Below are positions 1-64,000 of a stretch of DNA of 64,000 bases, in pieces. Within the stretch, counting starts at the first letter, position 1. Each line of letters starts with the position of its first letter. The DNA comes from Melioribacteraceae bacterium (GTDB lineage Bacteria > Bacteroidota > Ignavibacteria > Ignavibacteriales > Melioribacteraceae). The stretch spans positions 1,459,511-1,523,510 of the forward strand of contig CP129490.1 in assembly GCA_030584085.1 (NCBI GenBank), written 5' to 3'. The position numbers and the translations under genes were made by a program. A model generated the notes under the pieces. The model was not told the origin of the DNA and searched no databases. It was given only the letters and a program-made list of their open reading frames with translations.

Positions 1-1096
1 TCATTTGTCTGCCTTGTGGAACACCCGGAGAAATAAATACATTTACAAAAACTCCGCTGTCATAGAGCATTCGCCACATTTTGAAAGCCAAAAGATCATC
101 ACCAACAATAACCGGAACGATGCCTGTTCTTCCTTCAATAACCGTAAATCCGGCTGCCTTTAATTCTGTTCTTACTTTGTTTGCATTTCTTATTAATTGA
201 TCAACTCTTTCAGGTTCTTGTTCAAGTATTTTCAACGCAGCCATAGCAGCTGCAACAGATGCGGGAGTTGGAGAAGCAGAAAATATTAATGCTGCAGCAT
301 GATGTTTTATATAATCAATAACTTTCGCATCACCGGCAACAAATCCACCAAGAGAAGCAAATGTCTTACTAAATGTACCCATCGTTAAATCTACCTGATC
401 AACTAAATCAAATTCACTGGCAGTTCCTCTTCCGCCTTTCCCAATCACACCAACTGAATGCGCATCGTCGATTAAAATTCTTGCATTGTTTACTTTAGCT
501 AGTTCAACTAAACGGGGAAGATTTACAATTTCACCGCCGGTACTAAATACACCATCGCTAACAATTAATTTAGCTTGATCTTTACTTAGTTTAGCAAGAA
601 CTCTTTCGAGATCATTCATATCGTTATGTTTATAACGAAGCAGATCCGCAGTTGCTCCGCGAGCCATTAAATTTCCGGCAACTATACATGCATGGTTATC
701 TTTATCAGAAATTACTACTTCACCTCTCTGAACTAGAGTCGGAATAATTCCTTGTGCGGTTTGGTATCCGGTACTGAATAATAATACTGCTTCTTTACCA
801 AAAAACTTTGCCATTTTTTCTTCAAGTTCGATATGAAGATCGAGTGTGCCGGTTAGATAACGAGAACCCGAACACCCGGTTCCGTATTTTTCCAAAGCTT
901 TTTGTGCAGCTTCTTTAACACGAGGATCGGCTGTAAGACCAAGATAATTGTTTGATCCCGCCATCACAATTTTTTTACCTTCAATTTGTACAACAGGTCC
1001 TTCATTTTCTTCAATTGCTCTGAAATAAGGATACATGCCTGATGCTTTAATATCGTCTGCTCTAGTAAAATCGTAGCACTTTTGAAATAGATCCAA
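1..1096 (-). CDS. Alpha-oxoamine synthase, probably serine palmitoyltransferase (partial)
   Basis: This is a PLP-dependent enzyme of the alpha-oxoamine synthase family, which joins an amino acid to an acyl-CoA with loss of CO2. My reading of the minus strand is open from a TTG start at 1096 to the window edge, so about 30-40 C-terminal residues are missing. Landmarks are [27 protein letters not shown], the aspartate-rich block [10 protein letters not shown] and the PLP-lysine block [11 protein letters not shown]. The MYPYFR and [12 protein letters not shown] blocks resemble Bacteroidota serine palmitoyltransferases more than BioF or Kbl, but glycine C-acetyltransferase remains possible. A GGAGGAA ribosome site lies just before the TTG. 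The next gene is divergent and could act on its product, ketosphinganine. Confidence 0.8.
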
Positions 1097-1217
1097 TTAG
1101 TTCCTCCAGTTTCTATATGTTATTTTTTTGTTATTTTTTCCAAGTCAATTAATACAATTTCAAAATTTAGTTTACAAGTCTTATAAAAGCAAATAAAACA
1201 ATAATATAGAGAACACT

Positions 1218-2213
1218 ATGAATCAGAAATTAGTTTCGGCTGTTACGGGTGCAAATGGGTTTGTTGGAAGTCATTTGGTTGATTTACTTCTGTCAAAAGG
1301 TCAAAAAGTTAAATGTATTGTAAGAGGTTCAAGCAATCTAAGATGGTTGGAAGGAAAGGATGTTGAAATTGTAAACTGTGGTCTGTTTGATAAAACGGGA
1401 TTAGCCGCAGCATTAAAAGATGTAGATTATCTCTATCATGTTGCCGGTGTTGTAAAATCAAAAAACGAAGAAGGATACTTTAAAGGCAATGTTGAAACAA
1501 CCAGAAACCTTCTTGATGTTTTGCTTGAAGTTAATCCCCAGATAAAAAAAGTCGTTGTCGTTAGTAGCCAAACCTCCGGAGGCCCTTCGGAGAGTGTTGA
1601 TAAACCAAAGAAAGAAAGTGATCCCTCACTTCCGATAACAACTTACGGAAGAAGTAAAAGAGCGCAGGAAGAACTTGCATTAAGTTATTCCGACAAGTTA
1701 CCTATTACAATTGTAAGAGCACCGGCAATTTATGGTGAACGCGATACGGAAATTTATCTAGTCTTTAGAACTTATAAACAAGGATTATTTACGCTAATTG
1801 GATTCAATGATAAAAAACTCAGTCTTATTCATGTGATCGATTTAGTTAATGGATTATATCTAGCCGCAAATTCTGAAAAATCAAATGGTCAAATTTATAA
1901 CATAGGCTCGGATGTATTTTACTCTTGGCCGGAAATTGCAAAGGAAATTAAAAAATCGTTTGGTAGAGGTGCTTTAACATTGCGACTTCCTCATTTTCTA
2001 GTTTATAGTGTGGCAGCGGTTGCACAATTTTTTGCGCTGTTTAGTTCAAAAGCCGCAACATTTAATTTAGAGAAAGCTAGAGACTTTGTTCAAAGTTACT
2101 GGACAATGGATATTTCTAAAGCCCAAAAAGAACTTGGCTATAATCAAATGGTTTCAATTTCTGAAGGAATTAAACGAACCATCGATTGGTATAAAGATAA
2201 TAAATGGTTGTGA
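1218..2213 (+). CDS. NAD-dependent epimerase/dehydratase (extended SDR)
   Basis: This is an extended short-chain dehydrogenase/reductase of 331 aa. The Rossmann motif TGANGFVG is at residues 10-17, the catalytic serine lies in VVVSSQ near 116, and the YGRSK catalytic pair is Y143/K147. The substrate cannot be read from the sequence. It is divergent from a serine-palmitoyltransferase-like gene, and in Caulobacter an NAD-dependent epimerase-like protein (CerR) reduces the ketosphinganine made by that enzyme. A similar role here is an inference from context. The 3' end overlaps the convergent DUF123-like gene by about 70 bp. A generic sugar epimerase or reductase is the alternative. Confidence 0.85.
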   Translation: MNQKLVSAVTGANGFVGSHLVDLLLSKGQKVKCIVRGSSNLRWLEGKDVEIVNCGLFDKTGLAAALKDVDYLYHVAGVVKSKNEEGYFKGNVETTRNLLDVLLEVNPQIKKVVVVSSQTSGGPSESVDKPKKESDPSLPITTYGRSKRAQEELALSYSDKLPITIVRAPAIYGERDTEIYLVFRTYKQGLFTLIGFNDKKLSLIHVIDLVNGLYLAANSEKSNGQIYNIGSDVFYSWPEIAKEIKKSFGRGALTLRLPHFLVYSVAAVAQFFALFSSKAATFNLEKARDFVQSYWTMDISKAQKELGYNQMVSISEGIKRTIDWYKDNKWL

Positions 2214-2630
2214 TCAATTTTATTTTTTGAGTAGAATAGATGTGTGGAACTACAGTTGCTGTCGGAATTTCCGAATCCTTTTAACGATGCATCGAGATTA
2301 ATATTATTTTCTAAAAGATTTGCAATCTCACATTCCAAATCTTTTTTGCCGGATTTAATTAAGAATAAATTTTTAATCAAAGTAGCTGGATTAGTGGTTA
2401 TATGATCTATGTGCCAATGAGCTATTTTATCTTTTCTGAGATGTCGCATTATTCTCTGTCTTAAATTCTTTTGAGCGCTTCCGACATAGTAGTAATATCC
2501 GGCTAAAAAAAAATCGATCATTGAATTTCTTGATTTCAATTGCGAATTTTTTGCGAGCATAGATTTCCAGCAGATATATTCCGGAGTTTAGGGATTCTTT
2601 GCGGCTGGTCTTGCGCCTTCGGCTATCCAA
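2144..2630 (-). pseudogene. DUF123 / GIY-YIG-like protein, frameshifted at an A9 tract
   Basis: The product resembles DUF123 proteins, small GIY-YIG-like nuclease-fold domains: GIYLLEI at the N-terminus, then YYYYVGSAQ, HWHIDH, an ECEIANL block and a final GFGNSDSNCSSTHLFY. The first half (from ATG 2630) and the second half are in different frames. The switch falls on a run of nine A on the plus strand at 2505-2513 (nine T in the coding strand). Eight would restore one frame of about 160 aa. The start overlaps the upstream cytochrome-like gene by 43 bp. It may be a real frameshift, a sequencing or assembly slip in the homopolymer, or a gene rescued by slippage. Confidence 0.65.
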
Positions 2631-3019
2631 GTTCTTATTCCCTTAATTTGATTTTCAGTCAGCGGTGGTGCGGCACCTGCCGGAGGCATTGGCTGAGTCC
2701 CACCACTTCCTTCAATTGCCCAAACAAGTTTACTTAAATCCGGATCGCCCGGAAAAACAATTGTAATATCAGATGTAGTATTTTGATAATTGGTTAAACT
2801 CAATCCGCCGGCACGCGATCCGTCATCATGACAAAATGAAGTTGCACACTTAATTGATAAAACCGGTTGAATATGTTCGTAATAATCAACGTTTGAAGAT
2901 GGAATTGTACGATTGTCAATTTCTTCATTTGTGATTGTATCATCACAAGCTATAATCGCAAACATAAATACTATTATTAAAAGTATCAGAGTGACCGTTT
3001 TCGAGCTATATTTCTTCAT
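2588..3019 (-). CDS. Cytochrome-c-like lipoprotein
   Basis: This is a 143-aa protein with a lipoprotein signal (hydrophobic residues 8-24, lipobox FAIIAC, acylated Cys near 25). The body resembles the cytochrome-c-like domain found in planctomycete and Bacteroidota lipoproteins: YYEHIQPVLSIKC, the expanded heme-type motif CATSFCH (CxxxxCH), a GGLSL segment, and a C-terminal MPPAGAAPPL then IRTWIAEGA helix. Electron transfer or heme binding in the envelope is inferred from the family; the spacing is not the classical CxxCH. It is divergent from the PhoD-like gene at 3097. Confidence 0.7.
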   Translation of the reverse strand: MKKYSSKTVTLILLIIVFMFAIIACDDTITNEEIDNRTIPSSNVDYYEHIQPVLSIKCATSFCHDDGSRAGGLSLTNYQNTTSDITIVFPGDPDLSKLVWAIEGSGGTQPMPPAGAAPPLTENQIKGIRTWIAEGARPAAKNP

Positions 3020-3096
3020 AAATTCTTGTTTTCTTTTTTGACAAACTTAGAGTATTTTTTAACAACAATCTAACCACAAAATAATGACAGGGCGTC

Positions 3097-4428
3097 ATGA
3101 AAAAATATTTAACATTTTTTACAATCATTTGTTTCATTACAATTAATTATGCGCAAAATGAACTGCTGCAGTCCGGACCGATGGTCGGCTATTCACAAAT
3201 GCGTGAAGTAGCTTTGTGGGTACAAACAACCGAAACTGCTTTTGTTTACTTTGCCTATTGGGATAAAGATAAACCGGAACAAAAGTTTTTTACATACAAA
3301 GTTGAAACAGATCCTTATAATTTTTTCATGACGACATTGATAGCTGATCAAGTCGAACCCGGAATAAAATATCAATATCAACTTTATATAAATGATGAAC
3401 CGGTTGAATTAAATTATAGGACTGAATTCGAGACTCAAAAATTGTGGCAATGGCGAGAAGATCCGCCGGAGTTTACGTTTGGAATTGGCAGTTGCGCATA
3501 CATTAACGAACCCGAATATGACAGACCGGGAACACCCTACGGTGGAGATCATCAAATTTTTACAACTATCTATAATTTTGATCCTGACTTCTTTATCTGG
3601 ATGGGAGATAATTCATATTTGCGCGAAGTTGATTGGCATTCAAGAACTGGAATATATAAAAGATTAACTCATGATAGATCATTCAATTTGCTTCAACCAA
3701 TGCTTGGCTCAATGCATCACTATGCCACATGGGATGATCATGATTACGGTCCAAACAATAGTGACAGAAGTTTTTGGGCTAAAGAATTAACAAGAGAAGC
3801 ATTTACAAATTGGTGGGCAAATCCGTCTTATGGTGTACCGGGTGCTGAAGAGGGAATAGCAACTTATTTTGAATGGGCTGATTGTGCTTATTTCTTGTTG
3901 GATGATAGAACATACAGATCACCTGAAAAAAGGAATAACACTAAAAAAGAAATGCTTGGTGATGCTCAAATAGAATGGCTGCTTGATGCGATGTCCTCAA
4001 GCTATGCACCTTTCAAATTTGTGGTTATTGGATCGACTGTTCTTAATCCTCATCCATTGGGAGAGAATTACTCTAATTTTACCGAAGAAAAAAAATATCT
4101 ATTAGATATGATAGCTAAAGAAAAAATTGAAGGTGTAATTTTTCTAACCGGCGATATTCATCGTGGTGAACTCACAAAAATTGAACGTTCTGATAATTAT
4201 CCGCTTTATGAAATTACTTCTTCACCGTTAAGTGCCGGAGTTTCAAGTTATGATCAAAACGTTGCAAGAGTAGAAGGAACGTTGGTTCACGAAAGAAATT
4301 TTGGATTATTAAACGTATCGGGTCCAAGAAAAAACAGAACACTGAATATAAAAATGATTAATGCCGATGGTGAAGAAAAATGGAATTATACAATTAATGA
4401 AAATGAATTAAAAATAGAGAAAGAGTAA
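3097..4428 (+). CDS. Secreted PhoD-like alkaline phosphatase / metallophosphatase
   Basis: The 443-aa protein has a signal peptide (residues 1-19, ending INYAQ). An N-terminal beta domain is followed by a metallophosphatase domain of the PhoD type: GSC at 131-133, GDN at 170-172, WDDHD at 212-216 and LTGDIHRGE near 350. These are the metal-binding blocks of alkaline phosphatase D-family enzymes, which cleave phosphate mono- or diesters outside the cytoplasm. The length is close to that of small PhoD-like proteins. A small exported SnoaL-like gene follows after about 17 bp, so the two may be co-transcribed. The exact substrate is unknown. Confidence 0.85.
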   Translation: MKKYLTFFTIICFITINYAQNELLQSGPMVGYSQMREVALWVQTTETAFVYFAYWDKDKPEQKFFTYKVETDPYNFFMTTLIADQVEPGIKYQYQLYINDEPVELNYRTEFETQKLWQWREDPPEFTFGIGSCAYINEPEYDRPGTPYGGDHQIFTTIYNFDPDFFIWMGDNSYLREVDWHSRTGIYKRLTHDRSFNLLQPMLGSMHHYATWDDHDYGPNNSDRSFWAKELTREAFTNWWANPSYGVPGAEEGIATYFEWADCAYFLLDDRTYRSPEKRNNTKKEMLGDAQIEWLLDAMSSSYAPFKFVVIGSTVLNPHPLGENYSNFTEEKKYLLDMIAKEKIEGVIFLTGDIHRGELTKIERSDNYPLYEITSSPLSAGVSSYDQNVARVEGTLVHERNFGLLNVSGPRKNRTLNIKMINADGEEKWNYTINENELKIEKE

Positions 4429-4445
4429 TTAATAATGAGGTGATA

Positions 4446-4943
4446 ATGATTCTTAAACAGCTAAAAGATTCGTTTTGCATTAGTTTATTTGTAGCGTTTT
4501 TTATAATTGTACATAGTTCTCTCGCACAAGACGATAATGATTTTGAGTCTGCGTTAAATAGTCTTGATTCAGCAATAGAAAAATTTCTAAACGGTAATCC
4601 GGATGACTTTATAAATTTTTGGTCACACTCCGATGATGTAACTATCGCCGGTGGTTTTGGCGGTGTGATCGAAAAAGGTTGGTATTCCATAAGTAAAAGA
4701 TTAGAAAGAGTTAATAGTGTTTACTCGAAAGCAACATTTGAGACAGAAAGAATTTCCATTGGTAACGATGATAAATTTGGATACCTCGTTCAGCATGAAC
4801 TAATAAAGTTTTACGGTAAAGATGAAAATGTAGAAATGACTCGTAATTATCGGATAACAATGATATTCCGTAATGAGATTAATGAGTGGAAATTAATTCA
4901 TCGCCATGCTGATGCAAATATGAATTGGGATGCCCCGGAATAA
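4446..4943 (+). CDS. Exported SnoaL/NTF2-like protein (DUF4440 type)
   Basis: This is a protein of about 165 aa with an N-terminal signal sequence ending near SSLAQ. The rest has the cone-shaped NTF2/SnoaL fold pattern: a long helix with ALNSLDSAIEKFLNG, then DVTIAGGFGG, a central helix, and final strands YRITMIFR and WKLIHRHAD, as in DUF4440 proteins. No catalytic residues can be assigned. I prefer the ATG at 4446 to the GTG at 4440 because GAGG lies five bases before it. It follows the PhoD-like gene closely. Confidence 0.7.
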   Translation: MILKQLKDSFCISLFVAFFIIVHSSLAQDDNDFESALNSLDSAIEKFLNGNPDDFINFWSHSDDVTIAGGFGGVIEKGWYSISKRLERVNSVYSKATFETERISIGNDDKFGYLVQHELIKFYGKDENVEMTRNYRITMIFRNEINEWKLIHRHADANMNWDAPE

Positions 4944-5006
4944 TGATTTCGTAATAATAAAATTGAAATCGAAAATAAACTTGTTTAACTTTTGAACGAA
5001 AAAAAT

Positions 5007-5057
5007 GGGGCTATAGCTCAGCTGGGAGAGGGTCCCGATGAAATCGGGAAGGTCAGC
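5007..5057 (+). pseudogene. Truncated tRNA-Ala remnant with inserted hairpin
   Basis: The first 23 bases match the intact tRNA-Ala at 5131 with one change (GGGGCTATAGCTCAGCTGGG). Where the anticodon arm should be there is a perfect hairpin, TCCCGAT-GAA-ATCGGGA (5033-5049). GGTCAGC, the variable-loop region, follows. No T-arm or 3' acceptor strand follows. The same hairpin type, TCCCGAT-TT-ATCGGGA, occurs at 33958. It cannot fold into a working tRNA. Confidence 0.7.
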
Positions 5058-5130
5058 ACTTAAGCCGAAAAAATATTTTATATTTATTAATAATGTTCTC
5101 TAGAAATTGTGTTAAATTGATTCAGAATTT

Positions 5131-5203
5131 GGGGCTTTAGCTCAGCTGGGAGAGCGTCTGAATGGCATTCAGAAGGTCAGCGGTTCGATCCCGCTAAGCT
5201 CCA
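5131..5203 (+). tRNA. tRNA-Ala (GGC anticodon)
   Basis: This is a full cloverleaf. The acceptor GGGGCTT pairs with AAGCTCC (one G-U pair), the D-arm is GCTCAGCTGGGAGAGC, and the anticodon stem TCTGA/TCAGA encloses ATGGCAT, giving anticodon GGC (codon GCC). The T-loop is GGTTCGATCCC. The discriminator base is A and no CCA is encoded. A hairpin terminator follows directly. Confidence 0.96.
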
Positions 5204-5206
5204 CTT

Positions 5207-5242
5207 AAAAACCTTGATTATAAAGCATAATTAAGGTTTTTT
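5207..5242 (+). terminator. Rho-independent terminator after tRNA-Ala
   Basis: AACCTTGATTAT and ATAATTAAGGTT form a stem around a short loop, followed by a run of T. Confidence 0.75.
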
Positions 5243-5955
5243 TATTTTCACTTCTTTAATACTTAAATCAAATTGGTTAGATTTGGATACTGTTGAAGCA
5301 AAAAAGGGCAAAAAAAGGGTACAGTATTTTTCACGTGTTAAGCGAAGGAATTTCTTTTTGTCGAGAATAAATTTCGAAATGAAGAAAAATTTCTAAGAAG
5401 TGAATTCGAGAAGTTGCGAAGCGGACATGTAATGAAAAAAACCGGCAGGAGTTATTATAACTTTAGTGCTTTTTGAGTGAGTGCTTTGTAGGGACATGTT
5501 AACTTACATGCCAAAAATTAATCACCCTTTTACCTCATCGCGAGAATAATTTTAGAAGATATTTTGATATCTATAAATTCCCCTGTACAATTAATATTTA
5601 AGATTAATCTCAAGCATGATCATTTCTCATTAGTATATTTATAGATTATTCTTGATCATTTATTTTATTGTACTAAAATATTTTGATTACTTATTTGCGC
5701 GACAAACTCGGACTTGAGGTTGTTATTTAGCAATTATTTTTATTTACCTAAATTAAAAAAACTACTATATTGCCATGAACTTTTAAGCAGGTAAACATCT
5801 TGTTTTTTTTAGTAGATGTTAACATTTTTTAAACAGCTATTAAGTAAAAAGATTGAATAGATATTTCTAAATTTAGTTGCTTACAGTTAACAATTTTGCA
5901 AATCATTAATAACGTTCTGCCGCTTTTTATAGCCGCATACAAGACAGCTTAATCA
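5243..5955. other. Gene-free spacer
   Basis: I see no convincing gene in this 0.7-kb AT-rich stretch. The first third has patches of richer composition (about 5300-5520) without an open frame, which could be the remains of a decayed gene. The last 300 bases are very AT-rich and probably hold the promoter of the secreted-protein block that starts at 5956. Confidence 0.5.
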
Positions 5956-8031
5956 ATGAAAAGAAAGTTCTTTATAATTTTTATCGCACTATTTCTTTGC
6001 TATTTTAATTCAGCTTCCCAAGAAAAACCATCCAATAAAATAACAGTGGATGACGACTCTAAATACACCAACGTCGGAAATCTTGCTTTAACTATTACAA
6101 ATTTTGGAACGTATGGACACGGTTTCAGTAAGTGGCCCGAACAACCTTCATGTGAATATCCAACTGGTAGTGGTATTGAACATCTTTTTGATGGAGGTCT
6201 TTGGGTTGGTGGATTTTTAAGTGACGACTCAACAGGATCAAATAAAATTGGACCGTTTGTTTCAACCGGTGCCGTTGATGCTTCCTCAGTTTCTAATAGA
6301 GGTGGGGGTTTTGAATACACGAACCAAAAACAAGATTATGTTGTTGAGCGTTCTTCTCTTCTCGAATCCGAATTTTTTAGTCCGAAAGCAATTTCCCATC
6401 AAGATCTTGTAATGGAATACACAGATACTAATACTTTTATTGGTTCTGAACCCATCCCTGATCATAATCCATTAGGTATTGTTGTTAGACACGAAGCCTA
6501 TTCTTGGAATTTTCCTTTTGCAGACTTTTTTGTGATAATGAATTATTGGATAAAAAATGTTGGCGATAAATATATAGATAGTGTTTACGTTGGATTATGG
6601 ACTGACGCAGTTGTTAGAAATACAAATGTAACAGGAAGACCTTCCGGTAGCGATTTCTTTAATAAAGGTGGCAATGGTTATAACGATTCATTAAAGATTG
6701 CATACGAATTTGATGCGACAGGGGATGTAGGATTTACTGACAGTTATATTGGAATTCAGTTTCTTGGATCAGACACAAACACGGACTCTGTCAATTTTGT
6801 TAGCTGGCAGTTTAGGAATACTGATGATCCTCGTTTTTTTGCTCCGGTTCTTGATGTTGAACGTTATAATAAGATGAGAGGATTCTTCGGAAGTAATAGC
6901 AGGTATAATGATGGTGTTAACCCTAACGAATTAAAAACGCCAAGTAATCGTTCGATTCTAATTACAATGGGGGATCTAAATTCTATAGCTCCTGGAGATT
7001 CTATAAATATAACATTTGCGATTGTAGCTGCAAAGAAAACAGGAATAGATTTAGCTGCACTCGATACAGAGGAGCAAAAAACGGAATTATATGCTCATGC
7101 TGGATGGGCTCTGAGGGCTTATAATGGCGAAGACAGAAACGGCAATGGTATATTAGACCCGGGTGAAGATTTGGATGGAGATGGTAAAATTACGCGTTAT
7201 ATACTGCCAGCACCGCCACAATTACCAAAGACTAAAGTAGTACCTGAGAGTCAAAGTGTATCTATATATTGGGATAAATCTTCCGAAGAATCTATTGATC
7301 CAATTTCAGGGAAAAAAGATTTTGAGGGTTATAGAATTTATAGAACAAATCCGGGTTATGAATTAGGAGAAAGTACAGATTTAATAAATTCACTTGTGAA
7401 AGTTGCCGAATTTGACAGACTGGGAAATGATGTAGGTTTTAACACCGGATTTAACTCAGTAGAATTGAGTGAGCCCGTTACTTTTGAAAATGATAACACG
7501 GAATATTACTATAAATTTGAAACTGAGAATCTTCTTAACGGCTGGCAATATACTTTTACAGTAACTGCATTTGATGAAGGAGATCCAGAAAATAATCTGG
7601 GTAGTTTGGAATCCAGCTTGCTTGGTAACTCGCAGCGGGTCCTTCCCGGCACACCGCCTACTTCGGAAGAAAATAAAAATATTGGTGTTTATCCCAATCC
7701 TTATTATGGTGGTGCTTTTTGGGATGGTTCATCCGAAAGACTTAGAAAAATTTATTTCTATAACCTTCCGGAAGAATGCGAAATTATTATTTATACGCTT
7801 TCGGGCGATATCATTAAAAATATTTATCACAATCAGCAAAGCAACGGATCTGATATACGCTGGTTTGAAAATTTCGCGAGAGACGGAAAACAGAAGATGT
7901 CCGGCGGTGAACATGCATGGGATTTAATTAGTAATGACAGCCAGGCAATTGCAACCGGAATGTATCTGTTCTCCGTTGAGGATAAACAGACCGGTAAAAT
8001 TAAAACAGGAAAATTTTTAGTCATAAAATAA
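5956..8031 (+). CDS. T9SS-sorted secreted protein with Fn3-like domain
   Basis: The 691-aa exported protein has a signal peptide of about 21 aa (ending NSASQ). The large N-terminal part, with GLWVGG and repeated Asp/Asn/Gly-rich loops, is of unknown function. A DRNGNGILDPGEDLDGDGK segment near residue 395 looks like dockerin/EF-hand-type calcium loops. A fibronectin-III-like region follows (VSIYWDKS ... FEGYRIYR). The end, from VYPNPYY to KTGKFLVIK, is a T9SS C-terminal sorting domain. It is first in the same-strand block of exported genes and is followed by a T9SS gene after 12 bp, so the two are likely co-transcribed. No enzyme activity is recognisable. Confidence 0.75.
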   Translation: MKRKFFIIFIALFLCYFNSASQEKPSNKITVDDDSKYTNVGNLALTITNFGTYGHGFSKWPEQPSCEYPTGSGIEHLFDGGLWVGGFLSDDSTGSNKIGPFVSTGAVDASSVSNRGGGFEYTNQKQDYVVERSSLLESEFFSPKAISHQDLVMEYTDTNTFIGSEPIPDHNPLGIVVRHEAYSWNFPFADFFVIMNYWIKNVGDKYIDSVYVGLWTDAVVRNTNVTGRPSGSDFFNKGGNGYNDSLKIAYEFDATGDVGFTDSYIGIQFLGSDTNTDSVNFVSWQFRNTDDPRFFAPVLDVERYNKMRGFFGSNSRYNDGVNPNELKTPSNRSILITMGDLNSIAPGDSINITFAIVAAKKTGIDLAALDTEEQKTELYAHAGWALRAYNGEDRNGNGILDPGEDLDGDGKITRYILPAPPQLPKTKVVPESQSVSIYWDKSSEESIDPISGKKDFEGYRIYRTNPGYELGESTDLINSLVKVAEFDRLGNDVGFNTGFNSVELSEPVTFENDNTEYYYKFETENLLNGWQYTFTVTAFDEGDPENNLGSLESSLLGNSQRVLPGTPPTSEENKNIGVYPNPYYGGAFWDGSSERLRKIYFYNLPEECEIIIYTLSGDIIKNIYHNQQSNGSDIRWFENFARDGKQKMSGGEHAWDLISNDSQAIATGMYLFSVEDKQTGKIKTGKFLVIK

Positions 8032-8043
8032 AAGGAACTAACA

Positions 8044-10131
8044 ATGAAGAAAGCATTACTTCTTTTAACGATAGTATTATTGAGCATGCCCATCATTGCT
8101 CAGACCTTTCCGGAAATAACAATAAGAGATATTCAATTTATTGCAGATCAAGATCTGTTAAATCCGCCTCACGATTATGAATCACCTTATGAAGGTGATA
8201 CAGTAGTTGTAACAGGTGTGATTAATGTGGCGCCATATTTTTACTCTACCGTTGATAGCGGTTTAACTTTAATTACAGGCGCACCTGCTATGTATATCCA
8301 AGATCCGAATGACCCGGAATTTGGTGGAATGCTTGTTAGATTTCCGGGCGGATCGGGTGCAGCTTTTAATTCACTCGATACCGGTATGGTTGTTAAAATT
8401 ACCGGCTATGTCGATGAATATTTTACTACAACCCAATTCAATATGATAAAATTTGAAGCCGGAGACGTAATTGATTTTAGCTCTCGACCACAACCTGTTC
8501 TGTTTACTTTAGATGAGTTTAGCGAAACCGGAACATCAGATCCTACTTACTTAGCTGAAAGATGGGAACACTCCTATGTTGAGTTTAGAAATGTGACTGT
8601 TAGTCATGCGTATTCATTTGGATCCGGTACCTATGTTATATTCGACGAAAACGGAACAGAAATATTAGTAGGAAATAAATCAACACACTGGCGGAACCAA
8701 CCCTTACCACTTCCCGGTACAGTGCTTGAGTATATCCGTGGATATATCGAAGATAGAACTAATATTGCACCCTATTATTATATGATAAATCCTGTATACC
8801 CTAATGACATAAAAGTTGGTTCTACTCTTCCCCCGAATGTTTCCAATGTTGATAGAGACATTGCGCTTGTTGGTTTTGGTGATCAAGTAGGTATTTCAGC
8901 AGACGCACTTGATTCAGATGGAACTATTAGTTCTGTGAAGGTATTTTATCAAGAAAACGGCGGTGCTTCGAAATCTGTAAACATGACTTTAACTGCCGGA
9001 AATACTTATACTGCCACATTACCTGCGTTCAATGATTCAACATTAGTTTCATTCTATGTTAAGGCGACTGATAATCAAGGCAATTCTTCCGCAAATCCGC
9101 AGGATACAGTGGAAAACAGATACTTTTACTGGGTATTAGATAGAGATATTACAATTCGTGATGTACAAAAAAGTCCTTTTGGCGGCGGTTGGAGTGCCTA
9201 TGATGGCTTTGAAGTAACTGTTTCGGGTATTGTAACTTCGGATACGTCAACAATTGGTTCTTCTGCAAGAGTACATGTACAGGATGGTACTGGTCCATGG
9301 TCGGGTATATGGGTTTTTGGCGATAACGTTTTACATCTTAGAGAAGGTGATAACGTCACCATAACAGGTACCGTAGATGAAGATTTCGATTATACACGAA
9401 TAGAAAACTTAACCAATGTTGTTATTAACTCTACAGGAAATCCACTTCCTGATCCTTTAGAAATTACAACTGATCTTGTTGCTACCTCGAGCAGCGGAAG
9501 TCTACCTGCCGAGTCTTACGAAGGTGTTTTGGTAGCATACTCTAATGTTACCGTAATTGATGAAAATGCTGACGGAAATGCGGGTCCTGATCAGGGTAGC
9601 GGCGGTAGCAGAAATTTTGGCGAAATTATTATAGCTGATGACAGTAATATTGGAACAAGAGTTGAACTGCAGCAGGGCAACAACGATTATCATAACTTCT
9701 GGGATTCATCTTTGGAAAATGAACCGATAAGAATACAAACCGGAAATAGTTTTGATAAAATTATCGGTATTCAATATTTCTCATTTAGCAATTACAAACT
9801 TGTTCCAAGAACCAATAATGATTTTGAAGGAATGACAACAAGTGTAGAGGATGAAGTTTTGACTGCAGATAATTTTGCATTAGCACAGAACTATCCAAAT
9901 CCGTTTAATCCTTCGACTGTAATTGAGTTCTCCATCCCAATGACTGGAAAAGTATCATTAAAAATTTATGATATTTTAGGTCAGGAAGTAATGAGCCTGC
10001 TAAATAAAGAAATGAACCGTGGTATTCATAGAGTTAATTTTGATGCTTCGAAACTTAGTTCCGGAATCTATTTTTATACTCTGCAGTCAGGTAATTATAT
10101 ACAGTCTAAAAAAATGATGCTTATTAAATAA
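8044..10131 (+). CDS. T9SS-sorted secreted protein with OB-fold-like domains
   Basis: This is a 695-aa protein with a signal peptide ending MPIIAQ. Two similar domains (about 20-235 and 375-590) carry the pattern VTVSGIV ... VHVQDGTGPWSGIWVF ... GDNVTITGTVDE. This resembles the OB-fold domains attached to secreted nucleases such as YhcR. Between them is an Ig-like domain (about 265-360). The C-terminus from NYPNPFNPST to KKMMLIK is a T9SS sorting domain. Nucleic-acid or sugar binding is an inference from the fold. It is followed by a terminator-like hairpin at 10141. Confidence 0.75.
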   Translation: MKKALLLLTIVLLSMPIIAQTFPEITIRDIQFIADQDLLNPPHDYESPYEGDTVVVTGVINVAPYFYSTVDSGLTLITGAPAMYIQDPNDPEFGGMLVRFPGGSGAAFNSLDTGMVVKITGYVDEYFTTTQFNMIKFEAGDVIDFSSRPQPVLFTLDEFSETGTSDPTYLAERWEHSYVEFRNVTVSHAYSFGSGTYVIFDENGTEILVGNKSTHWRNQPLPLPGTVLEYIRGYIEDRTNIAPYYYMINPVYPNDIKVGSTLPPNVSNVDRDIALVGFGDQVGISADALDSDGTISSVKVFYQENGGASKSVNMTLTAGNTYTATLPAFNDSTLVSFYVKATDNQGNSSANPQDTVENRYFYWVLDRDITIRDVQKSPFGGGWSAYDGFEVTVSGIVTSDTSTIGSSARVHVQDGTGPWSGIWVFGDNVLHLREGDNVTITGTVDEDFDYTRIENLTNVVINSTGNPLPDPLEITTDLVATSSSGSLPAESYEGVLVAYSNVTVIDENADGNAGPDQGSGGSRNFGEIIIADDSNIGTRVELQQGNNDYHNFWDSSLENEPIRIQTGNSFDKIIGIQYFSFSNYKLVPRTNNDFEGMTTSVEDEVLTADNFALAQNYPNPFNPSTVIEFSIPMTGKVSLKIYDILGQEVMSLLNKEMNRGIHRVNFDASKLSSGIYFYTLQSGNYIQSKKMMLIK

Positions 10132-10140
10132 TTTATTTTG

Positions 10141-10174
10141 GGCGATGCAAATTTTTGTATCGCCATATTTTTTA
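10141..10174 (+). terminator. Putative terminator after the OB-fold gene
   Basis: GGCGATGCAA pairs with TTGTATCGCC (one G-T pair) across a four-base loop, with a T-rich tail ending just before the next start codon. It may attenuate rather than stop transcription into the lipoprotein-receptor genes. Confidence 0.6.
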
Positions 10175-10180
10175 GAATCT

Positions 10181-11734
10181 ATGAAGAAATCAATTTTATA
10201 TAATCTTGTCTTCGCTTTAATAGTATTTGGATTTATATCTTGCAGCGAATCACTTACGGATAACCAAATTCCAAATTCTGCCCCCGATACTTTTATATTT
10301 TTATTCCCGGATAACGACATAAGCCAGCAGCCAAGCCGACTTCAAGTACACTGGTGGGGTGATGATCCTGACGGATTAATTGTTGGTTTTTATTTTAAGT
10401 GGGATGGTTTAGATGATCATTGGACTTTCACTAGCAAGAATGACAGTCTTTTCTCATTGCCTATAGGAACTGCGGACACTACATTTAGTTTTCTAGTAAG
10501 TGCTGCTGATAATGGTGGCAACGGTATTTATGATAATTCGGTGATGCAGAATGGAATTGATTACGGACCAGAACCATTTATTGATATGAATGATAATGGA
10601 GTTTATGATAATGGGGAACAGTTTTATGATATCGGCTTAATTGACCTTACTCCGGCCGAGAGATTATTCCCGATTAAAAATTCACCTCCTATAGTAGAAT
10701 GGAATGAAGCAAGTAGTCTTCCTCTCGTATCATTTCCGGTAATAACAGTTGGATGGAATGCAACTGATACCGACGGGGATGAATCTATAACTGAGATTGA
10801 AATTGCATTAAATGATACATCCAATTTTGTTGCACTTGGCGGCTCAACAAGACTTGTTACACTTCGAATACAAGATCTTGCGGCAGCATCCCCGCAAATG
10901 GAAATTCTATTAAATGCAGATGAAAACAATATTAATCCCGAATTGCTTGGTGGTCTAAAACTAGACGATAATAATAGAATAATATTAAGGGCTAAAGACA
11001 TTTCAGGTGGAGTATCTAAGCAAATAGTTCTTCCGGATACTTCAAGAGATTGGTTTGTTAAAAAGCCAAGGGGAAAGCTTCTCATTATTGATGATTATGA
11101 AGGGGGAGCTGAGGCTGCTAATTTTTATATAACCAGTTTTAACAGTCTAAATGGCGGGGTTTTGGTTGATAAATATGATGTATTCGATTTGGAAAATAAT
11201 TTATTACCTTATCCAAATATTTCATTTTTAGAAACACTTAAATTGTTTGACTACATCTACTGGTATTCCGATGCAAGTCCAAATCTTACTTTTGCAAACT
11301 TGGTAACGCAAAAATTTATAAATAATGGTGGTAAAATTTTCTTTTCAATGACTTTTGAAGAAACTTCCGGTGATTTCGCATTTGATCTAGCGACTTTACA
11401 AAATTTTCTTCCAATTGATTCATTAGGGCAGGATCAAGCCGTTCCATTTCTATTAAGAGGAGCTTCAATATTACCATCAAATTCAGGTTCAGGTTATCCA
11501 CAGTTAGAAACAACATCAACAGTAGGTTTTGTAAGAACATTTGTTCCATCGGTTACAGCGGTTGAAGTTTATGATTTAGCAAGTCAACAGATTAATGGAA
11601 ACATTAGCTTCATCGATAACTCAAAGAGTCTTTTCTTTATTGGAATCCCACTAAATAACGCTGATGGTATTTCCGGAAATGTTCTTAAATTATTAGAAAA
11701 AGTATTATTCGAAGAATTTGGCTTAAACTTATGA
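10181..11734 (+). CDS. Large lipoprotein of unknown function
   Basis: I place the start at ATG 10181 (MKKSILYN), because the longer frame would put 12 residues, encoded by the terminator hairpin, before the signal sequence. The protein is about 517 aa with a lipobox ending FGFISC. The N-terminal half has Ig-like motifs (DPDGLIVGFYFKW, then DTDGDESITEIEIALND). The second half, from GKLLIIDDYEGG onward, looks like an alpha/beta domain similar to glutamine-amidotransferase-like folds. Its stop overlaps the start of the TonB-dependent receptor by four bases, so the pair is translationally coupled, and a role as surface partner of that receptor is likely. Confidence 0.7.
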   Translation: MKKSILYNLVFALIVFGFISCSESLTDNQIPNSAPDTFIFLFPDNDISQQPSRLQVHWWGDDPDGLIVGFYFKWDGLDDHWTFTSKNDSLFSLPIGTADTTFSFLVSAADNGGNGIYDNSVMQNGIDYGPEPFIDMNDNGVYDNGEQFYDIGLIDLTPAERLFPIKNSPPIVEWNEASSLPLVSFPVITVGWNATDTDGDESITEIEIALNDTSNFVALGGSTRLVTLRIQDLAAASPQMEILLNADENNINPELLGGLKLDDNNRIILRAKDISGGVSKQIVLPDTSRDWFVKKPRGKLLIIDDYEGGAEAANFYITSFNSLNGGVLVDKYDVFDLENNLLPYPNISFLETLKLFDYIYWYSDASPNLTFANLVTQKFINNGGKIFFSMTFEETSGDFAFDLATLQNFLPIDSLGQDQAVPFLLRGASILPSNSGSGYPQLETTSTVGFVRTFVPSVTAVEVYDLASQQINGNISFIDNSKSLFFIGIPLNNADGISGNVLKLLEKVLFEEFGLNL

Positions 11735-14538
11735 AAAAATATTTGCTGATTTTATTCATAATTACTTCTCAATTATTACTTGCACAGACTAAAGGAAGAG
11801 TAGGCGGCAGTATAGTTGATGCTGCCACAGGCGATCCGCTACCTGGAGTGAATGTTTTAGTTAAAGGTACATACTTTGGTGCAGCATCTGATTTTAAAGG
11901 GGAATTCATAATTAATAATGTTACCGAAGGTTCATATACAATCGAAATATCTTTAATTGGTTATAAGACTTTACAATATACGGGTGTTGTAGTTGAGTCA
12001 AATAAGACGACGTTTTTGGAAGTTAAGATGGAAGAGTCAGTACTTACATTAGAACAAGATGTAATAGTAATTGGTGATAAGCCCTTAGTTGATATCGAGG
12101 AGACCCAGAGTAAAAAGACTATTACTAAAGATGATATTGAAATGGCCGTAGTAGAGGATATAAAGGATCTAGTTACACAGCAAGCTGGAGTTGTTAAATC
12201 TGATAATTCGATTCACATTCGAGGCGGCAGAAGTTATGAGAATGCATTTCTATTGGATGGAGTTTCGGTTCAAGATCCTCTTGCCGGAACTGGGTTCGGA
12301 CTGCAATTAAGTTCAAACGCGATTGAAGAGGTTGAAGTAATCACTGGTGGTTTTAATGCTGAATATGGTCAGGCTACTTCGGGTATTGTAAATGTTAGAA
12401 CAAGAGAAGGAAGTGAAAAGATATCTGGGTACTTCTCTTATAAAAGAGACAATTTTGGGGATAGATCATCCAGCCATGTATTTAATATAGATATTGCCGA
12501 AGCTAACCTTAGCGGACCGGAGCCAATCACAAGTGTCCTACTTCCTGCGATCGGATTAGATATACCCGGAAATATTTCTTTTTTCACAAGTTTCTACATG
12601 GGTTTATCGGATGGAATTACTCAAGGATTATATAAACCCACAGCTAAACAGCTTTATTCTTCTACGTTTAATGGGACAAAATTTGCACCAAGAGCAGAGA
12701 ATAGTTGGTTTTTTCTTGGTAAGCTGACTTATAGTATTACGCCAACAATGAAGTTAACTTATTCTTATAATCAATCAGTTAATATCAATCAGAATTCACA
12801 ATCATTACAGGCAAATTTAGAATACGTTGAACCGAGTCCGGGTTATCAATATACTTATCAGAACATTTTAGATAATGCGAACACATTTACACATAACAAT
12901 ATTTATAATACAATAAGTTGGACACATACACTTAACTCATCAACATTTTATGAAATCAAAATAAGTCATTTCTTCTCGAATCTAAGAGCTGATGCTAATG
13001 GTCTTTCTTGGTCAGAATACACAGAACCAAAAGATATAGTCACATTTCCTATTGAGTATTATAATCAAGGAAGAGATAGAATTGGCGTAATCCCGGGTGA
13101 TGGTTTGTGGGATGTTGGAAACCCATCAACTTGGAGAGATCATTACGTGGATGAATTATCATTCAAAGGAGATTTAACAAGTTTCTTTGATGAGAAGAAT
13201 AAATTTAAAGCGGGATTTAATTTTGTTTTTCAGGAAATGCAGCAGATAGATATTTATAGACCATGGATTGGTGAACTCGGATTAAATAATGATATCTATA
13301 AAGTTCATCCTGCGCGTGGTTCAATGTATGCTCAGGACAATATAAACTTTAGCGGGATGATTCTAAATTTTGGTTTAAGAATGGATTTTTGGTTTCCCGG
13401 TAAATATGTAGATGATGCGGTCAAGAATCCAGATGTAGTTACTATTCCAGATGAAATACGTGATCGTTATTATGAAGATTCATTCGGATGGTTTGGCGAT
13501 AGAAGATTCAAAGCCCGTTTGAGTCCCCGAATTGGAATATCCCATCCGGTTACAGATAATCAGATATTGTTCTTTTCGTACGGACATTTTAGTAAATGGC
13601 CAAGACCACAGTTCGTTTATGCAAAACTTAATCCAACGAGTGCTCAGTCTTCATTTCAAAAATTCGGAAATCCAAATTTAAATCCTGAGACCACAGTAGC
13701 TTATGAGCTGGGGCTTAAAACTTCGTTTTCTCAAAATGATGTTTTAACCGTAACGGCATACTACAAAGATATTTTTGATTATGTAAGAACAAGAACTGCA
13801 ATAATTCAATCTGCTCGATTTGCAAATCAATCCTTTATAACCTATGCCAATCTTGATTATGCTCGTTCGCGTGGAATAGAAATAGAGTATAGAAAACGGT
13901 TAGGCAATTGGTTTACCGGAATGTTTACATTTTCATATGCTATTGTAACAGGTAAAAGTTCATCTGCAGATGAAGGTGTTTTAATTTTAAGAGGTGATCT
14001 AGACGAAACGATCAAGGAAGAATACGTTTCATGGGATAGACCTTTTACTGCTTCAACAAGCTTGAATTTTAATATCAGGAAGGGAGAACCATTATTTGGA
14101 TTTGGGGAAGGCATACTTGATGATATTAGTATCTATACAAGACTATTTTTCCAATCTGGGAAACGTTACACACCAGCTGTGTTTTTGAACTCATATGATC
14201 CTGATGGGCGCCCTGAATACAACTTTGATAGAACAAACAGGTATGGTGAAATAGGTGATAACTGGTTCTGGATTGATTTAAATATTACAAAATATTTTGA
14301 AGTTGCTGGTTTGAATATGTCGGTATTCGCAGAGATAAACAATTTACTGGATACACAAAATTCAGCTATTATAAACCCGGTAACAGGAAAAGCGTATGAA
14401 TACGGTGATCCAACTCCTACGGATTGGAATGATCCGTTGTATCCGGATTTGCAGGCACCAATTTCACCTTATCCCTTTAATCCGGCAAGGTATTTAACAA
14501 AGCGAAATATAAAATTTGGTTTCAGCGTTCGCTTTTAG
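11731..14538 (+). CDS. TonB-dependent receptor (SusC/CarboxypepD-reg type)
   Basis: This is an outer-membrane, TonB-gated importer of 935 aa. The signal peptide (about 18 aa, ending LLLAQ) is followed by a carboxypeptidase-regulatory-like domain (residues 22-105; GGSIVDAATGDPLPGVNV). The plug is at about 125-230, with IHIRGGRSYENAFLLDGVSV and a NAEYGQATSGIVNV block. The rest is a beta-barrel ending in FGFSVRF, with a terminal Phe as expected for barrel assembly. The substrate is not evident. It sits between a coupled lipoprotein and a PorV-like protein inside a block of secreted proteins, so it may import products of that surface machinery. Confidence 0.9.
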   Translation: MKKYLLILFIITSQLLLAQTKGRVGGSIVDAATGDPLPGVNVLVKGTYFGAASDFKGEFIINNVTEGSYTIEISLIGYKTLQYTGVVVESNKTTFLEVKMEESVLTLEQDVIVIGDKPLVDIEETQSKKTITKDDIEMAVVEDIKDLVTQQAGVVKSDNSIHIRGGRSYENAFLLDGVSVQDPLAGTGFGLQLSSNAIEEVEVITGGFNAEYGQATSGIVNVRTREGSEKISGYFSYKRDNFGDRSSSHVFNIDIAEANLSGPEPITSVLLPAIGLDIPGNISFFTSFYMGLSDGITQGLYKPTAKQLYSSTFNGTKFAPRAENSWFFLGKLTYSITPTMKLTYSYNQSVNINQNSQSLQANLEYVEPSPGYQYTYQNILDNANTFTHNNIYNTISWTHTLNSSTFYEIKISHFFSNLRADANGLSWSEYTEPKDIVTFPIEYYNQGRDRIGVIPGDGLWDVGNPSTWRDHYVDELSFKGDLTSFFDEKNKFKAGFNFVFQEMQQIDIYRPWIGELGLNNDIYKVHPARGSMYAQDNINFSGMILNFGLRMDFWFPGKYVDDAVKNPDVVTIPDEIRDRYYEDSFGWFGDRRFKARLSPRIGISHPVTDNQILFFSYGHFSKWPRPQFVYAKLNPTSAQSSFQKFGNPNLNPETTVAYELGLKTSFSQNDVLTVTAYYKDIFDYVRTRTAIIQSARFANQSFITYANLDYARSRGIEIEYRKRLGNWFTGMFTFSYAIVTGKSSSADEGVLILRGDLDETIKEEYVSWDRPFTASTSLNFNIRKGEPLFGFGEGILDDISIYTRLFFQSGKRYTPAVFLNSYDPDGRPEYNFDRTNRYGEIGDNWFWIDLNITKYFEVAGLNMSVFAEINNLLDTQNSAIINPVTGKAYEYGDPTPTDWNDPLYPDLQAPISPYPFNPARYLTKRNIKFGFSVRF

Positions 14539-14574
14539 CAAAAAATTATATGCGATTAAGTTAAGGAAGATTAA

Positions 14575-15555
14575 TTGAAGCGATTTTTTTTCTGTTTTTT
14601 ATTCATTGCACTAGTCTCGGGTAATTTACATGCTCAGCTTTTCCCGACCTTAGGTGGTCAACGAGCTGGAATTTCTACGGCACAGTTTCTCAAAATAGGA
14701 GTTGGTGGACGTGCGACCGCAATGGGGGATGCTTTCATTGCTGTTGCTAATGATGCATCGGCACTTTATTGGAATCCGGCTGGATTAGTACAAACAAAAA
14801 GAGACGAAATACTAATTTCGCACAACCAATGGTTAGTTGATATTTCTCATCAATTTATTGGAGGTATTTATCACATCTCAAGTAACGATGTGATAGGTGT
14901 TTCTTTAACCGCGCTTCATATGGATGATATGCCCGTTACAACCGAAGTTAGACCTTTTGGAACGGGAGAGTATTTTACATTTGCCGATCTTGCAATTGGA
15001 TTCACTTATTCCAGAAAAATGACAGAGCAGTTTAGTTTTGGTGGAACGATAAAGTATTTTGAGGAAACTCTAGATAAGCTGAAGATGCGTGGAATTATGA
15101 TAGATCTTGGAACTTACTATTGGACTGGACTTGGGTCAACAAGGTTTGCAGTAACAATTTCAAATTTTGGAAATGAACTGGCACCGGACGGTGAAGTTGT
15201 ATTGTTCGGTAATAGAAAGCAATCTGAATGGCAATCATTCTCTCCACCAACGATATTCCGTTTTGGAATTGCACTAGAGCCATATCAAGATGAACAGCAT
15301 AGAGTAACCGCTTCTGCGCAATTGAATCATCCGAATGACAATAGTGAAAATGTTTCTGCTGGTGTAGAGTATTCATGGAAAGAAATCCTTTACGTTAGAG
15401 GTGGTTATAAAATAAATGTAGAGGGTCAAGATTTTACATTTGGAGCTGGAGTTAGTGCCCCAATAAGTTTTGCCGACATAACATTTGATTATGCCTATGC
15501 AAAATTTTCTAAGTTAGGTTCTGCTCATAGATTCTCATTATTGTTAGGGTTCTAA
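14575..15555 (+). CDS. PorV/PorQ-family outer-membrane protein
   Basis: The 326-aa protein starts at TTG 14575, preceded by AAGGAAG. The signal peptide ends near LHAQ. The GVGGRATAMGDAFIAVANDASALYWNPAGL segment is the hallmark of the PorV/PorQ family, FadL-like outer-membrane barrels used by T9SS. The remaining alternating strands fit a barrel of about 14 strands, ending in LLLGF. PorV carries T9SS cargo to the sortase. This copy lies in a gene block rich in T9SS cargo, but whether it is the general shuttle or a dedicated one cannot be read here. Confidence 0.8.
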   Translation: MKRFFFCFLFIALVSGNLHAQLFPTLGGQRAGISTAQFLKIGVGGRATAMGDAFIAVANDASALYWNPAGLVQTKRDEILISHNQWLVDISHQFIGGIYHISSNDVIGVSLTALHMDDMPVTTEVRPFGTGEYFTFADLAIGFTYSRKMTEQFSFGGTIKYFEETLDKLKMRGIMIDLGTYYWTGLGSTRFAVTISNFGNELAPDGEVVLFGNRKQSEWQSFSPPTIFRFGIALEPYQDEQHRVTASAQLNHPNDNSENVSAGVEYSWKEILYVRGGYKINVEGQDFTFGAGVSAPISFADITFDYAYAKFSKLGSAHRFSLLLGF

Positions 15556-15561
15556 AATAAA

Positions 15562-16647
15562 ATGAAGACGATTTTAATTATAATTTCGCTTTTTGTATTT
15601 GCATTATTATACACATCATGTGCTGATAAATTCGATGTAACTCAATTTGATTCGGCTTTTGATGATAATCCAAACATTGGCGACACGGTATATATTCAAC
15701 AATTTCCCGTTTGGCAAGGATTTAATAATCCTAAAGATTTAATTATTGGTAGGGAACCATTTTTGTACGTAGCAGATACTGATAATGATAGGATTGTAAT
15801 GATGAATGTTGCCGGCGATAATCTTGGAAACATTTCAATCAAAAAACCTATTGCACTTGCACAGGACTATCAATTAAATCTTATTGTTTGTGCGGAATAT
15901 GACACTACCATAAATGGTACACAAATAAATATGGGTGCGGTTTACAAAATAAATTTAGTTGATGCCGGACACATAATTGCAAACGCTAAAATTACCCGCT
16001 TATTACCCAAATCTAATTTTGATTTTAATCGACCTAATAGAAGATATACGGGTGCTGCAGTTTTCAGTGACAATTCGTTTTATATCTCGCGAACGGGACC
16101 GGAAAACAATAATCCGATAGACCCTGATAATGTAATTATGATCTTTAGAAAGAAGACTTTAACCGACGGGACAAAAGTAGATACATTAGTTGGAAGTTTA
16201 CCGTCATTTCAACCGACTGGAACAGGATTGATGTCCGCCTATGAAATAAGTTCACTTACTTCGCTTAATAATGGCACTATTGATTTTATAATGACCTTAA
16301 CCGGTGACACAAGTTTTAAAACACAATGGTTAAGATATATTCAAACGACAGATTTCACCGGTTATCAAAGCAGGCTCTCCGCTTTTTCATCTGATCTTAT
16401 GGCAGTTGATAAGTTTGAAAAGCCTGAAGACGCAACGATAGATAATGTTGGCAATATTTACGTTGCAGATGCAGCAAAGGATTCGGTATTTAAGTTCAGC
16501 AATTTCGGTGATGAGTTAACATCATTTGGTGGAAGTGACTTATTAAATTCTCCTCATGCTGTGGGTTATTTTGACAGAACACTCTATGTACTCGATACAG
16601 GTAATAACAGAATTTTGCGATTTATTTTATCGACAGAATTAGATTAA
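15562..16647 (+). CDS. NHL-repeat-like beta-propeller lipoprotein
   Basis: This is a 361-aa lipoprotein with lipobox LLYTSC. The body has NHL-type propeller strands: FLYVADTDNDRIVMMN near residue 70, then IYVADAAKDSVFKFS and LYVLDTGNNRILRF at the end. Such propellers usually bind proteins or ligands. It starts six bases after the PorV-like gene, so it belongs to the same transcript. No enzymatic motif is seen. Confidence 0.75.
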   Translation: MKTILIIISLFVFALLYTSCADKFDVTQFDSAFDDNPNIGDTVYIQQFPVWQGFNNPKDLIIGREPFLYVADTDNDRIVMMNVAGDNLGNISIKKPIALAQDYQLNLIVCAEYDTTINGTQINMGAVYKINLVDAGHIIANAKITRLLPKSNFDFNRPNRRYTGAAVFSDNSFYISRTGPENNNPIDPDNVIMIFRKKTLTDGTKVDTLVGSLPSFQPTGTGLMSAYEISSLTSLNNGTIDFIMTLTGDTSFKTQWLRYIQTTDFTGYQSRLSAFSSDLMAVDKFEKPEDATIDNVGNIYVADAAKDSVFKFSNFGDELTSFGGSDLLNSPHAVGYFDRTLYVLDTGNNRILRFILSTELD

Positions 16648-16701
16648 CTCTTTGAAAAATTAAAGTATTTTTTTTGCTCTTTTAATCTTCGGATTCATAA
16701 T

Positions 16702-17946
16702 ATGGAAAAACACCTTCGAGTGCTATTATTGGCACTCTTGTTTTCAGCGAACTTACTTTTTAGCCAAGAATTAGTAAAAATTGCTACTTACAACGTCTTG
16801 AATTATCCCGATAATTCGTTTACAAGAAATCCTTACTTTGCATTGATAATGGACGAGATTGATCCGGATATTTTAGTTGTTCAAGAAATTAAAAGCCAAA
16901 CGGGAGTTAATCAATTCAGATCAAATGTGCTAGGCTCAAAATATAATGCTGGGACATTTGTTGACGGACCCGATGATGACAGAGCGATTTTTTATAAAGA
17001 CTCTCTATTTACGTTTGTTTCAAATAATCCAATCAAGACAAGTCTTAGAGATATAAATGAGTTTACTGTAGTTCATAACTTTACTCAAGATACACTTAGA
17101 TTATATGGACTGCATCTTAAGGCCTCGAGCGGTTCGGATAACGAGCAACGAAGATTAGATGAAGTTACAGCATTAAGAAGTGTAACCGATCAGTTATCTG
17201 ATGGAGTGTATTTTATAGTTCTCGGCGACTTCAATGTTTATTCATCGTTTGAACCGGCTTATATAAAGCTTCTGGATAATTCAACGCCCGGATATGTGAT
17301 AGACCCAATAAACAAACCGGGAGGCTGGAATAATAATTCTGCTTTTGCAGAAGTTCATACTCAATCGACTAGAACTGATAATATAGGCGACGGTGGATCG
17401 ACAGGGGGTCTTGACGATCGCTTTGATCAAATTTTAATTTCGGAATCGATCTATCAACCCGGTGGGGTAGATTATGTAAGCGGTACTTATACATCCTTTG
17501 GAAATGACGGTAATCACTTTAACGGCTCAATAAATGACGGTACAAATACCGCTGTTGGTTCTGAAGTTGCAAATGCGCTTTATATTGCTTCAGATCATCT
17601 TCCTGTATATGCTGTTTTTGATTTTGGTATTTCAACCGGAGTTGATGATCCAGAGAATTCTGAACTAAATTTTGAATTATCTCAAAACTACCCTAATCCG
17701 TTTAATCCATCTACAAAAATTTCTTACTCACTTTCTGAAAACAGTAATGTAATTATAAAAATTTATGACATACTCGGAAAACAGATCGTTGAATTAGTAA
17801 ATGAAATAAAATTAGCTGGCACATATACAACTGAATGGAATGCATCGGATTATTCCTCGGGTATATACTTCTACTCTATCGAAGCCTCATCCATCAGTAG
17901 TGGTAAATATTTTTCAAATACAAAAAAAATGATGTTGGTTAAATAA
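16702..17946 (+). CDS. T9SS-sorted endonuclease/exonuclease/phosphatase-family protein
   Basis: This 414-aa secreted protein has the EEP fold of DNase-I-like enzymes: ATYNVLNYP near residue 30, VQEIKS near 62, GDFNVYSS near 175 and SDHLPVYAVFD near 300. These match the metal-binding and catalytic blocks of the family. The signal peptide ends near LLFSQ. From NYPNPFNPST to KKMMLVK it is a T9SS sorting domain, so the enzyme should be displayed on, or released from, the cell surface. Nuclease activity is the most natural reading, given the neighbouring endonuclease-I gene; phosphoesterase is the alternative. Confidence 0.85.
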   Translation: MEKHLRVLLLALLFSANLLFSQELVKIATYNVLNYPDNSFTRNPYFALIMDEIDPDILVVQEIKSQTGVNQFRSNVLGSKYNAGTFVDGPDDDRAIFYKDSLFTFVSNNPIKTSLRDINEFTVVHNFTQDTLRLYGLHLKASSGSDNEQRRLDEVTALRSVTDQLSDGVYFIVLGDFNVYSSFEPAYIKLLDNSTPGYVIDPINKPGGWNNNSAFAEVHTQSTRTDNIGDGGSTGGLDDRFDQILISESIYQPGGVDYVSGTYTSFGNDGNHFNGSINDGTNTAVGSEVANALYIASDHLPVYAVFDFGISTGVDDPENSELNFELSQNYPNPFNPSTKISYSLSENSNVIIKIYDILGKQIVELVNEIKLAGTYTTEWNASDYSSGIYFYSIEASSISSGKYFSNTKKMMLVK

Positions 17947-17977
17947 ACGATACTTATAAACAAAAAATGGAGGCAGC

Positions 17978-20900
17978 TTGATCAAGAAGTTATCCTACCT
18001 ACTTATGCTACTTTTTATTGCATCGGTAACGTACTCACAAGTATTCATATCCGAGTACCTTGAAGGAAGCAGCAATAATAAAGCGGTAGAAATTTTTAAC
18101 GGCGGAACAACTGCGGTTGATCTTTCAAACTACAGATTCGTCAGAGCAAACAATGGTAGTCCAACATTACAGGACTCACTTGTACTTGCCGGAACCTTAA
18201 ATCCGGGTGATGTGTATGTGTTGGCTAATGCGAGTGCGATAACAGCAATTTTAGATTCTGCAGATACTACAGGATCAATAGCCTTTTTCAATGGAGATGA
18301 TTATGTAGGTCTTCAGGAAAACCAAGGCGGGAATTGGGTAACGATAGACGCAGTTGGTAAGTTAGGTGAAGATCCGGGAACGGCTTGGCCGGTTGCAGGT
18401 ATCGCAAATGCGACTGCCGAGCACACTCTTGTGCGTAAATCGTCAGTTAATCAAGGAAATACAAATTGGACTGCATCGGCAGGTACTGATTCGACTAGTT
18501 CAGAGTGGTTAGTTTATCCACAAAATGATGTTAGCTATATCGGTTGGCACACCATGAATCCTCCAACAAGTTATCCGAATATATTCTTTTCTGAATATAT
18601 TGAGGGTGGATCAAACCGCAAAGCATTAGAGATTTACAACCCTGATACGGATTCAGTAGATCTTGCCAGTATTCAAATTGCTCAAGCAACCAATGGTGGC
18701 GGTTGGCAGTTTTATCATGTATTTCCAGCAGGAGCAAAAATAGCTCCCGGAGATGTGTGGGTGATTGTAGCAGCCGATGATTATTCTTCGGTTAGTTATG
18801 ATACAACTGATGCAGATGAAGTTTTACCTTATCCAAGTGTAGTCCATCATAATGGTGATGATGCCAGAGCTTTGATTTATATTGATGGTGTTGATACAAC
18901 TTTTATTGATATAATTGGTACACCGGATAGCGATCCGGGTAGCGGTTGGACAGTTGCCGGAATAGCCAATGCGACACAAAATCATACACTTGTTAGAAAA
19001 GCTGCGGTTACAGTTGGAAATACAGATTGGACAGCTTCAGCCGGAACTGATACTTCGGATTCTGAATGGATTGTTTATAATCAAGATATTTTTACTTATT
19101 TAGGCATTCATCCGGGTGCAGTACAATTACCTGATCCAGAGCCAAGTGAACATGTAACTAATTTATCTTCCACTGCCGGTGAAAATAATATAGAATTGGC
19201 TTGGACAGATGCTGGCGGAGCTCAACTTCCTGCAGGTTATTTAATTCTTATCAATACAACCGGAACATTTACCGATCCGATAGATGGCACTCCGGTTGCG
19301 GATGATAATGATTATTCTGATAATGCAGGTGCTCAAAATGTTGCACAGGGAGTACAGATGTTTAACTTTACAGGTCTTACTCCTGAAACGGAATACTTCT
19401 TCCAAATTTACCCTTACTCAAACAGTGATGTAGAAATAGATTATAAAACAGATGGATCTGTACCGGCAATTGCAGATACAACCTTAGAGGATGTGGTCCA
19501 AGTTGTCCCGAATATATTTTTCTCGGAGTATATAGAAGGCGGTTCAAACCGCAAAGCTTTGGAAATTTTTAATATTTCATCTGAAGTTGTAAGCCTAGCT
19601 AATGTTCAGATAGCTCAATCGGTAAACGGTGGTGGCTGGCAGTATTATCATTCATTCCCGTCTGGTGCTTCAATCAATCCAGGTGGTGTTTGGGTAATTA
19701 TTACTAATGATGATTTTACAGGTTATTTTGATGCTGCAACTGCAAATGAAATATTACCATTCCCAAGTGTAGTTCATTTTAATGGTGACGATGCAAGAGC
19801 GCTTATATTTATTGATGGTCCTGATACAACTTTTATTGATGTGATTGGTGTGGCAACTCAGGATCCTGGCAGTGGTTGGGCTGTTGCTGGCGTATCTAAC
19901 GCAACTCAAAACCATACTCTTGTCAGAAAATCATTCATTGAGCAAGGCAATACTAGTTGGTCATCATCTGCCGGAACAAATTCATCTAATTCTGAATGGA
20001 TTGTTTATGATCAAGATGTATTTGATCACTTGGGAATTCATGCATATGCGGAAGCTCCTGATATGCCACCGGTGGTATCTGACGTGTTCAGGGATAATTA
20101 TGTGCCATATGAAGATGAACCAGTAACCATAACTGCAATGGTAACAGACGATAATAATATTTTAAGCAGTATAATATTGTATTACAGCGTAAATGGAGTT
20201 GCTACTGCAAAAGAAAATATTATTCAAACCGAGATTCCTATGACTGCAATTGGTAACAATTATTATTCAGCCACTATTTCAGCAGATGTTTATGCTGACG
20301 GTGATTATGTTGAATATTACATTGTTGCAATCGATGAACCAGTAAAAGGACAAAAAGATACAAGTGCTACAGGTTCATTCTTTGTCGGAATTACAGATAT
20401 TAGAGATGTTAAAGTAGCTGACAATAATGTTCGTCCGCAATATCTTGGTGTTGGAGTAAGAATTATTGGAACTGCAACAGTTCCAACCGGAACTTTCCAT
20501 CCAACGAGATTTGAAGCTTATATACAAGATTCAACGGCCGGTATCGGTTTATTTAATTCTGCACTAACTACTCCTATTGTAACCGGTAAACGTTATGTGA
20601 TAGTTGGTAGATTAGATTTCTACAATGGATTGATGCAAATATCTCCACAAACAGAATCAGATATACTTGATTTAGGAAGTGTGGGACAAGTTGAGCCGTC
20701 TGTTGTAACAATTGGTGAAATTCTAGCAGATCCGGAATATTATGAAGGTATGCTAATAAGATTGAACGGAGTGTCTTTAGATGCAAGCACTCCATGGCAA
20801 TGCTCAGGTTCCGGAGCTAATTTAACATTCACGTCCAACGGAGAGCAAATAACAGTAAGAATAGATGCTGACACAGATATATGCGGTGCAGAGGAACCAA

Positions 20901-21298
20901 CTTGGCCGGTAGACTTACTAGGCGTAGTAGGCCAGTTTGATCCAAGTTCACCCTACAGTGAAGGATATCAAGTACTGCCAAGATCATTAGATGATTTCTT
21001 AACACCAACCGATGTTGATGAGGAAGAAATTCCACTTACATATGGATTAGAACAAAACTATCCGAATCCATTTAATCCAAGTACAACTATCAAGTTCTCA
21101 ATACCAGAACAAGGATTGGTTACCTTAAAAGTATATAATCTGCTAGGTGAAGAAGTCATAACATTAATTAACAATCAATTAGAAGCAGCATACCACGAAG
21201 TGAAATTTGATGCTTCACAACTAGGAAGCGGAGTTTATTTCTACCGAATTACCTCAGGTGATTTTGTCAGCACCAAGAAAATGCTTCTAATTAAATAA
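17978..21298 (+). CDS. T9SS-sorted protein with three lamin-tail domains
   Basis: The start is TTG 17978, after GGAGG. This exported protein of 1106 aa holds three lamin-tail-type domains (about 20-185, 200-375 and 510-690), recognised by FFSEYIEGGSNRKALEIYN, a WVIV strand and the repeating HTLVRK block. Between the second and third lies an Fn3-like domain. An Ig-like stretch, an OB-like domain (about 810-1020) and a T9SS sorting domain follow. Lamin-tail domains often accompany secreted nucleases. The last 226 residues are nearly identical to those of the next gene because of a 727-bp DNA repeat. Confidence 0.8.
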   Translation: MIKKLSYLLMLLFIASVTYSQVFISEYLEGSSNNKAVEIFNGGTTAVDLSNYRFVRANNGSPTLQDSLVLAGTLNPGDVYVLANASAITAILDSADTTGSIAFFNGDDYVGLQENQGGNWVTIDAVGKLGEDPGTAWPVAGIANATAEHTLVRKSSVNQGNTNWTASAGTDSTSSEWLVYPQNDVSYIGWHTMNPPTSYPNIFFSEYIEGGSNRKALEIYNPDTDSVDLASIQIAQATNGGGWQFYHVFPAGAKIAPGDVWVIVAADDYSSVSYDTTDADEVLPYPSVVHHNGDDARALIYIDGVDTTFIDIIGTPDSDPGSGWTVAGIANATQNHTLVRKAAVTVGNTDWTASAGTDTSDSEWIVYNQDIFTYLGIHPGAVQLPDPEPSEHVTNLSSTAGENNIELAWTDAGGAQLPAGYLILINTTGTFTDPIDGTPVADDNDYSDNAGAQNVAQGVQMFNFTGLTPETEYFFQIYPYSNSDVEIDYKTDGSVPAIADTTLEDVVQVVPNIFFSEYIEGGSNRKALEIFNISSEVVSLANVQIAQSVNGGGWQYYHSFPSGASINPGGVWVIITNDDFTGYFDAATANEILPFPSVVHFNGDDARALIFIDGPDTTFIDVIGVATQDPGSGWAVAGVSNATQNHTLVRKSFIEQGNTSWSSSAGTNSSNSEWIVYDQDVFDHLGIHAYAEAPDMPPVVSDVFRDNYVPYEDEPVTITAMVTDDNNILSSIILYYSVNGVATAKENIIQTEIPMTAIGNNYYSATISADVYADGDYVEYYIVAIDEPVKGQKDTSATGSFFVGITDIRDVKVADNNVRPQYLGVGVRIIGTATVPTGTFHPTRFEAYIQDSTAGIGLFNSALTTPIVTGKRYVIVGRLDFYNGLMQISPQTESDILDLGSVGQVEPSVVTIGEILADPEYYEGMLIRLNGVSLDASTPWQCSGSGANLTFTSNGEQITVRIDADTDICGAEEPTWPVDLLGVVGQFDPSSPYSEGYQVLPRSLDDFLTPTDVDEEEIPLTYGLEQNYPNPFNPSTTIKFSIPEQGLVTLKVYNLLGEEVITLINNQLEAAYHEVKFDASQLGSGVYFYRITSGDFVSTKKMLLIK

Positions 21299-21346
21299 CC
21301 TTTTGTTTTATCGTAAACCTCGGGGGCATTCCGCCTTCGAGGTTTT
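20620..21346 (+). repeat. 727-bp direct repeat, copy 1
   Basis: This region matches 23606-24332 at a fixed offset of 2986 bp. I count three base differences, near 20773, 20803 and 21324. It covers the OB-like and T9SS coding regions and the terminator. Confidence 0.9.
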
Positions 21347-21353
21347 TATTTTT
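21315..21353 (+). terminator. Terminator after the lamin-tail gene
   Basis: AAACCTCG and CGAGGTTT form the stem, with a long T-rich tail. It is part of the 727-bp repeat. Confidence 0.8.
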
Positions 21354-21371
21354 AAATGGACAATATTCTAT

Positions 21372-24284
21372 ATGATACTTACTCGATTTATTACGAACAC
21401 TATTCTAGTTCTCCTTTTCTCATCTTCAATATATTTTTCACAAGGATATTATGATGGAACGAGCGGTTTAACCGGGCAGGCATTAAAATTAAAACTGCAT
21501 TCAATTATTAATAATCATCATAAGCTTACATACGCACAAGTGTGGTCAAGTTTAGAAATTACCGACGAAGATCCACTAAATACCAACAATGTTATTCTTT
21601 TTTATACAGGCAGATCACAGGATAAAGATTTGAAAGATCAGGGATCCGGAGAAGATACTTGGAATAGAGAGCATGTTTGGCCGAAGTCGCATGGATTCCC
21701 GAATGAATCTGATACAGCGTATACAGATATTCATCACCTGCGTCCAGCTGATAGATCAGTTAATAGCAGCAGAGGTGATAAGGATTTTGATAATGGGGGT
21801 TCACCGCATGTAGAGGCTCCGGATACCTATACCGATTCGGATTCATGGGAGCCAAGAGATGAAATTAAAGGTGATGTTGCTAGAATGATGTTTTATATGG
21901 ATGTACGCTATGAAAATAGTGGATCCTTAGACTTAGAATTGGTTGATTACACAGGAACAAGTTCGGGTACACCCAACTTAGGTAAATATTCAACATTACT
22001 TGCCTGGCACTTCGCCGATCCAGTAGATGCTGCCGAACAAACGAGAAATGAAAAAGTTTATAACATACAAGGCAATAGAAATCCATTTATCGATCATCCC
22101 GAGTTTGTAACAGCTATTTACCAAAGCAGCGTTACTCCGGAACCTTTTAATCATGTTGAAGATTTCTTCGCACTTTCTCAAAATAATAGTTCTATAACTT
22201 TAAGCTGGAATGAGAACCCAGGTTCACAAGCTGCGGATGGTTATTTAATTAAATCAAGCAACACTAGTTTTGCATCTATTCAACTCCCAACAGACGGAGT
22301 AGCAATTTCGAATGATTTGAATGTTGACGATGGCTCCGGTGCTGTTAATCTAATTGCAGGTAACTCATCTTATACATGGTCAAACCTTTCTTCAAATACC
22401 GTTTACTATTTCAAAATTTTTCCCTACACAAATTCCGGTGCTAGTATCGACTATAAAGTTGACGGTACAATACCTCAGGCATTTGATACAACTCTTTCCG
22501 GAGGTAATATTGATCTGCCGAATTTGTTTTTCTCCGAATACGTAGAAGGCGGTTCTAATCGTAAGGCATTGGAGATTTATAATCCAACTGAGGAAAGTAT
22601 AAGCTTGGCGAATATTCAAATTGCCCAATCTGTGAATGGTAGGGGATGGGAATACTACCATACATTCGCCAATGGTGCAGTAATAAATTCTAAAGATGTG
22701 TATGTGCTAATTACCGATGACGATTTTTCAGGTTATTTCGATGTTGGATTAGCCGATGAAATTTTACCTTACCCAAGTGTTGTACATTTTAATGGAAATG
22801 ATGCTCGGGCATTAATCTATGTCGATAATGAAAATGAATACATAATAGATGTAATTGGAGTTCCAACGGAAGATCCCGGCAGCGGATGGTCTGTTGCTGG
22901 CATTTCTTCTGCAACTCAAAATCACACTTTAGTTCGCAAGCTGGAAATTACGAGCGGAAACACAAATTGGAGTTCTTCTGCCGGAACAAATTCAAACGAT
23001 TCGGAATGGCTGGTATATGATCAGGATGAATTTTCATATTTAGGTAATTATGGAAGTTCAGATAATCCTACTGATCTCCCTCCTTCCGTTTCGAACGTAA
23101 CCCGGAACCTTACTGTTCCTATGGAAGATGAAGTTTTACAAATAAGCGCAGATGCAACAGATGATAATGGAATAAATTCAGTACAACTGAATTATAGAAT
23201 TAATGGAAAAGCGAGCAGTTCAAATATGACCAAAGGAAGCGGAAATACTTATATAGGGTCAATATTTGCATCTGAATATGAAAATGGTGATAAAGTTTCA
23301 TTCTATATAACTGTCAATGACAATGCGACTGTTACTCAAAGCGATACCAGTAATACTTTTTCATTATTAGTTGGTATGTCGACTATTTCGGATGTAAAAG
23401 CTATGAATACCGATGGAATGCCAATACTAAATAATTTTGCTGTTATGGTAACAGGTACTGCTTCTGTATCAACCGGTACGTTTCATCCAAGTAGATTGGA
23501 AACTTTTATTCAAGATGATAGTAGAGGAATTTCTGTTTTTAACTCCAATCTTAATAATGAAATTGTTATTGATAATTCATACAAAATTGCTGGTATTATA
23601 AATAACTACAATGGATTGATGCAAATATCTCCACAAACAGAATCAGATATACTTGATTTAGGAAGTGTGGGACAAGTTGAGCCGTCTGTTGTAACAATTG
23701 GTGAAATTCTAGCAGATCCGGAATATTATGAAGGTATGCTAATAAGATTGAACGGAGTATCTTTAGATGCAAGCACTCCATGGCAATGTTCAGGTTCCGG
23801 AGCTAATTTAACATTCACGTCCAACGGAGAGCAAATAACAGTAAGAATAGATGCTGACACAGATATATGCGGTGCAGAGGAACCAACTTGGCCGGTAGAC
23901 TTACTAGGCGTAGTAGGCCAGTTTGATCCAAGTTCACCCTACAGTGAAGGATATCAAGTACTGCCAAGATCATTAGATGATTTCTTAACACCAACCGATG
24001 TTGATGAGGAAGAAATTCCACTTACATATGGATTAGAACAAAACTATCCGAATCCATTTAATCCAAGTACAACTATCAAGTTCTCAATACCAGAACAAGG
24101 ATTGGTTACCTTAAAAGTATATAATCTGCTAGGTGAAGAAGTCATAACATTAATTAACAATCAATTAGAAGCAGCATACCACGAAGTGAAATTTGATGCT
24201 TCACAACTAGGAAGCGGAGTTTATTTCTACCGAATTACCTCAGGTGATTTTGTCAGCACCAAGAAAATGCTTCTAATTAAATAA
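21372..24284 (+). CDS. T9SS-sorted endonuclease I (EndA-like) with lamin-tail domain
   Basis: I start the gene at ATG 21372, since the longer frame begins inside the upstream terminator. The signal peptide ends IYFSQ. The N-terminal 270 residues are an endonuclease-I domain: YYDGTSGLTG, the catalytic block NREHVWPKSHG, and DIHHLRPAD with SRGDKDF. This family includes secreted DNases such as EndA. Fn3-like, lamin-tail and OB-like domains follow, then a T9SS sorting domain. The final 226 residues copy the previous gene's end almost exactly. It probably cuts extracellular DNA. Confidence 0.9.
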   Translation: MILTRFITNTILVLLFSSSIYFSQGYYDGTSGLTGQALKLKLHSIINNHHKLTYAQVWSSLEITDEDPLNTNNVILFYTGRSQDKDLKDQGSGEDTWNREHVWPKSHGFPNESDTAYTDIHHLRPADRSVNSSRGDKDFDNGGSPHVEAPDTYTDSDSWEPRDEIKGDVARMMFYMDVRYENSGSLDLELVDYTGTSSGTPNLGKYSTLLAWHFADPVDAAEQTRNEKVYNIQGNRNPFIDHPEFVTAIYQSSVTPEPFNHVEDFFALSQNNSSITLSWNENPGSQAADGYLIKSSNTSFASIQLPTDGVAISNDLNVDDGSGAVNLIAGNSSYTWSNLSSNTVYYFKIFPYTNSGASIDYKVDGTIPQAFDTTLSGGNIDLPNLFFSEYVEGGSNRKALEIYNPTEESISLANIQIAQSVNGRGWEYYHTFANGAVINSKDVYVLITDDDFSGYFDVGLADEILPYPSVVHFNGNDARALIYVDNENEYIIDVIGVPTEDPGSGWSVAGISSATQNHTLVRKLEITSGNTNWSSSAGTNSNDSEWLVYDQDEFSYLGNYGSSDNPTDLPPSVSNVTRNLTVPMEDEVLQISADATDDNGINSVQLNYRINGKASSSNMTKGSGNTYIGSIFASEYENGDKVSFYITVNDNATVTQSDTSNTFSLLVGMSTISDVKAMNTDGMPILNNFAVMVTGTASVSTGTFHPSRLETFIQDDSRGISVFNSNLNNEIVIDNSYKIAGIINNYNGLMQISPQTESDILDLGSVGQVEPSVVTIGEILADPEYYEGMLIRLNGVSLDASTPWQCSGSGANLTFTSNGEQITVRIDADTDICGAEEPTWPVDLLGVVGQFDPSSPYSEGYQVLPRSLDDFLTPTDVDEEEIPLTYGLEQNYPNPFNPSTTIKFSIPEQGLVTLKVYNLLGEEVITLINNQLEAAYHEVKFDASQLGSGVYFYRITSGDFVSTKKMLLIK

Positions 24285-24332
24285 CCTTTTGTTTTATCGT
24301 AAACCTCGAGGGCATTCCGCCTTCGAGGTTTT
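23606..24332 (+). repeat. 727-bp direct repeat, copy 2
   Basis: This is the second copy of 20620-21346, about 99.6% identical by eye. The upstream parts of the two genes differ clearly, so the boundary at 23606 is sharp. Confidence 0.9.
24301..24332 (+). terminator. Terminator after the endonuclease I gene
   Basis: This is the same AAACCTCG/CGAGGTTT hairpin as at 21315, with one base changed between the arms and a shorter T tract. Confidence 0.7.
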
Positions 24333-24482
24333 ACTGAATTAATTGGAAGTGCAAGATTCTGTAATTACTCCAGCACCATATTTGATGAATTTATTTACAA
24401 AGATATTATGATAAAGCAGATCCCGCGAGAGAACGGGCGTGTGAAATGATTTATCGTGAAATATTCCTACATCAAGCAAAAT

Positions 24483-24512
24483 GCGAGATCCGACCGCTTG
24501 ATCAGATCTCGC
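24483..24512 (-). terminator. Possible terminator for the minus-strand T9SS gene
   Basis: GCGAGATC and GATCTCGC pair across a 14-base loop just downstream of the stop at 24519. The T-tail on the minus strand (ATTTTG) is weak. Confidence 0.4.
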
Positions 24513-24518
24513 GTGTAA

Positions 24519-25934
24519 TTACTTAAGGAGTATCATTTTCTTTGTCGCTTCTCCGAACTTAGTAATCAGTTGATAATAATAAACGCCGCTGCTTAAGTTA
24601 AATTCATTAAGGGTCATCTCATGCTTCCCGGCTAATTTAAATCCGGAATCGATTAATTTTACTTCCTGCCCAATTGCATTAAATAGTTTTAGAGAAACAT
24701 TTGTGGCTATTGGTAGATAGTAAATTATCTTCGTCATGGAGTTAAATGGATTTGGATAATTCTGATATAGCACAAAGTCCTTTGTGAGTTTACCCATGTC
24801 ACCAACATCTACCACCATAGTATAAGTCATTAAGTATTTACTAAAAGGATTCCAAGAGGATGAATACCACATAAAAGTTTCAATTTCACTATGATAACCA
24901 TACTGATTGTATGAATAGTAGTCATGCCAAAAGTTTTCCCACGCTCCGTTATTCCAATATTGCTCAATCACATCATTTAACTGATTCTGTTGATTATAGT
25001 TGTAAGTATATTTTTCTTTTGACATCTGATCAGATGTTCGAGCCCACATAGTTACTACGCGTTCCTTTTCTAAAGTATCAATATAGGTCGATTCTGATAG
25101 ATATTCATCCTGCCAATTAGAACCATTGTGATACTGTCTATGATGATAAGTTCTTTTTTTATTGTTATTGTAAGCTGTAGTGTCCCAAAGAAATGGATCG
25201 AATGTCACACCACTATCATTACTTATGACTGACTTTTTTGATTGCTCCAATCCATCCGAATTATATCTAATGTCTTCTCTAAACGTTAAGAACCAACTTG
25301 AATCTGGTCCAAAATTTCGAGTTTCACGAGAAGTTCGTTGACCTTGTTGATTATAGGTAAATGTTGATTTATGCAAATAACTCCATTTAGGTGAGGGATT
25401 CCAATAATCATATTGACTTGAAATCGACTCTACTAATTGTGAATCTGGACCAAATACATTATCCTCAGCTACGTATGGAGCCCATGCATTTTGGTACCAT
25501 GTTTGATCCTCTATATGAATCGGATTTCCATTGGAATCATTAACAACGATAGACCTTGAAGAATTCTCCCATGCTGTACCAGAATATGATTGATAGGTTG
25601 TCATTGTATTAAACCCACTTTCATTATAATCAAACTGAATTCTGAAATCGTTTTGCCAATCAGATCCATCCCAAACTTGATCCATAATTTCATCAACTTT
25701 ACCAATAGTATTATACTGATAGGTTGATCTGTAATCGTTATTGTATTGTGATCCGTCATGGAATTGAACTAAAAATTCTGATATCATAGCATTGGAATCA
25801 ATTTTTGCTGAAATGTTGGAGTTTCCCAAATACTTAACCTTAAGTGAACCCTTTTCAAAATTGATTCTTTCTTGTGCAAATGAAATTGAAATACTTATCA
25901 GTAATAGAAGAATTGATCTTAAATACATTTTCAT
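24519..25934 (-). CDS. T9SS-sorted YD-like repeat protein, paralog A
   Basis: This is a 471-aa secreted protein with a signal peptide ending near ISFAQ. The middle consists of about ten degenerate repeats of 25-40 aa built on the pattern YxYN-xxG ... W-xNxWQN, similar in feel to YD/RHS-type beta repeats. The C-terminus from NYPNPFNSMT to KKMILLK is a T9SS sorting domain. GGAGGG lies before the ATG. Its neighbour at 26012 has the same architecture and closely related sequence, so the two are a tandem duplication. The function is unknown; adhesion or matrix roles are guesses. Confidence 0.75.
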   Translation of the reverse strand: MKMYLRSILLLLISISISFAQERINFEKGSLKVKYLGNSNISAKIDSNAMISEFLVQFHDGSQYNNDYRSTYQYNTIGKVDEIMDQVWDGSDWQNDFRIQFDYNESGFNTMTTYQSYSGTAWENSSRSIVVNDSNGNPIHIEDQTWYQNAWAPYVAEDNVFGPDSQLVESISSQYDYWNPSPKWSYLHKSTFTYNQQGQRTSRETRNFGPDSSWFLTFREDIRYNSDGLEQSKKSVISNDSGVTFDPFLWDTTAYNNNKKRTYHHRQYHNGSNWQDEYLSESTYIDTLEKERVVTMWARTSDQMSKEKYTYNYNQQNQLNDVIEQYWNNGAWENFWHDYYSYNQYGYHSEIETFMWYSSSWNPFSKYLMTYTMVVDVGDMGKLTKDFVLYQNYPNPFNSMTKIIYYLPIATNVSLKLFNAIGQEVKLIDSGFKLAGKHEMTLNEFNLSSGVYYYQLITKFGEATKKMILLK

Positions 25935-26011
25935 GATTTCCCTCCATCAGTGGATTACATTTTTTAAACGTCCTTTGAAAATCGTCATCATAATTATTAG
26001 AGTGAACTATT

Positions 26012-27409
26012 CTATTTAAGTAAAATCATCTTCCTCGAAGATGTTCTATTCGATGTAACAAATTCATAAAAATAAACGCCGCTGCTAAGAGAGTTATCAT
26101 CAAGTATTACTTCATGATTACCGGCTAATTTCATCCCGTCATCAAGGATTTTAATTTTTTCACCGAGAGTATTGTAAAGAGTTAGTGTGACTTCAGCCGG
26201 TGAAGGAAGAGTGTACACAATCTTTGTTGAGGAATTAAAAGGATTGGGATAATTTTGATATAGTATGAAGTCCTTTACTAATGGTTCTTCTGGAACATCC
26301 ATGACATTTGTATAAGTGTATAAATATTTATAATTAGGATCCCAGCTTGAACCATTCCACATAAACATTTCCATGATTGTTACATTATCGTTTAAATCAT
26401 AGAGCAAATTGGCCTGACTCTGATTAACCCATTGATTATTCTCCCAATTCTGTGAGGTTTGGGTAATTAAAAGATTATTTGTATATGTGAAGAGTTCTCG
26501 ATATTTCCATTCTTCATATGGATCATACATCCATGAAGACTGAATAGATTCAGTAAGAACATTTCCTTGATAAATGTTTTCCACTTGTTCAACATCTTGC
26601 CATACAGTACCGTTATGATGTTTATAGATGCTATAAGTCAAATTGTCATTTGCATTATATGCTGAGGAATCACTTGCTAGTGGAATCCAAGTAGAATCAT
26701 GCCCTTCAGTATAACTTGTTTCATGATTTCCTGACTGAGTATAAGTGTAACTTGTTCTTGAAGTTGGCTGCCAGTCAACTCCGTTATGATAATAAACATA
26801 ATCCATTTCGACCTGTGAAAGAGAATTGTACTGATTTGTCAACTTGTAGTTATAACTCCAAGTTGGTGGTGATTGCCAATAGTTGTAAGTACTTCCAACC
26901 ATTTCTACCATTCTTTGTTGAGAATCATATGTGTAGTCGGTTTTGGAACTTGGTTGCCATGCTGAGTTAGTCCAGTAGTAATCTATCATTTGTGAAGGAT
27001 TATTTTCGGCATTATAAGAGCTTTCCGTTTTACTTGCATTCTGCCATGCTCCTCCTGCATAAACTTGAAAGAGAGAAACCGATACAAGTCCCTGCGCGTT
27101 GTAAGTATTTTCCATTCGATAACTGTTTTCCCAAGATGAGGTATTCCATGTCTGGCTCAAATATTCTGTTAGCTTACCATCATTGTTATAGCTGTACAAT
27201 GCACGGTAATAATTCTCGTATTGACTGTTTTGATATCTCTGCAAAAGCATTTCAGATACCATGGTTGTGCTGTCGGAAAGAAGTGTAACTTTTACTTTAT
27301 CGGACATATAAAATATTGTTGAATCAATTTTTGGAATGTGTTTACTTTGCCCGATGGTTATTGTGGATAATAATATTACAAGGATTAAAAATCGTAGTGA
27401 TTGTTTCAT
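26012..27409 (-). CDS. T9SS-sorted YD-like repeat protein, paralog B
   Basis: The start is ATG 27409 (MKQSLRF), since it follows GGAGGGG; the longer frame adds 11 residues before the signal peptide. The 465-aa protein has repeats such as YRALYSYNNDGKLTEYLSQ and WENSYRMENTYNAQG across residues 55-370, and a T9SS sorting domain (NYPNPFNSST to RKMILLK). It is the first gene of the pair and precedes paralog A by 77 bp. No catalytic motif is seen. Confidence 0.75.
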   Translation of the reverse strand: MKQSLRFLILVILLSTITIGQSKHIPKIDSTIFYMSDKVKVTLLSDSTTMVSEMLLQRYQNSQYENYYRALYSYNNDGKLTEYLSQTWNTSSWENSYRMENTYNAQGLVSVSLFQVYAGGAWQNASKTESSYNAENNPSQMIDYYWTNSAWQPSSKTDYTYDSQQRMVEMVGSTYNYWQSPPTWSYNYKLTNQYNSLSQVEMDYVYYHNGVDWQPTSRTSYTYTQSGNHETSYTEGHDSTWIPLASDSSAYNANDNLTYSIYKHHNGTVWQDVEQVENIYQGNVLTESIQSSWMYDPYEEWKYRELFTYTNNLLITQTSQNWENNQWVNQSQANLLYDLNDNVTIMEMFMWNGSSWDPNYKYLYTYTNVMDVPEEPLVKDFILYQNYPNPFNSSTKIVYTLPSPAEVTLTLYNTLGEKIKILDDGMKLAGNHEVILDDNSLSSGVYFYEFVTSNRTSSRKMILLK

Positions 27410-27592
27410 AATGCCCCTCCGTTGTTTGAAAGCAAACAACATGCCCTGGAGAGAAAATGAATAGGAAAGTTTTGGCGGAAAAAATGTTTATTTGAAAAAT
27501 AATTAACATACTTCGCTAATTATTGTCAAACAACTTGATATCCGATTTGATTTATAGCATTTGGACTTTAGGTTATTTGGGGAAAAGTTTTC

Positions 27593-28141
27593 TTACTTTC
27601 CCTCGACTCGTTTTACGATATGCGATACTTGATCAATTGCTGATTGAAGTTTGCGCAGTTCTGCTTCTAATATATAAGTTCGATATGCTTCCATTGATTC
27701 TTTACCGCCAAGCAGCCAATTTATATCACAACCCAACCGTAAAAGTTTTGCTAATATTTTAGAACCGGGTTCGCGTTTGCCGCTTATATATTGTTGAAGT
27801 TGCTGAGGTGAGATATGCATTTCTTCGGCAAGTTTTTTTAATGTACCGTATTTTCTTTTTGCGAAGATTCTAATTCGCTCACCCATTATTATTTGAAGTT
27901 TACCGTCCTCAAATAAATCGAGAGTTTCTTTCGGTTCATTATCATCATTAAATAAAGCTAGGTCAAACTGATAATCATCTAGAATATTTTTGATCTTGTT
28001 AAAAAGATCATCGTCCAGAAGCGGAGCATCATTTAATAGATAGGTGAGAGTCTGGTTGTTCAGCCCGAGCTTTTCGGCTAACCAACTTTGTTTGATTCCA
28101 AAAGTATGAAGAAGATATTTGATTTCTTCTTGTCGAGTCAA
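27593..28141 (-). CDS. Double helix-turn-helix (XRE-like) regulator
   Basis: This is a 182-aa cytoplasmic DNA-binding protein starting at TTG 28141. It has two HTH segments: residues 1-45 (GIKQSWLAEKLGLNNQTLTYLLN) and 85-130 (GTLKKLAEEMHISPQQLQQYISGKREPG), the second a good XRE-type helix-turn-helix. A short coiled-coil-like helix ends the protein. It is divergent from the MATE transporter gene with about 126 bp between, so it may control that gene, but this is context only. Confidence 0.75.
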   Translation of the reverse strand: MTRQEEIKYLLHTFGIKQSWLAEKLGLNNQTLTYLLNDAPLLDDDLFNKIKNILDDYQFDLALFNDDNEPKETLDLFEDGKLQIIMGERIRIFAKRKYGTLKKLAEEMHISPQQLQQYISGKREPGSKILAKLLRLGCDINWLLGGKESMEAYRTYILEAELRKLQSAIDQVSHIVKRVEGK

Positions 28142-28267
28142 TTACGACCACATAAGTTGACTAATTGATTTATCAAAATAATAAAAATAATATCACAATG
28201 CGAGTATCAAATTGTAAGATTTATTAATAGAAAATTTACTTTCATTAAAAGAGGTATTTGAATACCT

Positions 28268-29629
28268 TTGAATCCTATGAAATTTATTGCTGATATTTCT
28301 GTCTATAAATACATTCTCAAAATGGCGCTTCCCGCAATTGCGGGTCTTTCCACACAGATGATTGTCTCTCTTGTTGATACCGCGATGGTCGGACGTTTAC
28401 CGGATGCGGAATATTCACTTGCTGCTATGGGATTGGGAGTTCTTGCCACTTGGGCATTCATTAGTTTTTTCTCATCTCTTGCAACCGGAACTCATGTTCT
28501 GATTGCTAGAAGATTTGGCGCGCAAGATTTTGACGGCTGCGGTGATGTCCTCAATACTTCTTTAATTATTTCTTTTATAACCGGCGTGATTGTCGGGGCG
28601 ATAATAGTTAGCCTATCATTTCCCATAGCAAATTTCTTTGCTGCCGATGACACGGTAGGGCAATATGCCGGCGAATATCTTTTTTATCGATTTATAGGAC
28701 TTCCGTTTTTCTTAATCTCTGTTTCATATCGCGGTTTCTTTTTTGGAATAGGGAAAACAAAAATATTCATGTTCTCTGGTTTACTTGTTAATTTTCTGAA
28801 TATAATTTTTAATTATATTTTTATATTCGGTGCATTCGGTATTGAAGGAATGGGATTAGCCGGTGCCGGACTTGGGTCATCATTAGCAACTTTGTTTGAT
28901 GCTCTCTTTTATATTATAGTTTCTTCTATTAGCCATTACAGAAAAAAATACAATTACTTCAAAAATTTTACGTTCATAAAAGAATTCGCCTATTCAATTG
29001 TAAAAATATCCTTACCTGTATCTTTTCAAAACGTATTTATTTTAGTTGGCTTTTTAAGTTTTATTGCTATTACAGGTTTGATAGGTACACTTGAACAGGC
29101 TGCAAGTCAAGTTGTCATGTCTTCATTAATGATTTCATTAATGCCGTGTTTTGGTTTTGGAATTGCTGTTCAAACTTTAGTGGGTAATCAACTTGGCAGC
29201 GGAAAATTTCAACTCGCAAAGTTTTATGGTTTTGAAACAAGCAAGGTTGCTACTCTATATACTTTGCTCGTTGGAATTATTTTTATTTTTACTCCGAGAC
29301 TTATACTAATATTAATTACTACTGATAGCAATGTAATTGAAACAGCTGTTCCGATTCTTAGGATTGCGGGGTTTGGTCAAATATTTTATGCAATAGGTGT
29401 AGTTTTAGCAAATGGATTACAGGCAATGGGACAAACGTTTTTCGTAATGATGGCGGAAGTAATTTCAAACTGGGTAATTTTTATTCCGCTGGCTTATTTA
29501 CTAGGTTCTGTTTTCGATCTTGGACTGATTGGCGCATGGTCAGCTCTTCCATTTTATGTAATAGTATATTCAGCAATCGTTTTTATCAAATTCAATTTTG
29601 GTAAAGAGAGCAAGGTAATACAAGTTTAA
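28268..29629 (+). CDS. MATE-family multidrug/Na+ efflux transporter
   Basis: The 453-aa inner-membrane protein has about 12 hydrophobic segments. The N-terminal pattern ALPAIAGLSTQMIVSLVDTAMVGRL is typical of MATE transporters, which export drugs or metabolites using Na+ or H+ gradients. TTG 28268 is the first start; ATG 28277 is also possible and no ribosome site decides between them. It is divergent from the HTH regulator at 28141. The substrate is not known. Confidence 0.88.
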   Translation: MNPMKFIADISVYKYILKMALPAIAGLSTQMIVSLVDTAMVGRLPDAEYSLAAMGLGVLATWAFISFFSSLATGTHVLIARRFGAQDFDGCGDVLNTSLIISFITGVIVGAIIVSLSFPIANFFAADDTVGQYAGEYLFYRFIGLPFFLISVSYRGFFFGIGKTKIFMFSGLLVNFLNIIFNYIFIFGAFGIEGMGLAGAGLGSSLATLFDALFYIIVSSISHYRKKYNYFKNFTFIKEFAYSIVKISLPVSFQNVFILVGFLSFIAITGLIGTLEQAASQVVMSSLMISLMPCFGFGIAVQTLVGNQLGSGKFQLAKFYGFETSKVATLYTLLVGIIFIFTPRLILILITTDSNVIETAVPILRIAGFGQIFYAIGVVLANGLQAMGQTFFVMMAEVISNWVIFIPLAYLLGSVFDLGLIGAWSALPFYVIVYSAIVFIKFNFGKESKVIQV

Positions 29630-29703
29630 AATACATTCGAAATTTATTTTTTAGCAGAAATTTAGAACTTGACAATATTTAACTAACCCAATATCTTTAT
29701 GTC

Positions 29704-30114
29704 ATGAAATTGTACAGAGTCTCATATTTACTTTTATTATTATTAATCACGGCAATTTCTCTTAATGCCGGTGCAACTATTGCTGAACCTGGCGTTACAG
29801 CTAGAAGCAGTGGCGATAATGTAATTGTTATGTGGCAGACTTTGCAAGAATCTAACCTCAAACATTTCGTCGTACAACGTAAAGCTCAAGACGGTCCGTT
29901 CATAGAAGTAGGAATTGTTGTTCCTGAAAAAGACCAATATTATGAATTTACAGATGAGACCGCGTATAAAACAAGCGGAACGTTATACAAATATCGAATT
30001 GCAATAGTGGATAATAATGGTTTAGTTACTCATTCAAATGAAGTTCCGGTGTTACACGATAATATTTCTAGTGTTAAGAAAACTTGGGGAAGTATTAAAG
30101 CCCTCTTTAGATAG
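29704..30114 (+). CDS. Small exported Fn3-like protein
   Basis: This 136-aa protein has a signal peptide (residues 1-22, LLLLLITAISLNAGA). The rest resembles a single fibronectin-III-type domain: VIVMWQTLQESNLKHFVVQRK, then LYKYRIAIVDNNG. It is nine bases upstream of the Maf gene and probably shares its transcript. The function is unknown; Fn3-like domains mostly mediate binding. Confidence 0.6.
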   Translation: MKLYRVSYLLLLLLITAISLNAGATIAEPGVTARSSGDNVIVMWQTLQESNLKHFVVQRKAQDGPFIEVGIVVPEKDQYYEFTDETAYKTSGTLYKYRIAIVDNNGLVTHSNEVPVLHDNISSVKKTWGSIKALFR

Positions 30115-30122
30115 TTTCTCGA

Positions 30123-30701
30123 ATGATCATTTCCGAATTACCAATTTATCTTGCATCAAAATCACCCAGACGAAGAAAACTTTTAGCTCAGCTTGGAATA
30201 AAATTCAAATCTTTCTCAGTTGATCTTCATGAAGAAGTTTTTGATGGCGAGCACCCAATTCAAACCGTAAAACGGTTAGCGCTTCATAAATTAGAAGAAG
30301 CAAAAAAAATTAGGTCGAACGGAATTTTTATAACTGCAGATACAATTGTGGTTCTTGATAAAGAAATAATAGGCAAACCAAAAAGTAAATCCGATGCTGA
30401 AAGGATTTTGAAAAAACTAAGCGGAAGAACCCATTCAGTATATACTGGTTTTGCACTTTTTAATTCGATTAAAAATAAGACTTTGGTTGATTACGAAAAA
30501 ACTTCTGTCACATTTAGAAAACTCAGTAGAAATGAGATTAAAGAATATATCGCTGGCGGCAGTCCAATGGATAAAGCCGGAGCTTATGGAATTCAAGATG
30601 ATTTTGGTGCTGTGTTTGTAAGTGAAATTAAAGGTTGTTATTACAACGTGGTTGGATTACCACTCTCAAAGCTCTATTCAGATTTACAAAGAATTATCTA
30701 G
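30123..30701 (+). CDS. maf: Maf-like nucleotide pyrophosphatase
   Basis: This 192-aa cytoplasmic protein of the Maf/Ham1-like fold hydrolyses dTTP/UTP-type or modified nucleotides to monophosphates, limiting their incorporation. The SPRRRKLLAQLG motif at residues 13-24, ITADTIVVLDKEIIGKP near 70-86 and the later GKAGAYGIQD-like block (DKAGAYGIQD near 157) mark the family. The length is usual for Maf. Confidence 0.92.
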   Translation: MIISELPIYLASKSPRRRKLLAQLGIKFKSFSVDLHEEVFDGEHPIQTVKRLALHKLEEAKKIRSNGIFITADTIVVLDKEIIGKPKSKSDAERILKKLSGRTHSVYTGFALFNSIKNKTLVDYEKTSVTFRKLSRNEIKEYIAGGSPMDKAGAYGIQDDFGAVFVSEIKGCYYNVVGLPLSKLYSDLQRII

Positions 30702-30960
30702 CAAAACAAATCTTAGATCATTTATCCTTTTGAATTTATTCAATTCTCATTACCTTTGTATTCTCTTAACGAGATACGATTTTTAGAAACAATAAATCGT
30801 TTTATGACGTAAAAGTGATTCAATAACTAATTTGACAAGCAGTATCCTTACAATTTACAAGTGGATTTTTAGTATCTTTAGACTTCTATATCCTTGATTT
30901 TGCATCGTTTGCTTGCTATTTTAGTTAGACTATAAACTAAACTTATATAAGGAGGAAATT

Positions 30961-31377
30961 ATGGCTGATGAAAATGGATTGGGAAAAGGTTTATTTCTCG
31001 GATTAATTGCCGGAACAGTAATTGGTTCTGTAATTGCATTACTCTACGCACCAAAATCCGGAAAAGAACTTCGCGGTGAATTGCGAAGTAAAGGTGAAGA
31101 ACTCCTTGATGAATCTGAAGAATATTTAGAAAGAGCAAAAGTAAAAGCTTCCGAACTTATCAATGATGGAAAAAGAAAATCCGAAAGATTAATTTCCGAT
31201 GCTAAAGTAAAAGTTGATGGACTAATAAAAGAAGCAGAACAAGTTCTTCATGAAGCTAAAGATAAAACATCAAAATATGTTGGCGACAGTAAGAGCAAGA
31301 TTGAAAAGGAAAGTGACAAACTAAAATCTGCTGTTAAAGCCGGTATTGATACTTATAAATCAGAAAAAGAAGCATAA
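30961..31377 (+). CDS. YtxH-domain protein
   Basis: This is a 138-aa protein with a single membrane segment near the N-terminus (GLFLGLIAGTVIGSVIALLYAP), then KSGKELRGEL, the YtxH signature, and a long charged helix with heptad-like Lys/Glu. YtxH proteins are small membrane-associated, often stress-related proteins. A strong AAGGAGG ribosome site precedes the ATG. The DUF948 gene follows after six bases. Confidence 0.85.
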   Translation: MADENGLGKGLFLGLIAGTVIGSVIALLYAPKSGKELRGELRSKGEELLDESEEYLERAKVKASELINDGKRKSERLISDAKVKVDGLIKEAEQVLHEAKDKTSKYVGDSKSKIEKESDKLKSAVKAGIDTYKSEKEA

Positions 31378-31383
31378 AATACG

Positions 31384-31758
31384 ATGTTAATAGATATTCT
31401 TACAATTATATTGATATTGCTGGTATGTGCTCTAATTATTTTTGTATTTATCACACTCAATAAGTTGAATCGGTCTATCGATGTTTTAAGTGCAGACATA
31501 CATCAATTGATCGATTCAACCATTCCTGTAGTTTCCAATCTTAACAAAGCTGCAGAGAAATTTGCAAATATTGCTGATGATGCCGAAGCGCATATGCAAG
31601 AATTTAATGAGATGGTCAGAAATACAAAAGAAAAATTTAATTCTCTTAGCACACGTGTTAAGGACGGAGCCAATCAAAACCCCGTAATAAATCTAATTAA
31701 GAACCTTAATGCCTTTACTAAAGGTATAAGCGCATTCTGGGAAAAATATAAATCATAA
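31384..31758 (+). CDS. DUF948-domain membrane protein
   Basis: This 124-aa protein has one N-terminal membrane segment (LIDILTIILILLVCALIIFVFI), then a helical region with NRSIDVLSADIHQLIDSTIPVVSNLN, as in DUF948. Proteins of this family commonly pair with YtxH proteins, as here (spacing six bases). Role unknown. Confidence 0.75.
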   Translation: MLIDILTIILILLVCALIIFVFITLNKLNRSIDVLSADIHQLIDSTIPVVSNLNKAAEKFANIADDAEAHMQEFNEMVRNTKEKFNSLSTRVKDGANQNPVINLIKNLNAFTKGISAFWEKYKS

Positions 31759-31790
31759 ATGTAGTTTGCGAAATATAGAGGAGAGATATC

Positions 31791-33878
31791 TTGAAAGAGT
31801 TTAATCCGGATGCAATACGTAATCTCGCATTCATTGGTCATGGTGGAAGTGGAAAAACAACTATAGCAGAATTATTACTCTATACTGCAGGAGAAATAAA
31901 TCGTATAGGAAAAGTTGAAGAGGGAAACACTACTTCCGATTATAATCCCAATGAAATTGAAAGACAAATTTCAATTTCTTCGGCACCTCTTCATTTAGAA
32001 TGGAATAACACAAAAGTTAATATGATTGATACTCCCGGTTACTCTGATTTTATCGGTCAAGTAATCAGTAGCCTTCATGTTGTTGAAACTGCTGTAGCGG
32101 TTGTTAAATCTGCAGAAGGTGTCGAAGTCGGTACCGAAGCTACATGGGGTTATGTAAATCAGTATAATCTTCCCGCTTCAGTTATTATTAACAAAGTTGA
32201 TAATGAACATTCAACTTTTAATGAAACCGTTCAAGTTGTCAAAGATCATTTAAGTAAAGATGCTACAGTAATAACAATGCCGGTAAAAGAAGGAATCAAT
32301 TTTGACACGGTAATTGATCTTATTAAAATGAAAGCTTTTCAATATGATGCGACCGGATCAAAGAAAGTATCAGAACTAGAAATTCCGGCTGAATTGAAAG
32401 ACGAAGTCGAAACGATGCGTGAAGAACTGATCGAAAAAGTTGCAGAATCAAGTGAAGAATTAATGAATAAATTCTTTGAAGATGGAACTCTCAATGAAGA
32501 AGATCTTAAAAAAGGATTGAAAGCCGCAATTCTAAATCGATCGTTGGTTCCGGTTTTCGCGGTTTCAGCTACAAAGGGAGTTGGGTTGAATAACTTTATG
32601 GATTTTGCGGTTAGTTATTTCCCTTCACCGAAAGATGTTCCCGCAGAAAAAGCCATTATGAAAGGAAAAGATGTAGTCGAAGTTAAATGTGATCCTAAAG
32701 GTGAAGCTTCTGCTTTAGTATTCAAATCATTAAATGAGCAACATGTTGGTGAATTATCTATCTTCCGTGTTTATAGTGGCACACTTGAATCCGGAATGGA
32801 TTTAATAAATACAAGTAATGAAAAGGCCGAAAGATTAGGTCAACTTTCAATATTAAACGGAAAAAATAGAACCGAAGTATCTAAAGTTGTTGCCGGTGAT
32901 ATTGGTGCTGTCGTGAAATTGAAAGATACTCACACGGGAAACACACTTGCCAGCAAGAGCTACCCGGTTGTTTTTCATCCGATTAAATTCCCCGAATCAG
33001 TTATTCGCGGCGCTATCAAACCAAAAGCGAAAGGGGATGAAGATAAAATTTCAACTGGGCTGCACACTGTTCATGAAGAAGATCCTACATTATCTGTACA
33101 CTTTGATCCGGAATTGGCGCAGACAATTGTCACAGGACAAGGTGAGCTTCAATTGAACTTAGCCGTAAAATTACTGAAGGATAGATATGGTGTTGAGGTT
33201 GAATTAGTTGAACCTAGAATCCCATATAGAGAAACAATTAAATCAACTTGTGATGTTGCAGAATTCAAACATAAAAAGCAATCCGGTGGAAGAGGTCAAT
33301 ACGGTCACGTGTTATTAAAATTAGAACCGCAACCACGCGGAGCGGGATTTGAATTTGTTGATGCGATTGTCGGTGGTGTTGTTCCCGGACGATTTATACC
33401 TGCTGTGGAAAAAGGGTTGAAAGAAACTTTAGTTAAAGGAATTTTAACCGGTAGTAAGGTTATTGATGTTAAAGTGACTTTGTTTGACGGATCATTCCAT
33501 AACGTTGACTCTGATGAAGTATCTTTTAAAATTGCTGCTTCCCAAGCATTTAAAAAAGGATTCCTAGCCGCTAAACCTGTAATTCTTGAACCTATTTATG
33601 ATATAACCGTAAAAGTACCCGAAGATTATATGGGTGATGTAATGGGTGATATCTCAAGTAAGCGCGGTAAAATTTCCGGTATGGAATCGGAAGGACCCTT
33701 CCAAATTATTAAAGCGAAAGTTCCTTTGTCTGAATTATATAAGTATTCAACTCATTTAAGATCTTTAACATCCGGACGTGGTATGCACACAAGAGCTTTT
33801 TCACATTATGAAGAAGTTCCGAAAGATGTTGAAGCCCGAATTATCGAAGAATACGAAAAGTCAAAAGAAGAAGATTAA
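31791..33878 (+). CDS. Elongation factor G-like GTPase (EF-G paralog)
   Basis: The 695-aa translational GTPase starts at TTG 31791 after GGAGAG. G1 is GHGGSGKTT at 16-24, G3 DTPGYSDF at 80-87 (DTPGHVDF in standard EF-G), G4 NKVD at 134-137. Domains II-V follow to the expected length, with the GRGQYGHV block in domain IV. The altered G1 and G3 place it with EF-G-like paralogs rather than the main FusA. Its ribosomal role is uncertain: it may be a recycling or stress form. It follows the YtxH and DUF948 genes, and a good terminator ends the unit. Confidence 0.88.
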   Translation: MKEFNPDAIRNLAFIGHGGSGKTTIAELLLYTAGEINRIGKVEEGNTTSDYNPNEIERQISISSAPLHLEWNNTKVNMIDTPGYSDFIGQVISSLHVVETAVAVVKSAEGVEVGTEATWGYVNQYNLPASVIINKVDNEHSTFNETVQVVKDHLSKDATVITMPVKEGINFDTVIDLIKMKAFQYDATGSKKVSELEIPAELKDEVETMREELIEKVAESSEELMNKFFEDGTLNEEDLKKGLKAAILNRSLVPVFAVSATKGVGLNNFMDFAVSYFPSPKDVPAEKAIMKGKDVVEVKCDPKGEASALVFKSLNEQHVGELSIFRVYSGTLESGMDLINTSNEKAERLGQLSILNGKNRTEVSKVVAGDIGAVVKLKDTHTGNTLASKSYPVVFHPIKFPESVIRGAIKPKAKGDEDKISTGLHTVHEEDPTLSVHFDPELAQTIVTGQGELQLNLAVKLLKDRYGVEVELVEPRIPYRETIKSTCDVAEFKHKKQSGGRGQYGHVLLKLEPQPRGAGFEFVDAIVGGVVPGRFIPAVEKGLKETLVKGILTGSKVIDVKVTLFDGSFHNVDSDEVSFKIAASQAFKKGFLAAKPVILEPIYDITVKVPEDYMGDVMGDISSKRGKISGMESEGPFQIIKAKVPLSELYKYSTHLRSLTSGRGMHTRAFSHYEEVPKDVEARIIEEYEKSKEED

Positions 33879-33894
33879 CAGTATATAGTTTCAT

Positions 33895-33930
33895 AAAGCG
33901 GAAGAATACCACTTCCGCTTTTTTTATTTT
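33895..33930 (+). terminator. Terminator after the EF-G-like gene
   Basis: AAGCGGAAG pairs with CTTCCGCTT around a seven-base loop, followed by TTTTTATTTT. Confidence 0.85.
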
Positions 33931-33945
33931 TGTAAATTAAGAATC

Positions 33946-34042
33946 TGTCAGTTAGAATCCCGATTTATCGGGATGAAGAGTCTTCCTGTATAAATGTAAA
34001 GTGAGATTCTTCACTCCTAAAAATCAGTCGTTCAGAATGACA
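33946..34042. repeat. GTCA/AATGAC-type palindromic repeat
   Basis: This spacer element ends in AGAATGACA and contains TCCCGAT-TT-ATCGGGA (33958-33973) and a GTGAGATTCTTCAC segment. The same words occur in the larger element at 44199-44337. Confidence 0.55.
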
Positions 34043-34068
34043 ATTGTATTGAATTTTGAGGTAAAACA

Positions 34069-34569
34069 ATGAATAAACTTTGGTCACCCTGGCGTTCAAA
34101 TTATATTCAATCGTTCAAACACAAAAGTGACAATGAAGAATGTGTATTCTGTTCATCTCCCAAATTGGATATAAATGATGATGAATCACTTGTTGTTTAT
34201 AAATCCGAACATTCTTTTGCGATGCTTAATTTATTTCCGTATAACAGCGGACATTTGATGGTAATTCCATACAGACATATGGCGGATATTGACGAATTAA
34301 CCGATGAAGAATTTACAGATATTACCAAACTTATTAAACTCTCCAAAAAAGCTTTAACGAAAGCGATGAAACCGCAAGGATTTAATATAGGTGCAAATTT
34401 AGGTAAAGCTGCGGGCGCAGGAATTGATCAACATATTCACTTTCATATTTTACCGAGATGGATTGGCGATACAAACTTTATGCCCGCAATCGGTGAAGTA
34501 AAAGTTATTTCACAAGATTTATTAGAGACTAAGAAAGATCTCATGAAAGCTTTTCAAGAAATTGGTTGA
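34069..34569 (+). CDS. HIT-family nucleotide hydrolase/phosphorylase
   Basis: This 166-aa cytoplasmic protein is of the histidine-triad superfamily. The triad is H122-I-H124-F-H126, in QHIHFHILPRW. An N-terminal CVFC (25-28) suggests the zinc-binding form seen in Ap4A-phosphorylase-like members. It would cleave or transfer nucleotidyl groups from dinucleoside polyphosphates or similar substrates; the exact substrate cannot be read. Confidence 0.9.
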   Translation: MNKLWSPWRSNYIQSFKHKSDNEECVFCSSPKLDINDDESLVVYKSEHSFAMLNLFPYNSGHLMVIPYRHMADIDELTDEEFTDITKLIKLSKKALTKAMKPQGFNIGANLGKAAGAGIDQHIHFHILPRWIGDTNFMPAIGEVKVISQDLLETKKDLMKAFQEIG

Positions 34570-35000
34570 TTGTTTGTCAATGTGAATTATTCTGCATTTC
34601 TATTAACCCATAATTTAATTTGTTAGGTTTGCCATTTACTATTAACCCACAGATTCATCTGTGGGAACTCATGTAACTAGCAAAAAATATACAAACCGAT
34701 TCATCGGTCTATTAATTTTTTTTTCTTCAGATTAGACTTGACTAAATTTTAATGTAGGATTCAATAGCCCTAGTTTTCTCCATTTTATCTGTAGTTGAGT
34801 AAGAACTAAAACGGTTGAAACCGTTAAGGAATTTCGGGCATCTTACTTTACCCTAACGGATAAATCCGTTGGTTATTGAGAATGAGAACTCATAATTCAT
34901 CTATTGCTCGATTCACCCCCGTATTTTTCCTTTAATTTATGTATATTCCGCATCGTAAAAATTAGTCGAAAATGCTGAAAAAATTGAAAAAAGGGGATTA
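34570..35000. repeat. Spacer with a set of four short hairpins
   Basis: Four short-loop hairpins occur here. They are CCCACAGAT/ATCTGTGGG (34646-34665), ACCGAT/ATCGGT (34695-34708), AACGGTT/AACCGTT (34810-34825) and AACGGAT/ATCCGTT (34855-34870). Several have the form X-GAT-TC-ATC-X'. No gene is seen. The thyA promoter probably lies in the AT-rich last 100 bases. Confidence 0.6.
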
Positions 35001-35888
35001 ATGAAGGAATATCACGATCTAGTTAAACTTGTTTTGGAAGAAGGCGTACGTAAAAAATCCAGAACCGGTGTCGATACACTTTCTTATTTTGGGGCTTTTT
35101 ATAGAGTTGATCTTTCAAAAGGTTTTCCGCTTCTTACTACCAAACAAATGATGTGGAAATCGCTTCTTTATGAAGTGCTTTGGTATCTTTCCGGTGATGA
35201 TCATATTAGAAATTTAAGAGAACATACAAAAATTTGGGATGCTTGGGCAGATGAAAATGGAAATCTTCAAACCGCTTACGGAAGATACTGGAGACGCTAT
35301 CCGGTTCCGGAAAAAAGTGCGGCATTGGGTGAAGAAGTTTTTGTAAATGAATCAAATCCATTCGTAAAAAAAGAAGATAACGGTTCATTAACATTCGATC
35401 AAATCGGATGGGTAATAGATCAAATTAAAAATCATCCCGAATCGAGAAGAATGGTTGTTAATGCCTGGCATCCGGCAAATGCCGTTATCAGTAAATTACC
35501 GCCTTGTCATTATACATTTACTTTTAATGTTAGCGACGGAAAATTAAATTGTCATCTTACACAGCGTTCCGGCGATATTGCACTTGGCATTCCTTTTAAC
35601 CTTGCTGCTTATTCTTTACTTACACAAATTATTGCACAAGATGCCGGATTAGAACTTGGTTACTTTGCTCATACAATTGTCGATGCACATATTTATTTAG
35701 CAGATAAAGGATCAAAAATGGAAGAGTATGATCATGTTGAGGGCTTAAAAGAACAATTAACACGTGAACCTTATGAATTACCTAAATTAATAATAGCAAA
35801 GAAGCCATTGGATCAACTTACATTTGAAGATTTTGAATTGGTCGGTTACAAACATCATCCGCGAATAAAATTTGAAGTCGCGGTTTAA
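35001..35888 (+). CDS. thyA: Thymidylate synthase
   Basis: This is folate-dependent thymidylate synthase (dUMP to dTMP), 295 aa, somewhat longer than the usual 264 because of an insert near residues 100-130. Landmarks are KSRTGVDT, WYLSGDDHIR, the catalytic Cys169 in PPCHYTF, and the dUMP-binding stretch RSGDIALGIPFNLA. The folA gene lies two genes downstream, giving a compact thymidylate/folate unit. Start ATG 35001 follows AAGGGG. Confidence 0.96.
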   Translation: MKEYHDLVKLVLEEGVRKKSRTGVDTLSYFGAFYRVDLSKGFPLLTTKQMMWKSLLYEVLWYLSGDDHIRNLREHTKIWDAWADENGNLQTAYGRYWRRYPVPEKSAALGEEVFVNESNPFVKKEDNGSLTFDQIGWVIDQIKNHPESRRMVVNAWHPANAVISKLPPCHYTFTFNVSDGKLNCHLTQRSGDIALGIPFNLAAYSLLTQIIAQDAGLELGYFAHTIVDAHIYLADKGSKMEEYDHVEGLKEQLTREPYELPKLIIAKKPLDQLTFEDFELVGYKHHPRIKFEVAV

Positions 35889-35928
35889 ACGAAAGAATAA
35901 AATGAAGACAATTTATTCGGGGGGATAA

Positions 35929-36234
35929 ATGAAAAAATTCATTTTAATAATATTTACAGTTGCAATGCTATTTGGCTGTCGGGAGGATGCGGTTGAATTT
36001 ACTCTGGAACAATCAACTGCTGATGTGGTAATTAATTCAAATCCCAGAGAAGCGGCAATTTATTTAAATAATAATTTCACCGGTGAATTAACTCCCGATA
36101 CTTTGAAAAATCTTGAAGCCGGTTCATATTTATTAACATTGCGATTGAACGGATACAAGGATTCAAGTAAAACTATTATAGTTGAACCGGAAAGAGATCA
36201 ATCAATATTTATCACACTAAAATTACTCAGATGA
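35929..36234 (+). CDS. PEGA-domain lipoprotein
   Basis: The 101-aa lipoprotein has lipobox AMLFGC. One PEGA domain follows (residues 31-100; VVINSNPREAAIYLNNNFTGELTPDTLKNLEAG). PEGA domains are small surface-exposed beta folds with no known catalytic role. GGGG before ATG 35929 fits a ribosome site. The stop overlaps the folA start by four bases, so folA is probably translationally coupled to it. Confidence 0.8.
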   Translation: MKKFILIIFTVAMLFGCREDAVEFTLEQSTADVVINSNPREAAIYLNNNFTGELTPDTLKNLEAGSYLLTLRLNGYKDSSKTIIVEPERDQSIFITLKLLR

Positions 36235-36713
36235 AAAAAATAATCATAGTTGCGGTTGCAAAAAATAACGTAATCGGTAAAGAAGGAATAATGCCGTGGC
36301 ATTCCAAGGAAGACTTGAAACACTTTAAGGAAACAACTATGAGCTTTCCGCTTATTATGGGTAGGAAAACTTTTTACTCAATGGGCGGTAAACCGTTAAA
36401 AGGTAGATTGAATATTATTCTTACGAGAGAAAAATCATTTCCAAAGCCCGAAGGCGAAGTTGAAGTATTTTCGGACATCAATGATGCTTACAAATTTTGT
36501 GAAGAAAAAAAATATGAAAAAGTATTCGTTATCGGTGGCGGTGAAATTTATAAACAAGAAATTAATAATGTAGATGAACTACAAATAAGTGAAATGAAAG
36601 TAGAAGTTGAAGGTGATACATTCTTCCCGCAGATAGATAATGATATTTGGGAAGCCGCTGAAGAAATAGAATATTCTGAATTTACACTAAAAATTTATAG
36701 GAAAAGGAATTGA
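36231..36713 (+). CDS. folA: Dihydrofolate reductase
   Basis: This 160-aa enzyme reduces dihydrofolate to tetrahydrofolate with NADPH, regenerating the cofactor used up by thymidylate synthase. Landmarks are IIVAVAKNNVIGK, GIMPWH, ED (the active-site acid near 27), MGRKTF and the GGGEIY nucleotide-binding block. It forms a unit with thyA and the PEGA lipoprotein. Confidence 0.95.
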   Translation: MKKIIIVAVAKNNVIGKEGIMPWHSKEDLKHFKETTMSFPLIMGRKTFYSMGGKPLKGRLNIILTREKSFPKPEGEVEVFSDINDAYKFCEEKKYEKVFVIGGGEIYKQEINNVDELQISEMKVEVEGDTFFPQIDNDIWEAAEEIEYSEFTLKIYRKRN

Positions 36714-36786
36714 CCTTTGCGCCTTAGCGTCTCTGCGGTAAAATTATTAAAAAACAACGGCTAAGTCGCAAAGACGCAAAGGGAGT
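36714..36786. repeat. CTTTGCG/CGCAAAG palindromic repeat
   Basis: An inverted element has arms CCTTTGCGCCTTAGCG and CTAAGTCGCAAAGACGCAAAGG. Such CTTTGCGNCTTAGCG elements are common in Bacteroidota/Chlorobi spacers. It fills almost all of the folA-mutL gap. Confidence 0.7.
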
Positions 36787-36792
36787 AAGATT

Positions 36793-38652
36793 ATGATTAA
36801 GAGTAAGATTAAAATATTACCGGAAAATATTTCCAACAAGATTGCAGCGGGAGAAGTTGTCCAGCGTCCCGAATCTGTTGTTAAAGAATTGATGGAAAAT
36901 GCAGTCGATGCAAAAGCGGCAATGGTCGAAGTTTATATAAAACAAGCCGGTAAAACCTTGATACAAGTTGTTGATGATGGTGAGGGTATGAGCGAGGAAG
37001 ATGCTCGATTCTGTATGCAAAGACACGCGACAAGTAAAATCAGTACTGTCGAAGATCTTGAGTCCATTCAAACATATGGTTTTCGAGGGGAAGCATTAAG
37101 TTCAATTTCATCTGTCAGTCTTGTCGAAATAAGAACCGAACAACAAGAATCCGAAATCGGAACGTTAATTAAGAACAACGAAGCCGGAGAATTTTTTACC
37201 GAGAAAGGTTCGTTCTCAAAAGGAACATCTATCGCGGTTAAGAATTTATTTTATAATACACCCGCACGAAGAAACTTTCTTAAAACTCATTCAACCGAAT
37301 TAAAACATATAATTGAAACATTCAAAAAAATAGCATTAAGTCGACCTGAGATTTCTTTTAAGTTTTACAACGATGACGATCTTATTTTTGATTACTCTGC
37401 CGGTACTTTCGAAGAAAGACTTCAAAAAGTTTTTGCCGATAATATTTTAGATGCCGTAATCCCGGTCAGTGAAAAAACAGATTTCCTTTCTATTTACGGT
37501 TATGTAGGCAAACCAACATTCACCAAAAAAGATCGCAGTGATCAGTATGTATTTATAAATCGTAGATATATTGTAAGCAGAACAGTTAATCATGCTGTAT
37601 TCAGTTCCTATGAAAATATTTTGGAGAAAGGTGATTATCCTTTTTTCGTATTATTTATTGAACTTGATCCGCGAAGAGTTGATATAAATGTTCATCCTTC
37701 TAAGTTAGAAGTAAAATTCGAAGATGATAAAGATGTTTATTCATTTATTAGCGCCGTAGTTAAGAAAAGTATCGGAAGCCATGACTTAGTTCCATCAATG
37801 ACTTTTAACGAAGCGGTTGATGAAAGTGAGAGACTAAAATTTATCGCACCACCGAGAGTAAATCGTGGTGATTTTTCCGATAGACCGATATTCTCAACCG
37901 ATAACAGATCTCCCAAACGAGGCAGTGTATTTTCGGAAGATGAAATTGACAGATTATTCGATTCGTTAAATACAGATATTAAATCATCCGCACCGGATAC
38001 AGAAGTTGATCATCCTTTTGATGATAAGCAGACCGGAGATGTGTATCATCGTAAAAGTCTGCGTGAAGAATCAACTGATTCGGATAATTCATTTATCGTT
38101 CTTCTTCATAACAAATATATTCTATCCCAGATTAAAAGCGGATTAATGATTATCGATTCACATGTTGCGCATGAAAGAATTTTATATGAAAAAGCACTTC
38201 GTTCATTCGATGCAAATATTCCGTTTTCTCAGCAATTACTTTTCACTCAAAAAATTACCGTCGATCCGGCAGATTATGAATTATTAAAAGAGATTGAACC
38301 TTATCTAAATAAATTGGGATTCGAAATAAGATTACTCGCAAAAAATGCGATTGCAATAAGCGGTGTTCCGTCCGATGTAAAAATCGGTTCGGAAAAAGAT
38401 ACATTGTTGGAAATTCTTAGCGAGTACCGCAGTAATGAACAAGAAAAACAATTAGAAGTTAGAGACAACGTGGCAAAATCATTTTCTTGTAAAGCCGCAA
38501 TTAAAGCTGGTGATAAATTAAATGAACAAGAAATGAGAATTTTAGTCGATCAGCTTTTTGCTACATCAATGCCTTATGTTTGTCCCCACGGCAGACCAAT
38601 TGTCATTAAAATTCCGTTAACAGAATTAGACAAAAGGTTTGGAAGAACTTAA
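36793..38652 (+). CDS. mutL: DNA mismatch repair protein MutL
   Basis: This 619-aa protein of the GHKL ATPase family couples MutS mismatch recognition to strand excision. The N-terminal ATP-binding motifs are VVKELMENAVDAKA, DDGEGM, and GFRGEALSSIS. The C-terminal dimerisation domain is present. A QxxxHAxxER-type block is only partly seen: DSHVAHERILYEKAL near 455, a form of the endonuclease motif that varies between lineages. The C-terminus PHGRP is typical. Length and order are normal. Confidence 0.95.
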   Translation: MIKSKIKILPENISNKIAAGEVVQRPESVVKELMENAVDAKAAMVEVYIKQAGKTLIQVVDDGEGMSEEDARFCMQRHATSKISTVEDLESIQTYGFRGEALSSISSVSLVEIRTEQQESEIGTLIKNNEAGEFFTEKGSFSKGTSIAVKNLFYNTPARRNFLKTHSTELKHIIETFKKIALSRPEISFKFYNDDDLIFDYSAGTFEERLQKVFADNILDAVIPVSEKTDFLSIYGYVGKPTFTKKDRSDQYVFINRRYIVSRTVNHAVFSSYENILEKGDYPFFVLFIELDPRRVDINVHPSKLEVKFEDDKDVYSFISAVVKKSIGSHDLVPSMTFNEAVDESERLKFIAPPRVNRGDFSDRPIFSTDNRSPKRGSVFSEDEIDRLFDSLNTDIKSSAPDTEVDHPFDDKQTGDVYHRKSLREESTDSDNSFIVLLHNKYILSQIKSGLMIIDSHVAHERILYEKALRSFDANIPFSQQLLFTQKITVDPADYELLKEIEPYLNKLGFEIRLLAKNAIAISGVPSDVKIGSEKDTLLEILSEYRSNEQEKQLEVRDNVAKSFSCKAAIKAGDKLNEQEMRILVDQLFATSMPYVCPHGRPIVIKIPLTELDKRFGRT

Positions 38653-38706
38653 GCGAATTATTATTTTTTTTAGAAAAGTTATTTTAATCTCAGAGAGGAT
38701 TGAAAA

Positions 38707-40359
38707 ATGAACCAAGAGTATAATAAAGCAAAAGAAGAATATTTAGATAAACTCAGTAGAACAAAATCCACAGGCATGAAATTTACATCTGTTTCCGGTG
38801 AAGAAGTAAAAGCACTTTACACTCCCGATGATTTAATAGATAACGATTTCATGCGCGATATAAATTTCCCGGGTGAATATCCATACACTAGAGGGATTCA
38901 CACCAACGGGTATCGAGGCAAAGTTTGGACTATGAGATTATTCGCCGGATTCGGTTCACCCGAAGATACAAACGAACGTTTTAAGTATTTATTGAAGAAC
39001 GGACAAACCGGTTTATCCGTTGCATTCGATTTACCGACATTAATGGGAGTTGATTCTGATGATGTGATGAGTCAAGGCGAGGTTGGAATCTGCGGTGTTG
39101 CGATTTCGTCATTGAAGGACATGGAAATTTTATTTGACAGAATACCTTTGGATCAAGTTTCTACTTCGATGACAATCAATTCACCTGCGGCTATGATATT
39201 TGCATATTATTTAGCCGTCGCAAAAAAACAAGGCGTAAGTTTTGATAAGCTACGTGGTACTTTACAGAATGACATTCTAAAAGAATATATAGCACAAAAA
39301 GAATATATTTATCCACCCGAACCATCAATGCGTATTATTACCGATATGATTGAATACTGTACGAATGAAGTTCCGCAATGGAATCCGGTCTCGGTAAGCG
39401 GTTATCATATTCGTGAAGCCGGTTCAACGGCTGCTCAAGAATTGGCATATACTTTAGCAGATGGATTTGCATACATAGAAGCTTGTATCGAGAGAGGAAT
39501 GGATGTCGATTCATTTGCGCCTAGAATCTCGTTCTTCTTTAATTCACATTTAGATTTCTTTGAAGAAATTGCAAAGTTCAGAGCAGCTAGAAGAATTTAT
39601 GCAAGAAGAATGAAGGAAAAATACGGAGCGAAAAATCCTCGTTCATGGTGGTTAAGATTTCATACTCAAACTGCCGGATGTACATTAACGGCACAGCAGC
39701 CTGAGAATAATATTGTAAGAACAGCATTGCAAGCTTTAGCGGGTGTTCTCGGCGGGACACAATCACTCCATACAAATTCGATGGATGAAACATTAGCATT
39801 GCCTAGTGAAAAAGCTGCAAAAATTGCCTTAAGAACGCAGCAGCTTATAGCTTATGAAACCGGTGTGATGAACACTGTCGATCCGCTCGGCGGAAGTTAT
39901 TATGTTGAATCGTTAACCGATAAAATGGAAGAGCAAGCAAATAAAATTTTTGATGAAATAGATTCATTGGGCGGAGTTGTTGCCGCAATTGATGCCGGTT
40001 ATTTCCAAAAGGAAATTGCCGATGCGGCATATAGATATCAACGCGAACTTGAGAAAAAAGAAAAGTTCATGGTTGGTGTAAATGAATTTATAGAAGAAAA
40101 TGAAAAAGTTGATATCCCGATTTTGCAGATCTCACCGGAAGTCGAGAGAAAGCAAAAAGAAAGATTAGCCGAATTACGACAAAATAGAGATCAAAAAGCT
40201 GTCGATGAAGCACTTGCCGCAATTAGTAAAGCGGCTGTTGAAGGGACAAACTTAATGCCCGAATTTATCAAAGCAGCCGAATCTTATGTAACACTCGGTG
40301 AGATGATCAACGAACTTAAAAAACATTTTGGAGTTTACGAAGAGGCAGTCGTATTTTAA
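38707..40359 (+). CDS. Methylmalonyl-CoA mutase large-subunit-type protein
   Basis: This 550-aa protein has the catalytic TIM-barrel of B12-dependent acyl-CoA mutases ([48 protein letters not shown] and [19 protein letters not shown]). There is no C-terminal cobalamin-binding domain with DxHxxG, so it must act with a separate small subunit, as in two-subunit mutases. The substrate may be methylmalonyl-, isobutyryl- or a related CoA. No partner is in the window. Confidence 0.9.
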
Positions 40360-40362
40360 TAA

Positions 40363-41232
40363 ATGGCAACCGACTATTTCAGATTACTGCGCATTCCACA
40401 GTGGATAAAAAACTTTTTTGTTTTTGTCCCTTTACTTTTCTCAAAACATTTAATGGAGTGGGACTATTTAAGTGTAGTTCTACTCGCATTTATTACATTC
40501 TCTTTAACAGCAAGCATGGTTTATGTATTTAATGATCTGCTTGATGTACAACTTGATAGACAACATCCGATAAAAAAAAATCGTCCCATTGCAAGCGGTA
40601 AGATTTCACCGTTTAATGCAAAAATTACTATCGGTGTACTCTATGTTATAATTGTATTGCTTGTACTCCAACTCAACTGGGAATTTGCAGCCGCACTATC
40701 GGGATATATTGTTATCAATTTCTTATATACGATCAAATTAAAAGAAATAATGATTCTCGATTTATTCTGTATCGCCAGTGGTTTTATGCTTCGTGTACTT
40801 GCGGGTGCTTATGTCGCGGATATTTATGTTTCTAATTGGTTAATACTTACTACAATATTTCTTGCATTATTTCTCGCGGTTATGAAAAGACGATCGGAGT
40901 TGGTCGCGCAATTAGGGAATAACTTAACAAGAACGGTTTTGAAGGATTATTCGGAAAAATTTATTGATCAGATTTCAGTGATTGCTGCTTCCGGATTGGT
41001 AGTCTGTTATGCTCTTTATTCAATTTCTTCAAGAACAATTGACCATTTCAATTCAAGGTATTTTGTTCTTACAACCGCTTTTGTTGTATTTGGTGTGTTT
41101 AGATATATGTATCTTGTGGTTAAGAAAAGTAAGGGTGAAAATCCGACCGAAATCATGTTGACAGATTTACCGATGCTACTAAACACTATCATTTATATAT
41201 TTGTAATTATTATTTTAATTTATTTCAGATAG
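40363..41232 (+). CDS. UbiA-family prenyltransferase (decaprenyl-phosphate phosphoribosyltransferase-like)
   Basis: The 289-aa membrane protein has about eight membrane segments and the UbiA prenyl-diphosphate motif NDLLDVQLDRQHP near residues 55-70. RPIASGKI follows it. The sequence around it resembles decaprenyl-phosphate phosphoribosyltransferases more than quinone-type prenyltransferases, but the acceptor cannot be certain. It begins four bases after the mutase stop, suggesting co-transcription. Confidence 0.8.
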   Translation: MATDYFRLLRIPQWIKNFFVFVPLLFSKHLMEWDYLSVVLLAFITFSLTASMVYVFNDLLDVQLDRQHPIKKNRPIASGKISPFNAKITIGVLYVIIVLLVLQLNWEFAAALSGYIVINFLYTIKLKEIMILDLFCIASGFMLRVLAGAYVADIYVSNWLILTTIFLALFLAVMKRRSELVAQLGNNLTRTVLKDYSEKFIDQISVIAASGLVVCYALYSISSRTIDHFNSRYFVLTTAFVVFGVFRYMYLVVKKSKGENPTEIMLTDLPMLLNTIIYIFVIIILIYFR

Positions 41233-41236
41233 GGCA

Positions 41237-41728
41237 ATGAACAAAAAATACATATTAGTGATTTTGCTTTTATTCCTTTTTGCTTCATGTACATCCAATG
41301 AGGTTACAAAAAAGGATGAATCGGATTATGATGTGGAAATGTTTACACCTGATTTAAAAGTTGATTTCAAAGAAGTTTATAGCTGGATTAATTTAATGCC
41401 GGGTCCGGATGCACAAGCTCGATTTAATATAACCGGTGAGTTTGAAATATTTCAAACGAGCGATTATGATTTTAGCAGAATGAATTTAACTCTGATAAAA
41501 ATATTTCAGGATAAAGAATTGATTTATTCGATTAAACCGGAAATCAGAATAGATGATAAACGGTCTACAAATGAATCCAAATTTATAATTTTCGGGACAA
41601 TAAAAGGATTGCTTCCCGATCCGAAGTTGAATACCGAGGGAGTTATAGATGCTCAATTCATATTTACTGAAGACGATGAGTTGTATTCGCATTTAATAAA
41701 AAATGTAAAAATTGATAAGGCATATTAA
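41237..41728 (+). CDS. Lipoprotein of unknown function
   Basis: This 163-aa protein has lipobox FASCTS and a Cys near residue 18. The rest is a beta-rich domain (WINLMPGPDAQARFNITGEFEI) with no recognised family. It lies four bases after the UbiA-like gene and five bases before the CNNM/CorC-like gene, so it belongs to this operon. Confidence 0.7.
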   Translation: MNKKYILVILLLFLFASCTSNEVTKKDESDYDVEMFTPDLKVDFKEVYSWINLMPGPDAQARFNITGEFEIFQTSDYDFSRMNLTLIKIFQDKELIYSIKPEIRIDDKRSTNESKFIIFGTIKGLLPDPKLNTEGVIDAQFIFTEDDELYSHLIKNVKIDKAY

Positions 41729-41733
41729 GTCTC

Positions 41734-42966
41734 ATGGAATTGTTGATTTTAGTTTTGCTATTGCTCCTCAGCGCGTTCTTTTCTTCTTCAGAAATCGCAT
41801 TTGTTGTTGCCAATAAAATTAAAATAGAAATACGCGCAAGAAAGAAAAATATTTCTGCGATTAATTCTCGTTTCTTTGTGAAGAATCCTCAAGTGTTTTT
41901 TTCAACAATTCTTATTTCTAATAATATTGTCAACATTGCCTTTGCTTCGTTGGCTACGGTTTATCTAACCCGTGAATTTGGGTTTAATGATTTTGAGATT
42001 TTACTTGTTTCCACAACACTTTTATTAATTATCGGAGAAATAATTCCAAAGTATATTGCCCGCGAAAGTGCCGATTTATTATTTAGTATATTTTCTTTAC
42101 CTATAAGGGCTATTACATTTTTGCTTTATCCTTTTGTAAAAATCACATCATCAGTATCATCATTTTTAACACGTCGCGGACAATTAGACGAAGAGGAAGC
42201 TCATCAATTATTCGATAAAGATGATTTTCAATCATTAATAAACGAAAGCTCGGAAGCCGGAGTTGTTAATGAACGTGAATCCGGGATAATCAATAAAATA
42301 ATTGATCTCAGAGAACAAAAAGTATATGAATGTATGACACCTCGAACCGATATAGTCGGTGTGGAAATTTCAAGTTCTCTTGAAGAAACACTTAATATAT
42401 TAATTGAATCGGGATATTCGAAACTCCCGGTTTACGAAGAAAATTTGGATAATATAAAGGGATTGATCATTGCAAAAGATCTATTCAAAAACCCGCAAAG
42501 TATCGGATCAATTTTACGTGATGTAATCTTTGTACCCGAAACAAAAAAAACTTTGGAAATGCTGAATGAACTCTTAAGCAAAAGTACTTCAATTGCTGTC
42601 GTTGTTGATGAGTTCGGCGGAACTGCCGGAATAATTACGGTCGAAGATATTATCGAGGAAATGTTAGGTGAAATACGTGACGAGTACGATGAGGAAGAAG
42701 TTGTAAGCAAAAAGTTAAATGAAACGACATATGTTTTTTCCGGCAAAGTTGAGATCGATAAAATTAATGAAGAATATGATTTCCAAATTCCCGAAGGCGA
42801 TTATGAAACAATTGCCGGTTATATAATTTCCGAGCTTGGCAGAATTCCGGCAAGGGGAGAAGTTTTTACAATTAATAAATACTACATTACAATTCTCCGA
42901 TCGAATAAAACTAAGGTCGACTTAATTAAACTCATAGTCGATCCCGAATCTTTACAAGATTCTTAA
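41734..42966 (+). CDS. CNNM/CorC-type transporter-associated protein (hemolysin family)
   Basis: The 410-aa protein begins with a DUF21/CNNM membrane domain (three or four segments, residues 1-170). A paired CBS domain follows (about 200-320, MTPRTDIVGVE at its start). The end is a CorC/HlyC domain (about 335-408). This order is that of CNNM-like Mg2+/Co2+ transport proteins, often misnamed hemolysins. It is the last gene of the UbiA-like operon. Confidence 0.9.
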   Translation: MELLILVLLLLLSAFFSSSEIAFVVANKIKIEIRARKKNISAINSRFFVKNPQVFFSTILISNNIVNIAFASLATVYLTREFGFNDFEILLVSTTLLLIIGEIIPKYIARESADLLFSIFSLPIRAITFLLYPFVKITSSVSSFLTRRGQLDEEEAHQLFDKDDFQSLINESSEAGVVNERESGIINKIIDLREQKVYECMTPRTDIVGVEISSSLEETLNILIESGYSKLPVYEENLDNIKGLIIAKDLFKNPQSIGSILRDVIFVPETKKTLEMLNELLSKSTSIAVVVDEFGGTAGIITVEDIIEEMLGEIRDEYDEEEVVSKKLNETTYVFSGKVEIDKINEEYDFQIPEGDYETIAGYIISELGRIPARGEVFTINKYYITILRSNKTKVDLIKLIVDPESLQDS

Positions 42967-43037
42967 CTCTGATTAAATAACACCTTGAATCCTTTTTATT
43001 ATCCTTTCATCACATCACCAATTAAATTGAGTTAAGT

Positions 43038-43835
43038 TTGGAAATACTTGGTTACATAGGTGCGATTTTAATGGGATTAACACTTGGATTAATCGGCGGC
43101 GGTGGATCAATTCTTACCGTTCCAATTTTAGTATATCTTCTACAAGTTGATCCTGTTCCGGCGACAGCTTATTCATTATTTATCGTAGGCTTAACAGCGC
43201 TCGTTGGTGCTGCAACTTTTATTAAACGAAAAGAAATCAGTTATCTAACCGCAGTTGTATTTTCGGTTCCGGCATTTATTGCGGTTTTTATAACAAGAAA
43301 ATTTATTGTTCCCGCTATTCCGGAAGTGATCGTTTCATTTGGAACATTCGCATTTACTAAAGACTTATTCATCATGCTGCTATTTGCACTATTAATGGTT
43401 GCCGCTGCAGTTTCAATGATAAGGAAAAGAAAATTTTCTGTAGATGAAGACGAACTGGTTTTTAATTACCCATTAATTTTAATAGAGGGATTTATTGTAG
43501 GGATTTTAACCGGATTAGTCGGCGCCGGTGGAGGATTCTTAATAATCCCGGCACTCGTAATTTTAGCAAAACTACCAATGAAAATGGCTGTGGGAACTTC
43601 ATTATTAATTATTGCTGTTAAATCATTAATCGGATTTATTGGTGATATCGGTACAAATTTAATTGTTGATTGGGGATTCGTTACATTATTTTCAAGCCTA
43701 GCTGTGATTGGAATTTTTGTGGGCAGCTATTTATCAAAATTTATTTCAAACGAAAAATTGAAACCGGCTTTCGGCTGGTTTGTTCTGGTGATGGGTTTCT
43801 ACATCATCGGGAAAGAATTTTACACAAGTTTATAA
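43038..43835 (+). CDS. TauE/SafE-family sulfite/sulfonate exporter
   Basis: This 265-aa membrane protein starts at TTG 43038. It has about eight segments in two halves, each with the family motif: MGLTLGLIGGGGSILTVPILVY and VGILTGLVGAGGGFLIIPALVI. TauE/SafE proteins move anions such as sulfite or taurine-derived sulfonates. It is followed by a rhodanese gene (15 bp gap) and a persulfide dioxygenase-like gene, pointing to a role in sulfite or polysulfide removal. Confidence 0.88.
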   Translation: MEILGYIGAILMGLTLGLIGGGGSILTVPILVYLLQVDPVPATAYSLFIVGLTALVGAATFIKRKEISYLTAVVFSVPAFIAVFITRKFIVPAIPEVIVSFGTFAFTKDLFIMLLFALLMVAAAVSMIRKRKFSVDEDELVFNYPLILIEGFIVGILTGLVGAGGGFLIIPALVILAKLPMKMAVGTSLLIIAVKSLIGFIGDIGTNLIVDWGFVTLFSSLAVIGIFVGSYLSKFISNEKLKPAFGWFVLVMGFYIIGKEFYTSL

Positions 43836-43850
43836 AACATAGGAGAAACA

Positions 43851-44189
43851 ATGGGATTATTCGGTTCAAGTAATAAAGTCGATGTAATTGATCTCGATTC
43901 AAAAACATTTGAGACACAAATTAAAGAAGATAAAGACGGCGTTCTAATTGATGTTAGAACTAAAGGCGAACATGATGAAGTTAAAATTCCTAACTCAAAA
44001 TTGATTGATATTATGAGTCCGACTTTTATACAAGAAATTGAAGAATTGGATAAAGACAAAACATATTATTTATACTGCCGCAGTGGTAACAGAAGTTATC
44101 ATGCCGGTAGAGCAATGATACAAAGGGGGTTTACAAAAGTTTATAACCTAGAACCGGGTATCATCGGTTGGATGGGAGAAGTTGAATAA
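43851..44189 (+). CDS. Single-domain rhodanese
   Basis: This 112-aa rhodanese-like sulfurtransferase has its active-site loop at C76 in YLYCRSGNRS. It moves sulfane sulfur between thiosulfate or persulfides and an acceptor thiol. It has no signal peptide, so it acts in the cytoplasm. GGAGAA precedes the ATG. It lies between the TauE-like and persulfide-dioxygenase-like genes. Confidence 0.92.
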   Translation: MGLFGSSNKVDVIDLDSKTFETQIKEDKDGVLIDVRTKGEHDEVKIPNSKLIDIMSPTFIQEIEELDKDKTYYLYCRSGNRSYHAGRAMIQRGFTKVYNLEPGIIGWMGEVE

Positions 44190-44422
44190 TTTTAAATTGT
44201 CATTCCGAACGAACCGTTTTTGGGTGAGTGAGGAATCTCACCTCTACATTGCCGATACTCTCAATTAATTTAAGGTGAGATTCTCGCATTGCGATAACTT
44301 CGGAATTCATCCGTTAGTCAACGGATTCAGAATGACAGCTATGCAGCATTATCAAAAAAAAATATTCGCAGTCTTTCTGTCTACATAAAAGTTTATAAAT
44401 AAAGAAAAATGGAGTTAACAAA
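44190..44422. repeat. Spacer with a TGTCATTC ... GAATGACA palindromic element
   Basis: TGTCATTC (44199-44206) and GAATGACA (44330-44337) bound a 139-bp element that contains GAATCTCACC ... GGTGAGATTC and an ATCCGTT/AACGGAT hairpin. Its words recur at 33946-34042. No gene is seen. Confidence 0.6.
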
Positions 44423-45829
44423 ATGTATTTCGAACATGTATATGAAAAAGGATTAGCGCAAGCAAGTTACTTTATCGGATGTCAGGCAACCGGTGAAGCG
44501 ATTGTTATCGATCCCAAGAGAGATATTGATACATATTTGCATATTGCCGAACGTGAAAATATGCGCATCACAAAAATTACCGAAACTCACATTCATGCGG
44601 ACTTCTTAAGCGGTTCACGTGAACTTGCACAAATTACCGGTGCTGAAATTTTGCTTAGTGATGAAGGTGGGGAAGAGTGGCAGTATCATTACAAACATAC
44701 CGGGTTAAAAGACGGTGATAAAATTAATGTCGGCAATTTAATTTTAGAAGTTCTTCACACACCCGGACATACACCGGAACATATTAGTTTCCTATTAACA
44801 GACGGTGCTGCAAGCACTAATCCGATTATGATCTTTACAGGTGATTTTGTGTTTGTCGGTGATATCGGCAGACCAGATTTACTTGAGAAAGCTGCGGGCA
44901 TTACCGGAACGATGGAAGTTGGAGCACGACAAATGTTTCAATCATTAAAAAAGTTCAAGGCACTACCTGATTATATCCAAGTTTGGCCCGGACACGGAGC
45001 CGGATCGGCTTGTGGTAAATCTTTAGGTGCAGTTCCGAGCACAACCGTAGGATACGAAAAACTTGTTAACTGGGCATTAAATATTAACGACGAAGAGAAA
45101 TTCATTAAGCAATTATTAGATGGTCAACCCGAACCGCCGAAATATTTTGCAATGATGAAAAAGTTAAATAAAGTCGGTCCCGATATTCTTGGCGGAATAC
45201 CTCATCCGGCTAGAATGACTCTCAATCAATTTAAGGAAGTTGTTCAGAATAAAACTAAAATTGTCGATACAAGAGATAAACTTTCTTTTGCGGGCGGACA
45301 TATTCCCGGATCATTAAATATACAAGATAACTCAGCATTCAGTACTTGGGCAGGTTGGATGTTAAACTATGATGAACCATTTGTGTTGATTGCTCCGGAT
45401 CATAGAATTGAAGACTTAACAAAGAAATTAATAAGAATCGGCTTAGATAACTTTAACGGGTATTTGCCTAACATGGATGCTTGGGCAAACGCCGGTAATG
45501 AATTGGAAACTCTAAATCAAATTACATGTTCCGAACTTTCAGGATTAATTGATAGAAATGAGGTACAAGTAATCGATGTCCGTGGTGAAACCGAACATGC
45601 CTCAGGTAAGATTAATGGTGCTGATAATATCCACGTTGGTCACTTAAAAGATAATCTTGATAGAATTGAGAAAAGTAAACCGGTTGTTGTTCATTGTCAT
45701 ACCGGCGATCGTTCTGCTATTGCGGCTAGTTATTTATTGAATCAAGGATTTGATAATGTAATCAACTTAACAGGCGGTTACGCTGCATGGATAAACGATT
45801 GCGGAAAGAAACGAGTCGTTAGTGTTTAA
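44423..45829 (+). CDS. Persulfide dioxygenase-rhodanese fusion (CstB-like)
   Basis: The 468-aa protein has an N-terminal metallo-beta-lactamase domain of the ETHE1 type (about 1-250): THIHADF with H56/H58/D60, HTPGHTPEH near 113-121, GDFVFVGDIG and WPGHGAGSACG. Two rhodanese domains follow. The first (about 265-355) lacks the active-site Cys and is likely structural. The second has HCHTGDRS (Cys near 433). This is the CstB-like layout: persulfide oxidation to sulfite joined to sulfur transfer. With the preceding TauE-like and rhodanese genes it forms a sulfide/persulfide detoxification set. Confidence 0.88.
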   Translation: MYFEHVYEKGLAQASYFIGCQATGEAIVIDPKRDIDTYLHIAERENMRITKITETHIHADFLSGSRELAQITGAEILLSDEGGEEWQYHYKHTGLKDGDKINVGNLILEVLHTPGHTPEHISFLLTDGAASTNPIMIFTGDFVFVGDIGRPDLLEKAAGITGTMEVGARQMFQSLKKFKALPDYIQVWPGHGAGSACGKSLGAVPSTTVGYEKLVNWALNINDEEKFIKQLLDGQPEPPKYFAMMKKLNKVGPDILGGIPHPARMTLNQFKEVVQNKTKIVDTRDKLSFAGGHIPGSLNIQDNSAFSTWAGWMLNYDEPFVLIAPDHRIEDLTKKLIRIGLDNFNGYLPNMDAWANAGNELETLNQITCSELSGLIDRNEVQVIDVRGETEHASGKINGADNIHVGHLKDNLDRIEKSKPVVVHCHTGDRSAIAASYLLNQGFDNVINLTGGYAAWINDCGKKRVVSV

Positions 45830-46162
45830 AAAGCAGAACTCAGAATTCAGAAGTCAGAATTCAGAAGTCAGAATGACGGGCTTGTCATCCTTTGATGTGG
45901 AATTATTTACCAACTAGTATGATCCAAAGCGACATCCGCTACAGTGGGAATTTTACAAGGAATCCGATTTAATCAATGTAAAGTTGGAAAAATGTAATTA
46001 TGGATGAATTGTATAGATTCCCACTTTTGTGGAATGACAAAAACATCCCATTAAAAAATAAACCCACCGGCAACTTTTAATAGTATATGGCGTCTGAATT
46101 GGTCGTGATTAAAAAAAATCACACTAAAATCTAAAATTCGATCAATTTATTAAGGAAAGTAA
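45830..46162. other. Gene-free spacer with 14-bp tandem repeat
   Basis: Two copies of CAGAATTCAGAAGT sit at 45841-45854 and 45855-45868, followed by CAGAATGAC. Further GAATGACA-type words appear near 46033. I see no gene. Confidence 0.6.
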
Positions 46163-47470
46163 ATGCACTTAGAACGCCATATCACATCGGCAAAGAAAAA
46201 CGATTATTCAAAATCGACTGATAATTCATTTATTTTATTTCTTCTCATTTTATTCTTCATCATAACAAATGTCAATGGACAGTCATGGACACAAGTAACC
46301 GAAATTGATTCTGTTACTGTTTTCTCCATAGCAGAACAAAATCAAAAACTTTTTGTTGTTACACCATATGATATATATACCGGGACGGAAAAAGGAAACA
46401 ACTGGAGCAAAACCCAAAGCCAGCCCGAAACCAACAGTTATTTTTACACAATCTATTCATATCAAGAGAATCTTTATTTAGGAACTTACGATGATGGAAT
46501 ATTTCGAAGTACTGATTCCGGTGAAAGCTGGCAGAAGATTAATGACGGTTTGTCTCAAGCGGCATTAGGAATTGTTGAATTTGCCGGAAGAGGTGATAGT
46601 CTTTTTGTCGGGACCGATAATGATGGAATCTATTATCTTAATGTACTTCAAGCACCATCTTGGAAAAAATTTAATTCGGGTTTATTTCAATTTGGTTCCG
46701 GTGCAATTTTTTCTTCGGGGGATTTCCTTTTAGCTAATCTTGGTATGTATCTATTCATGAATACTAAAAACCAAAGTGATTGGCAAAATATATTCGTCGA
46801 TACTTTAGAAACACAGCGACAATTCTTTGATTTTATATCTCACGATAATTTCATCTTTGCCGGTACAGATAACGGAATTTATAGGGGCAACCAATTCGCT
46901 GCGGAATGGGAAAGAAAAGATATCCAATCATTTCAAGGTAGAGACATAACAGCTTTCGCAAGTTATGGATCGCGTCTTTACGCTGGATTACTTTTCGGTG
47001 GACATCATTGGATTTTTTCAACAGATAATTACGGTGAATCATGGGAAATAAGTGCACATGAATTTTCTTGGTTGTATGATCTGCATGCTTACGAAGATAA
47101 ACTTTGGGCCGGAAGAGAAGACGGACTTTGGTTTATAGATATTTCGGGTACAAGTGATATTGAAGATCCTAATGAAAGTAAACCGACAAATTTTGTACTA
47201 CATCAAAATTATCCGAATCCATTCAATCCGAGCACAACAATTAAATTCACAATCCCGAACGTAGGGGACGAATATATTCGTCCCTTACAAACCAGTTTAA
47301 TTGTTTACGACATTCTCGGAAGAGAAATAAAAACATTACTAAACGAACAACTCCAACCCGGAGAATACGAAATAGAATTCGATGCCAGTGATTTACTAAG
47401 CGGCGCATATTTTTATCGATTGAATGCGGGTGGGTTTTCGAAGAGTAGGAAGATGTTACTGCTAAAATAG
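46163..47470 (+). CDS. T9SS-sorted beta-propeller-like secreted protein with an inserted palindrome
   Basis: This 435-aa protein has a signal segment at about residues 25-40, so the first 20 residues may be a leader that starts too early. The body has repeated SWTQ/GESWQ-type strands (GESWQKINDGL, YGESWEISAH), which look like a photosystem-stability/BNR-type propeller. The sorting domain begins NYPNPFNPSTTIKF and ends SRKMLLLK. A palindromic element at 47261-47288 puts nine extra residues (GDEYIRPLQ) into the sorting domain, yet the frame stays open. AAGGAAAG precedes ATG 46163. Confidence 0.75.
   Translation: MHLERHITSAKKNDYSKSTDNSFILFLLILFFIITNVNGQSWTQVTEIDSVTVFSIAEQNQKLFVVTPYDIYTGTEKGNNWSKTQSQPETNSYFYTIYSYQENLYLGTYDDGIFRSTDSGESWQKINDGLSQAALGIVEFAGRGDSLFVGTDNDGIYYLNVLQAPSWKKFNSGLFQFGSGAIFSSGDFLLANLGMYLFMNTKNQSDWQNIFVDTLETQRQFFDFISHDNFIFAGTDNGIYRGNQFAAEWERKDIQSFQGRDITAFASYGSRLYAGLLFGGHHWIFSTDNYGESWEISAHEFSWLYDLHAYEDKLWAGREDGLWFIDISGTSDIEDPNESKPTNFVLHQNYPNPFNPSTTIKFTIPNVGDEYIRPLQTSLIVYDILGREIKTLLNEQLQPGEYEIEFDASDLLSGAYFYRLNAGGFSKSRKMLLLK
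47261..47288. repeat. Palindromic repeat inserted in a coding gene
   Basis: The core GGGACGAATATATTCGTCCC is a perfect 20-bp palindrome at 47265-47284. It lies in frame within the T9SS sorting domain of the gene at 46163. A second copy is at 47536. Confidence 0.85.
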
Positions 47471-47933
47471 TATCAATTTTGCACATAAGAGAATTTCCCG
47501 AATCCCACAATAACAATAGATTTTACATTACAAACGTAGGGGACGAATATATTCGTCCCTACAGTCTTGGTAAACTGCGTCGAGACTGAAAGCCTAGTGT
47601 AACGGCACTGATACGGTTTCAGATACTTTTCAAATAGGTTTCAAATCGAATTGAAGTGAGCTTTAATGCCTAAATTTAACCTATTCTCACTCTAGAATAG
47701 TAATCGCGCACTTCAAAAAAAAACCATCCGGTTTCTCAACAATTTGACTTCTTTTACTTAATTTTAAAAGCAATTTAGTGCGACTGACGCTAAATTATCT
47801 AGAACATGTCTCAAACCTACTCATAATTCAAATAAAAGAGTACAAGTATTAATTATTGAATTCTATTGATAAATAAATTTATTTTAATTATCATAAGTAA
47901 TTAATTAAAGAAAATTTCATCGGGACTTCAACA
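47471..47933. other. Spacer before the integrase, with a second palindrome copy
   Basis: Nothing that codes is seen. A second GTAGGGGACG ... CGTCCCTAC palindrome lies at 47536-47562. The last 200 bases are AT-rich and may hold the integrase promoter; no LexA-box-like site was recognised. Confidence 0.5.
47536..47562. repeat. Palindromic repeat, second copy
   Basis: It has the same GGGACGAATATATTCGTCCC core as 47265-47284, outside any gene. Confidence 0.85.
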
Positions 47934-48914
47934 TTGCTTGATAACCGGAATAAATCTTTACACAAACCGAAATTACTTGAACAAGTAAAACACAAATTAC
48001 AATCCGAGCGCTACAGCATTTCTACAATAGAATTATATACAAGATGGATAAAAAATTTTATCATTTTTCATAACAAGCAACATCCTAAAAAACTTGACAA
48101 GTCACATATTGAAAAATATTTAACATACTTAGCTGTTGAGAAGAAGGTTGCGCAATCTACACAGAACCAAGCATTGTGTGCTATAGTATATTTATATAAA
48201 CATGTTTTAGAACAAAATTTTGGATGGTTAGAGGATGTAAAAAGAGCTACAAAAAAGAAAAAGCTTCCGGTCGTATTTTCAAAGGATGAAGCAAGAAAAG
48301 TTATAGAAAACACAAAGGGAGATATTCGCTTAATTGTTTCTCTTCTTTACGGCAGCGGTTTACGATTGAGTGAAGCGCTTAACTTGAGAATAAAGGATTT
48401 AGACTTTGAGCTTGAAAGTATTATGATAAGGGAATCAAAAGGTGAGAAAGACAGATCAACAGTTTTAGCTCAATCAATTATTCCGCAGCTTAAAGAGAAA
48501 GTGCGAGAAGTAAAAAAACTTCACACTATCGATTTAAGAAATGGAAATGGAAAAACATTGCTGCCATTTGCATTACATAAAAAGTATCCACATGCATCTC
48601 AAGAATTCGGTTGGCAGTATGTTTTTCCGGCAAATAAATTTATTTACGACAAAGAAAGGAAATTAAAGTATAGATATCATATTCATCCTTCCACAGTACA
48701 GAAAGAAATTCGCAAAGCAATTAAGAAGGCAGGTATAAATAAACCGGCATCGTCTCATACATTCAGACATAGTTTTGCCACACATCTTCTTCAATCCGGA
48801 GATGATGTCAGAAAAATTCAAGAACTATTAGGACATAAATCTTTGCGTACAACTATGATCTATACTCATATAACTGATAATTTATATGGGGTTAAGAGTC
48901 CGCTTGATTTTTGA
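47934..48914 (+). CDS. intI: Integron integrase (IntI)
   Basis: This is a site-specific tyrosine recombinase of 326 aa that cuts folded single-stranded attC and double-stranded attI. Catalytic residues are R144 (YGSGLRLSE), a lysine near 169-172, H275/R278 (HTFRH), H301 (LLGHKS) and Y310 (MIYTH). Between the R and H-R patches is an insertion (about 209-232; [20 protein letters not shown]) that matches the extra domain which sets IntI apart from XerC/D. Start TTG 47934 gives a normal-length SAM-like N-terminal domain. It lies immediately upstream of the array and points towards it. Confidence 0.93.
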
Positions 48915-49107
48915 GTGTTATAAAGAACAGCGAAGAGGTAAAAGAAAATAATTTATTTGCTAAAGAAGAATGATATTAAGGAAAATTTAAGATAATCAAC
49001 GAATATAATCGGCATAACATGATAATTTACAAAGTGCTTCGAGAATAATAAATCTCGTTTGCCTTGAATTTTATAAATAACTAATTCTACATAAGTATAT
49101 GTTAGGT
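48915..49107 (+). other. Probable attI region
   Basis: The GTTAGGT core at 49101-49107 marks the insertion point (G|TT) before cassette 1. Its reverse complement closes cassette 1 at 49855. A CGAGA ... TCTCG inverted repeat lies at 49040-49057. The left limit is arbitrary. A promoter driving the first cassettes may lie in this AT-rich stretch, but I cannot fix it. Confidence 0.65.
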
Positions 49108-49114
49108 AGCAAAA

Positions 49115-49852
49115 ATGAAAAATATGATATGTGTAATATTTCTAATTGTATTTATAACATCCTGTGAGGAAAAAATTATAACCACGTTACCTCTAGAAGA
49201 AGGTACAATCTCAGGATATACAATAGATTCTACAAATCAAAGATCTTTAAAATCGGTTGAGATAAATCTAAGTTATAATAATTTATCAACCAGTTCGGAT
49301 TTTAATGGATTCTTTCAATTTGAAGATATTCCAGTTGGAAATTATAACATAATTTTCGAGTCGTTAGGATATAAAAACAAGGAGATTGAAGTTTCTCTAA
49401 AAGATACTCTCCTCAACTTAAACAATATTTTGTTAATACGTGAAAAGTTTCCGTATGATGCAATCACATATGACGAATTACCACGCTTATATCAACCTGA
49501 TTCAACCTACTATAAGCTTCCGGAAGAATATATTGATCAATACAAGCACTATTGGTTTGGATCATATTATGATTCAGTATATGTTAATAATTTTATTGAC
49601 TCATTAATCATTGAAATGAAAAAAATGAGAATAGATGTTGATACTCTATGGTATCAATCTTTTGACTTCCAATGCTCTGACCCAGCTATATCCGCTCCAT
49701 CGAAAATTTGTGTTAAATTGAAAACAAAAAATGATAAAATGTATTCATTGAACTATAAAAGCTTTAATCCAGACAGAGAAAGATACTTTTTAATATGGGA
49801 TTATTGTCAGCGAAGACCGTTACAATATAGAATATATTATAAGTTTAATTAG
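49115..49852 (+). CDS. Cassette 1: lipoprotein with CarboxypepD-reg-like domain
   Basis: This 245-aa lipoprotein has lipobox FITSC. A carboxypeptidase-regulatory-like domain (about 30-110; GTISGYTIDSTNQRSLKSVEI, then FFQFEDIPVGNYNIIF) forms the N-terminal half. The rest is an unrecognised Tyr/Asp-rich domain. It starts 14 bases after the cassette boundary; TAGGTAG just after the boundary may serve as ribosome site. It is nearest to the integrase, hence probably the most recently added cassette in a classic insertion model. Confidence 0.7.
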   Translation: MKNMICVIFLIVFITSCEEKIITTLPLEEGTISGYTIDSTNQRSLKSVEINLSYNNLSTSSDFNGFFQFEDIPVGNYNIIFESLGYKNKEIEVSLKDTLLNLNNILLIREKFPYDAITYDELPRLYQPDSTYYKLPEEYIDQYKHYWFGSYYDSVYVNNFIDSLIIEMKKMRIDVDTLWYQSFDFQCSDPAISAPSKICVKLKTKNDKMYSLNYKSFNPDRERYFLIWDYCQRRPLQYRIYYKFN

Positions 49853-49854
49853 CT

Positions 49855-50075
49855 ACCTAACCAGCAAATCAACCCGACCGCGAGAAGATGCGGTCATAAT
49901 CGATTTGCTGTAAGGTTGTCGTTCTTGTAAACATTGCTGTTCGGCAGAACAGTTTTAAATGAATAAGTACCGCCAAGTTTTTCGGACAATTTAAACTTGG
50001 CTAAAAGTTATTGGCATTGCATTTTAACTTGTCATTGTAGTTCTGGGCGGCGGGTTATTTGCAACGCCGTTAGGT
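49855..50075 (+). other. attC1 (closes cassette 1)
   Basis: R'' is ACCTAAC and R' is GTTAGGT, 221 bp. The stem pairs GCAAAT-C-AACCCG-A-CCGC with GGCGG-CGGGTT-ATTTGC, leaving top-strand C and A unpaired. It carries the apical hairpin GCCAAGTTT/AAACTTGGC. The cassette-specific R'' GCTACCTAAC is the reverse complement of the start of cassette 1. Confidence 0.9.
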
Positions 50076-50081
50076 GGCTCT

Positions 50082-50924
50082 ATGAAAATTATATTACATA
50101 TATCATTGTTTGCTCTTGTTTCAATTGTTGTAAGTGCACAACAATCTGTAAGTTACTTTCCATACGAAGTTGGTAATAAATGGGAATGGGGCTCCTCTTC
50201 GAAAGATACTACCATATTTGATGAAATTACTGATACCGCTAGATTAGCTGACCAATCGGTTGATGTTTATCTGAACAACTCTGAAACACCAAGATATAAT
50301 GTGAAGAGCAATGGAAATGTTTATCAATACCTCGGTGATAATACTATGGCTATCTGGTTTGATTTTACTGTTGCACCAGGTGACACATTTTATACAACAC
50401 TTTATTCAGCAGAGTATTATGTAACTGTAGATTCAATCGAGGGCGAATTATTCGGTGAGAAAACGAAGATTAGAAAATTCCAATGGTATAGTAAATCTGG
50501 TGGAACAAAATGGGGTGAACAAAGTGTATCTGACAAATTTGGAATTTATTACAGATGGTCATTTTTCCCACCGCCGGAATCTGAATTAATTGTCGGTTGC
50601 ACAATTGATGGAATTGGATATGGTACTTTAGTAAATGTTAGTGAAGAGCCGGAACTTGTTAATAATTTCCAATTATTCCAAAATTATCCAAACCCCTTTA
50701 ATCCGAGTACAAAAATTAATTTTATTTTACCTCAAAGTGGTAATGTTAGTTTGTCAGTTTACAATACACTCGGAGAAAAAATAAAAACAATCATCGACGA
50801 TTTCTTATTAAAAGGAAATCATACAATAGAGTTTGATGGTAGTAAATTATCCAGTGGTATTTATTTTTATAAAATCATCTTTGGTAAAAAAACAATTACA
50901 AAGAAAATGCAGCTACTTAAATAA
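50082..50924 (+). CDS. Cassette 2: T9SS-sorted secreted protein
   Basis: This 280-aa protein has a signal peptide ending VVSAQ. The first 190 residues form an unrecognised beta-rich domain that starts YFPYEVGNKWEWG, a phrase common in Bacteroidota and Ignavibacteria exported proteins. From NYPNPFNPST to KKMQLLK it has a full T9SS sorting domain. The cassette starts 12 bases upstream, with AGGTGG just before the ATG, so the boundary may supply the ribosome site. It would be exported to the surface. Confidence 0.8.
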   Translation: MKIILHISLFALVSIVVSAQQSVSYFPYEVGNKWEWGSSSKDTTIFDEITDTARLADQSVDVYLNNSETPRYNVKSNGNVYQYLGDNTMAIWFDFTVAPGDTFYTTLYSAEYYVTVDSIEGELFGEKTKIRKFQWYSKSGGTKWGEQSVSDKFGIYYRWSFFPPPESELIVGCTIDGIGYGTLVNVSEEPELVNNFQLFQNYPNPFNPSTKINFILPQSGNVSLSVYNTLGEKIKTIIDDFLLKGNHTIEFDGSKLSSGIYFYKIIFGKKTITKKMQLLK

Positions 50925-50927
50925 GCC

Positions 50928-51151
50928 ACCTAACCAGCAAATCAACCCGACCGCCACCTTCGATTCTAGTCGACCCGATTTGCTGTGGGTAACAGTTTTT
51001 AATAAGCATTGCAGTACAAAGTAGTTCTTTTAATTAAAGTTAGTTCCGCCGTGCTTGCGGATTAAGTTAAGCACGGCTGCAAATTATTGGCATTGCGTTT
51101 TAACTCGGCATTGTAGTTCTGGGCGGCGGGTTATTTGCAACGCCGTTAGGC
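50928..51151 (+). other. attC2 (closes cassette 2)
   Basis: R'' is ACCTAAC, R' GTTAGGC, 224 bp. The conserved stem is as in attC1. The apical hairpin is GCCGTGCTT/AAGCACGGC, a compensated variant of the attC1 hairpin. GCCACCTAAC mirrors the cassette 2 start GTTAGGTGGC. Confidence 0.9.
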
Positions 51152-51173
51152 GTCATAAAACACATAGGTAATT

Positions 51174-52796
51174 ATGATCAAAAATATCAATTTCCCAATA
51201 AGTTCTAATGCTGAACAAAACAACAATCAAATTGAGACTGAATCCTCAATTGTAATAATTGGAGCAAACGGAAGTGGAAAATCTCGCCTAGGTTCTTGGT
51301 TTGAATTCAAATCTGAAGTTGCAAAAAATGTGCATAGAATTTCAGCTCAGAAATCTCTCACGATGCCAAATAGTGTTAGCCCAGTTTCTCTTGATAAAGC
51401 AAAAGCACAGCTTTATTATGGCTATTATAATGATAATAGCACCAACACATACAAGGATTATTACGATCATAAAATTGGTCAGAGATGGAGATCTAACCCA
51501 GAAACATTTTTGCTTAATGACTATGATAAATTGTTGGTTTATTTATATTCTGATAATTATGAAGAAGTCCTTAGATACAAACAAGAATCTGAAAAATCGA
51601 GTACTAGGATAGAACCTCCAGTTACAAAATTAGATAAAATAAAGAATATTTGGGAATCGTTACTGCCTAAACGTGAATTAATTATTGAGAGTGGTTCAGT
51701 TAAAACTAGGAGAAAAGGATCTGATGAATCTTATTTCGCATCTTCTATGAGTGATGGCGAGAGGGTAATTTTCTATCTAATTGGAGAATGTCTCTGCGCA
51801 CCCGAGAATGGGATAATTGTGATTGATGAACCAGAACTACACCTTCATCATTCCCTTCATCAAAAACTTTGGACAGCAATTGAAAACGATCGCTCTGATT
51901 GTTTGTTTATTTACTTAACACATGATTTAGAATTCGCATCTACAAAACTGGATGCAGTTAAAATATGTCTCAATGAATATGATGGTTCTGAATTTGATTG
52001 GTTTGAGATCCCCAAAAATGTTGATATCCCAGAAGATTTATATTTAGAAGTCCTGGGTAGCAGAAACAAAGTATTATTTATTGAAGGAACATCTGGTTCA
52101 CACGATGTTGAATTATATTCGTTGATTTATCCCGAATTTACTATAAAGCCACTCGGCGCCTCGGAAACTGTAATCGAATGTGTTAAATCATTTAATAAAC
52201 TAAGTGAATTGCACTATAATGTGTCTTATGGTATAGTTGACCGTGATTATAAAAACGATGATCATATAATTGGTATTCAAAAGCACCAAGTTTATGTTCC
52301 TGAATTTGCTGAAGTTGAAAATATTTTTCTACTCGAAGAGGTATTATTAGCAGTTTCCAGTCAGCTATGCCTTCCCGATTCTGCTAACTTAATAAATCAA
52401 ATAAAGGATTGGGTTATTTCTGAGTTTGACCGATTTAAAGAGAAATATGCCACAGACCTTACATCATACACAATAAATTTAGCATTGAATGGATTTGATG
52501 GAAGAGCAAACACAAAGGAACAGTTATCGAATAAATATAATGATCTCAAAACTAAAATAGACATTGATGATATTTACAACTCTGCATTAAATGAAGCAGA
52601 GGATCTAATTCGGGGGAAAAAATATCAAGAAATTTTGATGAAATTTAACCACAAAGGAATCGTTAATCAAGTTGGGAAATTTTTTGAAATTAAGCCAAGT
52701 GCATATGTTAAAAAAGTAAAAGATATTATTCACCGTGGAAACACATCAATCCTTGATGAAATGAAAAATCATCTTCCAAAACTTGAAAACGCCTAA
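51174..52796 (+). CDS. Cassette 3: AAA/ABC-type ATPase fused to a DUF4435/TOPRIM-like domain (putative defence protein)
   Basis: This 540-aa cytoplasmic protein has an ABC-class ATPase half: Walker A GANGSGKS at 30-37, signature-like MSDGER at 192-197, Walker B IIVIDEPELHLH at about 214-225, and the H-loop LTHD at 248-251. The second half starts LFIEGTSGSHDVELY near 301 and has GIVDRDYK (353-360) and PEFAEVENIF, fitting a DUF4435/TOPRIM-like nuclease fold. The two-protein PARIS system pairs an ATPase with a DUF4435 protein and occurs fused in some hosts. This single chain resembles that, so a phage-defence role is inferred. The stop codon TAA lies inside the attC core. Confidence 0.75.
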   Translation: MIKNINFPISSNAEQNNNQIETESSIVIIGANGSGKSRLGSWFEFKSEVAKNVHRISAQKSLTMPNSVSPVSLDKAKAQLYYGYYNDNSTNTYKDYYDHKIGQRWRSNPETFLLNDYDKLLVYLYSDNYEEVLRYKQESEKSSTRIEPPVTKLDKIKNIWESLLPKRELIIESGSVKTRRKGSDESYFASSMSDGERVIFYLIGECLCAPENGIIVIDEPELHLHHSLHQKLWTAIENDRSDCLFIYLTHDLEFASTKLDAVKICLNEYDGSEFDWFEIPKNVDIPEDLYLEVLGSRNKVLFIEGTSGSHDVELYSLIYPEFTIKPLGASETVIECVKSFNKLSELHYNVSYGIVDRDYKNDDHIIGIQKHQVYVPEFAEVENIFLLEEVLLAVSSQLCLPDSANLINQIKDWVISEFDRFKEKYATDLTSYTINLALNGFDGRANTKEQLSNKYNDLKTKIDIDDIYNSALNEAEDLIRGKKYQEILMKFNHKGIVNQVGKFFEIKPSAYVKKVKDIIHRGNTSILDEMKNHLPKLENA

Positions 52797-53011
52797 CAAG
52801 CCCATCAAGCCGACCGCATTTGCGATTTGGCATTTTTCAAATCATTGGGTTTGTAGTTATCGTTAAAAATTGTTGTTCTAGTTTCACTGTAAATTTAAGT
52901 TAGGTCGCCGTCCTTACGTTGAAATTTAAGGCCGGCTACAAATTATAAATATTCGTTGTCTGTTTGTCATCGTTGTTTTTGGCGGACGGCTTATGGGCAA
53001 CGCCGTTATGT
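52791..53011 (+). other. attC3 (closes cassette 3)
   Basis: R'' is GCCTAAC, R' GTTATGT, 221 bp. The stem changes in compensated fashion to GCCCAT-C-AAGCCG paired with CGGCTT-ATGGGC. The apical hairpin is GCCGTCCTT/TAAGGCCGGC, with a mismatch. Confidence 0.88.
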
Positions 53012-53036
53012 GGCTAATTTAATGTGTAATTAAAAT

Positions 53037-53840
53037 ATGATTTCAAGCAAAGAAATATCGAGACAATATGATATTGGAGATCCATATTTACATTTTAATG
53101 GTCCGGTTTGCGAAGGTACTCCAAAAGATTTGTTACCATATCTTGATACAATTCGTAAGGAAAGTGAATGGAAAGTGACTTCACTGAAAGTTGTTAGAAC
53201 AGATTTAGGGAAGTATAAAACAATTGTTAAAAATGATTTACATTTTGGATTTACCCCTTTGGTAATGGCAGATGAATCTGAGTTAAAGGCTATTGAAACA
53301 TCCAAAAAAGTTAGTTCATATCCTTCAATTGTTTTCCCTTTTATTCAGCTTGGTTGTAAATATTCAGATTTCCCCAATATAACAGAAGACGTAATATTTT
53401 ATTGTGATGGGATGTTAAGTCTTGAAAAAAAAGATTTAAAATCAGCATTGGTTTTAATAGAAAAAGCATACGAATTAAATTCCAGTGAACCACTTTATGC
53501 TTCATTATACTTTCATATTAGATTAAAACTTGATGATAGGTCGGTCGTAACTGATGAACTAAATTATTTCCAAAACGATATTGATTCGCTGATACATACC
53601 GAGAGAATTTATACACTAATACGATTTGTTTCTAAGAATCGACATTATAAAGAAGCGTTAGAACTAATTGATTTAGTCAATAGAAAAATGGACGATTTAA
53701 TCGAGGGTAATATTAAAAATAGGATTTATAGTTCTCAAAGAACAGACTTTTATGAATATAAAAAAGAACAATTCAATAGAAAGATTGATAAAGCTAAACA
53801 AAGATATGAATCATATTTACAGAAAGAAAAAGCCACATAA
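53037..53840 (+). CDS. Cassette 4: cytoplasmic protein with TPR-like helices, unknown function
   Basis: This 267-aa protein has no signal peptide. The N-terminal 90 residues are unrecognised; the C-terminal part is helical, with tetratricopeptide-like pairs (SLEKKDLKSALVLIEKAYELNSSEP, then NRHYKEALELIDLVNRKMDDL) and a charged coiled-coil end. The stop codon falls inside R'' of attC4, so coding and recombination site overlap by a few bases. No enzyme motif is seen. Confidence 0.6.
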   Translation: MISSKEISRQYDIGDPYLHFNGPVCEGTPKDLLPYLDTIRKESEWKVTSLKVVRTDLGKYKTIVKNDLHFGFTPLVMADESELKAIETSKKVSSYPSIVFPFIQLGCKYSDFPNITEDVIFYCDGMLSLEKKDLKSALVLIEKAYELNSSEPLYASLYFHIRLKLDDRSVVTDELNYFQNDIDSLIHTERIYTLIRFVSKNRHYKEALELIDLVNRKMDDLIEGNIKNRIYSSQRTDFYEYKKEQFNRKIDKAKQRYESYLQKEKAT

Positions 53841-54059
53841 CCAGCAAATCAACCCGACCGCCGTCTTCGACTCTGGCCGACTCGATTTGCTGTGGGTGAA
53901 GAGTTTTTAGTAAACATTGCAGTACAAAGTTGTTCTTTTAATTAAAGTTATTTCCGCCGTGCTTGCGGATTAATTTAAGCACGGCTGCAAATTATTGGCA
54001 TTGTGTTTTAACTCGGCATTGCAGTTCTGGGCGGCGGGTTATTTGCAACGCCGTTATGT
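53835..54059 (+). other. attC4 (closes cassette 4)
   Basis: R'' is ACATAAC, R' GTTATGT, 225 bp. It is closely related to attC2, with apical hairpin GCCGTGCTT/AAGCACGGC. AGCCACATAAC mirrors the start of cassette 4. Confidence 0.9.
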
Positions 54060-54088
54060 GTTTTGTAAATAATCAGAGGGGTGATGGG

Positions 54089-54739
54089 ATGAAAAGAATA
54101 ATACTTATCTCAATATTTTCCCTTTTACAATTTTTAATAGCACAACCAAATTATCAAGTTGATTCTTTGGTTGTAAAAATATCAAATGATACTGCTTATG
54201 TCTGGGATTACAATGCTTGGGAACAATGTGCATTTCAATTAGACTATACTGTAGATATTCTTGATTCGGTTATAACAATTACTCAAATAGACACAGCGGA
54301 AGATATGACAACTTGTTATGGCTATCATAATTTTGTTGTTCCGGTTGTAGGTCTATCTGAAGGTAAATATCGTGTTGATATTTATCGAGATTGTCTTTAT
54401 GAGGATTTGAAATTTGTTGATTCAATCAGATTCGAGTATATCATAAGTGGTATTAATGAGATCGAAGCTACTTTAAATGAATTCAAACTTCATAATGCAT
54501 ATCCTAATCCTTTTAATCCATCAACAAAAATTTCTTATTCAATTCCAAAAGAAGGATTTGTTTTATTAAAAGTATATAATTCACTCGGCCAAGTAGTCTC
54601 AACTTTAGTTTATGAAAAACAATTAAAGGGGAATTACGAAATTGAATTTGAAGGTGATCAATTAGCAACTGGTATTTACTACTATAGTTTGCAGTATGAT
54701 ACACAAATAAAAACAAAGAAAATTATATTGATCAAATAA
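54089..54739 (+). CDS. Cassette 5: T9SS-sorted secreted protein
   Basis: I start at ATG 54089, after GGGGTGATGGG. A longer frame from 53963 merely translates attC4. The 216-aa protein has a signal peptide ending FLIAQ, a compact domain of about 110 aa of unknown function with two cysteines (EQCAFQL and TTCYGYH), and a T9SS sorting domain from AYPNPFNPST to KKIILIK. It probably forms a small surface or matrix protein. Confidence 0.75.
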   Translation: MKRIILISIFSLLQFLIAQPNYQVDSLVVKISNDTAYVWDYNAWEQCAFQLDYTVDILDSVITITQIDTAEDMTTCYGYHNFVVPVVGLSEGKYRVDIYRDCLYEDLKFVDSIRFEYIISGINEIEATLNEFKLHNAYPNPFNPSTKISYSIPKEGFVLLKVYNSLGQVVSTLVYEKQLKGNYEIEFEGDQLATGIYYYSLQYDTQIKTKKIILIK

Positions 54740-54742
54740 AAC

Positions 54743-54965
54743 ACATAACCAGCAAATCAACCCGACCGCGAGAAAATGCGGTCAACTCAATTTGCTGTAG
54801 GTTCTTGAATTTTTGTAAGCATTGCTGTTCGGCAGAACAGTTTTTAATAAACAAAGTACCGCCAAGTTTTTCGGACAATTTAAACTTGGCTAACGGTTTT
54901 AGGCATTGCATTTTGACTTGGCTTACTTGCTTTTGGGCGGCGGGTTATTTGCAACGCCGTTAGCT
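54743..54965 (+). other. attC5 (closes cassette 5)
   Basis: R'' is ACATAAC, R' GTTAGCT, 223 bp. It belongs to the attC1 subgroup: GACCGCGAGAAAATGCGGTC, CTGTTCGGCAGAACAG and GCCAAGTTT/AAACTTGGC hairpins. R'' mirrors the start of cassette 5 over 12 bases. Confidence 0.9.
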
Positions 54966-54988
54966 GTACATTAAAAAGGAAAAATAAA

Positions 54989-55438
54989 ATGAAGACATTA
55001 CTGATGTTCCTCATTACCACTCAATTGTTATTCAGCCAAAGTACGGTTGATAAGTTTTTTGAAATTGAGTGGGGTATTGATAAGGAATCTTTATATGAAT
55101 TATATGAAAATGTTTCATTTGTAGAAGAAAAGGTTATGAATTATTCTGGTATTACAACTAAAGATACTCTGAATGGAGAATTTGTAAAATATTTATTTTT
55201 ATTAAACTCGGATGATAAATTAATTGGGAAAGCTCTAGGCAATATTTCAGATTCTGAAAAAGAAGTTGAAAAATTATTCCCAATTCTAAAAACGATTGCA
55301 GTGAATAAGTACGGCGAGCCAAAATCTGAAAATGAAATGATGGGGATATTAATGACAAATTGGGAAAATATAAATGGGCAAAATGTTTTACTAAATCGGA
55401 TGAAAACAAAATGTATGTTAATGATACTAAAGAAATAG
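54989..55438 (+). CDS. Cassette 6, gene 1: small exported protein
   Basis: This 149-aa protein has a signal peptide ending QLLFSQ. The rest is a helix-and-strand domain with WGIDKESLYELYE, as seen in other small uncharacterised Bacteroidota proteins. The last 20 residues (after about 55375) look compositionally odd: another frame continues to 55444 there, so a frameshift near the end is possible. It is followed after one base by the membrane-protein gene of the same cassette, so the two share a transcript. Confidence 0.55.
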   Translation: MKTLLMFLITTQLLFSQSTVDKFFEIEWGIDKESLYELYENVSFVEEKVMNYSGITTKDTLNGEFVKYLFLLNSDDKLIGKALGNISDSEKEVEKLFPILKTIAVNKYGEPKSENEMMGILMTNWENINGQNVLLNRMKTKCMLMILKK

Positions 55439-55439
55439 T

Positions 55440-56072
55440 ATGCTAGCAAAAATCACAAATATTTTAAGATTATTCACCTTCAATTTACCGAAAAAATATA
55501 AAATTGATAGAGATTATAAAATCTACTCTTTTCTGCTATTCATTTTCTTTATAATACTGGGAAATATGATTAAATTTTTCGCCCCAAATTATATATCGCC
55601 GGGTAACTTTTTCTTTTTTATAGCTTCGATTGGACTTATACTAAAGTATCTATTTCATAATATTATAATTTTTGTTGTCTTCTATTATTTATGCAATTTA
55701 TTTTCACTACTAATAAATTATCAAAATGCAAAATTGCTTTTCGTACTATCTATTGGTTTTAATTCCTTTCTATTTTTAGTAGGAATTATAATTTCAGTTT
55801 TCATTTCGACACTCTCCCAGTATTCAATAAATGATGTTTTTATGTATGGTATAACCTTAGATGGTACGATAAATTTTAATGACAGTTCAGTAAAAATAAT
55901 AAGTATATTCAGTATTCTAAGCTCAGCTTTTGTGGGATATTCAGCAAAATTTATTAGTACAATTTCATTTACAAAAGTAATTTTGATATTCTTTTTATCA
56001 ACATTAATATCAAATACAATTTTTTCACTAATTGGTTATTCATTGCGGGAGATGCTGGGAAAAATGAGTTAG
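55440..56072 (+). CDS. Cassette 6, gene 2: multi-pass membrane protein (YIP1-like)
   Basis: The 210-aa protein has about five hydrophobic segments with a loop near residues 130-150. An N-terminal LAKITNILRLFTFNLPKKY stretch and the pattern resemble YIP1-family proteins, whose role in bacteria is unclear. It starts one base after the preceding stop, making this a two-gene cassette. Confidence 0.6.
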   Translation: MLAKITNILRLFTFNLPKKYKIDRDYKIYSFLLFIFFIILGNMIKFFAPNYISPGNFFFFIASIGLILKYLFHNIIIFVVFYYLCNLFSLLINYQNAKLLFVLSIGFNSFLFLVGIIISVFISTLSQYSINDVFMYGITLDGTINFNDSSVKIISIFSILSSAFVGYSAKFISTISFTKVILIFFLSTLISNTIFSLIGYSLREMLGKMS

Positions 56073-56081
56073 AGAAAGTAC

Positions 56082-56307
56082 AGCTAACAAGCCAATCAAG
56101 CGGACGCCGTTTTCGCATTTGGCATTTTAGAATTTTGAGAGTTAGTCGTTCCGTTTCGGCTAACTTGTTAAAGATATTTGTTCTAATAAATTAACTTGCA
56201 AACTGCGCTTACGATTAAAGTTAAGCACAGTTTGCATAATCTTTGGCAGTTGCTTTTTAAGTGGCATTCTTTTGTTGGGGCGCCGCTTATCGGCAACGCC
56301 GTTAGGT
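56082..56307 (+). other. attC6 (closes cassette 6)
   Basis: R'' is AGCTAAC, R' GTTAGGT, 226 bp. GTACAGCTAAC mirrors the start of cassette 6. The apical stem is GCAAACTG ... CAGTTTGC, a third sequence with the same shape. Confidence 0.87.
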
Positions 56308-56327
56308 AGCTAAAATAAGGTGAACAA

Positions 56328-56825
56328 ATGAGTAAGATATTAAAGGTGTTTTTAATTATTCTGTTATTATTCTTAATGAATAATTGCAGTGAAGATAATC
56401 CTGTTGAACCAGAGAAAAAATATTCTGGAATAACTCGCACATCCTCGGCAAGTCCAGACCCAATTGGTGAAATTGATCCAGATGATTGGTATTATGAACC
56501 TGATACTTCAAGTTCTGGGACAAGTATTCCAATGAAACTTTCTGTTTTTCCTGCGTATCCAAACCCAACAACAAGATACACAACAATAAAAATTGCTACT
56601 CCTCAACAAGATTCAATTAAAATTTGGATTGATGATCCTATGTCAAATAAGCAAACGATAATAGTTAATAAAGTCCTATATGCTGGAGTATATGAATTCC
56701 AAGTTGACTTAAATTATGGTGATGATAACTTTGATAGGAAAACCGGAATTGTTCGAGCGTTTGTAGATTTTACTAATGTTAAAGATTTACCTGTAATTCA
56801 CGGAGATATTCAAATAATAGAATGA
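56328..56825 (+). CDS. Cassette 7, gene 1: lipoprotein with sorting-domain-like end
   Basis: This 165-aa protein has a lipoprotein-like N-terminus (LFLMNNC). A short linker leads to a beta-rich domain that begins FPAYPNPTTRYTTIKI, like the start of a T9SS sorting domain, but the usual KKMxLIK end is absent. It may be a surface lipoprotein that borrowed the fold. AAGGTG precedes ATG 56328. Its stop overlaps the next gene by four bases. Confidence 0.6.
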   Translation: MSKILKVFLIILLLFLMNNCSEDNPVEPEKKYSGITRTSSASPDPIGEIDPDDWYYEPDTSSSGTSIPMKLSVFPAYPNPTTRYTTIKIATPQQDSIKIWIDDPMSNKQTIIVNKVLYAGVYEFQVDLNYGDDNFDRKTGIVRAFVDFTNVKDLPVIHGDIQIIE

Positions 56826-57091
56826 GAATTCAAATGAAAAAATATCCTAACCTTAGTCCGCAGTCAATTAAAAAATGTATTTCGAAAATTGACAAATCGA
56901 AATTTGATACGTATGAGTTTATCGATACTTGGGGGAAATTGTTTCCAGATGAATTAACTCTTTTTTCTGGGATTGGAATAGGTTGGAAGAAAGTTATAGG
57001 ACGTGAGCTATCATTATTTTCTCAGACAAACGCTGAATTAAAAAAAGGTAAAAACCGTAGTCCAAATGCACAAATTTGGCTAAAAAATTAA
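56822..57091 (+). CDS. Cassette 7, gene 2: small basic protein of unknown function
   Basis: This 89-aa protein starts ATG 56822, overlapping the previous stop by four bases; ATG 56834 is an alternative start. It has no signal and no recognised domain. It has a basic, helical N-terminus and a WGKLFPDELTLF segment. Translational coupling in one cassette suggests a link with the lipoprotein, though this is not shown. Confidence 0.5.
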   Translation: MRIQMKKYPNLSPQSIKKCISKIDKSKFDTYEFIDTWGKLFPDELTLFSGIGIGWKKVIGRELSLFSQTNAELKKGKNRSPNAQIWLKN

Positions 57092-57096
57092 AAGCT

Positions 57097-57319
57097 ACCT
57101 AACCAGCCCATCAAGCCGACCGCTTCTTTTTGTTCGGCTTCGGTGCTGTTCTTTTGTTTGTTGTTTTTAGTACACATTGTTGTTTATCCTTTTACTGTTA
57201 ATTAATGTTTCGTCCGCCGTGCTTTCGAGTTAAGTTAAGCACGGCTATAAATTATTGGCATTGTCTATTAAACAAATCCGCAGTTCGGGGCGGACGGCTT
57301 ATGGGCAACGCCGTTAGCT
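57097..57319 (+). other. attC7 (closes cassette 7)
   Basis: R'' is ACCTAAC, R' GTTAGCT, 223 bp. The apical hairpin is GCCGTGCTT/AAGCACGGC. The stem at the right is GGCTTATGGGC, as in attC3. AGCTACCTAAC mirrors the cassette 7 start. Confidence 0.9.
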
Positions 57320-57328
57320 GCAAAAAAT

Positions 57329-58771
57329 ATGAAAACGTTAATACTAACAATAATACTTTTTATTGGCTTTTCAATCTCATCAGAATCTCAACAAATAAAT
57401 TGGGAAAAAGAATTTGGTGGTGATACAACGATGATGGGATTTGATATATCAAAAACTTTTGATAATAATTATGTAGTTGTTGGCTATTATGGGCCATCGA
57501 AAAAATCATACATTTTAAAGATGAATTCGATTGGTGATACTTTGTGGATGAAAGTAATTAATTCTCCCTTAAATTCTGAAGCAATAGGTGTAGTTGAAAC
57601 TAATGATTTTGGATATTTAATTGTTTCAAACTTTTCAAATTATCAATTGAACATAGATAATGTATTATTAACAAAAACCAATATGAATGGTGATACAATT
57701 TGGAATAAAACATATACTGCCGGCCTTGAGTGTTTTGCCAGAAGCATAACAAAAACCAATCAAAATTCTTTTTTAATAACTGGTTTTTGTTTTGAAAATG
57801 ATACTGCGAAAAGTTGGCTACTTTCTATTGATAATTTAGGAAATCCTATTTGGGAAAAAACTATTAGAAGAGGTGATAATTCAAGAATAGATGACGCCAT
57901 CCAAATAAATACAAATTACTATTTAATTATTGGTGAGTATTCAGAAACATTTTTCGATGCAACAGTATCTTCTCTTTGGATATCTAAGATTGACAATTCT
58001 GGGGACATAGTAATTGAGAGAACATATCAAAGATTTCCTAATCAATTTCCACAAAAAATTATCAAAACTAATGACGACAAATTTCTAGCAATAATAAATA
58101 AGTCTAATTTGCCAAGTGAGGATGACATATGGCTAATGAAATTAGATGAAATGTGTGATACAATTTGGACAAAAGAGTATCCAACTGAACATAGGACTAT
58201 TGGTTTATCCATCAAAGAAAACAATGATGGCACTTTATTTTCGATTGGATACCAACATCCACCCAATAATTATTCTGCGAGTGATGTTTTATTAATAAAA
58301 TACTCTTCGAATGGTGAAATTATTTGGCAACAACTTTATGGTACTGGCTCTCAAGAATCTGGGAATGAGATCGTTTTATCAGATAACAAAATAGTAATTC
58401 TTGCTAATCAATATAATAGTTCAAACTGGAATCATAATTTATGGATTTTTGAAGTATATGATTATACCTCATCAGTGGGCTCAACTGAAACAGAATTCAA
58501 CTTCAATCTATATAATAATTATCCAAATCCATTTAATCCCTCAACAACTATTCAATTTGAAATAAATCAATTGAGTACCTTCAAACTTATTATATTTGAT
58601 GCACTTGGAAAGGTTGTGAAAACCTGGGAGGGAGAAAAGCCTATGGGGTTATATTCTTTTCAATGGGATGGAAAAGATATTAACAATTTGGATGTTGTAT
58701 CTGGAGTATATTTTTATCAATTAATAGTTCATAATTTGGTTCAAACAAAGAAACTGATGCTTATAAGGTAA
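57329..58771 (+). CDS. Cassette 8: T9SS-sorted beta-propeller-like protein
   Basis: This 480-aa secreted protein has a signal peptide ending ISSES, then repeated blades such as WEKEFGGDTTMMGFDISKTFDNNYVV and WTKEYPTEHRTIGLSIKE. These alternate W-x-K and G-D-T motifs and resemble the T9SS-associated delta-propellers of Bacteroidota. The sorting domain runs from NYPNPFNPST to KKLMLIR. It is one of the larger T9SS cargoes in the array and likely binds a surface ligand. Confidence 0.75.
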   Translation: MKTLILTIILFIGFSISSESQQINWEKEFGGDTTMMGFDISKTFDNNYVVVGYYGPSKKSYILKMNSIGDTLWMKVINSPLNSEAIGVVETNDFGYLIVSNFSNYQLNIDNVLLTKTNMNGDTIWNKTYTAGLECFARSITKTNQNSFLITGFCFENDTAKSWLLSIDNLGNPIWEKTIRRGDNSRIDDAIQINTNYYLIIGEYSETFFDATVSSLWISKIDNSGDIVIERTYQRFPNQFPQKIIKTNDDKFLAIINKSNLPSEDDIWLMKLDEMCDTIWTKEYPTEHRTIGLSIKENNDGTLFSIGYQHPPNNYSASDVLLIKYSSNGEIIWQQLYGTGSQESGNEIVLSDNKIVILANQYNSSNWNHNLWIFEVYDYTSSVGSTETEFNFNLYNNYPNPFNPSTTIQFEINQLSTFKLIIFDALGKVVKTWEGEKPMGLYSFQWDGKDINNLDVVSGVYFYQLIVHNLVQTKKLMLIR

Positions 58772-58779
58772 TAGATTGC

Positions 58780-59005
58780 AGCTAACCAGCCAATCAACCC
58801 GACCGCCTTTTCGCATTCGGCAGTTTTTAAATTTTTGGCTTGGTTGCTCCGTTACAAGATTGCTGTTCTAAGTAGTTCTATTAATTAACATTGTTGCAAA
58901 CTGCACTAGCAAAGAAAGATAAGTACAGTTTGCTAAATCTTTGGCTTTGTCATTTTAACCTGCATTGTTGTTTTGGGCGGCGGGTTATCGGCAACGCCGT
59001 TATAC
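58780..59005 (+). other. attC8 (closes cassette 8)
   Basis: R'' is AGCTAAC, R' GTTATAC, 226 bp. TTGCAGCTAAC mirrors the cassette 8 start. The apical stem is GCAAACTG ... CAGTTTGC, as in attC6. Confidence 0.88.
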
Positions 59006-59027
59006 TGATAAAGATATGAGGAGATAA

Positions 59028-60038
59028 ATGAAATATTTCGCAAAATATTTTTTAATTCTGGTTACTATTTTACTTACCCATTGCCAATCAAAGACTGAAC
59101 CTGAAAACATATCTAAAATAATTAATAATGAAGTTATTGTTTTTGCAGAGGGTCATGATGAGGAAAGTCAGAGGTATTATTATGAGTTTTGTGATGTTGT
59201 AGTAATGGATTTGACAACAAATCAGAAATATAAATTCACTAATGATCACAATATAGACGAAAGTCCAATTCTTTCGGAAAACAGAGATGGAATAATATTT
59301 AAATCTGCAAGAAATAAAACTGAGAGTATTCGCAGAGTACAGGGCGCATCAGCAGATCGTCAGTTATATAAATTCACATTTAATAGGAGAAAAATATTAT
59401 TAGATAATAGTATTGATTGGGATTTAGTACGTAGGATATTTAGACTTAAGGGAGATTCTGTTTTTATATTTCAACATACTTACCTTAAAAAGCCAGTACC
59501 AGATTCCGTTAGCTATACTGTTGCAAATTATATTTCCATTCTAAACATTCAGGATAACGATCTTAGAACATTTAAAAAATATAACAAAGCAAAACATGAT
59601 CCTCGAGACATTATGTTATCGCCAAACAAACGCTATCTAGTTGTTAATTGTTTTCGTCATATACATATTTATGATTTAATTGAGGACATCTCAAAAAAAA
59701 TTGAAACACCAGAGGGTGTTATTTTAAGTGGATTCGATCCTGATTCTGAAAAATTTCTTTTTTCAAGCAAGCAAAATGAATATACTGAATATTATATCAA
59801 GCGAGAAGTAACAAATAAAATAATATTACCACCTTATGAATATATTTTCAATTTGCGAGAACCTGTTTATTATACAAAAGACGGAAACTTGATTGGCCTC
59901 GCATCTAGTGACACAACATATTACAAAGAAAAAATTGATGTCATGATGTATGATTTTAAAAATAGACAATACTTTTTGCTTACAAATGATGGCTTAAAAA
60001 AATATGATTTGATGTATTATCCTAAAAAAGAAAATTGA
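59028..60038 (+). CDS. Cassette 9: TolB-like beta-propeller lipoprotein
   Basis: This 336-aa lipoprotein has a Cys near residue 19 (LLTHCQS). Repeating strands such as VVMDLTTNQKYKFTND, HIYDLIEDISKKIE and MYDFKNRQYFLLTNDG are typical of TolB/WD40-like propellers. It is anchored in the envelope; the ligand is unknown. A GAGGAG ribosome site precedes ATG 59028. Confidence 0.7.
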   Translation: MKYFAKYFLILVTILLTHCQSKTEPENISKIINNEVIVFAEGHDEESQRYYYEFCDVVVMDLTTNQKYKFTNDHNIDESPILSENRDGIIFKSARNKTESIRRVQGASADRQLYKFTFNRRKILLDNSIDWDLVRRIFRLKGDSVFIFQHTYLKKPVPDSVSYTVANYISILNIQDNDLRTFKKYNKAKHDPRDIMLSPNKRYLVVNCFRHIHIYDLIEDISKKIETPEGVILSGFDPDSEKFLFSSKQNEYTEYYIKREVTNKIILPPYEYIFNLREPVYYTKDGNLIGLASSDTTYYKEKIDVMMYDFKNRQYFLLTNDGLKKYDLMYYPKKEN

Positions 60039-60043
60039 AATCA

Positions 60044-60266
60044 GTATAACCAGCAAATCAACCCGACCGCGAGAAGATGCGGTCACGCCGATTTGCTGTA
60101 AGGTTTTCGGTTCTTGTAAACATTGCTGTTCAGCATAACAGTTTTTAATAAACAAAGTACCGCCAAGTTTTCGATGTAAGTTAAACTTGGCTCAAAGTTA
60201 TTGGCATTGCATTTTAACTTGGGTTGTTTGCTTCTGGGCGTCGGGTTATTTGCAACGCCGTTAGGT
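60044..60266 (+). other. attC9 (closes cassette 9)
   Basis: R'' is GTATAAC, R' GTTAGGT, 223 bp. It is of the attC1 subgroup. TCAGTATAAC mirrors the start of cassette 9. Confidence 0.9.
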
Positions 60267-60270
60267 GTAA

Positions 60271-60891
60271 ATGAAAAATATTTCTATAGCAATATTAATC
60301 ATACTTTTGTTCTATGCTTGCAATTCTGATTATGAAGAAAAGGTAAATTATAGTCTAGAACAAAAAATATACAGTCAAATATTTCCAGAACTAGTAGATA
60401 CCCTACTTTATTTAGTTGTTTTGGAGGATGAATTCCAAAATCTACCGCTTGAAGATAGAAAAGAAATAATCTATCAAGAAAGAATGAATGTTTACGTTGA
60501 TTCAAATTTATACCCACCTGATTCAACTTATTTGATTGAGTTTGACAACGATTACTTATTACGTCAATTTAGGAGTGATTCATTAGTGCGTTTAGTTAAA
60601 AGTTATCCGAAATTAGGAATAGATACTACATCATTAAATTTAGATGAATTGTGGGATGGCGGACGTTATAAAATACTTTCGTTAGATTATGATTCAGTTC
60701 CATATCAATATCCAAACAAAATTGGTATAGTTTTTCTTTCTCAAATCTTATTTAATGAGAAGAAAAACTTTGGTTGTTTTTATTATACATTTTATAGGGA
60801 TCCAGATACTTCAGTTGGTTTTCTTGTTACAATTAAGTTAAAAAACGATGAATGGTCAATACAAGATTACTATCATCTATGGATATCATAA
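60271..60891 (+). CDS. Cassette 10: lipoprotein (DUF4296-like start)
   Basis: This 206-aa lipoprotein has lipobox LFYAC. It starts 10 bases after the cassette boundary, so the TTAGGTG core may act as ribosome site. The body is acidic and Tyr-rich with a helical stretch QKIYSQIFPELVDTLLYL, somewhat like DUF4296 proteins, then a beta-rich C-terminus. No function can be given. Confidence 0.6.
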   Translation: MKNISIAILIILLFYACNSDYEEKVNYSLEQKIYSQIFPELVDTLLYLVVLEDEFQNLPLEDRKEIIYQERMNVYVDSNLYPPDSTYLIEFDNDYLLRQFRSDSLVRLVKSYPKLGIDTTSLNLDELWDGGRYKILSLDYDSVPYQYPNKIGIVFLSQILFNEKKNFGCFYYTFYRDPDTSVGFLVTIKLKNDEWSIQDYYHLWIS

Positions 60892-60896
60892 TTTAC

Positions 60897-61117
60897 ACCT
60901 AACCAGCAAATCAACCCGACCGCATCTTCTATGCAGTCGACCCGATTTGCTGTAAGGTAGTAGTTCTTGTAAACATTGCAGTACAAGTTTGTTCTTTTAA
61001 TTAAAGTTAGTACCGCCGTGCTTGCGGATTAATTTAAGCACGGCTCAAATTATTGGCATTGCGCAATTAACCGGCATTGCAGTTTTGGGCGGCGGGTTAT
61101 TTGCAACAACGTTAGGT
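60897..61117 (+). other. attC10 (closes cassette 10)
   Basis: R'' is ACCTAAC, R' GTTAGGT, 221 bp. TTTACACCTAAC mirrors the start of cassette 10. The right end reads GCAACAACGTT, not the usual GCAACGCCGTT. Confidence 0.87.
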
Positions 61118-61130
61118 GTAAATAAATTTC

Positions 61131-61883
61131 ATGAGTGATCTTATGAACGAAGCAAAATTATTATTAGTGACATTAATTGTTTTCTTATTGTTGAGTTGCC
61201 AAGATGATTGTCCAACTTCATCAATTTCCACCGGGAGCATTGTCGGTTATATGGAAAGTTATCCTATTTCAAACAACACAGCTGCAGATTATTCTGGAAT
61301 CAAAGTACATTTTGAGGGAACTCATTTTAAAGCTATAACTGATATTTCGGGAAGGTGGCAAATCGATAATGTTCCCAAAGGCACTTATAATATTCGATAT
61401 GAAAAGGAAGGGTATTCAGCTTGGTTAGAAGCGGGTTTTCAATTTATTGGGACGGGCACAGCTTATGCACAAAAAAATTATCTTTTAAAATTACCCACAT
61501 TTGAAATTACTCACATATCAACAAAGAACATGGGAGACACTGTAAAAATATTTTTCCAATTTTCTGATTCTCTTTTAACAAGTAATTCTTATCATTATCT
61601 CTATTTATTTGTTGGTAAAACAAATGCTGTTGATGCAAATAAAGCTAATTTTGAGTTTATAAGCTCTGCAATGATACCGTATTATAGTAATAATGTTGTT
61701 ATCGATTTTAGACGCAGCGCATTTGAATTACACGGATTTACAACTGGTGATAAGGCATATCTGAAAATTTATCCGACTGACTATGGGTTTCCACGTTCAT
61801 ATTTTGATCCTACAATAGGGCACGATGTATATGTTGACATAAATGAAAAGACATCGAAAACTATTGAAATACAAGTGCCTTAG
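61131..61883 (+). CDS. Cassette 11: CarboxypepD-reg-like lipoprotein
   Basis: The 250-aa lipoprotein starts ATG 61131, with 61143 possible. The lipobox is FLLLSC. A carboxypeptidase-regulatory-like domain spans about 30-110 (GSIVGYMESYPIS ... GRWQIDNVPKGTYNIRYEKEGY). A C-terminal beta domain of about 120 aa is unrecognised. Cassette 1 has a similar layout, so related surface lipoproteins recur in the array. Confidence 0.7.
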   Translation: MSDLMNEAKLLLVTLIVFLLLSCQDDCPTSSISTGSIVGYMESYPISNNTAADYSGIKVHFEGTHFKAITDISGRWQIDNVPKGTYNIRYEKEGYSAWLEAGFQFIGTGTAYAQKNYLLKLPTFEITHISTKNMGDTVKIFFQFSDSLLTSNSYHYLYLFVGKTNAVDANKANFEFISSAMIPYYSNNVVIDFRRSAFELHGFTTGDKAYLKIYPTDYGFPRSYFDPTIGHDVYVDINEKTSKTIEIQVP

Positions 61884-61888
61884 TTTAC

Positions 61889-62110
61889 ACCTAACCAGCA
61901 AATCAACCCGACCGCGAGAAGATGCGGTCAAAACCGATTTGCTGTAAGGTTTTCGTTCTTGTAAAGTTTGCTGTTCGGCAGAACAGTTTTAATAAACAAA
62001 GTACCGCCAAGTTTTTCGGACAATTTAAACTTGGCTATGGGTTTTTGGCATTGCATTTTAACTCGGCTTACTTGCTTTTGGGCGGCGGGTTATTTGCAAC
62101 GCCGTTAGGG
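61889..62110 (+). other. attC11 (closes cassette 11)
   Basis: R'' is ACCTAAC, R' GTTAGGG, 222 bp. It is of the attC1 subgroup. TTTACACCTAAC mirrors the start of cassette 11, which is nearly that of cassette 10. Confidence 0.9.
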
Positions 62111-62143
62111 AACTAAATGGCGAGCCAAAAAATATTTGGAAAT

Positions 62144-62161
62144 GTTAACGAATATGTTAAC
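62144..62161. promoter_or_regulatory. GTTAAC-N6-GTTAAC possible operator
   Basis: Two GTTAAC palindromes are separated by six bases, eight bases before the toxin start. This could be the site for self-repression by the XRE antitoxin, inferred from the usual behaviour of such modules. Confidence 0.45.
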
Positions 62162-62169
62162 TTTAGAAT

Positions 62170-62520
62170 ATGAAGAAAATCATATTTTATAAAACTGAAA
62201 AAGGTGATTCTCCAGTAGAAGAGTTTTTAGATACATTGACTGATAAACAAGCCAAAAAAGTAGCTTGGGTTTTAAGAGTAATAAGAGATTTAGATTTTGT
62301 ACCTCAAGAATATTTTAAGAAATTAAAACCAACAGAAATATGGGAAGTTCGAGCTCAAGTAGGAAATAACATTTTTAGAATTTTAGGATTTATTAATGGC
62401 AAGGACTTGATTGTTTTAAAAAATGGTTTTCAAAAGAAAACACAGAAAACTCCACGTAAAGAAATAAAACTAGCAGAGAAAAGAATGAAAGATTATTTAA
62501 GGAGAAAAAGCAATGGATGA
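62170..62520 (+). CDS. Cassette 12: RelE/HigB-type toxin (Gp49-like)
   Basis: This 116-aa protein is of the phage-derived Gp49/HigB-like RelE superfamily: a compact beta-sheet toxin that cleaves mRNA. Landmarks are [41 protein letters not shown], and the C-terminal [22 protein letters not shown] block typical of these toxins. It lies before and overlaps the antitoxin by eight bases, the HigBA order. Confidence 0.88.
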
Positions 62521-62788
62521 TTTAGAAAAATATGTAGAAAAACGAAAAGCAAAAAGTAAACGATTCGCAAAAGACTTTGAAATTGGGTATGAAAATTTCA
62601 AGATAGGTGTTGCATTACGAAAAGCAAGAGAAGATGCTGGAATAACCCAAGAAGAATTAGCCCGAAAGATGAAGACAAAAAAATCAGCAATATCAAGAAT
62701 AGAAAATCATTCGGAAGATATAAGAATATCGACGTTAAAAAATTATTTAGCAGCAATAGGTAAAGAGTTACAACTATACATAAGGTAA
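62513..62788 (+). CDS. Cassette 12: XRE-type antitoxin (HigA-like)
   Basis: The 91-aa helix-turn-helix protein has its XRE domain at about 35-85: [36 protein letters not shown]. It would neutralise the toxin and repress the operon, probably at the GTTAAC pair upstream. It overlaps the toxin gene by eight bases. Confidence 0.9.
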
Positions 62789-62808
62789 TTCACTAAAAAA
62801 GGGTTGTG

Positions 62809-63036
62809 CCCTAACAAGCGCATCAACCCGACCGCTTAATTCTGTGTTGGCAGTTCAAATGTTTTTGGGGTAATCGTTCTAACAATGTTTGTATTGCAAA
62901 GTTATCGTTCTAAATAAAATTGTAGCAAAAAATGTTTGCGAATAAAAATAAACATTTTTTGCTTTTAATTGTCCGGGTTGTCGTTCTACTCGTCATTGTA
63001 GTTATGGGCTGCGGCTTAGCAGCAACGCCGTTAGGC
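62809..63036 (+). other. attC12 (closes cassette 12)
   Basis: R'' is CCCTAAC, R' GTTAGGC, 228 bp. The apical stem of 13 bp, GCAAAAAATGTTT/AAACATTTTTTGC, again differs in sequence. R'' GTGCCCTAAC matches the cassette start GTTAGGGAAC apart from the eighth base and is the loosest match but one of the array. Confidence 0.83.
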
Positions 63037-63086
63037 ACTTTTGTGAAATTGTTCTTTGAATTATTGAAATGGGAGGAGAGAAGAAG

Positions 63087-63713
63087 CTACTTTGCTTTTT
63101 TTAGTCCATTTAAGATTATTTGAAACATTTGACTCTCGTTGCCAGACATACAATCAATGGATGCTTGGATAAATAAATTATCTTCATCATTTTGTTTTAT
63201 TGTATCTTGGTAATCAATGTATTCATAGCCATTATATGTAGCAATCATATCAAAAAAGAGTCTTGTTATTCTACCATTTAGTTCTAAAAATGGATGTAGT
63301 GCAATTAGTTCACACATATAGAAGCCTATTTTTTCCGCAAATTCCTCTTTGGACTTTTCTGCATAATCTTTCAAATAATTATCATTTTCTAGTTTCTTGA
63401 ATATTTCATTAGAAGTTTGTTCTAGAAATCTTACTTGACAAAAGGTGGAATAGCCTTTTGAGATATTTACATTTCTATATTTACCAGCAAATTCATAGAG
63501 TTTGTTGAAAGTTTCTCTATGAAGTTCTTTAAAGTAGTTTTCATCAAAAATGGTGTTTTCAGCTAAATTCTTGTGGAAATGTTCATACCCTTTTAATAGT
63601 AGCTTTTGTTCTTCCTCTTAAAGTTTCCGTAAGTTCCGAATGTTGAGTTTGTTTCTAGGAATGTTCATGTCTTCGTAGTAAATGTAATTATTGTCGTGAG
63701 TATACTTTGACAT
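63087..63713 (-). pseudogene. Cassette 13: Fic-family protein with a nonsense codon (reverse orientation)
   Basis: On the minus strand a Fic-domain frame runs from ATG 63713 to TAG at 63087. A TAA at 63618-63620 interrupts it after 31 codons (codon 32). Downstream, FNKLYEFAGKYR and the Fic motif HPFLELNGRITR (63261-63296) are intact in the same frame, though the usual Gly of HPFxxGNGR is Leu here. Fic proteins add AMP or another group to target proteins. The gene sits against the array direction in the last cassette. It overlaps the small upstream gene as TAATG, so the pair is coupled. A sequencing error is possible. Confidence 0.7.
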
Positions 63714-63853
63714 TAGTTCTTTGTTTTGGATCTAGTTTTTTTGCGTTGATTGGTGGGTTTTCTGGATTGAATTTTGTGACCCTCAATTTTAGAGGATATT
63801 TCAACTGCTTTTTTAGCTTTTTGTAGTGAGAATCTTGGTTTGTTCATATCCAT
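63713..63853 (-). CDS. Cassette 13: small antitoxin-like protein for Fic
   Basis: This 46-aa basic protein starts ATG 63853 and ends as TAATG at the Fic start. SSKIEG (residues 20-25) fits the (S/T)xxxE(G/N) inhibitory motif known from class I Fic antitoxins such as VbhA. It would block the Fic active site. It is too short for confident assignment, but gene order and motif agree. Confidence 0.6.
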   Translation of the reverse strand: MDMNKPRFSLQKAKKAVEISSKIEGHKIQSRKPTNQRKKTRSKTKN

Positions 63854-63915
63854 TATCAAATTTTTCTCTTTGTTCAATATACAAAAACTGAAATGAAAGT
63901 AAAATATAAGTAAGT

Positions 63916-64000
63916 GCTTAACAAACAAATCAGACCACACACCTTCGTTCTACAAAATGAGCTAAGGCGGGTAAACTTCATTCTGCTTGGGCTTTTAGAT
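63916..64000 (+). other. Start of attC13 (cut by the window end)
   Basis: GCTTAAC (63916-63922) is preceded by AAGT, one base off the reverse complement of the start of cassette 13 (GTTAGGCACTT). ACAAATCAGACCAC then resembles the left arm of other attC sites. Confidence 0.6.

Follow-up and report, generated by a model that had tools for sequence, protein, structure and literature searches.

Near-identical 3′ ends of two neighbouring T9SS cargo genes with unlike heads, a probable case of gene conversion

How can two neighbouring genes that differ strongly upstream end in virtually the same 727 bases, export signal and terminator hairpin included? Genes A and B raise this question; they lie in the window, the whole stretch of 64,000 nucleotides analysed here (positions 1459511-1523510 of a single 3,742,376-base contig, 99.35% complete). 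The features concerned are collected in Table 1. An initial annotation had given coordinates and a three-base difference for the repeat, and both proved right: compared in register at an offset of 2986, the two copies differ at 3 of 727 bases, at 20773 (G/A), 20803 (C/T) and 21323 (G/A). The first two differences are silent (dN 0), the third sits in the terminator stem and keeps its pairing (G.U to A-U). Both edges of the tract are sharp according to in-register match counts: the left flank (20400-20599) matches the copy-2 side at 109 of 200 bases and the right flank (21347-21546) at 59 of 200. The 3′ edge falls 48 bases past the stop and includes the terminator hairpin. The genome holds two full-length matches to this tail; the other 38 among the matches listed are short (66-94%), the next best after A and B being short sorting-domain matches. 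Chance is excluded as a source of this identity. A repeated terminator was also considered as its source and rejected, as the hairpin pattern occurs only twice in the genome at up to three mismatches.

Table 1. Positions in the window of genes A and B, their shared tail and the upstream neighbours
Feature	Position	Strand	Basis
TonB-dependent receptor	11689..14535	+	profile match
PorV-like outer-membrane protein	14575..15552	+	profile match
Endonuclease/exonuclease/phosphatase (EEP)-family protein with T9SS tail, directly upstream of A	16702..17946	+	profile match; synteny with G025
Gene A: 3 lamin-tail domains, 2 OB-like folds, T9SS type A sorting domain; 1106 aa, TTG start	17978..21298	+	profile matches
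Copy 1 (727 bases): 3′ end of gene A plus its hairpin	20620..21346	+	sequence comparison
Gene A T9SS sorting domain (Por_Secre_tail)	21059..21283	+	profile match
Gene A terminator hairpin, 13 pairs, then full T-rich run	21315..21345	+	terminator scan and folding
Gene B: endonuclease I, fn3-like (match under its cut-off), lamin-tail domain, 2 OB-like folds, T9SS type A sorting domain; 970 aa from ATG at 21372	21372..24284	+	profile matches
Gene B OB-like fold 1; junction 23606 inside, at the long strand's end	23418..23684	+	AlphaFold model and VIA-align 2
Copy 2 (727 bases): 3′ end of gene B plus its hairpin	23606..24332	+	3 differences from copy 1
Gene B OB-like fold 2; entirely within the tract, overlaps DUF5689 match	23676..23984	+	model and profile match
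Gene B T9SS sorting domain (Por_Secre_tail)	24045..24269	+	profile match
Gene B copy of the hairpin; T run breaks off at tract end	24301..24331	+	folding; position from offset

A and B have in common a diverged C-terminal block of fn3-like domain, lamin tail, linker, OB-like folds and sorting domain. Their sorting domains scored 47.4 and 46.3 bits against TIGR04183 (cut-off 23) and belong to T9SS type A. The head of gene B matches endonuclease I (PF04231) with 153.3 bits at a gathering cut-off of 25, covering positions 1-235 of the 235 in the profile; a nuclease domain was also sought in gene A in Pfam and NCBIfam, and none matched. Different heads with the same export tail, as the repeat had been summarized, is a correct description. 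The combination of a lamin-tail domain with a region of two OB folds resembles ExeM-type nucleases, and ExeM of Shewanella lost its activity when the part carrying two putative OB folds was deleted (PMC6085458). A and B match the ExeM model NF033680 over the lamin-tail part at 161.3 and 65.3 bits, far under its cut-off of 1300. Furthermore, ExeM ends in a GG-Cterm anchor whereas A and B end in a T9SS tail, and the profile search found no EEP domain in A or B, this domain being encoded in the separate upstream gene. The products of A and B are probably secreted, DNA-handling proteins, and the locus, with its TonB-dependent receptor and PorV-like protein, probably serves secreted nucleic-acid breakdown and uptake.

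The initial annotation had the upstream domains differing strongly. They do, yet an alignment of 488 codons ahead of the junction shows them to be homologous. Over these 488 codons we obtained a dS of 2.06 and a synonymous difference (pS) of 0.70; in the 225 codons inside the tract dS is 0.013, dN is 0 and no amino acid is changed. Counted as sites, about 233 of 331 synonymous sites differ before the junction versus 2 of 153 after it (Fisher p 8e-55). In 30-codon windows taken from the C-terminus, pS runs at 0.00-0.09 inside the tract and at 0.50-0.91 beyond the junction window. In their upstream parts A and B are paralogs of long standing whose synonymous sites have reached saturation, and the two genes show the pattern of concerted evolution, i.e. 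paralogs alike at silent sites in one segment (dS 0.013) and diverged in homologous flanking sequence (2.06).

Where the junction falls in the protein was read from structural models. Foldseek with a 405-residue model gave low-TM matches only, and the OB part was then modelled alone (189 residues, pLDDT 84). This model contains two successive folds, residues 1-89 and 87-189, and both align over the whole domain to OB-type domains of tRNA synthetases and replication proteins (Z about 9-10, rmsd mostly 2-3). Foldseek with the OB-part model placed HIN domains on top at a TM of about 0.4, with RPA70 also among the matches. The OB domain in the tail is likely to bind DNA. The junction corresponds to model residue 64, about residue 746 of B, at the end of a long strand in the first OB-like fold, and each protein therefore retains its own first strands of this fold and has the rest in common with the other. 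The tract had been said to cover the OB-like domain, the T9SS domain and the terminator; more exactly, there are two OB-like folds, and its left end lies within the first of them. For the same reason, domain replacement, the other explanation offered at the outset, is only loosely right.

Taken together, we consider it probable that ectopic homologous recombination between A and B without crossover, that is gene conversion, overwrote one 3′ end with the other. A recent conversion, as initially proposed, is supported by the drop of pS from 0.70 to 0.013 at a single point and by like steps at other T9SS tails described below. Copying would have started in the stretch coding for YNGLMQIS and ended past the terminator hairpin, where the likeness of the A and B sites stops. 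No likeness between A and B is detectable beyond the right end of the tract, and a simple two-ended conversion consequently requires that the terminators were homologous before. The donor was perhaps A and the recipient B. After copy 1 comes TTATTTTTAA, and the terminator scan rates this copy as terminator-like; copy 2 loses its T-run at the tract end and is absent from the terminator-scan list although both hairpins fold. The assignment comes from the T-run, which is complete in A and truncated in B, and it favours A as donor weakly. The outcome would be two cargo proteins that differ in their heads and have one second OB domain and one T9SS sorting signal in common. T9SS is expected to go on exporting both, and gene B is expected to have kept its nuclease head.

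Three other explanations were weighed against gene conversion. Unequal crossing-over or tandem duplication within the tail, with the extra gene then lost by deletion, is rather unlikely here, but such events seem to occur in the family. In another genome of the same family (G010), gene 1750593 has a head like that of 1787033 (50-base blocks 74-100% identical over the first 650 bases, then 58-70%) and a sorting domain like that of 1789240 (97.9% over 236 nt), which fits a crossover in the tail with loss of the gene in between. At the A/B locus the DNA downstream of A does not follow that of copy 2, as the match count of the right flank tells, and a deletion would need to start at the terminator. 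It is very improbable that a repeat was collapsed or duplicated in assembly: the contig is untrimmed and its ends overlap by 10,960 bases, but over that length they align without a mismatch and with a single gap, so that the consensus error looks low, and the tail copies have distinct flanks besides their three differing sites, A and B are full-length open frames and the nearly complete genome is one contig. Purifying selection on the export tail, which would have to hold an old duplicate identical, was rejected with near certainty, because sorting domains are conserved at the protein level whereas here silent sites and terminator bases are nearly identical too, and own-genome sorting-domain pairs have a median nucleotide identity of about 0.60.

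A and B are old tandem paralogs, and they lie in a conserved locus whose secreted proteins have a probable role in processing nucleic acid. In G025 (same family, other genus), gene order is preserved for the seven genes that match window positions 5953-17943, with protein identities of 65-85%, and the position of A and B is taken by one 1664-aa gene that combines lamin-tail domains, an OB part and a sorting domain. Its OB part is 54-55% identical to those of A and B, far below the A-to-B value, but G025 belongs to another genus, and A and B are almost one sequence in that part. The syntenic locus of G025 also carries short repeat units, each of about 88 bases, in tandem (L051, 9311-9706). G090 (same species, 80% complete) gave no match to the linker-OB region of B at E 1e-30, and only short matches to the DNA of the locus. 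The G002 contig in this neighbourhood has another T9SS gene adjoining the ortholog of 26012-27442 and then ends. Relatives were also searched for the direction of copying, which failed as G025 is too distant, G090 is without a match and the G002 contig ends. In the comparison with relatives, which had been named as a check, similar tail copying was seen in some of them, but no strain pair with and without the A/B event was found, G090 having no match to the linker-OB region of B.

We were interested in whether other tails in the genome behave like those of A and B. T9SS sorting domains gave 134 hits, 131 over the curated cut-off and 3 under it; eight of the 134 tails have no PNPF-type motif and were retained, and two hits are one gene seen at both overlapping contig ends, so that 3737823 was dropped and 133 remained. 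The 3′ ends of the 134 were compared, then the sorting domain alone for the 133, with near pairs defined as lying on the same strand within 10 kb. Sorting-domain identity of at least 0.85 was found in 7 of 87 near pairs versus 1 of 8691 other pairs (p 6e-14), an excess determined at 3′ ends only, which 5′ ends may equally show. A and B form the most alike tail pair found in this genome. In four of the seven near pairs the identity 600 to 300 bases before the domain is at or near background (0.54-0.62). It amounts to 0.78 for A/B, where this interval straddles the junction, and to 0.85 and 0.92 for 1816345/1824451 and 3171406/3174691, respectively.

Steps in pS like that of A/B, counted in the same 30-codon windows, recur at several tails. 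The pair 2471223/2472862 is 94.9% identical over 570 nt with heads without significant likeness (best E 2.7), and pS rises from 0.10-0.38 to 0.57-0.87. For 2252360/3203750, which lie 951 kb apart and are patchy upstream, identity is 94.9% over 826 nt and pS is 0.00-0.57 over 15 windows, then 0.51-1.00. A weaker step was observed for 3171406/3174691 (91% over 932 nt; pS 0.00-0.63, then 0.51-0.81), and no clear step but a gradual rise for 1816345/1824451, which are alike at both ends and not in the middle. Near pairs alike over longer stretches, such as the latter at both its ends, would resemble plain duplicates. The codon profiles of the tail pairs show graded ages. One further T9SS tail, 486651, contains an in-frame stop and is 83% identical over 831 bases to the intact gene 1387312; it looks like a decaying copy.

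The same comparison was carried out in G010, a genome in one contig with 90 sorting-domain hits, of which 88 were compared. Here identity of at least 0.85 was reached by 2 of 64 near pairs versus 2 of 3764 other pairs (p 0.002). One near pair, a pectate lyase (whose start lies outside the fetched stretch) and a 327-aa protein, has 254 bases in common that are 98.8% identical, a stretch opening 3 bases ahead of the sorting domain and closing 2 bases after the stop; outside the last 100 residues the two proteins show no significant likeness, and the 327-aa protein gave no Pfam match beyond its sorting domain. The other near pair, 1783947/1787033, is alike across the whole shorter gene. Heads and tails occur in new combinations around 1750 and 1786 kb of this genome: 1786155 resembles 1789240 in its head and not in its tail, and 1750593 resembles 1789240 in its tail and not in its head.

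A wider survey of 80 loci from named records yielded 92 near pairs in 37 loci, and identity of at least 0.85 in 2 of the 92, which speaks against a process that is frequent everywhere. One near pair, in L085, reached 0.852. In L091 (DYHH01000001.1, a Melioribacter roseus metagenome assembly) the neighbouring T9SS genes 2951-7222 and 7716-11516 have a common 3′ end of about 1.1 kb that reaches 249 bases beyond the stop, with 96-100% identity in 50-base blocks and an upstream patchwork of 50-98%; an assembly effect is possible in this case. A within-locus repeat scan of 110 sequences detected further repeats at T9SS genes in IGN3 (CP053447.1), at 62-554 and 3986-4477 of L124 and at 8123-8356 and 13588-13821 of L099, with 94-98% identity. 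The start of one copy is at, or within, the terminal part of a T9SS gene, and the rest is mostly outside open frames. These repeats were rejected as clear tail swaps, since most of one copy, or of both, falls outside open frames.

The 98.8% pair and the re-paired heads and tails of G010, together with the 1.1 kb pair from Melioribacter, point to a broader reading, to which we give an even chance. In these T9SS-rich bacteria the 3′ ends of cargo genes may form a recombining pool, in which the sorting-domain sequence of about 230 bases would be copied whatever the heads, perhaps anchored where the DNA of the PNPFNP motif is conserved and sometimes reaching into the adjoining domain and the terminator; neighbours would be homogenised and heads re-tailed. 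Our limited literature search found no tail copying between T9SS genes in titles and abstracts. Homogenisation of 3′ ends by gene conversion is already known, and its recurrence at sorting tails could be the new part.

The closest precedent is found in Helicobacter pylori, in the 3′ ends of babA/babB and homA/homB. Pride and Blaser 2002 is cited in the papers on these ends. According to the passages drawn on here, the 3′ ends of both gene pairs undergo concerted evolution via intragenomic gene conversion, and in homA/homB low Ks is limited to the 3′ segment (PMC2795765, PMC3960876). As with A and B, these are surface-protein paralogs whose 5′ parts diverge while the 3′ parts stay alike within a strain. 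However, homogenisation is seen in many strains of H. pylori and for A/B in one genome; the homogenised end is not described as a secretion signal in those passages, while the A/B tract comprises the T9SS sorting domain and the terminator; and, unlike in H. pylori, genes of G010 without alike heads also share a tail. For the gingipain and hemagglutinin genes of Porphyromonas gingivalis gene conversion is named as a route to variation in the portion of the report used (PMC5266723). They resemble A and B as T9SS cargo with modular, rearranged domains behind different catalytic heads, but the modules that vary there are, as far as that portion goes, adhesin domains differing between strains, and the piece common to A and B is the 3′ end.

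This locus shows that a probably DNA-binding OB domain and an export signal can stay common to two secreted proteins with unlike heads. If tails swap as units, a new head could become a secreted protein by acquiring an existing export signal, and trees of whole cargo genes would mislead. A genome in which about 130 genes carry one kind of export signal lends itself naturally to studying how a common tail sequence steers ectopic recombination.

Elsewhere, the window contains a chromosomal integron (47901-62122) with an integrase at 47901-48911 (TIGR02249, 401 bits, cut-off 265). Its genes are set apart by attC-like repeats of about 230 bases at 49855, 50920, 53827, 54741, 57159, 58864, 60044, 60897 and 61887. 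Three genes of the array have T9SS tails (50028-50921, 53942-54736 and 57272-58768). At the array end, 62167-62785 and 63090-63617 code for a pair of RelE/ParE-like and HipB-like proteins, with a Fic-like one encoded on the opposite strand; all three matches are under the curated cut-offs. The overlapping ends of the contig (G000:C1) correspond to 1-10960 and 3731418-3742376 (L316 and L317), and this overlap makes a circular genome probable, with a length some 11 kb below the recorded one.
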